A stretch of 64,000 nucleotides of DNA, taken from Ascidia mentula. Lineage: Eukaryota > Chordata > Ascidiacea > Phlebobranchia > Ascidiidae. Position numbers and translations under genes: made by a program. Shown in pieces: positions 1 to 64,000 of this stretch; the stretch's first letter is position 1, and the number at the start of each line of letters is the position of its first letter. Below the pieces are notes generated by a model. That model searched no databases and was not told the origin of the DNA. It was given only the letters and a program-made list of their open reading frames with translations. Location of the stretch: contig OX387197.1 of the NCBI GenBank assembly GCA_947561715.1, forward strand, positions 7,313,001 through 7,377,000. Reading direction: 5' to 3'.

Positions 1-887
1 AGTCGCACCGAAAAAAGAGAGTAGTGGAAACCGTTAGATCGCGCTTTTAAAAGTGTTTTGATATCATGCAGTCTGTCACAAGAAGTGTACAAAAAACTAC
101 AGCAGTTAGGTGTGTATTGTGTAATTATACAGCACTAAAATCGAATATTGAACGCAAGTAAAAACAGCGAATCACTTCTGAAACCTGAGGCGGCAACGTT
201 TGCGATGACAGTCGTGAAAAACCGCTGCACGTAAGAAACTAAAGTTACAAACCGACATATTTTTAACGGCGGTTTTCCTGCATGGTATGTATTGTAGACA
301 TTTGTTCTGCTGCTGATGTGCAAAAAAATGTTTATTATTGTGTTACATTGTATCACAGCATTGAAGTTACGTTCATGAGTAAGTTTGCAGTGACGTTATG
401 TACTAATCTCTGCCACAGTCAAATGGCCTAAAGTTGTACACAATATAGAATATGTTAAATAAACAATGAGTACACACAATTGTTTGCGAATAATAAGCAA
501 TAGATGAGGACGGAGGAGAAAAGAATACAACCACAAAAGAAATAGTTAAAACTAAAACACGCACGTGGCACTTTCAATAAACACATTATCAACAGGAAGT
601 AGCCTTCGTCGTGAACAGAAAAACGAAAGTTGTTGCCAAAGCAAAAATCTATTCGATCCACAAGCCTTCTATGGCGGAACGCTGCAAACAAAAAGGCACG
701 ATCAAATTCCGAAGCGTTTATCTGAAGAAATGTATCGAATATTCTTCTATGCTCTGGTATAGCATTTGAAAACGGTGACTAACATGTACCTGTTTTATTG
801 TGTGACATTAGTAAACCAAATTGAGGCACGTTGAAAATAAAATGAACGCAAGATGAGACGAAATATACTTCCAATATTTTTACTCAC
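1..887. other. Left edge, no confident exon
   Basis: I see no recognisable coding exon here. The NLR gene on the minus strand ends its last clear exon with a GTGAGT donor at the right border of this stretch, so at least one further exon should lie here or beyond the window edge. The short open frames present have no LRR pattern or other family signature. Confidence 0.5.
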
Positions 888-3838
888 AGAAATGCCAAGC
901 TTCTCGACCTCATCGGCGATGACCTCAATCTTCGCTTTGGATATTGCGCAGCCATGCAAATACCATTTGTTTACCTTGGGTAAACTGTCACAGATGTACT
1001 TCACTCCTTCGTCTCCGATGTTATTGTGACTTAAGTAAACAATTTCCACCTTCGATTCAGAAGAAAACGGTTAGTGTTATACATGTAGTTTTAATTTATA
1101 ATGTCCTTGTGAGTCGTTCAGGCCATTCCAAAATTGCCATGGTCGTGGATTCGTAAATCACAACTAAGACATTTTTTTAAATAGTTGCTTTGTGGATGGC
1201 ACACACTTATGTATTTCTACTTCATAAGCAGCCTAATGACTTATCAAACACCATGAAAAAGTTAAACAAGCTGTATCTGTCCATGTTTCTAAACGCAATT
1301 CGCACCTTGTGTTTTGATGCAATGATGCCGTTGAAAATCCATTTTGCCATGGTAAAATTTAAATTGCATCGTCTCAAGTCTAACACTTCAACTGGACTTG
1401 TGAGCCTGGGTAGTAATTGTCCCAAGGCATAAGCTGTGAGGGGACTCATCGGGACAAGCGTCAGATGATATTCGGGAGGAAAGTACTTTGCTAATGAGTT
1501 TTTCACTTCGTCTGAGCATTCCTCCAAATCGACCAAGAGATCTGAAAGCAAGAAAAGATTAGAAAGTTTTTTTATGAACGTGATTTCATCAGATTAAAAT
1601 GTACAACAGTAATTCGTATTTCCTGTTTGAGGAATAGGAAGTCTCACCAATTAACTGTTCGATGTAGTCAAATGACTGAATAAAGTCCACCAGTTCTTTG
1701 TAAAATGTCTCACATTTTCCTGCAAATAAATAGTCCTTTAGCTCATATATTTTGAAATCGACAATCATGGATATGTGTACCTCAAAATAAAAAAGTGCAC
1801 AAACCTTCAACCATTTTGTCCCCAAGCAAAAATCCGCACAGAAATCGCCGTACCATCGACCAATGGCCTTCAAAAATAACCTCGTGTACAACTTTGTTGA
1901 ACTCCTCTGTTGACATGAACATATACAGGTAAATGGCTGCAAAAACCTCCTGGAAAATTTGGTGGATAAATGTAAAGACTGCGTCACCCTCAAACAACGA
2001 GTAACGACGAGACTTAATCACAAAATCCTGAACCTTTACATCTTCAAGACCCTCTCTTCTCAGGTCATCAGTTGTAAACACAACACTTTTGCGAAGCATA
2101 CCCTTGTACGCCATCGAGCCCAGCGGCTTTTTAAGGGTATCGATTCCTGGGGCCTTTGCAAATTCGGAGTATTGGAGAAGAGCCAAAATAGCCTCGAGTA
2201 CTTTTGTTATTGTGCGAATCTGGCTTACACCGCCATGCAAGCCGACGTACACAATAAACTGCAGGATAAGTGGATTGTGACAAAGAGCAATCAACTGCGG
2301 AGCTTTGGTGCTTAGCATTTCCCACAACTCCTCTGATTTTGATCCTGCGTAAACGCAGAACAACCTTTTCATGTCTTCGGTCGACAAGTCGTGAACGTAA
2401 ACTGTCACATCCGGCCGCAACGGAGTGGAGAGTAAAAGCATTGGATGTGGGCGCGAAGTAAACACCAGCGAAGATTTTGGCAAAAATTTTTTGCTGCAAA
2501 GGTTAGCGACTATCTGTTGAACTGACAGTGCAGTATCATAGGAAGCATTAAGAGGATTGACGCCTTTAAGCGAAGTGAACTGATCGAAACCGTCCAATAC
2601 AAAGGTACACTCTTCCTGGTTATTTTTTATCCACGTGAAGACATTTGCGCAATTAGATTTCTCCAAATCATTAAAAGGATGATCGATTAGAAGCTGCCTA
2701 AGAGTGAGCCGATTATCGTAGCCTATATCCATAAATTTTAGCAGAATAACAAAACGGCCTTGACTGGTCAAGAATTTTGCTAGTTTTTGTGACAAAGTGG
2801 TTTTGCCACTGCCTGGCGGACCTAACAAAGTAAGAAAGCGTGACTCTTTGATAAGAGACAGCAAATTGGCAAAATCAATGGTTTGATCTGACTTAGATGT
2901 TTCAAGATCCCTGTGGTTTGTCGACGGTTCGAAGCGTTCTTTCGGGTTTGGTTCTTTCCCTTTATAGAAATCTACTTTAATCATCCTAGGGTAAACCTCG
3001 GGAATTTCACCATCTCCCAAATTGAGGTCATTTGTCAAAAATTTTTGGTCATTGCTGTTTAAATAGCGTTCCGTAATTTTCGTCAAATCTTCTTTCAGGT
3101 TAAGCCCTGTAAAAATAAATGAATGGCACAAAGAAGCGTTGGTAAATATTTACTTTTTTATTTAAAACAGAATAAATTACTGGAGCATACCTGCAAGTGT
3201 ATTTTGTGCTTCCATTACTGAGTTCTGTAGAACGTCTGAAAGAAGGCCATTGGTAGTCCAACTTTAGGAGGTAAACAGTTTTTCAAAAGGATGTAACTCA
3301 CCTACATCGTTTCCAGTAATGACAAAAGTTGCCGGTCCATTGAATGTAACGTTTTTATAGCTGGCTTGAACTTGAGGTGCTGGAACGCAAACTTATGTTA
3401 CAATCTTTGCAACTAATAGACACATGTGCTTAACTTTATTGTTTGATGACAAATAGTCTAGTCTTTTTTTATATTACTTATTATTTTAGTTATTTCACAT
3501 ATTTGGTTTAAAAATCTATTGTTTTCTAACCTGGATTCATACAAGTTTCTTGTTTGTATGTTTTATCTTTGTCCTTGTCAGCGGAATCCTGAAAAAAACT
3601 TAGGCATTAGTTGTTTTAGAACGGTCAATTTCGCCAAAGTAATTAAGCGTTTTTATATGCAAAGACTTTGCAATAAATCACTACAGTAAAGCAAGTTATA
3701 TAAAAAAGCTTAAAATCGCATATACTTTGCATTGTACAATACTGCCAAAATATGGTAATATAAAACACTAAAGAACAAATTATATCAAGTATATACCAGT
3801 GCTTTTGCCTCAACATTTTCACTTCGTTTTTCCGACAT
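888..3838 (-). CDS. NACHT-LRR (NLR) innate immune receptor, 3' end missing
   Basis: NLRs are cytoplasmic sensors that oligomerise through an ATP-binding NACHT domain when the C-terminal LRRs release inhibition. Eight exons read in frame on the minus strand: 3797-3838, 3531-3588, 3302-3379, 3191-3235, 1805-3106, 1648-1719, 1306-1541 and 888-1049, giving 665 residues in the window. Walker A GPPGSGKTT lies near residues 170-178 and Walker B (FVLDGFD) near 244-249, both in the large exon. The last two exons join as two consecutive 28-29 residue LRRs (VEVLDLRRCNL..., then VEIVYLSHNNIGDEG). The first ~74 residues, spread over four small exons, show no death-fold or TIR that I recognise but contain a Gly/Asn-rich beta-like segment, NVTFNGPATFVITGND. 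The final exon ends in a strong GTGAGT donor, so the gene continues leftward. The family call is secure; the ligand and partners are unknown. Confidence 0.88.
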
Positions 3839-4161
3839 TTTAATGGCTGTTCATAACTGTTTAAAATAATATTTCTAATCGTTTCCTAGGAACTGTACAA
3901 TGATGTAAGACAACATAATTAACCGACAAGAGCAAACAACATTTTTTATCAACCTCAGAGCCATCTGGCAGCTAACAATGTTTATAAAAATGCTTTGTTG
4001 TTACTTTTCTTCCGTACAGCACACTTCACGCAGAAAAGCCTTACCATCCTAACAGTGAAGTATATAGGACTATGTGAAAGCAGAACAAATGTCGTAGGTG
4101 CTTGTAAGGAAACCTGATCTTAAGCAAATATTTTATAATCCCAAGGCTGGCAAGCGATTGG

Positions 4162-4783
4162 TGCAGAAAAGCACACACCCCTAACACGTATGAGGTTAAT
4201 GACTGTTTATTGAAACCACTAATGTGTCTTACGCCTTACCTCGCCCACGTATTATTTGCGTACAGTTTCATCTGAATACAGAAAATGATTCTGCGGGGGC
4301 TTCTTTGTGAGCTTCTGCGTGTTTTTTTGTCCGTATTGTTCAACAAACTCATCAGCTAAAAATGTTGTCCCCGTTATTACCGGCGCAATCACTGCGCGTT
4401 TATTACGAAATAAGCAGGAGAATATAAATTTTTATTACATTTCTGGCAAGTTGCATTTTACGGAAACAAACCTTTATATGTAGTCTTTACGCAATAGAAA
4501 CATTGATGTACCTAAGTGTCATTGCATAAGGGCGGAATGTTGCATTGGTAAAAAACATAAATTGATCAGGGATGGAGTTCCGTGAGGCCGGATCCACACT
4601 CACGCTTTGCGCCAGCGGATTCTTTGTTAAGTCATTGACGCAGAAGCCCACGCAGAATCATTTCCTGTATGCAGATGAAACTGTACGCAAATATTCCCTG
4701 GGTGAGGTAAGGCGTAAAACACATTCGTGGTTTCAATAAACAGTCATTAACCTCATATGTGTTAGGGGTGTGTGCTTTTCTGT
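4162..4783. repeat. Foldback element with ~165-bp inverted arms
   Basis: The left arm (about 4162-4325) contains GTGCAGAAAAGCACACACCC, TTAATGACTGTTTATTGAAA and CTTACGCCTTACCTC. The right arm (about 4620-4783) carries the reverse complements in reverse order, ending in GTGTGCTTTTCTG. The arms are diverged, with small indels, and the centre has no coding capacity. It looks like a non-autonomous DNA transposon or MITE; no target duplication was identified. Confidence 0.7.
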
Positions 4784-4942
4784 GGACCCGGCCTAAGATA
4801 CGGTAACTTTATTGGTCATATGTGTTAGGGGTGTGTGCTTTTCTATGGACCCGGCCTAAGATACGGTAACTCTATTGGTCATATGTGTTAGGGGTGTGTG
4901 CTTCTCTGTGGACCCGGCCTAAGATACGGTAACTCTATTGGT
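4754..4942. repeat. 63-bp tandem repeat, three copies
   Basis: The phrase CATATGTGTTAGGGGTGTGT recurs at 4754, 4817 and 4880, each followed by the same GGACCCGGCCTAAGATACGG stretch. The first unit overlaps the right arm of the neighbouring foldback, so the array seems to have grown by duplication of that arm's end. Confidence 0.85.
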
Positions 4943-5738
4943 CGCAACTTCTGGCACGCGTGCCACGTTTGAAACGTTAGGTATTTTTGAACTCGCCAAG
5001 TGGTTTACATTTTAGTCCCCAAATGCCCGTACGAATTTATCAAATAAAATTTATGTTTTTACACATCTAAAAAGAGGTGTAGGCCCAGATATATTGGTGT
5101 GTGCATTTTCGATTTGTATTTTTTTATTCTGAGAATAATAACACTTGCAATTGAATATAACCTTTGGGGTTTTGTTATTGTCATTTGCAGTTTTTTTTTG
5201 CTGTTGTTGTTCTTCATGTTCCTAAATTTTTTTGAATAATTTTATTTTTTTTAAAAAAGGTTTGGGAATCACAAATATTCGCGCGCTTGTCACGCCCGAG
5301 TGGCTTTGTGTTGTAATGATTTAATCAATAATCATAATCTGTTCAATGAGATTTTGAGAATAGTGATAAATACATTCCTTTTTGAATTTCTAGGGATTAC
5401 ATTCTTTGATGGCAAAATAACTATGTACCACAATTTTTGTGAATTTTTTTTGCTCTCTAAAACTGCAAAAAAATTCCAGTTGTGCGCTGATTCCACACAA
5501 AAGTAGCAGTTTTTCGTCTTTAAACTTTTTGCAAACAATTGCAAATTGAATACTGATATACTGAAAGTGTTTGTTATTTTTAGTTAACTGATGTACGGTA
5601 CATCAAGGAAATATACTCAGCTTTATATTGAAATTTGCAGTTTTACTGTTATTACAAATTACAATTAGGCGATACAGGCAAACTAGAAAAATATTAATAT
5701 ACCTTATAGCCTACATATCTCATAAATTACAGCATATA

Positions 5739-7115
5739 ATGCCTGTGGCTATGGATGAAAGTACAGACAAGGATATCTTCACCAGGCCTGTTTGTAACTT
5801 AGAAAACCTGTCCCAGAAATTTTCAGCAACTGAAGAAAACTATGGTAAACAATACTCGAACATTTACTTTATGCGCAGTCAGCTCATGGGCGAGCGCATC
5901 AAAGCTGCTGCAAAGAAGAAATGGGGAGATGATGTTTTAATAAAAGAATTGGCGGACATTAAATCTGAAGAGAGATGTTGCATTACTGGGACGCTTTTCA
6001 AGCAAATGGAACTACAGCCAAGCATCCTAAAAGAAATCAGTGACGAACATCATTTGCAGATACAGCCACCCAGAAGTCGGTTCACCAGCGAAAATGACAA
6101 ACTTGTCCTGGAGGGAGCATTGCAAAGAATCTCACTCACTGGAAATATTGACCCACAGATGTGTTTCACTGGGAGTATTGTTGCATTGCTAGGCGAGGAA
6201 AATGTTGCCGGGCAATTCCAAGTGCATGAAATGACATATTCTGGTCTTCCCGAACAAGATCCAATGCCCAATATTGAAGAGGAGCAACATGTGCTGTTTG
6301 TGTCTGGACTTGGTTTGGGCAGTAAGACTGAAAAAACATTTGAGGTTCAACTTTTGATTGATTACATTGTCGGCATGTTGGGTGGCACTGACGATCATGA
6401 ATTGTGTTCCAAAATTGTTCATGTCGTTGTCGCCGGCAACTCTCTTGCTGGTGAAACTCAGGACAAGGAATCACAATCAAAAGCCAGGTATCTCACGTAC
6501 AAAGCAGAAGCCTCAACAGTTCAAGCCATAAGTGACCTTGATTTCTTTTTGTCACAACTGGTGCCACATGTCAGTGTGGATGTCATGAGTGGAGAATTTG
6601 ATCCAACCAATCATGTTTTGCCCCAAAAACCTCTGCATCCCTGTATGTTTCCTTTGGCAAGAAGATTCAATAAAAGCACCTTCCACACAGTGACCAACCC
6701 GTATGAATTTAAAGTCAATGGCGTTCATATGCTGGGCACTTCTGGCCAAAACATAAACAATCTTAAATTGTTCAGCAATGTTGCAGATAGTGTTAAGTTG
6801 CTGTCCTCCACTCTACATTCCCAGCATTTAGCTCCAACTGCTCCGGACACTCTCGGGTGCTTTCCATATTACAAAACTGATCCATTTATTGTCAACAAAT
6901 GTCCACATATTTACTTTTGCGGAAACCAAGAAAGCTATGGATCATCAATAGAGACTTCTGACAAAGGCCAGAGGGTGTTGTTGTTATCAGTGCCTGCCTT
7001 TATTAAAACATCTTCAGCAGTGTTGGTGAATTTAAAGACTCTTTCCTGCCAGGAAATTTTCTTTGATTTAAAGTGGGACGACAATAATGTGCAGGAATCC
7101 TCGCCAGAAAAATAA
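5739..7115 (+). CDS. POLD2: DNA polymerase delta subunit 2 (p50), single exon
   Basis: This is the B-subunit of replicative DNA polymerase delta, which links the catalytic subunit to the p66/p12 subunits and serves in replication and repair in the nucleus. I start at the ATG of MPVAMDESTDKD, giving 458 residues (human 469); the open frame extends 37 codons upstream without conserved sequence. Signature segments match the family: LFVSGLGLGS at the start of the phosphoesterase-like domain, VDVMSGEFDPTNHVLPQKPL, HPCMFPLA, LGTSGQN, APDTLGC, YKTDPFI and CPHIYFCGN. The N-terminal OB-fold region (YFMRSQLMGERIK) is also clear. The whole protein is read from one uninterrupted exon, unlike its neighbours and unlike the multi-exon human gene. 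No canonical AATAAA was seen between its stop and the downstream TAF5 start. Confidence 0.96.
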   Translation: MPVAMDESTDKDIFTRPVCNLENLSQKFSATEENYGKQYSNIYFMRSQLMGERIKAAAKKKWGDDVLIKELADIKSEERCCITGTLFKQMELQPSILKEISDEHHLQIQPPRSRFTSENDKLVLEGALQRISLTGNIDPQMCFTGSIVALLGEENVAGQFQVHEMTYSGLPEQDPMPNIEEEQHVLFVSGLGLGSKTEKTFEVQLLIDYIVGMLGGTDDHELCSKIVHVVVAGNSLAGETQDKESQSKARYLTYKAEASTVQAISDLDFFLSQLVPHVSVDVMSGEFDPTNHVLPQKPLHPCMFPLARRFNKSTFHTVTNPYEFKVNGVHMLGTSGQNINNLKLFSNVADSVKLLSSTLHSQHLAPTAPDTLGCFPYYKTDPFIVNKCPHIYFCGNQESYGSSIETSDKGQRVLLLSVPAFIKTSSAVLVNLKTLSCQEIFFDLKWDDNNVQESSPEK

Positions 7116-7377
7116 CACAATTTCCAGTTTTTCTTTTAACAAATCTAGATTTCCGCAATCACACATTTCAACCTCATATATACAGGGCAATTTTTTTTCA
7201 ACAAATACCAACTTGTTTAATATGTGCCAAACCCAAGTAAAATTCATAAAGCAGAGTCATTCTGGTGGTTATGCTTTTTCATTTCATTAAACTGTGGTCT
7301 ATGTACTCACATTATGTGTAACCATTTTCTAGGTTATAGGGTTGCACATGCATGATGTAGCAAACCTGTAGACAAAA

Positions 7378-10300
7378 ATGGCTGAACATCAAACTTTTGC
7401 ACCTACTCCCACTGACACATTTAGCACTCCTATCAAGCAAGAAGACACAACACAACTAGAAGAAATTCCTTCTTCAGACCAACCTATGACAGAGGTGGAA
7501 GTGGAGGACAATGGGATAAAGGAACAACCGGTTAAACTGGAAACTGAGGAAGATCAAAAAACCCTTCTTGCTGTTTTGCAATTCCTGAAAAAGAACAAAC
7601 TCGCACGTGCAGCGGCTGTGTTGGAAAGAGAAGCAGATACAACCAATGGTAAGTTACTAATCTTGTTACATTGAATTGGTATTTTAGTGGCACTTTGTAA
7701 CAAACTGGTATTTGTAACAAACTGGTATCACTGGTATTTTAGTGGCACTTTGTAACAAACATATTTATGGTATGTGTAAAAGCTGCAGACAGATGGCCAC
7801 TGTTTCGACCTAAAAGGTCTCATCAGTGCAGCTGGTGTGACTATAAGACGACTTTGCTTATCATATTTATGGTAGTTCTATTTCATGTTCCGGGATCCCA
7901 GAACTTGATTTTTTTAGTGTCAAGTCTTACAAAGGCAGGGTTATCGGAGTCATTAAGTAATGCTGAAGTTTCCTCATTATTGTCGGCTTACTCCAATGAA
8001 GCCGATCCAGCAAGCTATGATGACAACTACAGGTTTGTACTTTTTTGCATAGGATTGCTAATGTAAGTGTACATGGGTTTAAAACAAACATGAAGACAGT
8101 ATTATGATAAATCATTCAAAATGTCGATCATTTCTGAAAGTTCAACAAAGCAATTACTTGCAAACTGATAAACCCTTTTGGTGAAATGTATTTTTCTGAA
8201 ATGAAACATCGCAGCTCTCTGTTGTGATTGATGTTATTTATAAAAATACTGCTTGCATTATATACTGGTTTTTTTTTGTGTCATTTGTCTGTCATTGACC
8301 CAATTTTTTTAGAAATGTCACAAAAAATAAAAGCCATTTTGGACACAATGTCCCAAAGGAAATTGGCTGGTAGATTATTCAAGTTGCTTACATTTTTACG
8401 AACGAAAGTATTATACTGTAAATGACCAAAATAAATTGAAAATGTCTTAAATATTTGCTGGCATTTCGGTCATTTGACAGAAATTTTTTAGTGAAAAAAA
8501 AACCCAGATTATATATGGTGCATGACTTACAGTCTGTCAGGGAAGGTTACTTTGGTTCAACAAGATTCACTTTTGTTTTCCTTTTTTATACTTCTCATTG
8601 TATAAAAAGTTCCTTTGTACAGAATGTTGCAGAAAATTGTTGAATCGAGCTTGGACACGAACAAGTGGGAGTTGGCTCAATTGTTGTATCCACTTTTTGT
8701 TCACATGTATCTGGAACTCGTTTACAACAATCATGACATCAAGGCCAGATCCTTCTTCATGCATTTCAGGTGAACAACAAGTTATAAAAAAGTGCACAGT
8801 TATACATAGCTCCATTGACCCAATAATGAATCGATTGATCAATTTTGTATTTTTTTGAAAATTTTTTTCTTGGAAATGAAGAAAATTTTTGGCTCCTTTT
8901 ATTTGTGCTTAAACACATAAATATTTTGCCTTGGTGTAAAATGACAGAATTGCTGTGACCTACTGCATCTTTGAATTTTCCAAACCACAAATATCACAGA
9001 TTTACAGTAACACTTTGGCTGTGACATACTGTCAAAAAGTTGTGAATTCATGCATTTTTTAGGTCAAGCCTGGAGGATTTTCATGCAAGTGTGCTGCAAA
9101 ATTTGGCTTCTATAACATCTAAGCTGCAAATGGAGGGCAATAACTTTGTGTATAGTTTAAGGAGCAATAAATTTGTCGTTCGAATATCCCACGAGTCCAA
9201 CGACCTTCTGAAAAAAAACCTTCAGGTAAACATGAATGTACAACTTCTGTATAATGTCCAATTTTTTAAATTACCCTTCTGAAAGCAAGAATTTTTGGCT
9301 GTTAATTATATTTATGTTGTACCTACTTCAGTACTTTTGTAAAATTGTTTACCTGCAAATTTTTGGATTGCAAAAAGTACCTTTATATATATCATGAAAC
9401 TGTGGCAAACAAACAGCACACATTTGGTCAGAAATTGCTGGGTCCATTTGCACTCTTTGCTAAAATTATAATTGCAGGAAAAAAATTGTCCAATTGTGAG
9501 TAATATAATACGTGAGCATTTGCTGATGGAGGTGTTCGAAGGCCTTCCCAGAACAAAATCGCAAATCAAAGCAAGTGCCGGTGGTATGTGCGGTGAACCA
9601 CGACATGAAGAAAATAAAGCAAAAGTACGATAGTTTACAACATTATTATATGATGGGTTTGTTTTGCATTCAGTGATTCAGCTTTTATTATGTTGTGTTG
9701 CGATTCAAATTAAGAGATTCACAAGATTATTTTGAATTATGTTCAAACATGAAGTTATTGTATTTGTAGCCTACACAATTTTACAAACTATAATAGTTGT
9801 AAAATTTCACAGAACGTTCGAAAATGGACCACAGTGTGCCATAAAAGATTGGTAACAATTTTAAACAAAGTCAAAAAAAGTTTTGTGTTCAAATCATCAA
9901 ATGCAAAACAAAATTATCACAAGCAATATTATACCAGTTGACTTTCTTGTTTCTTTTCACTATCAATAAAAGCTGTATATACTGTTTGTACCAGAATTTA
10001 AGATTTGGCAGTTTCTGAGTTCATTGTATAAAACTAAACCTGTATATAGATGTGCTGTGCAATCCATTTCCTGTGAATTTTGCAGGTATATTATGGACTG
10101 CTCAAGGAACCTGACATAGACATTCCACTTGAAGATGAGGAAGATGCTGGGGAAGCAGATGGGGGTGAGGGAGGAGCTTCGAAGTCCAAGAAGAAGAAAA
10201 AGAAGGAGATGTTTTCCAAGAAAAACAAGGCCGACCCAAACGCACCATCTATGACAAGAATACCACTACCTGAGCTAAAGGTATTTAAAAATCTTATTAC

Positions 10301-13257
10301 TTTGCTATTAGGTGAAATTTAAATGAGGATAAGGTGAGAAATTTTAATGAAATATGGCACACATTTTTCTTATACATCCATGTGAAGAAAAACAGTAAAA
10401 TCACAAAACTTATTTATACCAATATTTTATTCCAATGCTGCATGGTAACAAACAAAAAATTAAAAACTTATTTGAACATTTGCAAAAAAGGAAAACTTTG
10501 TTTAATATATTTCTCAGATCAACCAAAAAATTCAAAGTAATAATTTTGTAGCTTTTTTCCTTTAATTGTGTTATTATGATTGCATTTTTTCTTGTAAGGA
10601 TGCTGACAAGGTGGAAAGGATAAGTGCCGCAAAAGAAAGTCTTAAACGTGTTCGACTGGGAGGAATTGACCAAGTTGCGCCCTCAGTGTGTTGTTACACA
10701 TTTACTAATGCTTTTGGAGGAGTCACTGCACTTGATATTTGTGACGATTCATCGCTGCTTGCTGCAGGTAGAGGGCTTAAAAATGTGTTAAAAAAATTCA
10801 TTTTTCATTGTTTTTTTTCTGTTGTTAACATTTAATCTTCATTGTGAGTGTGTGAGTCTGTAGTGAAGATCAATCAAACTTTTGAATTTTATTAACAATG
10901 AGTATTCAATAAAAACACCTTGTAGTTCACCCAAAACAGGTATCTCATTAGGCGCCAAATAATGTGACAGGATTACATTAACAATGAGTTTCAGAATTTA
11001 ATTTTTAATACCAGCCACATGTGTTGAACAAACACTAATTTTAATTATTTATCAAGAAACTGGTTAGTTAACTATTTTCGTTGTTAATTTCTGAAGGTTT
11101 TGTTGATTCCCACATAAGGGTGTGGAGCCTCACACCTAGAAGTTTGCGGTCAGTAAAATCTGCCTCTGAATTGAATTTACTCGACAAGGAGGGTGAGGAT
11201 ATATTTGAAAGAATGATGGATGACTGCACTGGGGTTGAATCCAGGTATTTTTAGAAAAAATCTGTATATAAATTAAATGTGCTATAATTATAGAACTTGA
11301 TTGCTTTAATGAACACAAAAAAATTTCACCCACCTTCGGGAATTGTGTTTAATAACAAACTCTTTGTAATGAATTTTGTAGAACTTTGTATGGGCACAGT
11401 GGAACTGTATACTCGGTGAGCTTCAGTCCGTGCAGGACAATGTTGGTTTCAAGTTCAGAAGATGGGACAGTTAGGTATATAAAATATGCTTGTTTTTATT
11501 AAATTAAGGCATTTAAAGAAATTAAAACAAATAAATACGCATCCTTAAAACACTGATTTTAGTATGCAAATATATACGTTTTCTGAAACTAGAAGCGTTG
11601 ACACAAAGTTGTCATAAGAATGTATGAGTTGAAGTTTCACTGGTGTCACACAAAAGAAGTGTTGCTGGTTAGATTGATTTCGTGAAGTTAAAACCTTTTC
11701 ATTGATTGTAGTGTGGTTTGTTTTTCTCAATATCAAGAGATGTTTTAAAAAAAATTGCTCTACAATTTTTTAATATCTTCGCGTACAAAACAATACTTCC
11801 AAGCAATGTTCTGTACAATTTACAACAAAATTTCAAAGATTGTGGAGCCTTTTGACGTGGACCAATCTGATTGTGTACAAAGGACATGTTTGGTCTGTGT
11901 GGGATTGCAAATTTGGTCCATATGGGCATTATTTTGTGTCAAGCGGACAAGACAGAGTGGCACGCTTGTGGGTTACAGACCATCAGCATCCAGTCAGGAT
12001 CTTCGCAGGTGTATATTGTAAACTTTTTAAGGCAGAACATTTTTTAAGCATTTGCTTTTCCAAGAAGTATAATTGTCATAAATAAGTATTCTTTAAATCC
12101 ATTTTTATCTGGTTTACTTGTAACTTTAAGGCATTAAAGACATTTTGCAACAAAATACAAAGTTCAAAAAATATTTTGTTTATTTTTTACCAGAAAAATT
12201 TTTCTTACTAAACTGCTTTTTCTTAGACATTAAGTTATTTACTGCAATATAATTATGTTTTACCCATACTTGATCAATCATGTTCTGATGTAAATTGAAA
12301 AAAAAACTAAATATTTTGAACCAGGACATTTTTCTGATGTTGATTGTGTTGTTTTCCATCACAACTCCAACTACATCGCCACTGGATCAAGTGATAACAG
12401 TGTGCGTGTGTGGGATTTGCTCACAGGAAACTGTGTGCGCATTTTCACTGGTCACAAGGTACAAAGCATTGTTGGGTTTGCAACAATTATAAAATTTATA
12501 AGTTTTGCCAAAACTATAGATTAATGTGGCATTTGTCTCATTTCGGTGCTATTTCCAGCTTTGAAATTAACCCAAACTGCTTCCAAATATTTTTTGTTGG
12601 ATAATGTGTATTTGATCAAAACAAACTCTTTATTTAACAGAAACCAATCTTGTGTCTTGCTTGGTCTCCTGATGGGAGGTACTTGGCATCAAGTGGTGTT
12701 GATGGTCAGGTGCTCATTTGGGACATGTCAACAAAAGTTATGGTTGGCCAGTTTCTGGGACACACTGGATCCGTCCACACCCTTGTGTTCAGCCGTGATG
12801 GTGAAGTTTTAGCATCAGGTGATGGTTAGATTTCGCTGTGGTATTTTTCTATGTCGTTATGTTTGCTAAGTTTAAAAATAGATTTATCATCGATAACAGA
12901 ATATTTATTATTACGTGAAAAAATGACATTTGCTTGCAATGGCTTTATAGCAAGTTTGAGGACTGCTATGGTCCAGGGATGAACTGGCTTACATGACAAA
13001 CCGTACATCCAACATGCATCTGTTATTGTTTAGGTGGGCTCGACAACACGGTTAAGGTATGGGATTTTCAGCAAGCAATTTGGGACATTGATGCAGATGA
13101 TGTTGGGCTGCAACGTGGCCATGCGACTATTTCAGACAGAAACTACTTGCTCTCTGACTATCCCACGAAAGCAACACCCATATACCATTTGCACTTTACG
13201 CGGAGAAATTTGCTTCTGGCCGTCGGGTCATGGACTAACCCTGAAACAACTGGATGA
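7378..13257 (+). CDS. TAF5: TFIID subunit 5, WD40 protein
   Basis: TAF5 is a scaffold of TFIID and related coactivator complexes in RNA polymerase II initiation. Thirteen exons join in frame: 7378-7648, 7918-8032, 8623-8769, 9063-9225, 9478-9624, 10086-10280, 10599-10767, 11097-11244, 11382-11474, 11839-12008, 12325-12458, 12641-12818 and 13034-13257, giving 717 residues (human 800, with a longer N-terminus). The order is: a LisH-like segment (TLLAVLQFLKKNKLARAA), the TAF5 NTD2 domain (ELAQLLYPLFVHMYLELV; FVVRISHES), an acidic/lysine-rich linker (KSKKKKKKE), VYYGLLKEP, then WD40 repeats (ILYGHSG-like; VYKGHVWSVWDCKFGPYG; DRVARLWVTDH; DNSVRVWDLLTGNCVRIFTGH; LASGGLDNTVKVWDF). It ends in HFTRRNLLLAVGSW as the family does. 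Intron 1 carries the hammerhead ribozyme copy. Confidence 0.97.
7678..7760. repeat. Local duplication in TAF5 intron 1
   Basis: ATTTTAGTGGCACTTTGTAA followed by CAAAC occurs twice about 54 bases apart, and a shorter piece, TGTAACAAACTGGTAT, also repeats between them. It is a small tandem duplication next to the ribozyme-bearing insertion; no function is implied. Confidence 0.75.
7773..7861 (-). mobile_element. Short hammerhead-bearing insertion with 13-bp flanking repeat
   Basis: About 89 bases holding a complete hammerhead motif are bounded on both sides by the identical 13-mer CATATTTATGGTA (7760-7772 and 7862-7874). A direct repeat of that length and exactness looks like a target-site duplication made by target-primed reverse transcription. 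The element has no coding capacity, so it must have been moved by another element's machinery. It lies antisense to TAF5. Confidence 0.7.
7781..7833 (-). ncRNA. Hammerhead ribozyme, type I, core intact
   Basis: Read on the minus strand, all conserved parts are present in order. Stem I 5' strand AGCUGCA is followed by CUGAUGA, stem II GACCU-UUU-AGGUC, GAAA, stem III ACAG...CUGU, the GUC cleavage triplet and stem I 3' strand UGCAGCU, which pairs perfectly over seven bases with the first strand. Stem I is the open helix, so it is a type I hammerhead. Self-cleavage is expected from the motif but not shown. Being antisense to TAF5, it would not cut that pre-mRNA. Confidence 0.85.
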
Positions 13258-13877
13258 AAATGTGGTGAAAGAGGGCTGTAGTTATAAGGGCACAAGCTAG
13301 ACGACAGCAATGTTGTAGTCATGCATATACCAGCAATACATTATGGTAAGGTAGTGCATTGACAGATGCTGCTTAATTGGCTGTTATTTTGCTGCAAAGA
13401 AAAACTTTGTACCTTTCTGGTTTTGCAACTGGGTAGCTGGAAAATAAAAGTCCATTGACACAAAACAACTACAGTTAATATCCTTTTACTCACAGATTAT
13501 TGACATTGAAAAACAAACAATAAAAGTCAATACATTTGTAATGAAAATGAATGTTATTCAAAATGTCTCATGTGTTTAACTGAGGTAGTCCGAATTCATA
13601 ATTATCGCATTAGCATGACGTATCAAATTTATGCAAATGCTAAAATTTCAACAGTAAAGAATAAAAATACCAAAAAACAGTTTGCTGCCCAAACTGGAAT
13701 TTAGAACAATGGACAGAGAATTTGGGGAAAAAAAACTTAGCGATTTGATTCTAAACAAGCAATGCCAGTGTGATCATGGTTTTCCTTAAATCTATCATCA
13801 AACTTAGCATAAATTCGGCATGTGTTTGGGAATTAGTACTAAATCTGGTTTACAACAAACACGTCAAAATCATGCAG
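13258..13877. other. Convergent intergenic region TAF5/archease
   Basis: This is the 3' flank of two genes that face each other. An AATAAA at 13443-13448 could serve TAF5. Otherwise it is AT-rich and I see no exon or repeat in it. Confidence 0.5.
13443..13448 (+). terminator. Candidate poly(A) signal for TAF5
   Basis: A canonical AATAAA lies about 186 bases after the TAF5 stop codon. The assignment rests on position only; another AATAAA follows near 13520. Confidence 0.4.
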
Positions 13878-14336
13878 CTAAATATCGATTATCACAAAAA
13901 TGTCTGTTTGTTCATCCTCCACCAAAACCTTCATCGCACTATAAGTTATTGCTTTCACTTCTGTACCTTTACCGCCATGCCTAGAGCGATTAAAATCCTC
14001 TCCATATCCTCTTGCACGCATTCTCCAATTTTCTTTGTCATACTCTATAATTTCAATCTGTCGAGCCATAAAATAGTCATCAGTACAAGCCAGGAAAAGG
14101 AACTCGTCCATAAAGTGGTAGAGGAGTGACAGGTAATCGGTTCCTTCTGCTGTAATCTCAACAGTTTTCTGAGGTAATACATCATTTATGTCTGTCATGT
14201 AATTAAACATCCCAAGACAGGCATGTTCGAATGCCTCTTCAACAGATTTTCCCCACGAGTGAATTTGAACATCTGCCGTGTGGTCCAGGTACTCAAACTT
14301 CTTTTCTACTTCATGGTAGTCATTGGCATCTCCCAT
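13878..14336 (-). CDS. ZBTB8OS: Archease (tRNA ligase cofactor)
   Basis: Archease activates the RTCB-type tRNA-splicing ligase by promoting guanylylation and multiple turnover, in tRNA maturation and XBP1 splicing. One exon encodes 152 residues from the ATG of MGDANDYHEVEKKFEYLD. Family hallmarks are EYLDHTADVQIHSWG near the start, a DEFLFL helix, and the C-terminal GTEVKAITYSAMKV...FVIIDI, including the conserved terminal Asp-Ile. Human archease is 167 residues; the difference is in the variable N-terminus. The frame is open ten codons further upstream (MLQIQVKQFG), and an acceptor-like TTGCAG there leaves a short extra 5' exon possible. Confidence 0.95.
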   Translation of the reverse strand: MGDANDYHEVEKKFEYLDHTADVQIHSWGKSVEEAFEHACLGMFNYMTDINDVLPQKTVEITAEGTDYLSLLYHFMDEFLFLACTDDYFMARQIEIIEYDKENWRMRARGYGEDFNRSRHGGKGTEVKAITYSAMKVLVEDEQTDIFVIIDI

Positions 14337-16987
14337 TCCAAATTGCTTTACCTGTATCTGCAACACCTGCTGTTCAAATCATAAGATCCTATGTTACTAC
14401 AGAACTCTTTGAATATGTATTTGAATCGCCAAACAGTCTTACTTTTTATTTTGCATTACTGGTATATGACGCAATAGCAACTTTGAATCACGAAATAGCA
14501 TAAGCTAAGCAAGCACCACCACCAAAACGATTAAGGTTATTGTGTTTCGTGCTTAAATGACAGTCCAGTTGCTCATAATGTGGGGTTATTACTCACAAAC
14601 CTTACACAAGTTATCGAAGTGAGTGGTTGTGGTATATATGTACAAACAGAATACAATCCCCAAAACAATAAAAAATTCGCTTATCGCACCCATAAAGTAA
14701 TTTGCGTGTAAGGGTAACTCCCTGCAATATTCCAAATATTTTTACGATGTGATCTCTATAGAATCTTATGTGCCTGGACAGAGTTTAGGATTGTTTACGT
14801 TTTAAACTGGTTTTACCACTTTGTAATGTTCCGAACTTATTGTTACAAAACCGCAAAACAGATAATTTTATTTCACTACCACAATAATTCAAGAATAAAT
14901 ATTCTACAACATGAATACGGTTTTTGGAGCGAGCAATGGAGTTGGAGAAAACAAATTCGAGAGGTGCCTGTTGTTAAAGTTAAATAAATTATACATGTAG
15001 AAGATAGCCAAGTAATAATGCTTCTGTATAACCATTCTGAATGAAATTTGGTTCTCTTAATAATGTCAAACAGCCTCCAGGGGGTCAACAATCTATTGAT
15101 AGTGGTTGCAACATTGTACAATGTGTATTAATATGAAAAATGTTATTCGTGACCTGTTTCCCACATGCAAAAGGTCAATCAAACGTGTGCAATAATAATT
15201 ACACGCCTTTTAATAACGACCGCCCTGATTCTAAATCAATGTAAACCTCGACTCTAAACTGTTGTAACTTGTTGGTCCGCCCTGACATGCCTCGCGGGCC
15301 TCTTTGACCAGTGCCACTATATATACTGAATTGCATTTGCCTGTATTAGTGGGGGTCGTAAAGGTGAATCCACCCATTCTGTGGTGATTCCAAACGATTT
15401 CATTTCTTGCGATTTGAATTGGACTGCTACGTTTTAGCCATTTCAATAAAAGATTGTCATACCTGATTAGTGTTGGATACACGGAGTTTACTGAAGAACA
15501 CGCTTTAAACGCAACAACATTTGTGTATTTCTGGAAAATTTTTATCATATGGCTTTATGGACCACAGTCCAGCACTGATGTCGGCAATAGTTTTCTAAGC
15601 GTATTTAAATGACAAGAAAGATTCAAACTTGGTGGAAATGGGGAGTATTTTTATAAAAAGGTTTGTTGGAATCGAGGCATTTTCATTGTCAACATAAAAA
15701 AAAAATTCCAAATCCCTTTCCAAGTGCCTCCTAAACTTTTGATATTTCAAGAAAAACAGTTTATGTCGACTCGACAGAAATGGATGGATGCTGGAGAAGT
15801 TACACACGTAGTTAGTTGACTTCAGTTATTTGTATGTAAATTATTAGGTGGAATATGGGCCTAAGTAAACAACGCAGGCTCAATACAACTTTGTGCATAT
15901 TATTGCTTCTGAAAACGTTTTTACGTATCTGGATAACATTGATATAACGTCACGACGAATTTCTTGTGTGTACAAACTTTGGCACAGGCATTTTTTCACG
16001 ATTAATTTGGCCATGACACAAACCTGCACATAAATTCCTTGAGGCGTTTTAAGGTTAATCGCTGGCGCTCTGCCCAATCGCCTCCCGTGCTAAATGATTG
16101 ATGTCCATATTTCAAAGGTGACGTCACCATACAGCACTTGCAGAGGAGTCGATGTTTTGCATCAGCACCAATAGATTTTTATAGGCGCGATATGGACTTT
16201 TGTTCGTAGGGTTTTATTTGCTTGATTATTGAGGTTGCGGTCAGTATATATATTTTTGAGTTGTCCTTTGGATGCAGCCCATTCACCGCATAGACAAACA
16301 ATGCAATTTGCTATTTTTAAAAAAATGGAACGCATGGTTTATTTTGCGTTGCTAAAAGAGAGAACGGAAGCATTCGGACTTCCGGAATGTAATGCGAAAT
16401 TTGATCCGTATTTTTGCTCCCACAAACAGCGCAAGCCTAAATTGTGTATCTGTTGGTTTTTCCAAACATAGAAAAGTGGGGAAAAATCGGAACAAATCGT
16501 AAATCAACTGTGAAAAGGTGTAGGACTGTAGTGAAAATGACGACAATCATGCATTTTATTTTCAAAAATAAGATGTTAGCATTGTTTCTATATCTTACAT
16601 TTTACTTGTTTGCGCTTCTGTTTTGTTTAGCTCAAGCATAGTAGGAGTGCTGCTTTTCGTAGTACAAGGCGCCCATTTTTATTTTTTTCGTACGATCCGC
16701 TCATTCATTTGCATATGGAAAGAGTAGCCAATTGAACCCGTGTGAGAGATGCGTGCTGTTTGTAATCATGAAATGGTACTGCAGGTTACAATCGTTAATT
16801 TGGGGCACAAATCATCCGATTTTTATCTAATTTTTTAGATAATGCAAGAACAGTCACATTTTTTGTCTGAACATCAAGTATAACGCAGAAAAGGTTGGTG
16901 CAATTTAATCAACTGCGCGTTAATTGCAGCAGTTGGAAATACAATTCTAATAACCCCATAGAAATTGAATTGTTACTCGGCGACAGG
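14337..16987. other. Intergenic, no supported gene
   Basis: There are 2.6 kb upstream of both archease and the first transporter, so promoters of both should be here. A 105-codon minus frame at 15231-15548 contains a plausible acceptor (TTTTCCAG) and donor (CAG-GTATGA), but its peptide matches no family I know and no partner exon was found. I see no clear repeat. Confidence 0.5.
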
Positions 16988-19900
16988 ATGGACAACCAGC
17001 GCACCCAACAGTATTTTGGAACTGCCGACTTTGTTGTGTTTGTGGGTGAGTATACATAAATAAAGACGTCGCAGTTGTATAATAATATTGCAGGTATAGG
17101 TGCTGTGTTGCAAAAACGACTGCAACGACAGGCACCGTAGGTGGCGCTTTAATTTCGCCAAATGGTAAATAACTGTGAGGCGTAGAATTTAACCGTGATC
17201 CTTTAATTTAGAGTTTATTTCCTATTGATTTAAAGGCAAATACACCATTTATGCTGAAAATCTCTTCCGACTTTCTTCTGTATTAAATGATCTAAGTCGT
17301 CCAATTTATGTGTGTACAATTTTATTCTTACTAAGTGCCGACACAGCAGTAAACTTATGAGTTGAAGTATGGAAAACATAATGTCTGGCGCCGCGCAAGC
17401 ACAACCTAACCATGGTCCGAGAGAGAAAACAACGCCAACGGGCCGTGCGTACTGAATTAGAAACGTGCTACCGTTTAAACTTGCATTTACACAGCCAGTG
17501 TATACACTTGTCCATACGCCATAAGAAATCTGGGCTACTGGAAATAGTGCACTCGGGGAAAATTGCCCTGCAAAGGATTTTATATTTTCCATTTTAAAAT
17601 CACTATAAAAATGTCATTTTGAGTACAATTTTCCCCGAGTGTACTATTTCCAGTAGCCCAGATTTCCTGTGTTAGTGCTATCATATGTATATCGTAACCT
17701 TTTCACAAACGCAGGGAGTTTGCTTGCGTCAGCTTTGGTGGGAGTATATTTTGCTGTGAAGGATCGACACAAGTCAAATACCGTGAACTACTATTTTGGA
17801 GGAAAGAAAATGCCACCGGTACATATAGCATATAACCCATGTTCAATATATTTAATCACGAACCCTTATATCGGTTAAATTACAGATAGCAGTTGGCGTG
17901 TCCCTAGCTGTCACTTATGTATCGGCACTCACAATAATCGGTTCGCCAACAGAGACTTATTTGTATGGGACGGTTGCCCTGTGGTATCCGTTTGCTTACA
18001 TTCCGGGGACGGTCGTTGCGGTGATGTATTACATTCCAATGTTGCACAGGCTACAAGTGAAAACAATTTATGAAGTATGTTTTACCACATGAATACGAAT
18101 ATATCAGCCAACGGCATTCATTCTGTTATTTGCAGTATTTGGAAATGCGATTCAGTTCGTCTTTCAGGAAACTGGCTTCCGCATTTGAGCTGGTGTCGAC
18201 GGTTTGTTTCCACCAACCCATTTTTCCTGAAATCGTTCAGTATTAAACGCATGTTTCTGCAGATGATCTACATGTGTTTCGCCCTACTGGTACCAGCTCT
18301 CGCGATAAACGCCGTGACTCCGATCAGTCTTCATTGGGGCATAATTTTGACCAGTGCCGTTTGCACAGCTTACACTACAGTGGCAAGTCAAGTTTTTCAT
18401 TAAGTGTACAACGCAATACAATATTTTGAATTGCGTTGGATATAAACTACTCACTAGATTGGTACAAAAACTGTGTCTCTTTGCACTAAATACAATTAGA
18501 AATATGCAACGCAGTAATATTTCATGCAATGGCATGATTGGCAGTATCGCCCACTGCGCAGGTCCTTACTTGTCGATCCCAGCTTTCGTATCGAGTTTAA
18601 AAAGAATAATCATTATTTTATTGCGTAATTTTAATATTAGTCCACAAGTGCATTTCCCACGAAAGGAAACTAAAGTTTTCGGTGTGATAACTTTTCTGGA
18701 GATAAGATGGGAGAGCAAGCCTTTGCGGCTTCAGATTCAAAGCAAACAAACTTGCCCTCTTCCACGGACCTTGTGCGAGCGATAAATGACACAAATAAGA
18801 ACGGCGCTATTTGTTGATATCATACAACGCGTAGTATAGGTGGATCGTTTATTTATTGAAATTTTTACTACTTTGCACGCTGTTAACGTAGCTTCACTGG
18901 TGTTTCTTGGGTGATTGTGTTGCTTCCCTACATTACGCGTTTGTGAAACTATCTGAATATGAGAATAAGAATATTGGCCAATACTGTTGAAGACGTTGAC
19001 ATGTTTTATTTATTTAAAACCTTTCGGCAAAAACTTATGCCATCATTAGTTGAAAATGATGCGGTTGGTCTATCTCCAGGATTATATGGAGCTGACCTGA
19101 CTAACGTCACAAGTCATAGATAAAGCTCGCTCTTTATTCTCAGAATTATGAGTATACCCGCAAATAGTGTTCGAACTGAATATATTTATTATTTTTGTAT
19201 CTTGTTCGCAAATTTAAACCAAATCCTACTTTTGGTCAGGGTGGAATCAAAGCTGTTGTGTGGACGGATGTTGTCCAGTTCGGGTTTATTTTCATTGGTT
19301 CCACGTTGGCCCTGGTAATGACAATCATCGAACTTGGAGGAATGGGAAACATTTGGAGCGCCCTGGACAGAGGGGGAAGGTTGAACTTTTTCGAGTAAGT
19401 TTAATCTATAACTTGTAAGATTTCCTACATGTACTTGTACCCAGGGCAAAAAGGTAAGACACTGAACATATCAAGCAGACGTTTTAAACAGAACTGAGTT
19501 TATAATCAGTGCTAGCTGTGTACTGCATTGAGAACCACTGATGTCAAGCATGAGTCTAATTGTTTTTGTTGTTGGTTAGTTTTAATCCAGACCCGACTCT
19601 CCGAAGCACCGCTTGGACGCTGCTGGTTGGTGGAGGAATAGGGGAGTGCGTGACAATGTGTGCGAGCCAGTCGGTGTGTCAAAGATATTTGTCCTGTAGA
19701 ACTGTTGCGGGGGCGCAAAGGTGGTTTGTGTTGTTAATTTGGTGACATTTTTACACTCCGAGTTTTTTTTTATCAAGTACAGTATGTGATGCTTACTTTC
19801 AGTTTTTTCAACATATAAGGTAGTTTGCCATTACATGAAAACAACGAACTTTCCGTAACATTATGACAAAAAGATGATCTTTGGTGTTTGTTCATATTTT

Positions 19901-22900
19901 CGTTTTGCATCGATGATGCACGAACGAAATGTAAAAGCAGCTTTTGTTCCATCAGAGCCGCTTTCAGCACTTTTATTCCGAAGTTCATTATTTCGGCCAT
20001 TTGTTATGCGAGTGGAGCTGTGGCGTATGCCTACTTCGAAGGTTGCGACCCATTGGCTTCTGGAGAAGTAACCAAGAAAGATCAGGTGTATCCATATCTC
20101 GTGTTGAAAGTGTTCCGCAACCTGCCGGGAATGGCTGGTCTTTTCGTGGCCGCCGCCTTCAGTGGAACTTTAAGGTTAGTGTAAACGTATGGAATGTTTG
20201 CAATAACGTAACCTACTGACAACGAATCATAACCGAGCGGCTCCCAATGTGATGTTGTAATACAACAGTGGTTGCCAAATTAAAACGTTTCTATGTCAAT
20301 CCAGAAAAAATAACATGGTGGCAGACGATCAGCATCAGAATAGTCTTTTGTTTTGCGATCCATGAGAAATATATGAAAAGAAATATACATATCATACCGT
20401 TGCTGATCGTATGCCATCTCTGAATATGTGTTTTTCCGGATAATACTAAAACGTAAACAACAGATTCCATTGGTCGACACGGAGCACCACAGACTGATTC
20501 ATGCGTTCTTCCATCTTCCATGAGAAATTAACTTTTTTTCATACCTATGTTAACTATTTTCAGTCCGTTAATTTCCGTGAAATCGATTTAGAGTAAATTG
20601 TAATGAATTAGTAGCTGAGTAAAACTTTTAAATCAATCTTTCAGACAGCTCTTTTAACGATGTTTTTATTTTTGTCAGAAAAATATATTTCGCCCTGAAA
20701 AGGGCATCATCAGTTTCTGCAAAGTGTACAAAACAGCGTAAAATAACGAAGTAGAAGTCTGCCACATAAAGGAAAGTACCTTGATAAAAAATTAAAAAAA
20801 ATAAAAAAAATTAAAATTAAAAATTAGATAATGCAAATAAAAACCTGGATATGTAAGAAAAGAACTAGTAACTGACTGCCAGTATAATTCCAACAAAAAA
20901 TATGTCGCCCAAAACCTGACAAAACTCGCGAGCAAGTCCAACATCTGAATGTACACGTCACACGATATACGACGCCAAAAAATGCAACGAACCGTAAAGA
21001 GGAAAAAACACTACAAAGAAGGGAACACGAGGTTCGAACTTTTGAGCCTTTAGGCGGACGTGATAATCACGCTGTTACAGTGTGACATTCGTGCACAAAC
21101 CGTCTGCAGAGAATTTGGATATATATGAGGATATGCGGTTGCATAGGACACGGGCACAGATCAACGTGCAGAGTATGATCACACCTGTATGCAAATAGTA
21201 TATTTGCAATGTGCCTTGTTTGTTTTCAATTGCTCTTCGTGTTTTGCTGTAGCGTTTTATGTCGTCACGATTGTGTGGCACTGCCAACAATCATTGTCCG
21301 CCTAAAGGCTCAAAAGTTCGAACCTCGTGTTCCCTTCTTTGTAGTGTTTTTTCCTCTTTACGGTTCGTTGCATTTTTTGGCGTCGTATATCGTGTGACGT
21401 GTACATTCAGATGTTGGACTTGCTCGCGAGTTTTGTCAGGTTTTGGGCGACATATTTTTTGTTGGAATTATACTGGCAGTCAGTTACTAGTTCTTTTCTT
21501 ACATATCCAGGTTTTTATTTGCATTATCTAATTTTTAATTTTAATTTTTTTTATTTTTTTTAATTTTTTATCAAGGTACTTTCCTTTATGTGGCAGACTT
21601 CTACTTCGTTATTTTACGCTGTTTTGTACACTTTGCAGAAACTGATGATGCCCTTTTCAGGGCGAAATATATTTTTCTGACAAAAATAAAAACATCGTTA
21701 AAAGAGCTGTCTGAAAGATTGATTTAAAAGTTTTACTCAGCTACTACAGATACGGTATCGATCGACAGCCTACCAGGGTGGCTTGGTTCACCGATCCGGT
21801 GTTGTTTATTGTTTTTTCATTGTAATGAATTATTTCTATTTCATATTGGTGTGGTTTTGCGTCATTTAAAATGCATTTCTTCTTCTGTTTTAGCACCGTA
21901 TCGTCTGGTCTTAATTCAATGAGTGCCCAATTGTTGGAAGACTTTCTAATTCCTTTTCGACCCAACCTGAGTTCTTCGTTTAAAAACGTCTTCAGCAAAT
22001 TGGCTGGTATACAAAATAAGATAAATTTGCCAAAACAAAACTATTTGCCAAATGCTGTTTCAAAGTTTGATAAAAAAATTCCGAATTGAGAATCGGCATA
22101 AACTATACTGTATCATAGTATAACAGCCTAAAACATAATGTATAAACCTTGTATTGGTGCCTTATAGCGTTTGGTCTTGGAGTGGTTATTACGGCAATCA
22201 CATATCTCTTCCTATTTCTGGAGGGAACTGTCATATCCATGCTCATGTCAGTAAAAAGTGGTTTCATCGGTGCTGTGCTTGGGGTTTACACATTGGGCAT
22301 GTTTTTGCCCTGGTGCAACACTAAGGTACTTAAATGACCATTCTTGCTTGTAATTTCGAAGAACTGTTCTAAAGGTTTATTGCATCATGAATAGTTATTT
22401 AAAACTGTAAATGTACTTGTTTAATGTAAAACTGTATTTGATCATGACGCATACACAATTATAACCGCATTCAGAAATCTATATGTTTAATACTCAGGGA
22501 GCAGTTGCTGGTCAAATAGCCGGATTTGTGGTGGCAACTTGGTTAGGAGTCGACGGCATCGTGTCTGGAAGGTCACCTGAAAGTCAACGCCAACTGCCTG
22601 TGTCAACGCAGTGCTGCAATGCAACCACAACCGTGTGCGCAGTGGCAAATGTTTCGTCTGTGGAAATTAGCTTCGTGGAAACGACAACCACGCACAGGTT
22701 ACCCGTGTGAATTTAAATGAGGTTTAGATTTAAAAAGTAACAAATCTTTGATCTCGCTATGCATTAGTTCCCAATCCAATGATGAACACAATCCACTTCG
22801 TGCAGTCTCGTTTTGGTATCTCTCTGGTGTTGGACTCTGTGTTACTGTTGTAATCGGATTGCTGGTGTCGTTTGCAACAAGTAGGTTAAAGATACACATA

Positions 22901-23259
22901 GTTACGTTTTATACTGCAGGCGCTACCGCTATGCCGTAATTCATATTGCAGATTACGGCATGTTTTTGTTGAAATGAAAAATAGATTAAGCATTGAAAAA
23001 AACTTTTGAAGGGGCCGACCGACCGGAGGAGTGCGATCCGCGTTTGTTTTGTCCGATTATTGACAATCAAAGACTGCCTAAAAGTGTTCGAGATTTCTTT
23101 CGCTTTGGTGTCCCGTATGTGGCAAAGAGTCAGATGCCGGAACGAGTTTGTCAAGAAGAATCTCAGACAATTGAAGACGATTCCATAGTTGTTTTGAAGC
23201 TAAAAACTAGAGATATTCAAATTGCCAAGGAGAGCGCTTCTCTTATGTCTATTAAATAA
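16988..23259 (+). CDS. SLC5 sodium/monocarboxylate-type cotransporter, copy A
   Basis: A Na+-coupled solute symporter of the SLC5A5/6/8/12 branch, closest by eye to SLC5A8 (monocarboxylates), in the plasma membrane. Thirteen exons keep frame: 16988-17045, 17715-17818, 17886-18074, 18136-18201, 18263-18382, 19240-19394, 19580-19720, 19956-20174, 21894-22006, 22168-22325, 22498-22697, 22768-22880 and 23012-23259, giving 627 residues (human SLC5A8 610). Segments include TADFVVFVG (TM1), LTIIGSPTETYLYGTVALWY, YLEMRF, KAVVWTDVVQFGF, RLNFFDFNPDPTLRSTAW, QRYLSCRT, GMAGLFVAAAFSGTL, TVSSGLNSMSAQLLEDF, a Cys/Asn-Ala-Thr extracellular loop and a last TM (YLSGVGLCVTVVIGLLVSF). About ten residues expected between exons 9 and 10 are not accounted for. 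Intron 5 begins with GC instead of GT. Substrate is inferred from family only. Confidence 0.93.
17525..17666. repeat. Foldback, 41-bp near-identical arms
   Basis: GAAATCTGGGCTACTGGAAA continues to CTCGGGGAAAATTG at 17525-17565, and its reverse complement occupies 17626-17666 with one mismatch and about 60 bases between. It sits in intron 1 of transporter copy A. A 120-codon minus frame crosses the left arm and is not a gene. Confidence 0.85.
18512..18594. repeat. Dispersed repeat copy 1
   Basis: TAATATTTCATGCAATGGCA followed by TGATTGGCAGTATCG resembles TAATGTTTCATGCAATGGCA followed by TGACTGGCATCGTATCG near 30238. The two copies lie in different genes' introns or flanks. The family is unknown to me. 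Confidence 0.5.
18959..19144. repeat. MITE-like element, CTGAGAATAAAGAG termini (decayed)
   Basis: The right end GCTCTTTATTCTCAG (to 19144) is the reverse complement of the terminus seen intact at 33108. The left end TGAGAATAAGAAT near 18961 is a diverged partner. The internal part holds CCTTTCGGCAAAAACTTATG and a CATCATTAG hairpin. It lies in intron 5 of transporter copy A. Confidence 0.5.
20611..21819. repeat. Long foldback, two ~449-bp near-identical arms
   Basis: Bases 20611-21059 and 21296-21744 are reverse complements with no difference that I could find by eye, starting GTAGCTGAGTAAAAC and ending GTTTTACTCAGCTAC, around a ~236-base spacer. The perfect 13-mer TTGTAATGAATTA lies just left of the element (20598-20610) and again at 21820-21832, 75 bases past the right arm. 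The insertion may therefore be the whole 20611-21819. It lies in intron 8 of transporter copy A and is absent from the 128-bp matching intron of copy B. Near-identical arms indicate a recent insertion or gene conversion. Confidence 0.88.
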
Positions 23260-24875
23260 CGAAAAAAAATGCCCAAAAATTTTTTATGTTGTTTATTACT
23301 TATGGGACCCAAAAACTCTCCCCTGTTTGTGTAAGACCCGCCTCTATAATGAATGTATGTACGTTTAATTGCTCGTCGTCTTTGCTGGGTCGTTCTTTAC
23401 CTGTGAACCAGCGTTTTGTTCAATAAAATTTAAGTATTGGCTATGGGATTTTAAATTTTTACTTGTCATACCTTTCGTTTAGTGTTCGTGCCGACTTCGA
23501 TTAAATGCCAGACAATTGTTTCTTTGCTATTTAATTTGTTTGCAGTGAATATTCACGAAAATGTTACATTTGATATTTTTTCCTGTTTTAAACCCAGGTA
23601 TTCCCGCACATGAATGTTAGGTTTGTACGTGGGTTGATCGGCAAAATTAAAAACTTTTCGCACCTTGTTAAAACAAATAAAAGCATTTCACGCTGCAAGG
23701 TGTTGGAGAGCAAATTTTGTTTAATTAACCTTTTTCAGCTTTTCTTCCCTGTCTGAATCGAGGTAGTCTTTCGGGACAAGGATTTCAGAATTACCGCTAT
23801 ATATGTGTACAAAAAGACCATGGTGGTGCGTCCAGCCGAGCAGGCCCCGAGTTACCCGTTGCGTTTTGCACAATTGGCGTTGTATTTTGCAAAAATAATT
23901 CAATAACGGATGATTGTCAAAGGGATTGTTGAATTTTCATCCCAAAGAAGCAGTTGCTTTTAAATTCAAGCTCAATAAATTTTCAAATAAGGTTCGCAGA
24001 CGAACTCTACGACCGACAATTAGAATTGCAACGTCATCAAAAAATTTTCTTCGTGAACGGACGCTCAGACTCTTGCACCGCGCATTTTCCATATGAGTAA
24101 ACGTAGAGTCAGCCAAATGTTCAGGAAATTTCTTAATGAGCACATTTCCAGTGTTGCACGCTGCGAAGGAAATGTTAATATTATTCAGTGGCGGCTCGTG
24201 TTCAGGCATTGCGGAACTGCAGCAACACCACTAAATGTAGTATCGTCGCTATAGTATTATCACCAATTTCCTAGACTTTTTAACTGTCGTGTTTCGTTTA
24301 TATTCACTCCAGCCCCGTCTGTTGGTGGTTGTCCTCGTCAGGTTAACAAAAAAGCGGGCCTTACTGTGTGACCGATGTTTATTAGCAGCCATCGCATTGC
24401 GCATTCTATGTATGTTGATTTGCAGCAATTAGGTTTGTATTTATTTTTGCGACCACAGTTCGAGGCAAAGAATTTTAAGGTAAAGAAACCAGCAGAGCAT
24501 AACTACTGTCATTTGGTTGTCATTACAACTAGAAGACGATTACGAGATCAAATGGACAACGTCGTTTTAAATTAGAATTAAAATAGCGTGATAAAAAGAA
24601 AGGAAAGGGTCGACATCTAGTAAGTGTTTCGGCAAACAATCACATACCGCTCATATAAAAATGTTTACAATCAGCATAGATCTTACACTGACAACTTGGG
24701 TTGGTTTCCTAGGAATTACAAATGCTGCTCATGTTACAAATATATTGCAGATTAAATTTAGCCTCGGGACTTACGTAGAAGTAAGGTATTTGGCGGCCAT
24801 GCTAATGCACCCAGCAATTTCATTGTAGACGCATATAGTATCTAGAAGTGTTGTCAAGTGTTTGTGTGTTGGATT
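23260..24875. other. Intergenic between SLC5 copies A and B
   Basis: This is the 3' flank of copy A with an AATAAA at 23422-23427, followed by the presumed promoter of copy B. I see no exon, tRNA or clear repeat in the remainder. Confidence 0.5.
23422..23427 (+). terminator. Candidate poly(A) signal for SLC5 copy A
   Basis: A canonical AATAAA lies about 160 bases after the copy A stop codon. The assignment is by position. Confidence 0.5.
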
Positions 24876-27800
24876 ATGATGGGAAACGTCGGGCAGCAGC
24901 ATTTCGGTATCGTGGATTTCATTGTCTTTGGCGGTGAGTCGCATATTTGCTTCGGTTATAAACATGGTTTCATTGTCTTTGACTGATAAACATGGTTTGA
25001 ATTCCTAGCTGGTCTTAACTTGGCGAGATTTCGAACGAAATTATCGCTCTCTGTGCTTGCGCCTTTGCCAATTTTTAAGTATTTTTATCAATGCCCCAAA
25101 GCCAGTGAAGGCTTAACAAATGCACACAGTTTAAGAAAATTTTATTATCCTTCGCCCGTGGAGCAATCTGAAAAGGAATCAAGTCACAATTTACATTTAA
25201 TCCTTTAGTGCCTGCAGTCATTTTATTTAAACCAGATGAGTTGAAACTGTATTTAATTGTGAATTTATAAATACCAAATCCACCGTTTGTAACCCCTGTA
25301 CAAGACCAATATATTTCACTCCATGCGCCAAGAGCAAGCATTTCTTGTTTTTTGCTGATACACAGGGTAATCTGACGTCATGATACCATTTCTATGGATT
25401 TAAAGGCATTTACCTGGGGAGTACCACAAATGATGCACAACTCCCAAATACAGGGTGTTTGACCAAATTAACAATACGTTGTGGTTTCTACGTTTGCCGC
25501 AAACATTTCTCAACCATTAGCTTATCTTCAAACAGCATTTGCGCAATTCAAAATCACATTTTTCACATTTACGAGCACTTGCGTTTCTTAGCATCTCTTC
25601 TCGTGTGTGCCTTCCAGGGAATATTCTTCGCAGTAAAAGATCGAAAAAGGAACACAGTGAATTATTTCTTCGGAGGAAAGCAAATGTCGCCGGTAAGAAA
25701 ACTTCTATCAACTACAATCACTTGTATCGAACCATGCCATTTTCCCATTCAGGTTGCGGTCGGTGTCTCGTTGGCAGTTTCTTACCTGTCAGCGGTGACT
25801 ATAATCGGCGGCCCTACTGAGACATACTTGTATGGAACTGTCACAGTATGGTACATTTTCGGGTACGTTCCCGGCACCCTTGCAGCAATGATGTATTACA
25901 TTCCGCTCTTTCATCGACTACAAGTAAAGACTGTTTTCGAGGTATGATATCAAAAACATGTGTTGAACATGAGGGGTTTGGCCATATGCACAGTTGCATT
26001 GTTTGCAGTACTTGGAAATGCGATTCAATTCGCCATTCAGGAAGATGATGTCTGCCATAGAACTAATGTCATCGGTAGGTTGTGGGATGTTAAAGTTCCA
26101 TAAGACCACCTTAAAATATGGTTTATTTTTTCAGTTCCTCTATATGTGCTTCGCTATTCTTGTGCCCGTGCTAGCGTTCAACGCAATGACACCAATCAAT
26201 CTTTACTGGAGCATTATCTTAACGAGTGCCGTCTGCACAGCTTACACCACAGTGGTAAGTCAATCTACTGATAATTGCAGTACAAGTAATGTAACAACAA
26301 CACATGATTTTAAGTTTTTTACAGAGTTTCAAAATGTTTTATTGTATTTCCACAACATAACACTGTTCAAAAAAAGCCATAATATTGCAAAGCTGCAGAC
26401 AGGGTGTGTACACGCACTGTTTCGACCTGTAAGGTCTCATCAGTGCAGCTGTTGTGTGTATACCCTAGTATAGGGTACCCTGCAGATCGACGTTGACCGA
26501 AAGGTACCACAAAGTGGAGACTAGTGTGCCTGCTAGTGTGAAAGCTAGCACAGTGCCACACAACAGCTGCACTGACGAGACCTTACAGGTCAAAACAGTG
26601 CGTGTACACACCCTGTCTGCAGCTTTGCAATAACATTGTTCTTTCACGCATTAGGGTTAAATTTACTGTTACCTAAACGATGGTCGCTGTGTTTCCTCCA
26701 TACCACCCTGTATACGTTACATTCACAGTACAATCATCTAAGTCAGTGATTCCCAACCTTTTTGTGGTTGCGTACCATTTGGAGGCAAACAATTTCGACG
26801 CGTACCACCTAGTTGAGTGTTACAAAGTAACCTAGGGGATGGTGTAACGAACATTTTGGGATCACTTACGTTTTTTTCAATTCGAACTATTTCCGCAAAA
26901 TACGGAAAGGTGCTCGCGTACCACCCAGATTGCCGTCGCGTACCACCGGTTGGGAAACACTGATCTAAGTTTTCGCATTTCAGGGAGGAATAAAAGCCGT
27001 GGTATGGACAGACGTGATTCAGTTTGTGTTTATGTTTCTTGGGTCGGCCGCAGCTTTCGTAATGGCAACAATTGAAATCGGAGGATTTGGAAACGTTTGG
27101 TCTTCGCTGGACAGAGGTGGAAGACTGAACTTCTTCGAGTAGGTTCAATTTCTTCTTAGTCCGAAGCAGGAATAAATATCCTGACGAACTGCTGACAGAA
27201 GTTCTCATATTCATTATAGACTGGGTTTATTGCATATAGAAATATATGGATCTTAATTATTTATTTAACCGCATATCATATACAGTATCTATTTTGTGAC
27301 ACTGAACTTCAAATAAAAAATTCCTGGTCATCCTCACACCATTTTTTCCTTGATTTACATCACGATTAGGTGCCAATCTGGTGTACTTTTATTACATATA
27401 TTTCGCCTGAACTTGTGGGCATCAAGTAGATTGTATTTGAATAAGTGATACTGATGACGCCTGCAAGTACAGGCGAAATATATATATTTCCACAAATTTT
27501 TAAGAAAATATGTTACTAATTACTTTGTTGGCCATAAATCAAACAGGAGATTCCAAGAATACCAACTTTCGATGTACTTTTTATAGATTTAATCCGAACC
27601 CGACGATACGCAGTACGTTTTGGACGGTTTTCATAGGATCAAGTGTGTTTGAAACCCTCTCCATCTGTTCCAAGCAAACCGTGATGCAAAGATACTTGTC
27701 GTGCAAGACTGTCCCCGATGCTCAAAAGTAAGGCCTATCCTTGGGGTAACGTGTTTCCTTGCAAATTAAATACACTTACGAACGATGTTTACCAAGGGCC

Positions 27801-28989
27801 GCCTTTACCTCGTTAATCATAAAAACCGTTCTTGGCGGCATTGCTTATACGAGTGGTGCTGTGGCGTACGCCTACTTCGAAGGTTGCGATCCCTTGGTAT
27901 CTGGAGAAGTAATCAAGAACGATCAGATGTATCCATATCTCGTGTTGAAAGTGTTTCGCAACCTGCCAGGCATGGCTGGCCTTTTCGTTGCTGCTGCATT
28001 CAGTGGCTCCTTGAGGTAGGATTGATATTGTATTCAAACGTGTTGAAATGTACAAAATATTATCGTCAATGATGCATGATTCTGTATACTGTGATATACC
28101 CTTGTTGACATACAAGAGAGTCAGCAACTAGTTTTTCCTTTAGCACAGTTTCATCTGGCCTCAATTCAATGAGTGCGCAGTTGCTTGAGGACTTTTTGCT
28201 CGCCTTCCATCCGAATCTCAGCACTTCTTTCCAAAATACGTTCAGTAAACTTGCAGGTTTGCAGCACTGTCACCCTTTCGCAAAATGTATTGCAAAGATA
28301 AAAGTTGCGGTATTTTTGCAGCGTTTGTTCTCGGTCTCTTGGTCACCGGCGTTGTGTATATTTTACTACTGCTGGATGGGACCGTGATGAACCTGATAGT
28401 TTCAATAAAAGGAGGCTTCATAGGAGCATCGATTGGAGTGTACACTCTTGCCATGTTCTTACCCTGGTGCAACACAAAGGCAAAACTGTTTGTTTTCAAA
28501 GACTGAGCTCTTAATATCTTAATATGAGTAAACCCGGCCAACGGTTAAACATTATATTGCCATCGGCGACATTAAATTTCTGTATGTGTTACTAATCACC
28601 TCAATGATAGACTCGTTGCCTTGTTATAAAAAACAAAGTATTATGAGCACCATACACCCGGCAAAGCCCAGGGTCGTGAGTTCAAACCTCACCGGGAGCT
28701 TCATTTCTTACATCCCACACCGACTTGTCGGGAGAAAGTCAGACTATACAATGCCTCTGTTACAAAGCTTTTAAATTTCTTGTAACATACAACTTATTGT
28801 ATCTATTTATATGTGTAAACAAAACTATTCACTTCGTAGGGCGCGATAGCTGGTGAGATTGCAGGTTTTCTTGTTGCTACGTGGCTTGGAGTTGGTGGCA
28901 TCGTATACGGAAAGTCACCGAGCCTGTTGCTGGATAAGTACAATGCCGCAGTACTTCCAACAATTTGGTGTTCCGCAAGATTTTTTTGA
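24876..28989 (+). CDS. SLC5 sodium/monocarboxylate-type cotransporter, copy B, 3'-truncated
   Basis: A tandem paralogue of copy A with the same exon sizes and phases: 24876-24933, 25592-25692, 25753-25941, 26009-26074, 26135-26254, 26984-27138, 27587-27727, 27797-28015, 28144-28256, 28322-28479 and 28840-28989. Residues match copy A closely, for example TIIGGPTETYLYGTV, YLEMRFNSPFRKM, KAVVWTDVIQFVF, RFNPNP-type exon 7, NLPGMAGLFVAAAFSGSL and GAIAGEIAGFLVATWLGVGG. Exon 10 is followed by GC, not GT. Exon 11 runs into a stop after ~50 codons, and I find no counterpart of copy A exons 12-13, so the last membrane segment and cytoplasmic tail are missing. About 489 residues result. It is either a functional shortened transporter or an early pseudogene; the upstream exons show no other damage. 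The Met-Met start is the best in-frame choice. Confidence 0.85.
26391..26450 (-). ncRNA. Hammerhead ribozyme, type I, core intact
   Basis: On the minus strand: stem I AGCUGCA with UGCAGCU (7 bp), core CUGAUGA, stem II GACCU-UAC-AGGUC, core GAAA, stem III beginning ACAG/CUGU with a longer partly paired extension (UGCGUGU/ACACACC), and a GUC cleavage triplet. Same family as 7781-7833. It forms the left arm of a larger inverted repeat (about 26386-26629) in intron 5 of transporter copy B and is antisense to that gene. Confidence 0.85.
26565..26624 (+). ncRNA. Hammerhead ribozyme copy, core mutated
   Basis: The right arm of the same inverted repeat carries the matching sequence on the plus strand, with intact stems I, II and III. 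Two core positions differ: CUGACGA for CUGAUGA and AAAA for GAAA. Both hit invariant bases, so it should not cleave. This is the copy that would be transcribed in sense within the transporter pre-mRNA. Confidence 0.8.
26744..26962. mobile_element. hAT-type MITE, 219 bp, with 8-bp target duplication
   Basis: Termini CAGTGATTCCCAACC and GGTTGGGAAACACTG are inverted and of the CAGNGNTTCCCAACC hAT type. The element is flanked on each side by ATCTAAGT (26736-26743 and 26963-26970), an exact 8-bp duplication, the hAT hallmark. There is no coding capacity. It sits 21 bases before the acceptor of exon 6 of transporter copy B, so its right end may contribute to the branch or pyrimidine context. Confidence 0.92.
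27395..27486. repeat. Small foldback with GGCGAAATATAT arms
   Basis: ATATATTTCGCCTGAACTTG at 27395 pairs with the reverse complement in the 27452-27486 arm (GCCTGCAAGTACAGGCGAAA then TATAT). It belongs to the same style of element as the long foldback at 20611. It lies in intron 6 of transporter copy B. Confidence 0.65.
28651..28702 (+). repeat. tRNA-like B-box fragment
   Basis: GGTCGTGAGTTCAAACCTCA followed by CCGGGAGC resembles the T-arm and 3' acceptor half of a tRNA (stem GTGAG/CTCAC around TTCAAAC). No matching 5' half or A box precedes it, so it is more likely a SINE remnant than a tRNA gene. Confidence 0.3.
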
Positions 28990-29160
28990 TAAAAATAGTG
29001 TTCCGTGGCTCAAAAAGGTTGAAAAATACTGCTCTATAGGGTACGTAATTCTTGTGCGGATTGTCACGGCAGAAAGCATACAATGAGAGTACAAATTGCT
29101 CATCACTTACATGGTAACTCTTTTTTTACAGTATTTATAGTTTGAAACGTCACCAGTCAC

Positions 29161-29259
29161 TTATTTACGGCTGCAATGTTGCAGAACGATCAAAATTGCC
29201 AAAATAATCAGCAGAGTAACAATGAACACATGTACACTGGCCGTCGATAATAATGTCAT
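29161..29259 (-). other. Possible orphan leader exon
   Basis: A 32-codon minus-strand frame starts MTLLSTASVHVFIVTLLIIL, very like a signal peptide. The sequence just upstream of it (29288-29375 on the plus strand) resembles the sequence just upstream of the LCCL-pentraxin leader exon (34572-34655): both contain GGGCAAAATGAATCATTTC followed by a related ~60 bases. It may be a duplicated promoter and leader whose downstream exons were lost. Confidence 0.35.
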
Positions 29260-29861
29260 GATCTTTTCCCCTTGCGTTTTTGATTACGCATGTGGGCAAA
29301 ATGAATCATTTCTTGGACAATTTTACAAAAATCGACCCTGCGTTGCTCTATATCCCATGCGTCGAACCTTCAATTGCGCACACAGTTTGACAGAGTGATT
29401 CAGTGCAGAGCGCTAATAGAGAAAGGCAGCAAAAAACAAATTGCAGACTAATTTAAAACATTGATACAGAACCTTTTATGTTAGTAGTAATGAATTTCTT
29501 ATTTTAATAAAAAAAAATTAATATTTGTCTTTGAGAGATAATATGGGTTTGTAATTTTCATTGTTGGTTTCGAAAAAACATAAATAAATGAGAAAAAAAT
29601 AAATTTTTCAAGCAAGAATTTGGACTGTTTTACTGTTTCAAAGTCTGAAGCTCCTGCATGTAATGGAGCATTTTTATTTTTTTATGATTTGTGATGCATA
29701 CGAAAACGTTTTATTTTTAAAAAACAACTTTACACGTGGTGAAATGAATAACTAAACATTCGTTGCATACATTTTGGTTGACTTCTTCTATTCCCCAATG
29801 TTAAACTTTATTGTAATTTTACGACAACCTATTGTCCAAAAATACATAGATCAGTGAGTGG

Positions 29862-32800
29862 TTAAACTCCTTTGGTGCAACTTCTTGTTTCATTCACGAC
29901 CGCTCCGTGCAATTGAACCAGATCGGAAACCGGGATAACCATGTAGTCATGCTCGCAATAACAGTCGCGAAACACCATCCGTATTTGTGTTGGTCCAAGA
30001 ACTCGCGGCCACATCACAAAGTTTCGGATAGTTCCCCTGAAAATGACGCAAAATCAGAGGGCAGCCTCCCAGAAAACGTTTTTTGCAACATTTTTGTTTA
30101 CGTAACACATTAAACGTTCATGATTTGCCATATGCCTGTTTTTGCAACGTTAGATTTGGCGTTGAAAACGCAATAAATATATAAGAATTTGGTGCTATTT
30201 TTGCTGCCAGGCATATTTCTACCTTATTTCTACCCAGTAATGTTTCATGCAATGGCATGACTGGCATCGTATCGAGCCTATAGGCTGCAATGTCTGGACT
30301 GCCAAGCCTGTAAACCTAATGATTATTTCTATCTGTTGCCTTTTCACCTACTTGAAAGCCCATTCCGGGTCTGGTTGATTAGTATTAAGCAAACCTGGCC
30401 CTTGGCCAAGTAACAGGGTTCCACCCCCGGGAACAGCATTGCCGAAGTGAGGTCTGCTTGCTTTGAATTCGCCGTCAATGTAGTAGCTGCTAGCGTTGGT
30501 CGGTGCATCGAACACCACGCAGAGGTGAGTCTACAGGAAAATACTGTTTTTGTACAATATTGCGAATTTGTGGTTGCACGTTTTGTTCCATGTACTGTAG
30601 TCCAGGATAAGCATAGTTTAGGTACAGCACCGCTTGCATTGCTCAGTTTTTTTAGTATTCTATATGGCGAAAAACATTTCCAATGCTGTATTTACAAATG
30701 AAGTTTGCAGGGTAAACTGTATTGGTTTGTTCCGAGGTTTTTTGGCTTACGAAAAAATAAAGATTCCGTGGCATTCAGGCGTAACCACCACCACGATTGC
30801 TGCAATCATTCGGGCTTTCATACCACACCATAAATTTGTACCATAAGTACCGGTAAATCGTATATGGTGAAAAATGACCAAAGTAGGTATTTCGCGGTAC
30901 CCCTGAAGGTTACTAATGGAACCCTACCGTGCTTAGACCTCGATAACTGTCTCTTAATTCTAAGATTTGTCCATGATTTGGAAAAAGTCTTAAAAATATA
31001 ACCGAGCTTTTTTAAAGAAATGAACCCCGTAGAAATTTAACCACATATTTTTTTCAGTTGTCCTTATTTCATGTTTTAATTCGACGGCGATCTTTTTTTA
31101 GACCGCTCTTGTTATTAACAAAGTAATAAACTATTCGGAAAAGGCGCTCAACTGGAATACCAAGCAGAAAATCGGGATTGTTGCGTTCTGGATAACCAAG
31201 ATTCGAATCCTGGTGTGGAAAAAATGGCCAGGGACGTGCACGAAAGAAGATTCGTCTATGATAGCGTACGTGCTATATTTAAAACTGAATATTATACCTC
31301 CACTCCATCTTGCAATTGAAAATCTTGTATTTCCGTAGTTGAGCCATTAACTTTGATTTCCAACGTTTGTGAGTCCAGCGAGTGTTTGACAATGATCTCC
31401 ATTCCCAAGTCACCGCTTGGTGTAAAGTAGCTGAAAATTGTGGCGTTCGAAAACGGCTTTGTTTTGTTGATCCAAGCGCACATGGTGGTTGCGTTAAAAT
31501 TGTCCACGGTTTCTTGATACCTCACGTAGTCCGTGCCTTGATTGTCGCGCGGGAAGGCATACGACGAAAGAGGACACCCTGAAGTAAGTTGCAGAAATTT
31601 GGCCTATAGTAGTCTGGATTAACGACGCGTGGCGAACCACCTTTAAATATACAATCTGTTGCAACCTATAACACCACCTTCCAACCTATAACACCACCTT
31701 CCAACCTATAACATCACCTTCCATTGCCACTCACTGAGCACATGGGCGGTTTAAAAACCTTCCGGTTTTATTGATGCCCTTGGCATTATATTTTGCATGT
31801 TTATTGTGAAATGATTCGCTTGATCTAAAATGATTTGATTTGAATTAACGAGGACTGACTGCAATACATTTGCAAGATTGTGTAAACTGTGAAAGATACT
31901 TGAGCGCCATGTATATGCGTTAGGTTTTACACGACTCAAAGTCGTTTAGAGCGCTATATAATGTGAACCCACCTGTAAAAGTGTACCATGGCTTCCCAAT
32001 GCAACTGTTTGTCGGATAGAAAGGTGCAGTTTTGTAACGTGAATACTTGTAAATGGTCAACGACGCTAAAAAACAAAACATTATATTAGGAATACACAAC
32101 TGTGTTTGTCAAAAAACGTACTTATTGTAAATTTTGGCGTTGGCTTAATCGCAGACCAGGAAAAATTGGCCTCTAACTGCATTACCGCGACTTTATCAGA
32201 GGAAAGAAATGCACAATTTAAAACAGGGATGCGTGTGATTTTCGTTGTGCCAAACATTTGTGTGACATTTTTTAGAGGCGATGTCTAAAAACCTGTTTGC
32301 AAACAAGCTTGATTAAATGTTGTTGGATATAAAACAAGACAGATTTTTCATGTATAAGAGCCAAATTTATGCAAAAATGTTTATAGCCCGTGTTATGTGA
32401 CCAGCTATTTGGTAATCACACGAACGGTAAAGGTTAAACGGCAAAACGATGTAATGTGCCAAAAAATGCAATTTAATCTAAATAAATCCTACGTCAAAAA
32501 TGTTACTACATGTTAAATCCCTTTTTCAGTGGTAAAATTATTTCCTAAAACCTGATTATTGTAAGGCAGTGATTCCCAACCTTTTGGTGGTTGCGTACCA
32601 CTTGGAGGTAAAACAATTTCGACGCGTACCACCTGGTTGAGTGTTACAAAGTAGCCTAAGGGATGAGGTAACAAATATTTGAGATCACCCACGAAATTCG
32701 AACTATATCCGCAATTTGCGGAAATGTGCTCGCGTACCACCTGGAATGCCGTCGTGTAGGCCTACCACTAGAGGTACGCGTACCACCGGTTGGGAAACAC

Positions 32801-34505
32801 TGTTGAAAGGCATAAGACTTGAAATACCTGGAAGAAGTTTCATTTCAGAACTGGCTGCAGCGCAAACTGGTGTAGACAGGACGTACATTTTTGGTCCGCA
32901 TTCAACGACGGTGCCTTGGCAACCCGCTGGGCACTCCACTTCCGTAATGGAACGACCAGTTCCTCCACTCGTAGAACACGATACTAAATAAAGTATTAAA
33001 CATTATCGACACTATGATAAGCAAATGAGACCTCTTAGGAACAAACAGTGGCCATCTGTCTGCAGCTTACACAGTTATGGACACTATATACGGTTTTGAT
33101 CATTACTCTGAGAATAAAGAGACTGACCCATTTTAAATAAATAAAACATGTCAATGTTTTCAACATTATGATGGCCCAGCCTCTTTATTCTCAGAAACAT
33201 TATGAAATTTATAAGTGAGATGTTTCACTGACAACTCTATGCGGTCTTGGAATCTTTGCTTTAAAAGTCCTGTTAAATAAAGTATTTGCTGTTAAATGCA
33301 ATTATGCAATTTGTTATTACGAAAGTATGCTGTAAAAGCAAGTTTAATTTCAAATAATTTCAGTAACATCTACTAATAGGCTTACTGAACTAACTGTAAG
33401 TTTGTTCATTCTGTATGTGAATTTATAGCAACGCAAAATTTGATTAAACTTACTGGTAAACGAAAACGAAATTTTCAAAGTTGTAGAAGTAAACGTGTTC
33501 CTACTTCTACGATAAACCGTTCTCTGAAAGCTGTAATCATAAGTTGTGAAGATGATAAACGCGCCTCCAGAACCTACAAACAGTTTTTTATTGTCAAAAA
33601 TAGAAAGAAGGTAATCTGTGGTACTGTTCGTTGTTCACCAGATGTTGTTTAGGGTTGCGCTAAATTATTGAGTGGGTTTGCACAACTATTCTTGCACTAC
33701 CCTATATACTTATTCTATGAAAAAAATTGCCCCAAAGATTAACAATTTGACCAAAGTTAGAGCAAGTATAATCAACTCGAAAATACGCATACATTGCAAG
33801 AAAATACTCAACTGCATACAAGAATCAGTGCTTACTATTGATAACATTGTTGTGAATTGCTTCGGTGCAAATTTTCCCCGATACGTACGGCCCACCTATG
33901 CACGGCCTGTGAGGTTCCATCGGACAGTCAGAAGGACACGACAAAGACTGTATGCCGGCCGGTGTGAAGGTGGTAAAATCTTCATCACAATCAATGTCTT
34001 CTAACATACAGTTAATATGCATTTTGTAAATTTGTAATTTTGCCATGTACAAATGTTAATTACAACTCGTGATCGCATATTTGTATGACGACCCTACCGT
34101 TTCGAAAAACTGAGTTTATATTTAGGCCTAACTTTAAGAAATGTCAAATGACATGCAAACTTTATTGAAAAAAAAGCGACACAACAACTGTAATTGGTTT
34201 CAGAACCACAACTGTTACAACCTAATCAGAAAACAAGCCATCCATTTTACTGTGAAACTACAGCTTTCAAACAACACTATAATCGCATAAGGAGAGGAGC
34301 TGGAAACCGACAACTCACGTATTGTAATCAAAAAGTTACTCTATTATCCCAACTATAGTCATGCTCCTATACTGTTATGCAACTGCACACAGAATATCAC
34401 TTGATACTTACTTGAGGCTGTATTTAGTTTCAAACTGCCCAACAACAACAAGATTTCCAACGTCAACACTAACGGAACAGGCACTTGCATTTTTTCCTTG
34501 GCCAT
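29862..34505 (-). CDS. Secreted LCCL-like / pentraxin protein
   Basis: Six minus-strand exons join in frame: 34412-34505, 33836-34000, 32828-32983, 31298-31578, 30352-30530 and 29862-30036, for 349 residues. Exon 1 is a leader (MAKEKMQVPVPLVLTLEILL then LLGSL). Exons 2 and 3 each carry a short Cys motif of LCCL type: LSCPSDCPMEPHRPCIGGPY with KICTEAIHNNVI, and ECPAGCQGTVVECGP with PVCAAASS. The rest is a pentraxin fold: AFPRDNQGTDYVRY, MCAWINKT, IFSYFTPSGDLGMEIIV, THLCVVFDAP (HxC kept; the usual Trp after it is Phe), SYYIDGEFKAS, VPGGGTLLLGQ, IRNFVMWPRVLGPTQIRMVF and a closing DCYCEHDY. Pentraxins bind ligands through Ca2+ and act as opsonins or adhesion proteins; a defence role is inference. 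The introns hold a tandem repeat, a hAT MITE and a decayed hammerhead. Confidence 0.87.
30236..30281. repeat. Dispersed repeat copy 2
   Basis: A copy of the sequence around TTTCATGCAATGGCATGA shared with 18512-18594, here in intron 4 to 5 flank of the LCCL-pentraxin gene. It is short and diverged. Confidence 0.45.
31141..31218 (+). repeat. tRNA-derived element (SINE head or tRNA relic)
   Basis: GGCGCTCAACTGG resembles a polymerase III A box, and GATTCGAATCC about 50 bases later fits a B box, with CCAAG/CCTGG flanking as a T stem. The acceptor stem does not close, so it is probably a tRNA-derived repeat, not a working tRNA gene. It lies in the intron after pentraxin exon 4. Confidence 0.35.
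31662..31721. repeat. 20-bp tandem repeat, three copies
   Basis: CAACCTATAACACCACCTTC occurs three times head to tail; the third has one change (ATC for ACC). It is in intron 3 of the LCCL-pentraxin gene. Confidence 0.9.
32567..32800. mobile_element. hAT-type MITE, second copy
   Basis: Same termini and body as 26744-26962 (CAGTGATTCCCAACC ... GGTTGGGAAACACTG, internal GCGTACCACC repeats). Flanks TTGTAAGG and TTGAAAGG form an 8-bp target duplication with one mismatch, so it is somewhat older than the other copy. It lies in intron 3 of the LCCL-pentraxin gene. Confidence 0.9.
33021..33067 (+). repeat. Decayed hammerhead copy
   Basis: AATGAGACCTCTTAGGAACA then AACAGTGGCCATCTGTCTGC and AGCTT matches the hammerhead family from the core through stem III and the GUC triplet. 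The CUGAUGA and GAAA motifs are broken and the 5' strand of stem I is lost. It is antisense to the pentraxin gene. Confidence 0.75.
33108..33194. repeat. MITE with CTGAGAATAAAGAG inverted termini
   Basis: CTGAGAATAAAGAG starts the element and CTCTTTATTCTCAG ends it, 14-bp perfect inverted termini about 87 bases apart. The body includes ACATGTCAATGTTTTCAAC. It is related to the copy at 18959-19144. Confidence 0.75.
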
Positions 34506-36842
34506 GTTACAAATGGGTTGTTGTGCTCTGTCTATCGCTGCTAATGTAATGTCATTTCCGATTGTGTTTTTGGTTCGTAAATGGGCAAAATGAATCATTT
34601 CGTTGACAGTTTTACAACGCCGTTACTCGTTACCCTACGCATCGAAAACCAATTACATAAATAGAGTGAATTACTTTAACGTGCTTGCTAACAATTAGGG
34701 CAAAAAAATTAGACTTCTTAGTTAAAAAACATGTTTACCTTTCAATTCTAAATACAGGGTCATTTGCAACGCAGTCTTAAATTTGGTGTGATTGCTAGAC
34801 TATAGGTAGTGTAATATTCTTCTTGGGCCACACAAACCCTTTCCGTGTATATTCGTGTGTGATGAAGTTAATTGGTAAAACAATCTACGCTAGATGACGA
34901 TGTTGAGCCATGAGTTAGCAATCAAACTGTGTGGCAACGTGCTTGACCAGCACATGAAACCAATACGTAAAAAATGCTGTCTCTGTTTAAAGCATATATG
35001 ATCCTTCAAATGTTTTTCAATATGTTCTTACGTTACATTTAAACATTGGCCTGCCACTCATTTCTACATTCCACAGTGGTGACAGCGAGGTAAATTTGCT
35101 TAGTCTTTCCCGGAACGACCCAAAAGCAAACATACGAGGCGATTGTAAGGCAAATAACTGTGCTTGCCGCGTGGATGCAAAATGTTGCAGGAACAGCAGC
35201 TCAGTTATGTAAGTAAAGCAAGGTAACAACTTGCACAGTGGACGAGAACAGAGACCTCAACAGATTTTAACGCCTGGAGCGATATTGTGTTTGTCAACCA
35301 CCGGTTGGGAACTTTGAGTACAACTGCAAAAGCAATATTGTTGTTTACAGAAGAGTTCCAACATTCCAGATGTATTTTGGCCGAAGATCAATATATATCA
35401 ACTTATATGTTTTATAAACGAAAACTTAAGCGTGTTTACTTGATAGGATGATTAGTGTGAAGTTTAGCGTTTAGTAGGAAACAGAAGAAAACAAGTGACA
35501 CCATTATACAGGTTTTTCGTCACTCGTCGCAAATTGTCAAGTGAAAATGCAATATAGACAGACAACTACTACTTGGGCAGTGCAGTTGTGAACATGGGGT
35601 TATTTGCAAAAGTGGGACTGCACTGGTGTAGTAAATTGTTTCTAAATTATGACCTGGTTTGAATAAACGTTGTACAAAAATGCAACTTTCCACTAAATGA
35701 AAAGTGAACATATCCGAGGAAAGTTGAGAAGAACTGATCAAAAACAATTGCCCGTCAGGTTGTGGGTCAGAGACAATGAAGCGTGAGACAGCAACGCAAT
35801 GCACCGGCGCAGTGAAGTGTGACCACACCAACCCGGTCGACGCTTCCCTTTACTGGACAGACTCAGGTAATGTTTAGACTTTGCACTTCAGCTTTCCGCT
35901 TCGAAGGTTGTTTGACTTTTGTTGCAGTAAAAGAAGTGTCGACAGTGATGCAGTGAATAAGCACTACCAATGTTGAAGTTAGACCTTGAACGCTCGTGTT
36001 TTCCCAGCGTTTACAGAAGTCTGTTTAACGTCAACGTGTCTCAAACATGCCGAACAGATGTGTCCAGAACTAGACAGCTTACACAGACAACACTCGATTG
36101 AACTAGCAGGTCTACTTTACACGTGGTTTTTCGTGCTTAGAACATAGAAAGTTGGTTCGATAGACACTAGAAACACTTTGCTTCTTGCGTCAGGTGCTCT
36201 CACAGGTTGGTAATCTACAAATCTTTTCACTTCTCAGTAAATTAAAGTGCAGAGTTTACTGACACAATACGGACAAACAGGATACTGCACGCCTCATTGT
36301 AGTAACAAAGAACCATTGTGTACGAAACAAGGCAGAGTTAAGAGTTTCGAATTACATGATAGTCGTCATTAGTTTTTGATTGATAGAAATCTAAAAAGTG
36401 GGCTGGTATCGCTTGGAAAATTTGGTTGCGCTGTAAACAAGCTATATACTAAGCCTGCATGGGCCAATAGTCCTATTTGTCATACGTTGTTGTGGTTTTA
36501 ACCATGACAGAATTTCCCTATTTGTCCTACTGACAAAGCAGAAAGTTACGCGTTTGTTTCAAACGTGCGTTCATTGTCTTTAAATGCTAGGTCAGTTTAG
36601 TTTGGTTTGATGTTGGTGTAAGCGTATATCTGATCATTTCAGTCCAAATAAGAAGGGCAAAGGTCGATGCTTAGTTTGCAAGCATACTTAGAGATGTCTT
36701 TGGGTGGTAGATTAGCATACAGTTACTCCAAATTAAGTGTCGTTTTTACTTCAAAATCTTCTGAGTTGTATTTCCAACAATGATTTACTCTCAATTCCTC
36801 TCCATTTGTTTGTACGTCAGGTAGTTTTGTGAACGCGGCGTA
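34506..36842. other. Divergent intergenic region LCCL-pentraxin / PM20D1
   Basis: There are 2.3 kb upstream of both flanking genes, so both promoters should lie here. Sequence at 34572-34655 is similar to 29288-29375. ACCACCGGTTGGGAAC near 35298 looks like a leftover hAT MITE terminus. I see no exon. Confidence 0.5.
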
Positions 36843-39800
36843 ATGAACAAGCCCGTAAAACTTGTCGGGGCAGTGTCGTTGGTCTTTCTAGGCCTGATAG
36901 GTTTATGCTTAATAAGAACCACTTACCTCACATTGACAAGGGCAGGTCCTCCACCACCGTGTCAAAAGGATGAACATGAAGGCTATATCGAAAGTACCGA
37001 AGCCTGGCCAAGGCTGAAAAAAGCTCTTAAAATACCCACTGTGTCTTTTAAGCCCCATCATTACGACCGTAACGCCCTGAAGAAAATGGTGGAATTTATT
37101 CGCCACAGTAAGTATAACATTTCAGGGACCAATTGGTGCGGTTTCAGACTGTTAAAAAGGTTCGTTGTTTAAATCTTAACTTTGTCACTAAGCTATTAGC
37201 ACGTTTTATTTCATTAAAAGGTTAAATTTAACCACCAAAGGACCTTTGCGATTCCCTGGTTAAGAAGCGACTTTAAGCGATCGAAAATTTAGTTGTTGCC
37301 ATTTTTTCTGTTTTAGACTTCGTTGTAGTTCGCTGTAGTCACAGCAGTGTCGGGCAAAATTATATTGCCGCATACCAACGTCAGAAATTTATGTGCAGAA
37401 TACTGAATATCACATTATTTTCAGACTACCCGGGTATATTCCGATCTCCGCTAGTTCGGCCCGACGTTATCAACGAATACAGTCTTCTAATCGAGGTGAA
37501 AGGGTCGAATGCAAGCCTTACACCCTACGCACTCACTGGTCATCTGGATGTTGTTCCCGTTATCCAGGAGGAATGGAAGTGGGAGGGATTCGGAGGCGAG
37601 GAAGATGAAGGAGGAGCGGTGATGTACGGACGTGGGGCTGTGGATAATAAGGGTCCAGTTATGGTAAGATACATATATGTTTGAAAATACGCATAAGTGT
37701 CTTCTTTCAACGAGTCGTTGTTTCTGATTATTTCTAAATTTACATAGTTGTGAATAGGAATTGCTCTTCTGGCACTAAGTTTCGAAAGTGTTTGTTGAAA
37801 CCGACGTTTCGTCTATCATCCGGCGAGACTTCCTACTATACCTGGCAGCAATAACAGCATTACATAGTTGTGTTTAAGTTTCATTGCTCAAAAGTTTCAT
37901 TGCATTATTATGGAAACAGACATTTGTATCGTACACGAAACTTAAATGCTGCTGTAGGTGACTGCTATTAACCTTATACGGAGCCCTCTACTGTCGTAAT
38001 TCTTTGTTCAGATGAATGAAGCATGTACGTTCTAAACGCGTTTTGCATTCGTAGCGTAGCTTACAATGAAGAGTGGGGTTTGCTAATTTGTGTGGATGTA
38101 AGTTTTTTTTCACGGTTGCTGCTATGCTGTAGTATGGTCATATAGGAACCGAAACTTGGTGTTTACGCCGCACTTTGCCGAATGGCGTAATCTCCTTTAA
38201 CAGCTCTTCAGGGGAGCGTTTTCTGCACGTCGTAATGCTACTGTGACGTCTGTTGTAAGCGCGGAAGCACAATAAAAAGCGCAATCTAACACACAGGGTT
38301 AATAGGAAATTGTCCTAAATTGAACAATGCATTGGTATAACTTATAAACCCATAAAGTTGCAAATCAGAACACTCAACCGAATTAACGGCTACCCACGAG
38401 GCTATAACTTAACCGGCAAATGGCGGATGAATTTGTCCATTATGATATCATAGACGAACAGTAATTTAACTTAAATTGCAAAAGCAGTGGATAAAAAACG
38501 ACATTACCGTCTAGACTGTGGAAACTACGCAAGCTGGTTGTCAACAAGCATTTCGGGCGCTCGTCGCCGTATTGCCGCTCGTATTTGCATTGCTGTGTGA
38601 GTCAACATGCATGTAACAATCCACCCGTTCTCTTCAGGCGCAACTTGAAGCACTGGAGTATCTCCTTACCAGGGGCGTAAAACCGCAAAGAACCTTCTAC
38701 ATGGCTTACGGTCACGATGAGGAGGTATACGTCGCGTTTGGTTTTGTTCAACAAGTGTGGAACTGTGCTTAATACGTTGTTGACTGAACAGTAAACCACG
38801 TGTTAAAGAAGCGAGATTGCGAAGCCGCCAACCACTTCCTTTTGTAGCCAATTTCATCAAATACATTGATATTAACTTCACATATACTTATATGACATTG
38901 AAAAGAACACCGGTAACATAAAATTACTGATGTTCGTGACACAATAGTTGAGTGACTGCACTGCAACGTTGTGGTGTGAAGTTCAAACGCGACTATTGCT
39001 TTGTATGGTTTCCAGCCGTATAAAGTGGTAACAGAATGTTACTTTAAACAATGGTTCGACAGTTTTTGTTCAAGTATTGTTGATTAGGTTCGCGGGGCCG
39101 ACGGTGCCGCCAAAATCGCCGATGCGTTGCGGAAACGAGGAGTCAACAAACTTGAATTCATTCTCGACGAAGGTCTCCCTATCACTACCGGCTTGTTGCC
39201 GGGTTTTAACAAGGACATGGCCGGGTAAACCCTCTGTAGTTGCTGTTTATTTGCTTCAACAAAGTCTATTGGGCTACATCGATTAAAGGCAACCTGTTGG
39301 GTTTTAATCCCGATGCGGATTTTTAAATCCCAAAAGTAAGCGCACGTGGTCGGCAATGTAACCACAAACTACAGACAATATAGCAGTGCCAAACGATACT
39401 AAAATCATATGTCTCGTTTCCTACACGCCATGGGAGAACGTATTGCAACATTCGATAGAGTTTGAGTTTCGATCGCATCTCATTAGCGCTTTAAGACGAG
39501 CGAAGGCGATCCTGTCGGCAAGTTCGATAAGCTTCGCAATCACCGCGTGGCCAAAACAAAGGTTACAACATTTCAGGAAACTCTGGACATGGCCACTTTT
39601 CTACCTATAGTAGGCGGTTACAACTCTGTTCTGAAATAACTGACATGCACTTTATGTTTTGATGCAGAATCGGTGTCACGGAGAAAGGATTTGCGTCTTT
39701 AAATTTAAGTGTGCACAGTGAGGGTGGTCATTCATCTGCGCCTCCACGGGAATCCAGTATCGGCATTCTATCCAACGCTATCGCAAGGTCATTGTTTAAA

Positions 39801-42800
39801 CTATATTATTTTTTTCAATTACACGGAGAGCATTGTAAAGTTTCGGTATCATTCTGAAATTTAATGCTTTCAAATTTGAATGGAACATGATCCCACATAC
39901 TGCATTTTACCCGAATCGTATAATAAATGCATTAAATCTCCTTTTTATCAAACGCGATAGAATAAGTTTGCTGGGCCTTGGTCATTCGGACTGTATTTGC
40001 AATATGGAAGTCGTTACTTCTTCGGTTGTGGAATATTCCAAAATCAAAGTAGAGGAGTCGCTGAACGAAAAACTAACACAGGGTCGGACGACCGATCAAA
40101 GTTCAACCGGCGCCATTCATTTGCATGCAAACAAAAAAAACACGTTAAGTCACGTCACGAACTGCTGCTGCAAGTCGGGCCAACAACACAACGTCACAGG
40201 GAGAGTATAATGATGTTAGTGAGGACTTCCAAAGCTCGAAGTGTCTGCTGTTTTCCACCTACACAATAATCCACATTACGTTTTGTGCACACCAAGCAGC
40301 GCCCACGCGTACCAATGTACATTTTTCAAATCCGTAAATGCCTAAAATAAACTTGCGAAACAGACTCGAGGCGAATCCCCACCGATTGATTTTCGACGAT
40401 ATCACGAGGTCTCTCGTTCACACACTCTCCTACGACATGACGTTTCCCCTCAACGTGGTCTGCTCCAATCTCTGGCTGTTCGGCGTGAGTATTTAATCGT
40501 TCGTTTTCTTCGCCCAAACACATGTGACAAATGACAAGGCGTGGGCGTGTTACGCTCATGTACTCCGTGATTTTGCAATTGAATCACTGACAAATTTGTA
40601 CCAAACCAGAGGTCGGCTATACCTTTGGCATTTGAAAGCCGATTTGACCGTTTTTGTGCCAAACTAAAACTCGAAGCCACAAAGTCCTCAGGGGTGACTT
40701 TGACCACTCGATACGCCAGTTCAAATTGCGTTTCAGTACCGCATTGACGGAAAGAAAACGTACAGGCAAAAATACGTCGTTTTTTAAAAATTATATTTTA
40801 ATGTAATGTATTGATGTTACTTTTTTTATTTCAGCCGATTGTTGCCCATAATTTGGCCAAGGGGTCCACGCAGGGCTTGGTCCGGACCACTACAGCTGTT
40901 ACTATGATTAACGGCGGAATCAAGCACAACGTCATACCTCCGAGCGCGTGGGCCATAGTTAACCATCGGATTCACCCATCGCAAACGATTGATGAGGTAT
41001 ATAATGTACATTGAACGCATTGCAGGTTAATTGAAAATCCGTTTTCCACTTGCATCGATAAGAAGTAACAAAATTACTAAACACCCGATCAGGGCCCAAA
41101 GCGAGACGAAAATTTTTTTGAGACCACGTAAGATTGCAGGGAGGTGGTCGAACCTTTGCGGTAGAAATCAATCGGTTTCAGAGCAAGCAATGACATTCAT
41201 GGACCTCCTATGTCTGGGCTCTGATGCACTGCAGTCACATTAAAGACAAATCTTTAAAAATAAAAACGTTCGTTTAATTTTCTAAAGCGTCGGTTTTTAA
41301 AAGAAGAACATTCTCTGATGACTTTTGTCAGGCCAAAACTTTTCGGTTATAGCACGTATTTTTGTTACCTGCAAAGAACGTAACAAACTCGTTATCAACT
41401 CCACGCGAAATTTTTATTTTTATTGTGAAGTGTAACACAAACTATAAACCATAATCTCAAGAATTATTGCGGGTGTGCCGATAAGATTGTGACGGTTGTC
41501 GAGTTAGGTATCCACGAGTGATAACCCAACATTTCAACTCACAAAAATTGCCATTAAGCAAATCCTGTATAGAACCCTGAATCGTTTCTTAGACAAGGTT
41601 TATCATTGATATATATACACATATGCTTGCTGTATTTAAAATCATCGGTATCTGTAAAACATAAAAAGGGTATATTACCATAGTCCGTGTCGCGCGTATA
41701 TTTGGTTGTTCATGCCTCTTACAATCGGTTCCCATAACAACGCACCGAGAAACAAGACGTTTTACTTGTATCTGAGTTACATTTGCTTACAGGTGATGGC
41801 CACAGATAAGGCAATTATCGACGACGAGCGCGTCCATGTTGAAGTCATACATGGAGATGAAGCCCACCCTGTATCGCCAACAGCGAACCCCGCCTTTGAG
41901 GCAATCAGCAAATCCATCATACAGGCTTACCCCAATGCCGCGACTGTGCCAAGTAATTAAAATAACTTTGCTTGAGTGTTCACTGTTACGTGGAAGATTT
42001 ACAGACCCCAGTTGCCGGTTTATATTCGTTAAAATTTTTCACCTGTTTTTTCTTTGTTAGGTGGTAACTCTTTATATATATTCTGTTAATATTGGCAGAG
42101 GAAAACGTGTGATGTTGGCCGTATTTCTGTTTTAGTTACGATGGTCGCCAACACGGATATGCTGCACTACCTGAAATTCTCTGATAAAATTTACAGATTT
42201 AATCCAGTGGTGATGTCTGGAAAAGATCTCTACAGGTAAACATGTGCCAAATGGCGTCTCATAACAGTTCTGTATGTTCAAGCCCACTTAATCTTTCACC
42301 TTATTGCATGCAGCATCTCATTTACCCAAATATTTTGCACTGGATTTTTTTGTACGGCATTTAACACAACGAATTGTGCAACGGTTTGGAGGTGATGTCA
42401 AAGTTCGCACAAAAGAATTGTTGAATGTAAAAGGAAAAATTTTGTCCAAAAAATTTCAGAAATAGAACAACGTGGCAGCCATATATAGTTGGCCAGTGCT
42501 GAAAAATCAATCACATTCTTTATCTACCCCCTAGTAATGTAATTCTCACAACCACTTCCGGTAATATACCCGCAGCTCCTGTCGTTAAAAGCCAATCTGT
42601 TGCAAATCCAACGCTTTTGGAATCATTTTTCCGCTATCCGGGACACACCAGCCATTGAATTCGAAAATTTTCGCCGTAACGGCTTGCTTTCAGCACCGGC
42701 AATTATCACTTATAACCCGAAAAGTGTCCTATAATCTCAAAACAGTTTTACATGTGGCTAGAAAAGTTGGTATATTCAAAGCAGGTTCAATTATTTGTGG

Positions 42801-43060
42801 GTAGTTAAACAAAATCTGCAGAAACTTGCCTCGTTATTACGTTCGATGCAAATATTGTACGCTGTGTGCGTCATCAGGACTTACGTAACAAACAACAGGA
42901 TCTACTTTACATACCCATGTATTGCGTCAGAATACACGGACGAGATGAACGTATTCACCGCGACTCTTTCGAGGCTTCGATCAATCTCTACTACCACCTA
43001 ATGTTGAACGTCGATCAGATGGATTCCGACACTAGTGGCGCTATGCACACCGAACTGTAA
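36843..43060 (+). CDS. PM20D1: PM20D1, M20 peptidase-like N-acyl amino acid synthase/hydrolase
   Basis: PM20D1 is a secreted M20-family enzyme that interconverts fatty acid plus amino acid and N-acyl amino acid. Ten exons hold frame: 36843-37107, 37425-37663, 38638-38724, 39088-39224, 39668-39787, 40364-40484, 40835-40996, 41793-41952, 42136-42235 and 42931-43060, for 506 residues (human 502). A hydrophobic leader starts at residue ~9. The M20 metal and catalytic set is complete: H128 and D130 in [10 protein letters not shown]162 in [10 protein letters not shown]196-E197 in GHDEE, D224 in FILDEG and H466 in YRIHG. The dimerisation domain begins [11 protein letters not shown], and [11 protein letters not shown] and [10 protein letters not shown] are typical. 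No defect seen; it should be active. Confidence 0.97.
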
Positions 43061-44379
43061 TTTTTGTACTTCTTCAAATCATACCCAATTTTCCGGTGCT
43101 TCGTTTATGAGCAGTGTTATGCAATTATGGTGCCAGTCTATTCGACTGCGGTTTTAATATTTGCCCATTGCTGTCCCTGAAAGCGCATTATCCCCCCGCT
43201 TTTGCACGTGTGCGAATATACCGATGATTATTGCAAGGATTTACGCCGTTCTAGGGGTAATCAACAAGGGGTTGGTACGTTTGAGTTTTACGTAACCCTT
43301 TACTTGCTAAGACGTGATGCGATTGATTGGCTTTAATGTCTAAGGAGGTGTTTACACAAATCCCGAATAGTGATTTTTAAGTGCGGTGTACAATTTGTGG
43401 TTGCAGTCGTCTGAAAAGTAATGTACTGTACTTAGTTTCGAAGTTTCGCAGGCGCTTGAATATGTATTGTTGCTTCGGGTTACGTGTGTTAAACTGGCGG
43501 CCCGCCTTGCTTCGTTTTGTGGCCCGCGTCATATTAGTTTTGCACTTGCATTAAAGCGAGCTAAAAAATATCCTGATTCTCAAAAAGTGCGACAAGTTAC
43601 ACTTATTATGATTTCATAACACGGTATTATGACTGAAGGTAACTGATAACAATTTGTTTTTGATTCAAAACCGCAATTTCCATTGTTTCGACATTGCCAA
43701 AGATGTGTGTCCCGCGGAACGTCCAGGTACAGGAAAATTATTGCCCGGGACACGAAACGAGATTTGCAGCCCTGCTTTGCGCAGCAAATTCCAACCTTGC
43801 CTCGTGTGGTGCACAATTGCAAGCCATCCATATTTCACAAATTTCTTTTTTGCTTTCCTCAATTTTGCGTGTTCTATCTCAGCGCGGACAAATCTGAAAA
43901 ACAGTGTTGTTTTTTTCCTTCTCGAATAAAAACTTCTTCATTGTGTGGCAACGTTAAAACAAATTGTGGGTTTTGGCGGAATTGTAGACAGTTTCAGTTA
44001 GCAAAGAGCATCAGATTACATCACCGTAAGTTCACAACAGACCAAAGTATTGGGCAACGCAGAAATCTATCAAACCGTACAAGCTTCAAAGCGGGGCAAT
44101 TGCATCAACCCTTCAACTATGCGCGTTAATTACAACATGAGACCACAAGACCAAATACAGAAACCCAAACAATCGGAAAGTCATTATAGTTATAGTTGAA
44201 CGTAACACATGGTGGTTTCAGTATTGTTGTTTGTTTAAAGAAGTTGTCAATGGCGTTTTGCTCCTCTCGGCGTTTAGAGTTCAAGAGTGATTGCGAACAA
44301 TTTCGCGTCAAAATTTACCACAAAGCCCACGGCCAGCATGTATGGGAGCCAAGATTGATTGTTCGTGAAGCCACAAGTC

Positions 44380-44712
44380 GCCTGACGTATTCCCTAAAGG
44401 ATGAACTTCCAACTCCTCTAAAAACCTATTGTGTAAACTCGGGAGATTTCTACGTGGTAACAAATCTGTCGACACTTGTACAGCAAAGTACTAAGATTTC
44501 TATTGGGAATAAACCATTCGAAAAGCTTGATAACCTTTAGCGAGAACAACACTTCAAAATGAAGCGCAATAATTACCGAATCCGAGGGCTCTCGAGGTAG
44601 TTAGAATCGCCTCAAGTATTCCCAGAAGCATCCATTTCTTGCTCCTCCAAATACCTGGAGCCAGAATGCTAGAGATTCTAGGTAAAAAATACCAAGCCTC
44701 GGGTAATACGGA
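44380..44712. repeat. Two diverged copies of a ~130-bp repeat
   Basis: GTATTCCCTAAAGGATGAAC with CCAACTCCTCTAAAAACCTA at 44385-44440 and CAAGTATTCCCAGAAGCATC with CTCCTCCAAATACCTGGAG at 44610-44665 are related to each other and to a third copy at 45789-45935. The consensus carries an AACCTGGAG...GAGAGATT stretch. The class is unknown. Confidence 0.5.
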
Positions 44713-45073
44713 TTAGGGATGGTCGATGTGAACTCAATTTAATGAAAACTTACAGACAGAGTGAAACGTGCAAAACCCGAACTAGCAGATAACGCGATCG
44801 ACTAGTTCCAAAAAAACAATGACGTTTTAAGTTACGTGATATTTTACATGCGCAAAAAAATTCCCAATTAATTCAAAATGTATAAACAACGTTCCTGTAA
44901 GGTTATCGATACTTTTTGGTCTGTGCAAAGAAATATGGCGGTAGGAAACATTCAAGCAACATTGACATTATTGTCCTGTTTTTAAAAGTACTCATATGGA
45001 ATTTTTAATTAACAGAATGCAGTAGACAGCCTTCAGGTTGCCTCAACCATAAAAAATACTGAAACAACCTATG

Positions 45074-45178
45074 TATATTGCCGCATATTGCCGAATAATG
45101 CCGCACATTGCGGTACATTGCCGCATATTGCCGCATAATGCCGCATATTGCCGCATAGTGCAGCACATTGCCGCACAT
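45074..45178. repeat. 10-bp minisatellite (ATTGCCGCAT)n
   Basis: About ten head-to-tail units of ATTGCCGCAT, with variants such as AATGCCGCAT and AGTGCAGCAC. It is non-coding and strongly periodic. Confidence 0.9.
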
Positions 45179-45788
45179 TTTCATGTTTCGGCGTGCCGAC
45201 GAGAAGCAAGCCGCAGAGTTAGAGGCAGTCGAATCGCCTAAGGCTTTTTTGGTGATTACAAATTGTTATTATACTGTGCCGCCTGTTTGGATTTCTCCTT
45301 ACTCCCCCCGGCTGAAATTATTACGAAACAAACCCCCCTCTTCCTTTCACACAATAAAACCGTAAGTGGTGCGCGAGACTTCAATACGAGCACCTGTGTG
45401 TAAATGATTTAGCACTTATCAGCTAATTGCTTTTAAAACATCCTCCAGTCCAGGCGATGACGGTTGCCTTATAGCAAACCAGTGTTACTTGTAAAAGAAA
45501 AGTTGATTGTTTCAATTGTTTGCAATTCATAGGATTCTCTTTTGAAATGATGTTTTTGGTGACAAAAAATAAATTTTACTATTTCATGTAGATGTTTCAA
45601 ATATTCATCCCCCCATGCCTTCGTATAGGTAAAGCAATTAGCCACACAATATCTATCTTCGTTGTTGTGTATTTTAGCCGTTTACTTCGATTCTCATTAA
45701 AGATTATAAATTATGTTAGAAAATCCCAACCGTTGGATAATATCCAGCAAACAAGATTTAAAATCACATGAAGTTGACAGAACTATCA

Positions 45789-45935
45789 AAACCGAGGGCC
45801 CTTGAGGCGGAGAGAATTGCTTAAAGTATTCCCCTATGCTTCGGTTTCCAACTCCTCCCGAAACCTGGAGTGCAAATTCGAGAGATTGCCGGTAGAAAAT
45901 TTATCAAGCCCTGGGCGACACCGATTCGAGCTCCT
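45789..45935. repeat. Third copy of the ~130-bp intergenic repeat
   Basis: CCGAGGGCCCTTGAGGCGGA, AAAGTATTCCCCTATGCTTC and CAACTCCTCCCGAAACCTGG occur in the same order as in the 44578-44712 copy (CCGAGGGCTCTCGAGG, CAAGTATTCCC, GCTCCTCCAAATACCTGG). It ends near a B-box-like GATTCGAGCTCC. Confidence 0.55.
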
Positions 45936-46825
45936 CGCCGTTCGAAAGGTTAGTGTTTACAACTTTTTCTCCTTCGTCTGTATATAAGCAACGTCGCGCA
46001 TTGAGGTTGTGCGCACAGCACAGTTGCTGTCGGATGACGCAGCAAACTTATGTAGGCAGTTTGCGACTGGTATTTCAATGAAAGATGGCATCCGCTTCAA
46101 CCTGTCACGTTTTATCAGTGCAACTTTGTAACCAGTGACGATCTTGTCCTACTAGGTCGATTTAGTTAGTCTGTCTGCAACTCACTGAAAACATAATGTT
46201 AGCTCTATTCCCGGTGAAAGATAGTTGAAACTATGTTCCAAAACGTGTAGCGCTCAACGACATGCTTGATTAGTATTTTTTGTAAGGATATCGACATTAG
46301 CGAAATGTATATTTGAACTACGGTGTTCTGACAGGTTTAAATGCATTGATGCAAAATAAGCTGAAGGCAATGGCGCAGTGACGATTATGGACTAAACGTA
46401 ATAATTTTCTATGTTGTTTATTTCCAAACGCGCTATCTTTAATTAAAGCCCATAGTACAGGGGAGTTCCCAATTTTGATTTGCGCAACAATGCTGCGATG
46501 TGGGCTTGGTTTTGCGTCACGCAGGATTACCATGATATGACGCACTTGTTCTGCAAGATATTAATAGATTTACTGGTTTGAGAACTAGTTGGCGATGCCG
46601 TAATATTTTGTAGTCAGAACACGATTAAGGCGATAGTTATCCGGTTTTTGTAACGTCTGTGTCAGAAATTTTGCCAAAAATGTTGACAAAAACTCGTCTA
46701 AATTTGCAGAATTTCTCGTTTAAATGTGCTTGTATTTAGATTCTCCAAAGTTTTATGCAGTGATCGATTTTATCTGATTTGAAATTGCTTTTATTCATTT
46801 ACATTAGTGTCAAAGAGGCACTGAA

Positions 46826-49800
46826 ATGAGTGTGAAGAAGTTTGTGTTTTTATTCCTTTGTGGAGTTTTTGGAAGTGCATTGGGAGACAAGTAAGTAACA
46901 AACAATGACTAGTACCGTAATAATCTGTTCTTCTGGCAAAGATAAAACGTAACTTTATTCACCGAATGACTAGTACAATGATGTTTTTCGGTATAAGTTT
47001 TAATTGCAATGGATAAATTGTTGCCGATGGCAATATTATGTTTGTATGATGTTTTGTACTTGATTAGGAACTGTTTTTTTTTTAATTTTTAGTTCCTATG
47101 CACTCTATGTGCCCAAAATCATACGCCCAGGATTCAGTATCCAGCCAGCTGTCTCAATCTTAAATTCTGCAAACCCAGTACAAGTTACTGTACATCTTAC
47201 TTCCGGTGACAATGTGGTTAATCTTCAAAACCAGGCAGTAATCAACTCAGGTATTTTATTGAAAGTATTCTGCATGGGCATAATTTATCATACACTATTA
47301 CACTGTTTTTCAGGTTCAAGTGCTACAATCAATGTGGGCCAGGTACTGTAACCTATGAGTTTGTTAATTGCATAATGCAAGTATTCATACGCTTGTGCTT
47401 AGGTACCACGAGGATATGCAGGATCTCACAAGTTTACTTTGAATGTAACTGGTGTCAATTCTGTGACTGGTGATACTTTGTTCACAAATCAGACCTCTGA
47501 CTTCACATTTGCTGCAAAAACTCTTTCAATTTTCATACAAACTGACAAGGCAATTTACAAACCCGGCCAAACCAGTAAGACCAAACTGTTCTGAATTTGA
47601 TTGTATGTATGCAATGACTTTTACAGTGGTCCATAATTGTCGCTGCGTTTACAACAGTAACAGTAACATACTGCATTTTCTAGTATTTGTTACAATTATA
47701 CAATAATGCTAATGTGCGTTTAAATATTTTATGTATGTTTTTATGTGGAAAAACATTTTTGAAAATTATGGTACTTTTATCAGTCAAATTTCTGATTATT
47801 TTTTTTCAGTCAAATTCAGGGCAATTGTTTTGAAACCTGATCTTCGTCCACTGATTGGGAATGTCTCTTATTCCGTAAAAGATCCTAAGGGCAACACGAT
47901 CCTGTTGGAAACCGATGTTGTTTTGGATCATGGCGTGGCTGGAAATGAATTCCCACTCAACAAAGATGCCCTTGGTGGAAACTGGAAAATCACCTACAAA
48001 ACACTGGTATATCCCAACTATAAAGTTAATGCTAGATGCTAAAACTTTGTGCATTTTAGCAATGATATATTTTTGTTGATTGCTTTTTTACTGGGGTCGT
48101 CCGACTTGATTTGCCGATACCTTTTTATTTTTTGTGTTTATGATTCATATGTGTGGTGGATTACGATTTACTATAAGTTATATTTTATGTAGGGTTACAA
48201 GGAAGAGATGAGTGTGGAGGTAAAACTTTACAAACTGCCCAAGTTTAAAGTGGAGATAGAAGCGCCAACTTACATTTACAAAGGATCTCCAAGTCTCACT
48301 GTGACACTAAAAGGAACGTAAGTGAAAATCTATGCCTTCATGTTTACACCGGCTAATGCCTGGTAACTGCATGATGGTGCAAACATAACAAAAATGTTAT
48401 TTGGGTCAGATATACATATGGTAAACCAGTCAAAGGAAAGGCATCATTGTCAATGAAACTTCTGTATTCATATGGTGGGCCAGTATTCTTCCATTCACGT
48501 GGATTTTTCGGAAACAGTGCCCCTCAGGGGAATTTCAATGAATTGTTCAAGGTATTATAATGACTATTTTCTTTCAGGCTGTTGGTTTTAAATCATTTCA
48601 GAAAAAAGGTTTAAACTATTCAATTTTAACTCCCATAAAAAATCAGTTTAACAAATAATTTCGTTATTATATTTATACAACTTTGGAAATAACCATTCTT
48701 TGGTGTTTTTTTTAGTTTAAATTACAAAGCACAAAATATTGCATTCGTATTGTGTATGATACAAAGTTTAATCTAGTCATTTTATTCTTTCGTTTTGTTT
48801 TTCTGAGTGCAAGTGTGAAAATTTTTTCAGGATTTCGATGGAGAGGGCAAAGTAGAGCTTTCACTTGACGCAGTGAAAAAGCAACTTGGCTGGGATGGAG
48901 AATCTGAACGCAAAATCAGTATCACGGGTAGTGTTACAGATGGCCAAAGCAAAGTCACCATCAACGAAACCATAGAAATTGATGCAAAGAAAACAAATAT
49001 CAAAATTGACCCACTGTACAAGCCAAATACGATCAAACCTGGACTATTCTATACTGCTTACGTAAGCCTCATCTACATCATATAATATTTTTTGTTCACT
49101 CTGTTGTTTTTCGTGTAGATTAAGGTATCGGAGCCAGATGGAAAGCAACTGATGGAAAGTGACCGTACGACAAATGCTTTGATGATTTCTAGTGAATTCA
49201 CGTGAGTGGATTGGTGATTTTTTATGTTTAATTGGTACCCTATTTTTGAAATCTGTGATACCTAATGACAAACCATCAAAGGTTGTGCAACAAATTATCA
49301 TTCTCATGCAAAATTTCACTGAGCACACTGGGTTCTAAAATAATTTTCAATTTAATGCGTAAATCTGGTTTTAATTTAACCTTTCAATGTCTTAGTTACA
49401 AAGTTTGTCAATTATTTTGATGTATGTAGGACAACCTAATAGCTATCCTATTTTTAAATACAGATCCAGGTCAACCCGTGCAAGAAATCAGACTGTAACG
49501 GAGCACGCAATACCACCCGATGGAGTTGTTGTGTTCACACTGTCAGCTCCAGAAACCGATTTTTCATCAGTGCAGTTCCAAGTAAGCATAAATGTCCACC
49601 TTTGTTGTGTTAAAAGATGTAAAAACACGCTCAGCCAAGTTAAAGGCCTGATTGAACAACAATATGGTACAACGATCCTGAAGATGTGTTGACCCAATAA
49701 TGCACAGTAACTTCACAGGATCCTGTACCAGGGTTTCTTAACTTTGGCCTTTGGTCCCCCGGGGTGCCACTAGCCTAGCCCGGATGGATTGCCTTACACT

Positions 49801-52165
49801 AAAATTCATTAAAAATGCTTTTGTTTGGTTGTTTTTTTGCTTGTCATCTGTGTTTTTTGGTTAATTGGTTGAGAAAGGGCCTTGAAGCACTAAAGGTAAA
49901 GAACCACTGCCCTAAAAACACATGCACTGGTTTCCTGTGATATTGCACTCAATATCAACCATTTTTATAACAGGCCTATATGCGCGGAACCAACAAATGG
50001 GAAGGTCAGAACTGGTCAGTAGATCGCGCTGAATCACCGTCAAATTCCTACTTGCAAATCACCACATCTGAAAGCACCACAGTTAGCCCCGGAGAAGTTG
50101 CAACAGTCACCATTCGTACTACTAGCGAAGTGTCCAGCGTTCGTATCATGGCAAGTACTTCCTGTCATTTTCAACCCGTCTCGGTTGTGTAACTCTGTAT
50201 GGAATTGCGACCACCTTTATGGGATGGGCGCGGTAGAATTTTATAAATAGCGTGTGTGTCTATGTTCAATCGTAAAAATTATGTTTTTATTGTCGACCTG
50301 GATTATCCAACATAATAATGCTTTTTTTGTCACCAGAGAGTTTTAAGTCATTTAGCTTCGAAATTGTTATAATAAGGGATTTTTAATTTTTATGATAAGG
50401 TATTTATGCTAATGTTTGTCTCTCGATCAATGCTCTATGGGGGCTTTGCTGCAACAAAGGGTTTGATGAATCGTTTTATTCTTTTTAGGAAGCGTTATTC
50501 AAACGAAGGCAAATAGAATGCTGTTCAATCGATATCGAATAACAATTTTCCGTTTAAATAAAAAAGAGATTAATGGAATTTCCATAGAAAGTTAACTTGG
50601 ACGTCTAAGCTTTAGTCAAAACCGACAGAAAGATTTGAGCCCCAAAAGATATCTCCTGTACACAAACCGAATACATTTCCAATTCAATATGTTTATTGGC
50701 GCAGTCTCTTTCCCGCGGCTCTGTTTTACAAGACGAGACGATCACCGGGACTCCAGTCAAGTCACGTGACTACTCGTTTGACGTCACTCACGCTATGATT
50801 CCGGGCGTTCAGTTGTTGGTGTCGTACGTCCGTGCGGACGGTGAGATCGTCGCCGACTACATAAAACTGACAGTGAGCACTTCACTGGAAAACCAGGTAC
50901 GTGTGACCTTTTTACTACTGGCTTAATGCACGTGGACTCTGTGGCGTGCTGTGTTTCAATATGCGGAAAGCTGTCCTTTCATGTCGCTAGTCACACGTAT
51001 TTATGCATTAGTTTTGCTGTTAAACAAACAACGCCATGATTTATCCGTCTTCCTTTGCTAACAGACCAAAGTCATCATGCACTTTTGTTTAATTGTATTC
51101 CAGCCAACGGCATTTTTGGCCCAAGTCGTTGTTCTGTAAAAAAACACCTCTTCCTCATACAGGTGACTGTCACTAGTTCAGCCACGCGTGTCGACGCCGG
51201 AACTGACGTAAGTATCAAGGTGCAGACTTCCGGTGCAGGTTCTTACGTGGGAGCTCGTGCCATCGACCAAAGCGTCCTTCTGCTAAAATCTGGAAACGAT
51301 ATTTCGCAAGAGCGAGTAAGCACCTTTCACGCTTTTATAAAATGTTGCTATAGCTTGTCGCCTAGCAACTGATAAGGTTGGTTGTTAAGCTTATTGTCAT
51401 GACGCTGTGATGGTCACGTGCCACTGTGTGAGAGTAATTGGTCGCGTTGGTGCGATTTGCTGTCGGCATGGATATATTTTATTGTGTGTTGCTTGTTACC
51501 AGGTTATGCTTTGCACCATGTCGTTTGTAGCCTCATTATTGCGCCGTGGCCTTAACGATAATCAATATATTTGTCTGTGATGAAGATACATATAACTTTA
51601 CATGTTGATAACGTCCGATATGTCTGACATATTTTCCTGTAATTTTCAGAAACTGCTATTTTTTGAAACCATCAGCTTAACCATTTTGTAGGATCCGTTC
51701 GTATATTTAAAATACAAATTTGTGTGATTTGTCATGTTTTTTTTCTCCGAAATGTAGGTGGTTACCGACCTTAGCAAGTACGAGACCGAAGAGCAACCGG
51801 ACTACTGGAGGTGGTGGTGGTGGTATCCTGTCCCATCTGGAGCCAAGGACACATCCGAAGTTTTCTCGGTAAGTTCATCTGCAAACTGTTAAGCGTGTTT
51901 ACAAAACAATGATGCGGTTTTAGTCATTTAATTTGTTGATGAAAATGCATTGGATTTTTTGATACGCAAAGTTTTTCGCCAAAAGGCGTGATTTAGTTTT
52001 ATTGGTCATTTTATACAACTACGTGTACCTTTTTGCACACTGTCTGATTTCTCTGTGTCATCTTTCAACTTATGAAATGCATTGACGAGGCAACGAACTT
52101 TGTTTTACAGGAAATGGGAATGTTGGTTCTCACCGATGCTCTCGTCTACAAGAAACAACCAGACT
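46826..52165 (+). CDS. CD109-like thioester protein, constant 5' exons 1-15
   Basis: The N-terminal half of an alpha-2-macroglobulin-family protein, closest by eye to CD109 and insect TEPs: secreted or GPI-linked proteins that trap proteases or opsonise through a thioester. Exons: 46826-46890, 47093-47250, 47314-47342, 47403-47574, 47810-48006, 48193-48317, 48410-48551, 48831-49061, 49119-49201, 49464-49581, 49974-50150, 50705-50896, 51163-51315, 51758-51868 and 52111-52165; 669 codons, all phases agreeing. A leader (FVFLFLCGVFGSALG) is followed by MG domains: SYALYVPKIIRPGFS, IFIQTDKAIYKPGQT, YKLPKFKVEIEAPTYIYKG, YTYGKPVKGKASL, LYKPNTIKPGLFYTAY, SLSRGSVL and ARAIDQSVLLLK. Exon 14 contains the odd WRWWWWYP. 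Exon 15 ends in phase 1 with a GTAAGT donor and must join one of the twelve bait exons. Intron 11 has a GC donor. The thioester itself lies beyond the window. Confidence 0.93.
49729..49909. mobile_element. Decayed hAT-like MITE
   Basis: CAGGGTTTCTTAACTTTGGC at the left and the reverse complement of CAGTGGTTCTTTACCTTTAG at the right look like inverted hAT-style termini. I could not find a matching 8-bp flank. It sits in intron 10 of the CD109-like gene. Confidence 0.45.
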
Positions 52166-52636
52166 GTAAGTCACAGCTGATTCTTTTTTATTCGTAGGGA
52201 TGGGCAAAGTACAATTTTGTTTAAAGATCACATTATTTTGAATTTTAAAGCAGTACGCACAATATGGATAGGTATCAGTGGCGTTATTACAAAAAAGTTA
52301 ACGATATCTTTCAAATTCTCACCACATAGCATAATTTATCAACAATTTGGAATGTCACGTATAATTATCCTTATTCTGATCAGCCCATCCCAACAGCCAG
52401 GTGTTATTTATCGGCCGATGCTTTTCATCACGTGATATTCAGGCTTAACAAACCGCGAACCTTGATCTTATCCTCAATTTTAATGAGTAATAACGCTGCG
52501 CAATTGCCGGGGGCGGCGTACGTGCTGTCCGAATTCACCTCATTCTATCTTAGTTTGTGGAAAGTTCAAGAAAATATTTGCACTCACGCTTGGCATATGA
52601 CAGATTAAACCATGGAAACCAAACTAATTTTTGTAG

Positions 52637-52811
52637 ATATTTTCCCGGTTTTTCAAGAATTCGCTTTTGCATTGGCTGGGCCACCGCCTGCGGCCTTGGG
52701 CTTTGCGGGTCGAGCCAATTTGGCAACAGACAGTGTTGTTGCGGCCAAAACGGCTCCGCAGCCCAGGACGTTTTTCCCCGAAACTTGGCTCTGGGATGAG
52801 AAAGTCACCGG
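52637..52811 (+). CDS. CD109-like alternative bait exon V1
   Basis: First of twelve alternatives. TTTTGTAG acceptor, phase 1 in, phase 2 out, 175 bases. Joined to exon 15 it starts with Tyr, then an Ala/Pro-rich bait (ALAGPPPAALGFAGRANL; AAKTAPQPRT) and ends FFPETWLWDEKVTG, the start of the A2M domain. The donor is GTAATT. In composition it is nearest to V4 and V5. Confidence 0.88.
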
Positions 52812-53290
52812 GTAATTTTACCAATAGATGGTGGTACATCAGTCACTGTAGCAAGTAACCTGCGAGTTTAGGTTGTTAACATGCTACAACACATGGTCGT
52901 TTAACATTGGTGGGGGGTTGCATGTCGTTTGCCAATCTAATGGTGGATCATCATTCATGCTTACAATAGTTCTGTGTTTTATCCGTGCTAAATGACATAT
53001 TTGTCTCTTGTCCCATTCCACGCAGCTACATTATGAAGCGGAAAATGTGCACAGAAATACGTTGTTTCACCACAGGGTGTTTCATGCGCAACAACTTATA
53101 TTTTAAAAAGTTTGTAAAGAAGTCCTGCCAATAGACAGTTCTGGTTAGAAACTCTCTCTGTCAAATTTGTTCGGATCATGCTAGGTGTGTTGTGACAACC
53201 GGTCCAATGCATTTAGCTATAGATAGTTTATTCAATACGCAGGACCTCTTAGAAAGTGAGTGTTTCCTATATTTTATCACGTCATGTCAG

Positions 53291-53462
53291 ACTTCGACTG
53301 GGACATTCACGTTGGAGTCGACTACGATGTCGATGACATTCCAATGTTCGCCTTGGATTATAGCTCTGAGCCGAATGGCGGAGGATTGAAGGAAAGCACA
53401 GGCGAGGTTAGGATCAGAAGCAGTTTCCCAGAAACCTGGGTTTGGACAGAGGCACTTGCTGG
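53291..53462 (+). CDS. CD109-like alternative bait exon V2
   Basis: 172 bases, phase 1 in and 2 out, acceptor CATGTCAG, donor GTGAGA (the strongest of the set). The bait is strongly acidic, YFDWDIHVGVDYDVDD near its start, then a Gly/Glu-rich part and RIRSS before FPETWVWTEALAG. It is among the most diverged members and probably one of the oldest. Confidence 0.86.
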
Positions 53463-54031
53463 GTGAGATATGTTGTGCAGTTTAGCGAGGTGTTCACTTA
53501 TTTTTAATTTGAGTTTAGTTTTTCCTTTTTGTTTGTTCGAAAGTTTAGAGATTTTATTCTGGGAGCATTTCCGTCGCAGGCGATTCGCTCAGATTTCCCG
53601 TAGGTTTACGTTTTGCAGTACCTGCAAATACATTGTCAGGTTTGACGATGCGCTGACTGTATATCTGGTTAACTCAACTACGCTCAGCTTTTACCATAGC
53701 AAAGCGACAATGCCAGTGCGTATTCGTGCGCATTGTATTTTCTACATCTCACCATGTAATATTTTAAAACGCTGTCAGTCGTTACGTTTTGTTCGAACCC
53801 GATTGCGCTTTTTTGCCGTTTGTTTTCGCGACTCTAAGTTCGTCGCAATATTCTCGAAACCCAAATCAGTGTTCTAGCGGCACTGGTCGATGTTACCTCT
53901 GTTTTGTGTTGAATGAAAAACTTGTTTGACCGCAGATGCTTTTGCCAGTCGCAGCCGGTACTCGTCCCCAAACGAGTTTTAAAGAAGAGGGATATGAACG
54001 TTGACTTATCACTTGTTACACATATGCACAG

Positions 54032-54197
54032 ATGGACACAGTATGATTCGGTTCTCGAGTCGTATAGGACGAATAATGTACAAAACAGCAGGGAAGCGCA
54101 GACGTCCTGCCATGGCAACCCCGGTACCGAGAGGGACTTCCCCTACCCCGAGAAATTACTTCCCAGAAACGTGGATTTGGGAATCCGGGACCACAGG
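54032..54197 (+). CDS. CD109-like alternative bait exon V3, polybasic
   Basis: 166 bases, phase 1 in and 2 out, acceptor TATGCACAG, donor GTGCGC, which is weak. The bait is basic: RFSSRIGRIMYKTAGKRRRP, then TPRNYFPETWIWESGTTG. The KRRR run suits trypsin- or furin-like proteases, in contrast to the acidic V2. This frame is the one that keeps the FPETW motif. Confidence 0.84.
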
Positions 54198-54894
54198 GTG
54201 CGCCCTCCATCATGTACCGTTGCCTGATTCAACGCCCACGTCGCAGTCACTGTAAAAATCATCATCAAATCATTAACACACGCCTGTCACCTCTCGTGTA
54301 GCGCGTACGTAGACTTCATCATGCTCGTTGTTAAACGTGGGAAACGCTCTTCCGCATTAGAGGTTTAATCAGTTTGTAAGCAGTGGGTGCTTATTTCATC
54401 ATCAAAAGTCAGCCAATGTATTATTTGACCCATGCGAGATCCCTTCAGACCCAATTTTTGTAATCTTTCCTAATTTGAAAAGCATTGTTCCCGAAGCATT
54501 ATCCAGCCAGGAGAATGCATCATTCGGATATAACCTTTACCATCGTCCATAGAGTATGTTCAATAGATATACCTCTCTCCATTTAAAAACCGGATTGATT
54601 TTTAACTCTGCTTGTTCGACGTTTTGGCGTTTAGGTTTTATTGCTTTTCTGATTGTGTGGGTCTGACGTGCGAAACTCGAACAATTTCGATCCTAGTTGG
54701 GCTCTGTATGTTTGACCTTGAAACGTGCCGCACTTTTTTTTATCAGTCATACTATGAGGTACAGCACGCGGAACAAAAATTGCAAAAAATAGCCTGCGAT
54801 ATTTCGGCTGTTTCCCCAAATACGTTCTTGACTCATTTTCATATGCCTATATGTGTCTCTCCCGTAACGGTAATGCAATAATCATGTCAATTAG

Positions 54895-55072
54895 ATTTGT
54901 ACCGGCGCATAGTAGACTCCGATTATTTTGGCGCCCGCTTGATGCTGGCACTTCCCGCCACATCTTCGCGACGAGTACAAGCTCCAAGTGCTCCTATTGT
55001 TGCTAAAGACGCTGCGCCCAGTGCAAGGACACTGTTTCCTGAGACTTGGCTTTGGGAGGACGCAGTAACAGG
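54895..55072 (+). CDS. CD109-like alternative bait exon V4
   Basis: 178 bases if the TCAATTAG acceptor is used, or 157 if the ATAGTAG at 54915 is used; both keep phase 1 in, phase 2 out. Bait LMLALPATSSRRVQAPSAPI, then VAKDAAPSARTLFPETWLWE and DAVTG. The donor is GTATTT, weak. Its last ~26 residues are nearly the same as those of V5, so the two are sister duplicates. Confidence 0.85.
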
Positions 55073-55531
55073 GTATTTAACAACCATCGTGGTGGCATGC
55101 CAATAACCATTGTGCGCCTATGCTTATTTTAGTTGATGCGTCCTGCTTCAGCAAGACGACAATGGGTGCCGTTTTCAAACTAAATCTTGCAGTTTGTTGT
55201 CCATTCCTCGCTTGTGGTGTTTATCTCTACGCAAGAAAGGTTCGCTATCGTCGCAGCCAAGGCATTGTCCTGCGCTAACGTGTAGCACTTCCGCGTTCTC
55301 TACGCCTAGTTAGACCGTGCACAAAGAAAAGTTTTGAACAAAGTCGGTAGTAAACGAAAAAATTAGAGCATTTCACTTTCGTGATTCAATCGTTGGGATC
55401 TCTCTCAAATCCCACCCGCTTGCACATGATACCACAACTGTGTCGTCGTTGTAGCTATAACTCTATAAATCAAGTGTTTGAATTAGATTTACATGTGCAC
55501 TATTTTGGCTTCGGAGATCGGATTTCCATAG

Positions 55532-55655
55532 ATGATCATTTACTCTTACCTGCGCGGCCCCAAACGGCGAGTTTTGCTAATGTTGCCAAAGACGCTGCGC
55601 CCAGAACAAGGAAACTGTTCCCAGAGACGTGGCTTTGGGAGGACGCAGTTACGGG
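55532..55655 (+). CDS. CD109-like alternative bait exon V5, shortest
   Basis: 124 bases, phase 1 in and 2 out, acceptor TTTCCATAG, donor GTATTT. The bait is only ~20 residues before the conserved end: YDHLLLPARPQTASFANVAK, then DAAPRTRKLFPETWLWEDAV and TG. It is the shortest bait of the array and the sister of V4. Confidence 0.88.
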
Positions 55656-55998
55656 GTATTTCACGCTGTTGGACCGGACGGGATGCGCCTGGGGAGCTTG
55701 CATTGCTTGTTTTTCGGCTTCTAGGGCCTGGAAAACAACCATGGCTGTCGTGTAAAAGTTAAAGCTTGTAATTTTCCCCGTCTCAGCATGTGGTGTTTCT
55801 CTTTTTGCCGGCAGGTCAGACAGAAGGCACGGTAAAAATTCATGCAGTGCGAATCATGTTTAGAACAAAAGGGTCTCTGGGAGCATATTGCATCCCGGGC
55901 AAAATGATCAAAAAATCCCAAAACTTTAGTTTTGCCACTTAACTCGAAATACTGCGCATAAGAAATATCCACTTCTAAACCACCCGTCTTATCCGTAG

Positions 55999-56152
55999 AC
56001 AATTACCCCGTGTATTTCGCCTTCGAGGAAAGTTTGGCGGTTGATGCAATGGCCCCAGGTGCGGTCAATAAAGGTGGCGGGTCGGGTGCTTCCCCTGTCA
56101 CACCGCGATCTTATTTCCCGGAGACGTGGCTGTGGGAGGACAAAATATCTGG
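55999..56152 (+). CDS. CD109-like alternative bait exon V6
   Basis: 154 bases, phase 1 in and 2 out, acceptor ATCCGTAG, donor GTACAC. Bait YNYPVYFAFEESLAVDAMAP with a Gly/Ser stretch (NKGGGSGAS), then TPRSYFPETWLWEDKISG. The flexible glycine run differs from all its neighbours. Confidence 0.88.
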
Positions 56153-57391
56153 GTACACACTTAGCGCATCGAGAGTAGATTACGTTGCAAGGGTTTGTTT
56201 CTGCATGCGTAGTACGGTTTCAGATTTCCTGCATGAAACGGTTGTGTTGTGCAAACGTTATTCTTCTATGCAGACTTGAGGTGAAACTAATGCTTAACAA
56301 CTTTTGTGTATGCTTGATTTTTTACTTTTCCAGCATTTTTTTGTAGCTTTGTATATTTATCGGAAAGGCGACGGGTTCCTCTTGAATTTTCGATCAGCAC
56401 TCCCCGTGATTTCCCCACATTTTCAACGCATGCCTAAAATTCCGGACGTAATGTACACGAATAGTTTCACACTTTTAGTTAAAGTCCGACAAAAACATTT
56501 GTACATCAACAAACTGAAGGATTATACACGTGTGTGTGTGTGTATATATAACAAAACTTATGGCACTTTCATAAAATAGTCGCACAGCATTACAAATGTG
56601 GTAAATTACTCATGTTCGTGGCTCCTTTGCCATTCGTACCCTTACCGCGCACATTTCAATTGAACCAATAGGAAGTTGTGCGTGGTTCCGCTGACGCACG
56701 GATTTAACAGTAAAAGTTGCAATGCTTTGTTGCAACTACTTTCAACTTGAATGATTCACGATGCTCGTTTGCGTCTCGAAGGTTGTACTTAATGACCAGT
56801 TCCAAGAATTTCAAGTACCTATTGACTGCGAATGATTTCAGGTAAAATTTGCATTTTTCCATTCACGTTACGAGAAGATTTAATGTCGATTGGATCCTTG
56901 CAAAGGAGTGTGTCGTATGCCTATTCATGCACAAGGTACTTATTGGTCGTTTGTGGAGGGTAATCCAATCCTTACCAGAACGGAAAAAACTTGCTAGCTG
57001 TTGCTTCGAAAACAACCTTGCACGCTATATTGTAGCAGCCAATTGGTCGGTTTTGTATTCGGAAGTCGTTGAAATTAGGTACTGGATTTCTTGCTTCGCA
57101 GGTTAACAAGTCTGTTGCATCGAACTTTTTCATAAAACTTGTTGCTATGCGATCCTCCGGGACCTTATCTGACCCCGCAACACCGTATTTGCTAAACTGC
57201 CTGTATTTTATGTGGTGTTTTTATATCTGTTTCATCGCCCTGAGGGTATATTTGTCACAACGTATGGAGTCACCATCGATCGAATGTTCAAGTTCAGCAA
57301 TTGAGGCCATGACGAAAACCTTGAAATAGTTTCTACAAGCTATAGCGGAGTTGCATGAACCTATGTTACATTTGCCATTCTTCCATTTCAG

Positions 57392-57551
57392 TTGTACTTC
57401 CTCCGGTCTTGGCCTTCAACGTACCCAATGCTGGGGTAGTGCTTGTAGATGAAGCGACGCGGACAGTAAGCAACACTGACTCGAATGCACCGACCCTTAC
57501 CCCAAGAAGCTATTTTCCCGAAACTTGGTTGTGGGACCATGCTGTGACTGG
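57392..57551 (+). CDS. CD109-like alternative bait exon V7
   Basis: 160 bases, phase 1 in and 2 out, good acceptor TTCCATTTCAG, donor GTAGTT. It is the only one whose junction residue is Phe instead of Tyr. The bait is hydrophobic (FVLPPVLAFNVPNAGVVLVD) then EATRTVSNTDSNAPTLTPRS and YFPETWLWDHAVTG. Confidence 0.88.
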
Positions 57552-58068
57552 GTAGTTACCTGTTTGGGCCACGTCTCTGTTTTTGTTATTTGTGTGTGTC
57601 GATGTGATTAGGCCTGGAAGTTGTAGCGCACTCTGCGATAAGTTTTTTACCTTTTTTTTTATTATGTTCTGCTTGTTTATGGGTGATTTTTTCGTTTGAG
57701 TGCTGGTTTGACCAAATTGATCTTTGCACTGCACGCCACTTGTTTTTAGTTTTTTGTGAAAAGACAATGGCTTTCATGATGAAGACGATATTTTCAGTCG
57801 AGAGAACCCTTGTTATGATGTTACCGTGGTAGTGAAATCACCCGGTGTAAAACGTATTTGGAAACTCCCCACAGCACAAAGGTCTCTGTGGGCATTCTTT
57901 TCTCTCATTTCCTTATTGACTGGTGCTTCTTACACGAAAAAGCCGCAACATTTTTCTTTTCCTTTCTCCGTTTAACCTTCGAAATCCCTTTCAGATGCAG
58001 CGCTCAATCAACCAATGCAAGCAAAAGCATTCCCTTTGCGTTGCCTATAAACTGTATACCCATTGCAG

Positions 58069-58234
58069 ATTGGTATCATTTAATGCGGGGAAGATCCTTT
58101 CCAGTGATGGATGCTGACTTATCACTTAGCGCTTCCTATTTCCCACAGAGCCACGTTTCCTTGGGCACAGTCTCCGAACCAACACCCCGACATCATTTTC
58201 CTGAAACTTGGCTGTGGATGGATTCGACGACAGG
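58069..58234 (+). CDS. CD109-like alternative bait exon V8
   Basis: 166 bases, phase 1 in and 2 out, acceptor CCATTGCAG, donor GTACTT. Bait YWYHLMRGRSFPVMDADLSL then SASYFPQSHVSLGTVSEPTP and RHHFPETWLWMDSTTG. First of the V8-V12 group, which share an aromatic start, a Ser-rich middle and (K/R/E)PTPR before the conserved end. Confidence 0.88.
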
Positions 58235-58594
58235 GTACTTCCTTAACAATGTCACAAAACAAGCTAACAAAACGGGTGTCTTGAAAGATACAGACTCCTC
58301 ACGAAGTAGCATACACCGCCATTGACATTCATTTTTGCATCACAACTCGCCATGTATCAAGTCGGTTTTCAAAATATTTTGGTCGGCGGTCAGCAGCGCA
58401 ACCAGTTCTTTTTTGTTGCTTTTGTGAATGGTTACCCTCGTTCAATGAGAAACCACCTGAACTGTCGGACCTTTCTCTGCCTTGTACTTTGTGGGTTATT
58501 TTACAAACGAGCCTTCCGGTTTTCACACTGTTTTGTAATCTTCTGGACAAAACCTGCTCAAATCTCCGCTATTTAATCGTGCTTTTTGACGCAG

Positions 58595-58829
58595 ATTACC
58601 ATTGGAACAGTTATTTGATGGGAACGGACTATAGTCCTGAATATGAATATAACTCTGACAGTGGTGAGAATGCTGGGCGTTATTACCATGATGACATCGC
58701 TCAAAATTCAGAACCCCAGTACGCGTCTTACACTGCTTCCAAACCGACGGTATCCACCGCTTCTGTGCCAAAACCGACGCCGAGATATGCTTTCCCTGAA
58801 TCTTGGCTGTGGGTGGACTCTGCATCGGG
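58595..58829 (+). CDS. CD109-like alternative bait exon V9, longest
   Basis: 235 bases, phase 1 in and 2 out, acceptor TTGACGCAG, donor GTACTT. A long Tyr/Asp/Glu-rich bait (YYHWNSYLMGTDYSPEYEYN; SDSGENAGRYYHDD) is followed by Ser/Thr-rich sequence and VPKPTPRYAFPESWLWVDSA. It is the only member with PESW instead of PETW. The acidic tyrosines could be sulfated (inference). Confidence 0.88.
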
Positions 58830-59460
58830 GTACTTAAACGCTCAATATTTTAACACATCGCTTCAAAAGGTGGCCAGGCGGATGTCTGTATGATACGAAC
58901 TCCGCCTGGTGGCCTCCATAATAGCACGCATTCATTTCCATCCACAGTGTTCAGTGGTCATTAACGGACAAGCGCAACCATTTTTGTGTTGTCTTTTCTT
59001 TTTCATTTCTTTTCTGTCAGCACTTTACACGATATTTGTTGTTTGGTTTTCTTCGAGAAATGTACTTGACTCTGAAAGTCGGGTTTCTGTTGAAAAGTCA
59101 CGCGTCATCTTAACCTTTGGGCTGGTGAATGGATCGAGCTCATACTTGATGCCGGGATTATACAACACCACTGCTTCGAAAACAACGAGTAGCGTGCACG
59201 CGATTACCTGGGTGTACAATTGATCTGACTGTATATAACCTAACAACGAGAGTCATGACAACGAGAGTTGGTTTCAACGCCCGCCCTTAAATTCCCTCGT
59301 TTCACGATCGAAATACATTGGTGTGTGGAACGCTTTTTGGTTTCTTTGTTTACATGAAAACCAACAGTACATGGGAAGGTTGTACGCACACCATAACGCA
59401 GCAACGCTAAAATTGACACTATTTTGGTATCACTCATTAAACTGTCGTTTCATGTTACAG

Positions 59461-59644
59461 ATTGGCGCAAAAGGTTTTACAAATATGGTGAACCCGTATT
59501 CATGTTTGGATCAATTTCAGAAGACGTCATGCTTTCTAAAGAATCGTCTATCTCCCCAAACAGTGTCTCCACCTCCTCTGTGTCTCGACCGACACCAAGA
59601 TCTTATTTTCCAGAAACTTGGTTGTGGTCGGACGCCATATCGGG
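59461..59644 (+). CDS. CD109-like alternative bait exon V10
   Basis: 184 bases, phase 1 in and 2 out, acceptor CATGTTACAG (shared with V11 and V12), donor GTACCT. Bait YWRKRFYKYGEPVFMFGSIS, then a Ser-rich run (KESSISPNSVSTSSVS) and RPTPRSYFPETWLWSDAISG. Confidence 0.88.
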
Positions 59645-60189
59645 GTACCTTGACAACAAAAATTTGCCAGCAGAAGTTTTTGTCTCATTAACCCACCTGT
59701 CATTCACACAACTCATAACGAACTTTTTTTCTATACATCGTCATGTGCAAATCATTTTAACGAACGTAGGTACCACCAGCTTGTTTATTGGGTCGGTTAC
59801 CCGCTTAAGTTATTGGAATGGAAAACTTTTTTTCGGAACTGCTTCTGTGCATTAGTCCAATTTGCGATTTGCCCCCATTCCCGAATTTCAAGGCGCGTTT
59901 CGTCCAACAACAACAACCACTGCCGTTTTTTTCTCTTTGCCGACATTATGTTGGTTTACAAACAATCAAAACTCAACGTTTTTTAATTTCTTTGAAATGG
60001 GAATTGCGTTGAATATTCTTGATCACCGGTGTTGCTGGACGATAAAGCAGGTTAACTGAAAAATTCAGGTGTGACAAACCCTTTCTTGCTCCCTTCAGTG
60101 CAGAATTGGGAAACAAGCCAATGTATGGATGGTGTTAATGTTAAAACTGTCGCTTTTCTAACAGCTGATCAAGTCAGTTTTTAGTTCCG

Positions 60190-61615
60190 GTTGGTAATGT
60201 GTTCCTCCGGTAACGGTGGATCGCTGATGGTGTTGCTTATATAGGATAACTGAGAAGTTTTCTTATCGTCGACACCAAAGAAACTATATACAGAGAATCT
60301 GTATCTATAATTTCTTCCGTCACTTCACAGTAAAAACAAACCCATTGCTTTATCGTAGTTCCAATATTTTGCCAGCTTTGAAAATTCTCTTTTCGATTCA
60401 GCTGTTCAGATTCAAAATTATTATCTGCTCAATACCAGCGAACACCACCTTGTTCCTTTGTGTTGAATAGTCTATAACTGAATGTTGGACAGTCAATTCT
60501 TTCCTGAGGCTTACTTTTTCGATCAGAATGGAGGCCCTGCGCTCCTCAATGTCCTTCATTTCATGTTACAGATTATCCATACACGTGGAGGTTCATGATT
60601 GATGATGCTTACTATAACCCCATCGTTGAAGATGCTTCCGATGTGGCTTACTATAACTTGGCCCCCAGGCCCGCATCTTCCCTCTCCTACGCTGTCCCCT
60701 CCTCCTCGGTGACCAAACCGACACCAAGATCCCATTTCCCTGAAGCTTGGCTGTGGTCGGACGCCGTATCAGGGTACTGTCATTTACTGGTCATAGCAGT
60801 TTCACAACACATTCTATACGGATTCTTTGTAATATGTTCGTCAAGTTCTTTTCTATCAGCTCATTAAGTCAGTTTCTAGTTCCAAACTTTTCATGGACGA
60901 GGTCAACGCCATCATGTTTGCTTTATCATTTTTTTTTGTTGCGTCCAGTGTAAGGCTAACTAACATAATTTCAGTCTAATTTTTGGGTTATCTCATTTTC
61001 GAATGCAACAAGCGTTCCAACTTTGCGACCACTTCTGTACACACAACCTCCAATCTTTGCCGAATCAGTCCCCACCTTGTGGCGTTTTGTGAAACTTAGA
61101 TTAACTTCACTTTAGTAACTCACTAATACTGATTCCACCGGAAAAGTCCTGAAAGAAGATTGTACGTACACAATCAAGGAACATCACAAAAATTCACTTT
61201 GATTTGGTTGGTAATGTGTTCCTCCGGTTACGGTGGACCGCTGATGGTGCTTGTTGGTTATATAGGATAAATGAGAAGTTATCATATCATCCACACAAAA
61301 AAACTATATACAGAGAATCTGTATCTATAACTTCTTTCCGTTATACTTTACCCATTGGTATATCGTAGTTCCAATGTTTTGCCAGCTTTGAAAATTCTCT
61401 TTTCGATTCAGCTGCTCAGATTCAAAATTATCATCTGCTCAATGCCAACGAACACCACCTTCTTCCTTGGTGTTGAATAGTCTATAACTATATGTTGGAC
61501 TGTCAATTCTTTCCTGAGGCTTACATTTTCGATCAGAATGGAGGCCCTGCGCTCCTCAATGTCATTCATTTCATGTTACAGATTATCCATACACGTGGAG
61601 GTTCATGATTGATGA
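60190..61615. repeat. Tandem duplication around V11 and V12, ~1010-bp offset
   Basis: The ~400 bases before V11 (from TTGGTAATGTGTTCCTCCGG near 60190) recur before V12 (near 61206) with few changes, including ACTATATACAGAGAATCTGT and ATGGAGGCCCTGCGCTCCTC. The downstream introns also share CAAACTTTTCATG (60880 and 61899). This marks the youngest exon duplication in the array. Confidence 0.9.
60572..60773 (+). CDS. CD109-like alternative bait exon V11
   Basis: 202 bases, phase 1 in and 2 out, acceptor CATGTTACAG, donor GTACTG. Bait YYPYTWRFMIDDAYYNPIVE and DASDVAYYNLAPRPASS, then KPTPRSHFPEAWLWSDAVSG; here PETW has become PEAW. The first 15 residues are the same as in V12. Confidence 0.88.
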
Positions 61616-61762
61616 TGCTTCCGAAATGGTTTTATATGACTCTGTCCCCATGTCCAATTCTCTCTCCGTCTTCACCGACTCCGCCTCCGCCTCCTCTGTG
61701 CCCAAACCGACACCAAGATCTCATTTTCCAGAAACTTGGCTATGGTCGGACTCCGTATCAGG
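61582..61762 (+). CDS. CD109-like alternative bait exon V12
   Basis: 181 bases, phase 1 in and 2 out, acceptor CATGTTACAG, donor GTACCT. Bait YYPYTWRFMIDDASEMVLYD and SVPMSNSLSVFTDSASASS, then KPTPRSHFPETWLWSDSVSG. It shares both ends with V11 but has a different middle, so the bait part diverged faster than the flanks. Confidence 0.88.
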
Positions 61763-62470
61763 GTACCTTGACTCGCTTTTAATCGCAATATCACAACGCT
61801 ATTTGCAATTAGACGGAATCTTGTCATTTCTCACATTCATTCTTGCACCAGCCTGTTTGTCATGCACACTGTTGTTCACTACGGGAAATTGAAGTCACAA
61901 ACTTTTCATGAACAAGTAGCAAAGCGCTCTTGCTTCTCTCATCATTGTGCGTTAAATGCATGACATCAAATGGATGAACAAATGAAACTATTGTATATCG
62001 TCGTGTGACAATAATTTAAATTACACCTACGTCACTGGCATATGCTGTCCAATGCGCAGATTTGTCCCCCTGCGGAACGTAAAGTCCATGTGCCTAAAGC
62101 GGCCGCGGGTAATTAACAGGAGAGCTTTCCGACTACTGTTTGCAAAATTTGATGAATTTCGTTTTTTCTGAACCGAACGCCGACCTTGCGGAAATTCGCA
62201 AAACAAAATTAAACTCGGTGGTTTCAGTCCTATGATGTGTTGAACTGTTCGGGATCATTTTTATATGTGATATTGATTCAACGATCAGTTCATAAGCAAC
62301 GTGTCGTATCACAGTCCTCTTGAAACCATGCCTAAAAACTACTGAGAAGGTTAAAAGAGGTATTCGTTTGTTCAATCACCGTCGTTATCAAACTTAACCA
62401 ACATCTCACTGCATGTTGCATGAAAAATCGCCAGTGTTTGCATGCTGTACGTAATTGCTGCTCCTATATA

Positions 62471-62509
62471 TTATTATAATTATTTTAATATTATTATTAT
62501 TATTATTAT
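62471..62509. repeat. (ATT)n microsatellite
   Basis: A short run of ATT/TAT units in the intron between the last bait exon and the next constant exon. Confidence 0.85.
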
Positions 62510-62801
62510 GATGCACGTGTTTGGTAATGGTTTTGTTTATATAAGTTTTTAAGAAAATTTTTTGTGTCTATGCGTTTAAAAAATTGGGAATAAAAATGGT
62601 AAAATTTTTTTGATAATTTTCTCCACTAAATCCCGTGAGACATTCTTATAACCTCCCTCTCCCATTGTAACCACGTTTAACATCTTTAGTTTAAAGCCCA
62701 AGCACTTAAATGCCTACTGACCATTTCACGAAACCCCTTAAGTGACACTTAAGTGCGGTTCGTCCCAACATCTCAAGCAATGTCCTTTTGTATGTGAACA
62801 G

Positions 62802-63877
62802 TGCTGACGGTTCAACCTACTTCAATACCACTGCCCCTGACACGATCACGTCGTGGATCTTAAGTGTTTTCTCTGTTTCTGACCAATACGGACTTGGATT
62901 GGCAGATTCTTTTAAGGTAGGTCTTTGGTGGTTAAAATAGGAGGATCGTTGTTTGCTTAAGACGAGTGGATGTGGTCGGTCGGTCCATCTAATGGTCCTA
63001 ATAGTTATTTTATTAAACTTCTTTGATCAAAGCCGAAGCTAAGATACTGGTAGTCGACTCCCAAGTTTTTTGAAATTAATAAACTTCAAGCTATCTCTTT
63101 TAAAGAAAAACCTACACTTTAATGTGAATGCAGTCTATATATTGTACAGTCGGCACCATGCATTTTCATTTCAATGAAACCTCTAATTTTCATAACCAAC
63201 ACAAAAAATACATTTCTGAGTTTTTTCCAAATTTCCTATGCGATGTTTTAAAGCTCATTATATGCTCCAAATTGACAGCATTTTGGCGGTTACTTTTCAG
63301 TTATAACTGACATTTTATTGTCCATGCTGTTTAGGTTTTACAGATTTAATCATATTTGTTTTGCTTTCGTCCCACAGATCACAGTTTTCCGCCAATTCTT
63401 CGTTTCGCTCAACTTGCCACTGAAAATCACACGTGGAGAAATTATCATAGTTCAAGCGATCATCTTCAACTACTTCAAAACCGATTTGGCGGTAAGATGT
63501 TGGTTGAAGCTATTCGTTTCTCAAATTGGTTGTGTCGTATTCTGATTCTGTTAAACTTCCCTTGTTTGGAAAAGTAGTTCGTTGTGCAAGTCCTTGTTTA
63601 TTACATTGCTTCCACGTTACAATGTACATTCACTAAACAATTCCCCCAATAACCACAGGTTGAAGTTACACTTAGTGACAGCGGTAACTTTGAGCTGATC
63701 AGGCCGGGTGACGATCCGCTTGCAGCCGGTCCATTCCGGATTATCGACGTTCCGGCTGACGGTGCAGTCTCTGTGAAGTTTCCCTTGCGCATGCTCGCTC
63801 TAGGGGAAGTACCCATCACCGTATCGGCGGTCTCTGAGTTTGCTGGTGACGCCCTCACACGCAAGGTTTATGTCAGG
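62802..63877 (+). CDS. CD109-like thioester protein, constant exons after the bait array
   Basis: Three exons in frame: 62802-62916, 63378-63491 and 63659-63877. The first supplies the single base that completes the Gly left by every bait exon and reads ADGSTYFNTTAPDTITSWIL, then SVFSVSDQYGLGLADSFK, the continuation of the A2M domain. The next reads ITVFRQFFVSLNLPLKITRG with FNYFKTDLA, and the third has GEVPITVSAVSEFAGDAL. These match the order in human CD109. The exon ends with a GTAAGA donor 123 bases from the window edge, so the thioester, receptor-binding and C-terminal parts lie beyond it. Confidence 0.93.
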
Positions 63878-64000
63878 GTAAGAGACGTTGCTATACAAAT
63901 AATTATCAGCAATACATTGCTGTTATGAACGGTAGGTTTACGTTGAACGCGACTAAATGTTGATATTATTGTGTCCCGAACACAAATTAAATCTTCATTT

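Follow-up and report, generated by a model that had tools for sequence, protein, structure and literature searches.

How does a single gene use twelve tandem exons that all encode the same position of its protein? The question is raised by a gene of the tunicate Ascidia mentula for a thioester protein of the alpha-2-macroglobulin family, predicted to lie on the cell surface. The gene is located in contig OX387197.1 (positions 7,313,001-7,377,000, forward strand); this stretch of 64,000 nt is the window analysed here. The exon structure suggests that this gene is probably able to produce twelve protease sensors, with every exon presumably used.

The CD109-type gene and its constant exons

Among proteins of solved structure, the product of the host gene resembles CD109 more closely than A2M, TEP1 or C3. 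A single query, carrying bait 7, has human CD109 as its best solved relative with 466 bits, followed by A2ML1 (329), A2M (313), TEP1 (258) and the best C3 (191 bits). The C-terminal pieces of the gene align to human CD109 1264-1435. Pfam assigns, in three separate conceptual pieces taken in genome order, the domains MG2, MG3, A2M_BRD, A2M, TED and receptor-binding domain, all over cut-off, and the thioester motif GCGEQ is encoded as RKPSGCGEQNM in exon 64615-64810 (extended coordinates). The sequence-only reading had proposed a chordate-type CD109/TEP gene. The gene runs past the window end. Its predicted product terminates in a hydrophobic tail (VVWFVCFLCTLLALITLH) that stops at 70436 (extended coordinates) and is preceded by a Cys-rich stretch aligning to CD109, the last splice junctions being provisional. 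The whole window has no hit to Rfam families at gathering scores. The constant exons nearest to the array are the following:

47093..50154, + strand: ten constant exons, including MG2 and MG3; phase-consistent AG/GT exons (Pfam)
47093-47250, 47314-47342, 47403-47574, 47810-48006, 48193-48317, + strand: the first five of these
48410-48551, 48831-49061, 49119-49201, 49464-49581, 49974-50154, + strand: the second five
50705-50896, 51163-51315, 51758-51868, + strand: constant exons of the A2M_BRD region (Pfam A2M_BRD 5.7e-18; CD109 alignment)
52111..52165, + strand: final constant exon upstream of the array (EMGMLVLTDALVYKKQPD); donor phase 1 (CD109 alignment)
62802..62916, + strand: first constant exon past the array (GADGSTYFNTTAPDTITSW...); acceptor phase 2 (CD109 alignment)
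63378..63491, + strand: following constant exon, A2M domain
63659..63877, + strand: further constant exon (CD109 alignment)

MG2 and MG3 are recognised in the upstream constant part with Pfam E-values of 7.5e-17 and 4.4e-13. The model comprises neither a signal-peptide exon, none having been found, nor one small exon between 50154 and 50705, for which reason the number 15 that the sequence-only reading gave to the constant exon ahead of the array is provisional. The two constant exons flanking the array had been proposed at the outset and are backed by phase and by the alignment to human CD109.

Twelve bait exons and their reading frame

Twelve intact exons lie between exons 52111-52165 and 62802-62916. 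Each encodes a variable bait followed by an R-x-x-F-P-E-x-W-x-W anchor and would thus supply bait and plug together as one exchangeable trigger unit. All twelve are bordered by AG and GT, entered in phase 1, left in phase 2 and open:

52637..52811, + strand: bait exon 1
53291..53462, + strand: bait exon 2, acidic, net -8
54032..54197, + strand: bait exon 3, basic, net +9
54895..55072, + strand: bait exon 4
55532..55655, + strand: bait exon 5, the shortest (42 aa)
55999..56152, + strand: bait exon 6
57392..57551, + strand: bait exon 7
58069..58234, + strand: bait exon 8
58595..58829, + strand: bait exon 9, the longest (79 aa)
59461..59644, + strand: bait exon 10
60572..60773, + strand: bait exon 11
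61582..61762, + strand: bait exon 12

All twelve acceptors placed by the sequence-only reading stand, each being the first base past an AG in one common phase; every donor end reads GG before the cut and GT after it, also in one common phase. Whole bait exons encode 42-79 residues, with 26-63 before the invariant Arg, which corrects the bait length of 20-60 residues given initially. No N-glycosylation sequon is present in the 515 bait residues, where 2.6 are expected (p = 0.049). Cys is also absent from these residues, which is hardly informative because the constant part is just as poor in Cys (3 of 1191 residues); the lack of Cys was dropped as a sign of selection.

Residues R, F, P, E, W, W and G are invariant across the twelve anchors. 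A 21-residue profile made from them scores 49-70 bits on the same anchors, a circular result for those twelve, and finds no thirteenth or decayed cassette at or above the 8-bit threshold elsewhere in 93 kb (the window and the 29 kb that follow it, read in all six frames). Scanning the 195.8 Mb genome with the degenerate pattern F-P-E-x-W-x-W yields 13 matches, 12 in the array and one on C70, and the reversed-pattern control yields 0. Other macroglobulin loci of the genome show no similar array within stretches of 10 kb: C70 has a single FPETWIW place, and the surroundings of the four C69 matches have none.

The length of the bait exons equals 1 modulo 3 in all cases, and none has an in-frame stop. 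The frame was computed for zero, one and two cassettes. With one cassette included it is open for 12 of 12, also through ten downstream exons; skipping the cassette, or including any two (66 of 66 pairs), leads to a premature stop because cassettes are entered in phase 1 and left in phase 2. Chance or mis-framed open frames are ruled out by the common phases, the stops in all pairs and the gap between 49 and 8 bits. Mutually exclusive splicing is the best explanation of the array and very probable, and the proposal that the twelve are alternative bait exons of a single gene is strongly supported by phase, intact splice sites, anchor constraint and CD109 homology.

Exon choice and action of the predicted receptor

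Of the mechanisms that operate large exclusive exon clusters, competing RNA pairing is the best known. A Dscam-like arrangement, with a single docking site and one selector per cassette, would be compatible with an exclusive array. Steric exclusion via short introns is judged unlikely since the thirteen introns within and beside the array measure 343-1239 nt, and U2/U12 incompatibility was rejected, with no U12-like donor among the twelve; both points speak for Dscam-like pairing. However, complementarity does not rise above Markov-generated controls: in four low-power tests of ungapped helices in one genome, with docking in either flanking intron and selectors at most 450 nt either side of cassettes, the observed value was reached by 37, 74, 87 and 65 of 100 controls. 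The two introns that flank the array contain only short inverted repeats of 10-12 nt, and array introns have no 6-mers in common beyond chance. We regard choice by such pairing as rather unlikely.

The donors of bait exons are weaker than those of constant exons (Mann-Whitney p = 7.8e-5), matching U1 at 4-7 of 9 bases versus 5-8 in the 24 modelled constant exons, and polypyrimidine tracts are alike in both (p = 0.93). Weak donors fit regulated exons and also rarely used ones. They lend weight to a reading in which one or few cassettes are functional and the rest are duplicates rarely spliced in, as does BgCD109 of Biomphalaria, with 4 of 8 predicted variants in transcriptomes (PMC7016707). Against it, splice dinucleotides, phase and open frame are kept in 12 of 12 exons and no degenerate copy reaches the threshold in the region. 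The anchors, moreover, look constrained: dN is below dS in every one of the 43 pairs with usable estimates (the remaining 23 of 66 are saturated or failed), with a median dS of 1.44, so that most cassettes, as judged from the estimable pairs, appear old and still under constraint. A mostly silent array is improbable. Bait exons 11 and 12 have 94% identical 5' flanks and 62% identical 3' flanks; the two halves of this unit differ in age, for which reason differences between the two baits were dropped as proof of positive selection.

Domain repeats often arise from tandem exon duplication, which would speak for several cassettes joined as repeats within one long protein. This is almost certainly not the case here: at 3n+1 nt per cassette two of them shift the frame into the stops described above, four restore it only without an earlier stop although two adjacent ones already shift it, and a macroglobulin chain should fit one plug (deduced from PMC9352918).

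In the mutually exclusive splicing that we favour, exon 52111-52165 would be linked to one cassette and this cassette to exon 62802-62916. Messengers with zero or two cassettes, ending prematurely, would be removed by nonsense-mediated decay, and the full protein would be made from those with one. The predicted product is a thioester protein, putatively attached to the membrane by a GPI anchor, whose plug R-x-x-F-P-E-x-W-x-W would keep the native form closed. Cleavage of the chosen bait by a protease would let the plug retract and the protein collapse, exposing the thioester for binding to the protease or a nearby surface. With twelve baits differing in charge, length and residues, one receptor could sense twelve partly different protease sets.

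Work on human A2M (PMC9352918) reports that the bait sequence is freely replaceable and that the segment behind it, in which R732 and F735 are partly conserved, sits in a channel. The R-x-x-F spacing of these residues is invariant in the twelve Ascidia anchors. The human mutant R732A triggered normally, therefore the Arg is not required for the trigger in that protein, and F735 mattered for native folding (PMC9352918). The same source gives a bait of 39 residues and indicates that an extension of 10-20 residues favoured collapse; bait exon 9, with 63 residues before the Arg, is long by comparison and counts against the model. A bolder and, to us, doubtful idea is that this CD109 gene is a germ-line encoded cell-surface repertoire of protease sensors. 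Haemocytes would each commit to one cassette, perhaps randomly, new baits would be created when part of a unit is converted, the breakpoints falling within exons, and blood would be a bait mosaic.

Comparison with known bait-exon systems

Human CD109 (PDB 8s3o) is the nearest protein of solved structure across the central and C-terminal parts; it has the same bait and FPETW position and a Cys-rich tail. The tryptophan-rich stretch that precedes the bait does not appear in the alignment with the human protein. We know of no bait-exon array in human CD109. In an ascidian, Ciona intestinalis, Hammond et al. reportedly described in 2005 a GPI-anchored alpha-2-macroglobulin (as cited in PMC12939704), which is likely to be an orthologue of the Ascidia gene.

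The Ascidia array has the hallmarks of those in invertebrate TEPs: tandem equal-phase exons at the bait, with a variable start and a conserved end. BgTEP2 of Biomphalaria glabrata has twelve mutually exclusive tandem bait-equivalent exons (Duval et al. 2020, PMC7016707), likewise differing in length and sequence and sharing a conserved C-terminal part, in one thioester protein gene. It is a mollusc gene of insect-TEP type with a 30 kb array, whereas the Ascidia array spans about 9 kb in a chordate gene of CD109 type; all twelve BgTEP2 variants were recovered from transcriptomes, while the twelve Ascidia variants are predicted from genome sequence. BgCD109 of the same snail resembles the Ascidia gene in its CD109 type and in alternative exons at the same position, and carries a GPI signal; its eight predicted variants, four of them transcribed, come from the same source. 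Bait-region alternatives are also cited there for CfTEP of Chlamys farreri (six mutually exclusive exons, seven isoforms), Drosophila Tep2 (five isoforms) and A2M-2 of Fenneropenaeus chinensis (six variants), but these hosts are not chordates.

The novelty presumed in the sequence-only reading holds in part: the kind of array and the number twelve were already known from BgTEP2, whereas a twelve-member array of CD109 type has no precedent that we found. Among the open-licence papers searched, judged by title and the beginning of the abstract, neither a twelve-member array of CD109 type nor a chordate array of any size turned up, and within that literature a bait-exon array in a chordate CD109 appears new. 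It would offer twelve natural bait-plus-plug modules for the study of protease sensing by macroglobulins. Tunicates are the sister group of vertebrates. If spliced as proposed, their CD109 would be diversified exactly at the protease cut site, in the manner and on the scale of the snail TEP, and bait diversification via exclusive exons would be either ancient or strikingly convergent.

Twelve bait exons in a CD109-type gene

The plus strand of the window carries 12 F-P-E-x-W motifs (x = T, S or A), while a search of its minus strand for the same motif gives none. Every motif lies in an exon delimited by an AG acceptor and a GG/GT donor (12/12). These exons, cassettes 1 (52637-52811) to 12 (61582-61762), are located between constant exons 52111-52165 and 62802-62916. 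They share one acceptor phase and one donor phase, giving a length of 3n+1 in all twelve. The chance of this is ~2 in a million assuming independence, but duplicated exons are not independent, so that the remaining tests carry more weight than this probability. Scored with a profile built from their own last 21 residues, the twelve cassettes give 49-70 bits, and the profile reaches its threshold of 8 bits nowhere else in the 93 kb formed by the window and 29 kb downstream; a paralogue on contig C70 of the same genome scores 15.7 bits. The array of twelve FPETW-type bait exons proposed by the sequence-only reading is thus real and intact, as judged from splice sites, common phases and profile scan. 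The exact pattern F-P-E-x-W-x-W has 13 matches genome-wide, 12 of them inside the array. The sole other one is found at ~5541 (minus strand) of L026, a stretch of C70, in a macroglobulin or complement-like gene and is preceded by RRRHR.

Phase-consistent exons of the host gene encode Pfam domains MG2, MG3, A2M_BRD, A2M, TED_complement and A2M_recep, and the thioester motif GCGEQ is present. Of the solved structures, human CD109 (8s3o, 466 bits) matches best, with A2ML1, A2M, TEP1 and C3 far behind. CD109 1264-1435, including its Cys-rich end, aligns with the C-terminal pieces (E 4.6e-7), which are followed by a hydrophobic tail. The gene model leaves out the exon for the signal peptide, a further small exon and the final splice junctions. 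Constant exon 51758-51868, two before the array, encodes the tryptophan-rich DYWRWWWWYPVPSG from a TGG repeat, a stretch that human CD109 does not have in the alignment to the solved structure.

The surrounding features are the following (the last in numbering carried past the window end):

1782-3131, minus strand: NACHT-domain open frame, innate-immunity type NTPase (Pfam 1.4e-16 on the first 301 residues)
13878-14366, minus strand: Archease, single open frame (Pfam PF01951, 7.1e-43)
18077-18403 and 25459-26473: sodium:solute symporter fragments (Pfam SSF on the piece 25459-25947)
74250 (~1250 of the downstream stretch L009): Laminin_G_3, lectin-like stretch directly downstream of the CD109 gene (Pfam 1.4e-9)

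Alike membrane segments suggest that the two symporter fragments are a tandem duplicate.

COX1 stays open when AGR is read as glycine (ascidian code), at positions where glycines are conserved; the host is a phlebobranch tunicate, i.e. a chordate. The genome searched has 195.8 Mb in 79 contigs, the window being C1:7313001-7377000; this is slightly less than the 197.0 Mb in 95 scaffolds given for the published assembly kaAscMent1.1 (PMC11109543).

Frame and splicing of the cassettes

The constant exons that flank the array differ in phase: the upstream one ends in phase 1 and the downstream one starts in phase 2, the next boundaries outward on both sides being phase 0 introns. With exactly one cassette spliced in, the reading frame is kept in 12/12 cases, also after the addition of ten downstream exons. 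Skipping of all cassettes leads to a stop 38 codons into the joined stretch, and two cassettes in array order give a stop inside the stretch examined in 66/66 pairs, pairs being what was computed. This phase asymmetry therefore speaks for a full-length product with exactly one cassette. Judged from such anatomy, splicing is very likely mutually exclusive. The array is frame-locked, a set of twelve alternative exons in a chordate CD109.

Agreement with U1 over 9 donor positions is 4-7 for the cassettes versus 5-8 for 24 constant donors (p = 7.8e-5), and +5 G is found in 2/12 versus 16/24 (p = 0.012). These weak donors are compatible with regulated exons. Acceptor tracts of cassettes and constant exons do not differ (p = 0.93). 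Introns in and beside the array measure 343-1239 nt, long for steric exclusion, and none of the twelve donors is U12-like. A search for a common docking site in either flanking intron, paired with selectors up to 450 nt from the cassettes, gave no signal beyond Markov-generated controls.

Bait, plug and divergence of the cassettes

Residues R44, F47, P48, E49, W51, W53 and G59 (numbering of the first sequence) are invariant in 12/12 cassettes and Y1 nearly so. For human A2M, Harwood et al. (PMC9352918) describe that GGS triplets can replace all 39 bait residues, function being kept if cleavage sites are restored. According to the same study, the segment after the bait, with partly conserved R732 and F735, threads a channel whose emptying upon cleavage triggers collapse; mutation F735A disturbs the native state, whereas R732A leaves triggering normal. 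The same R-x-x-F spacing is found in all twelve cassettes, and therefore each is a bait plus its plug.

The part ahead of the Arg varies from 26 to 63 residues, with net charge -8 to +9 and pI 4.1 to 12.0. No N-glycosylation sequon occurs in the twelve variable parts (p = 0.049 by shuffling). They have no Cys either, which is unremarkable because the constant part also holds just 3 in 1191 residues.

In the conserved ends (last 16 codons) dN is below dS in 43/43 estimable pairs, 23 of the 66 pairs being saturated or failed. Their similarity rises with proximity in the array (Spearman 0.35; 27 of 5000 permutations as high). Cassettes 11 and 12 with their introns share a 5' tract:

60190-60610 and 61206-61620: tract common to units 11 and 12, 94% identical near the exon and ending inside it

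Identity between these units is 217/231 nt in the upstream intron, 32/32 in the first aligned exon bases, 50/75 aligned bases plus 29 gap columns in mid-bait, 60/68 in the conserved end and 37/60 in the next bases of the 3' intron. A duplication or conversion tract covering part of the unit seems to end within the exon, which would be one route to a chimeric bait.

Comparison with known bait-exon arrays

The kind of array and the number twelve are already known. Duval et al. 2020 (PMC7016707) describe in snail BgTEP2 30 kb with twelve tandem mutually exclusive exons, all recovered from transcriptomes, and in BgCD109 eight predicted variants, four of them seen; among the earlier cases they cite, CfTEP has six exclusive exons, Drosophila TEP2 five isoforms and shrimp A2M-2 six variants. 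Among the open-licence papers listed, no title or abstract start names a bait-exon array for tunicates or any other deuterostomes. Ciona has a GPI-anchored alpha-2-macroglobulin according to the entry for Hammond et al. 2005 among the references of PMC12939704. BgTEP2 has twelve exons too, but in a TEP-type gene, whereas the gene described here is of CD109 type.
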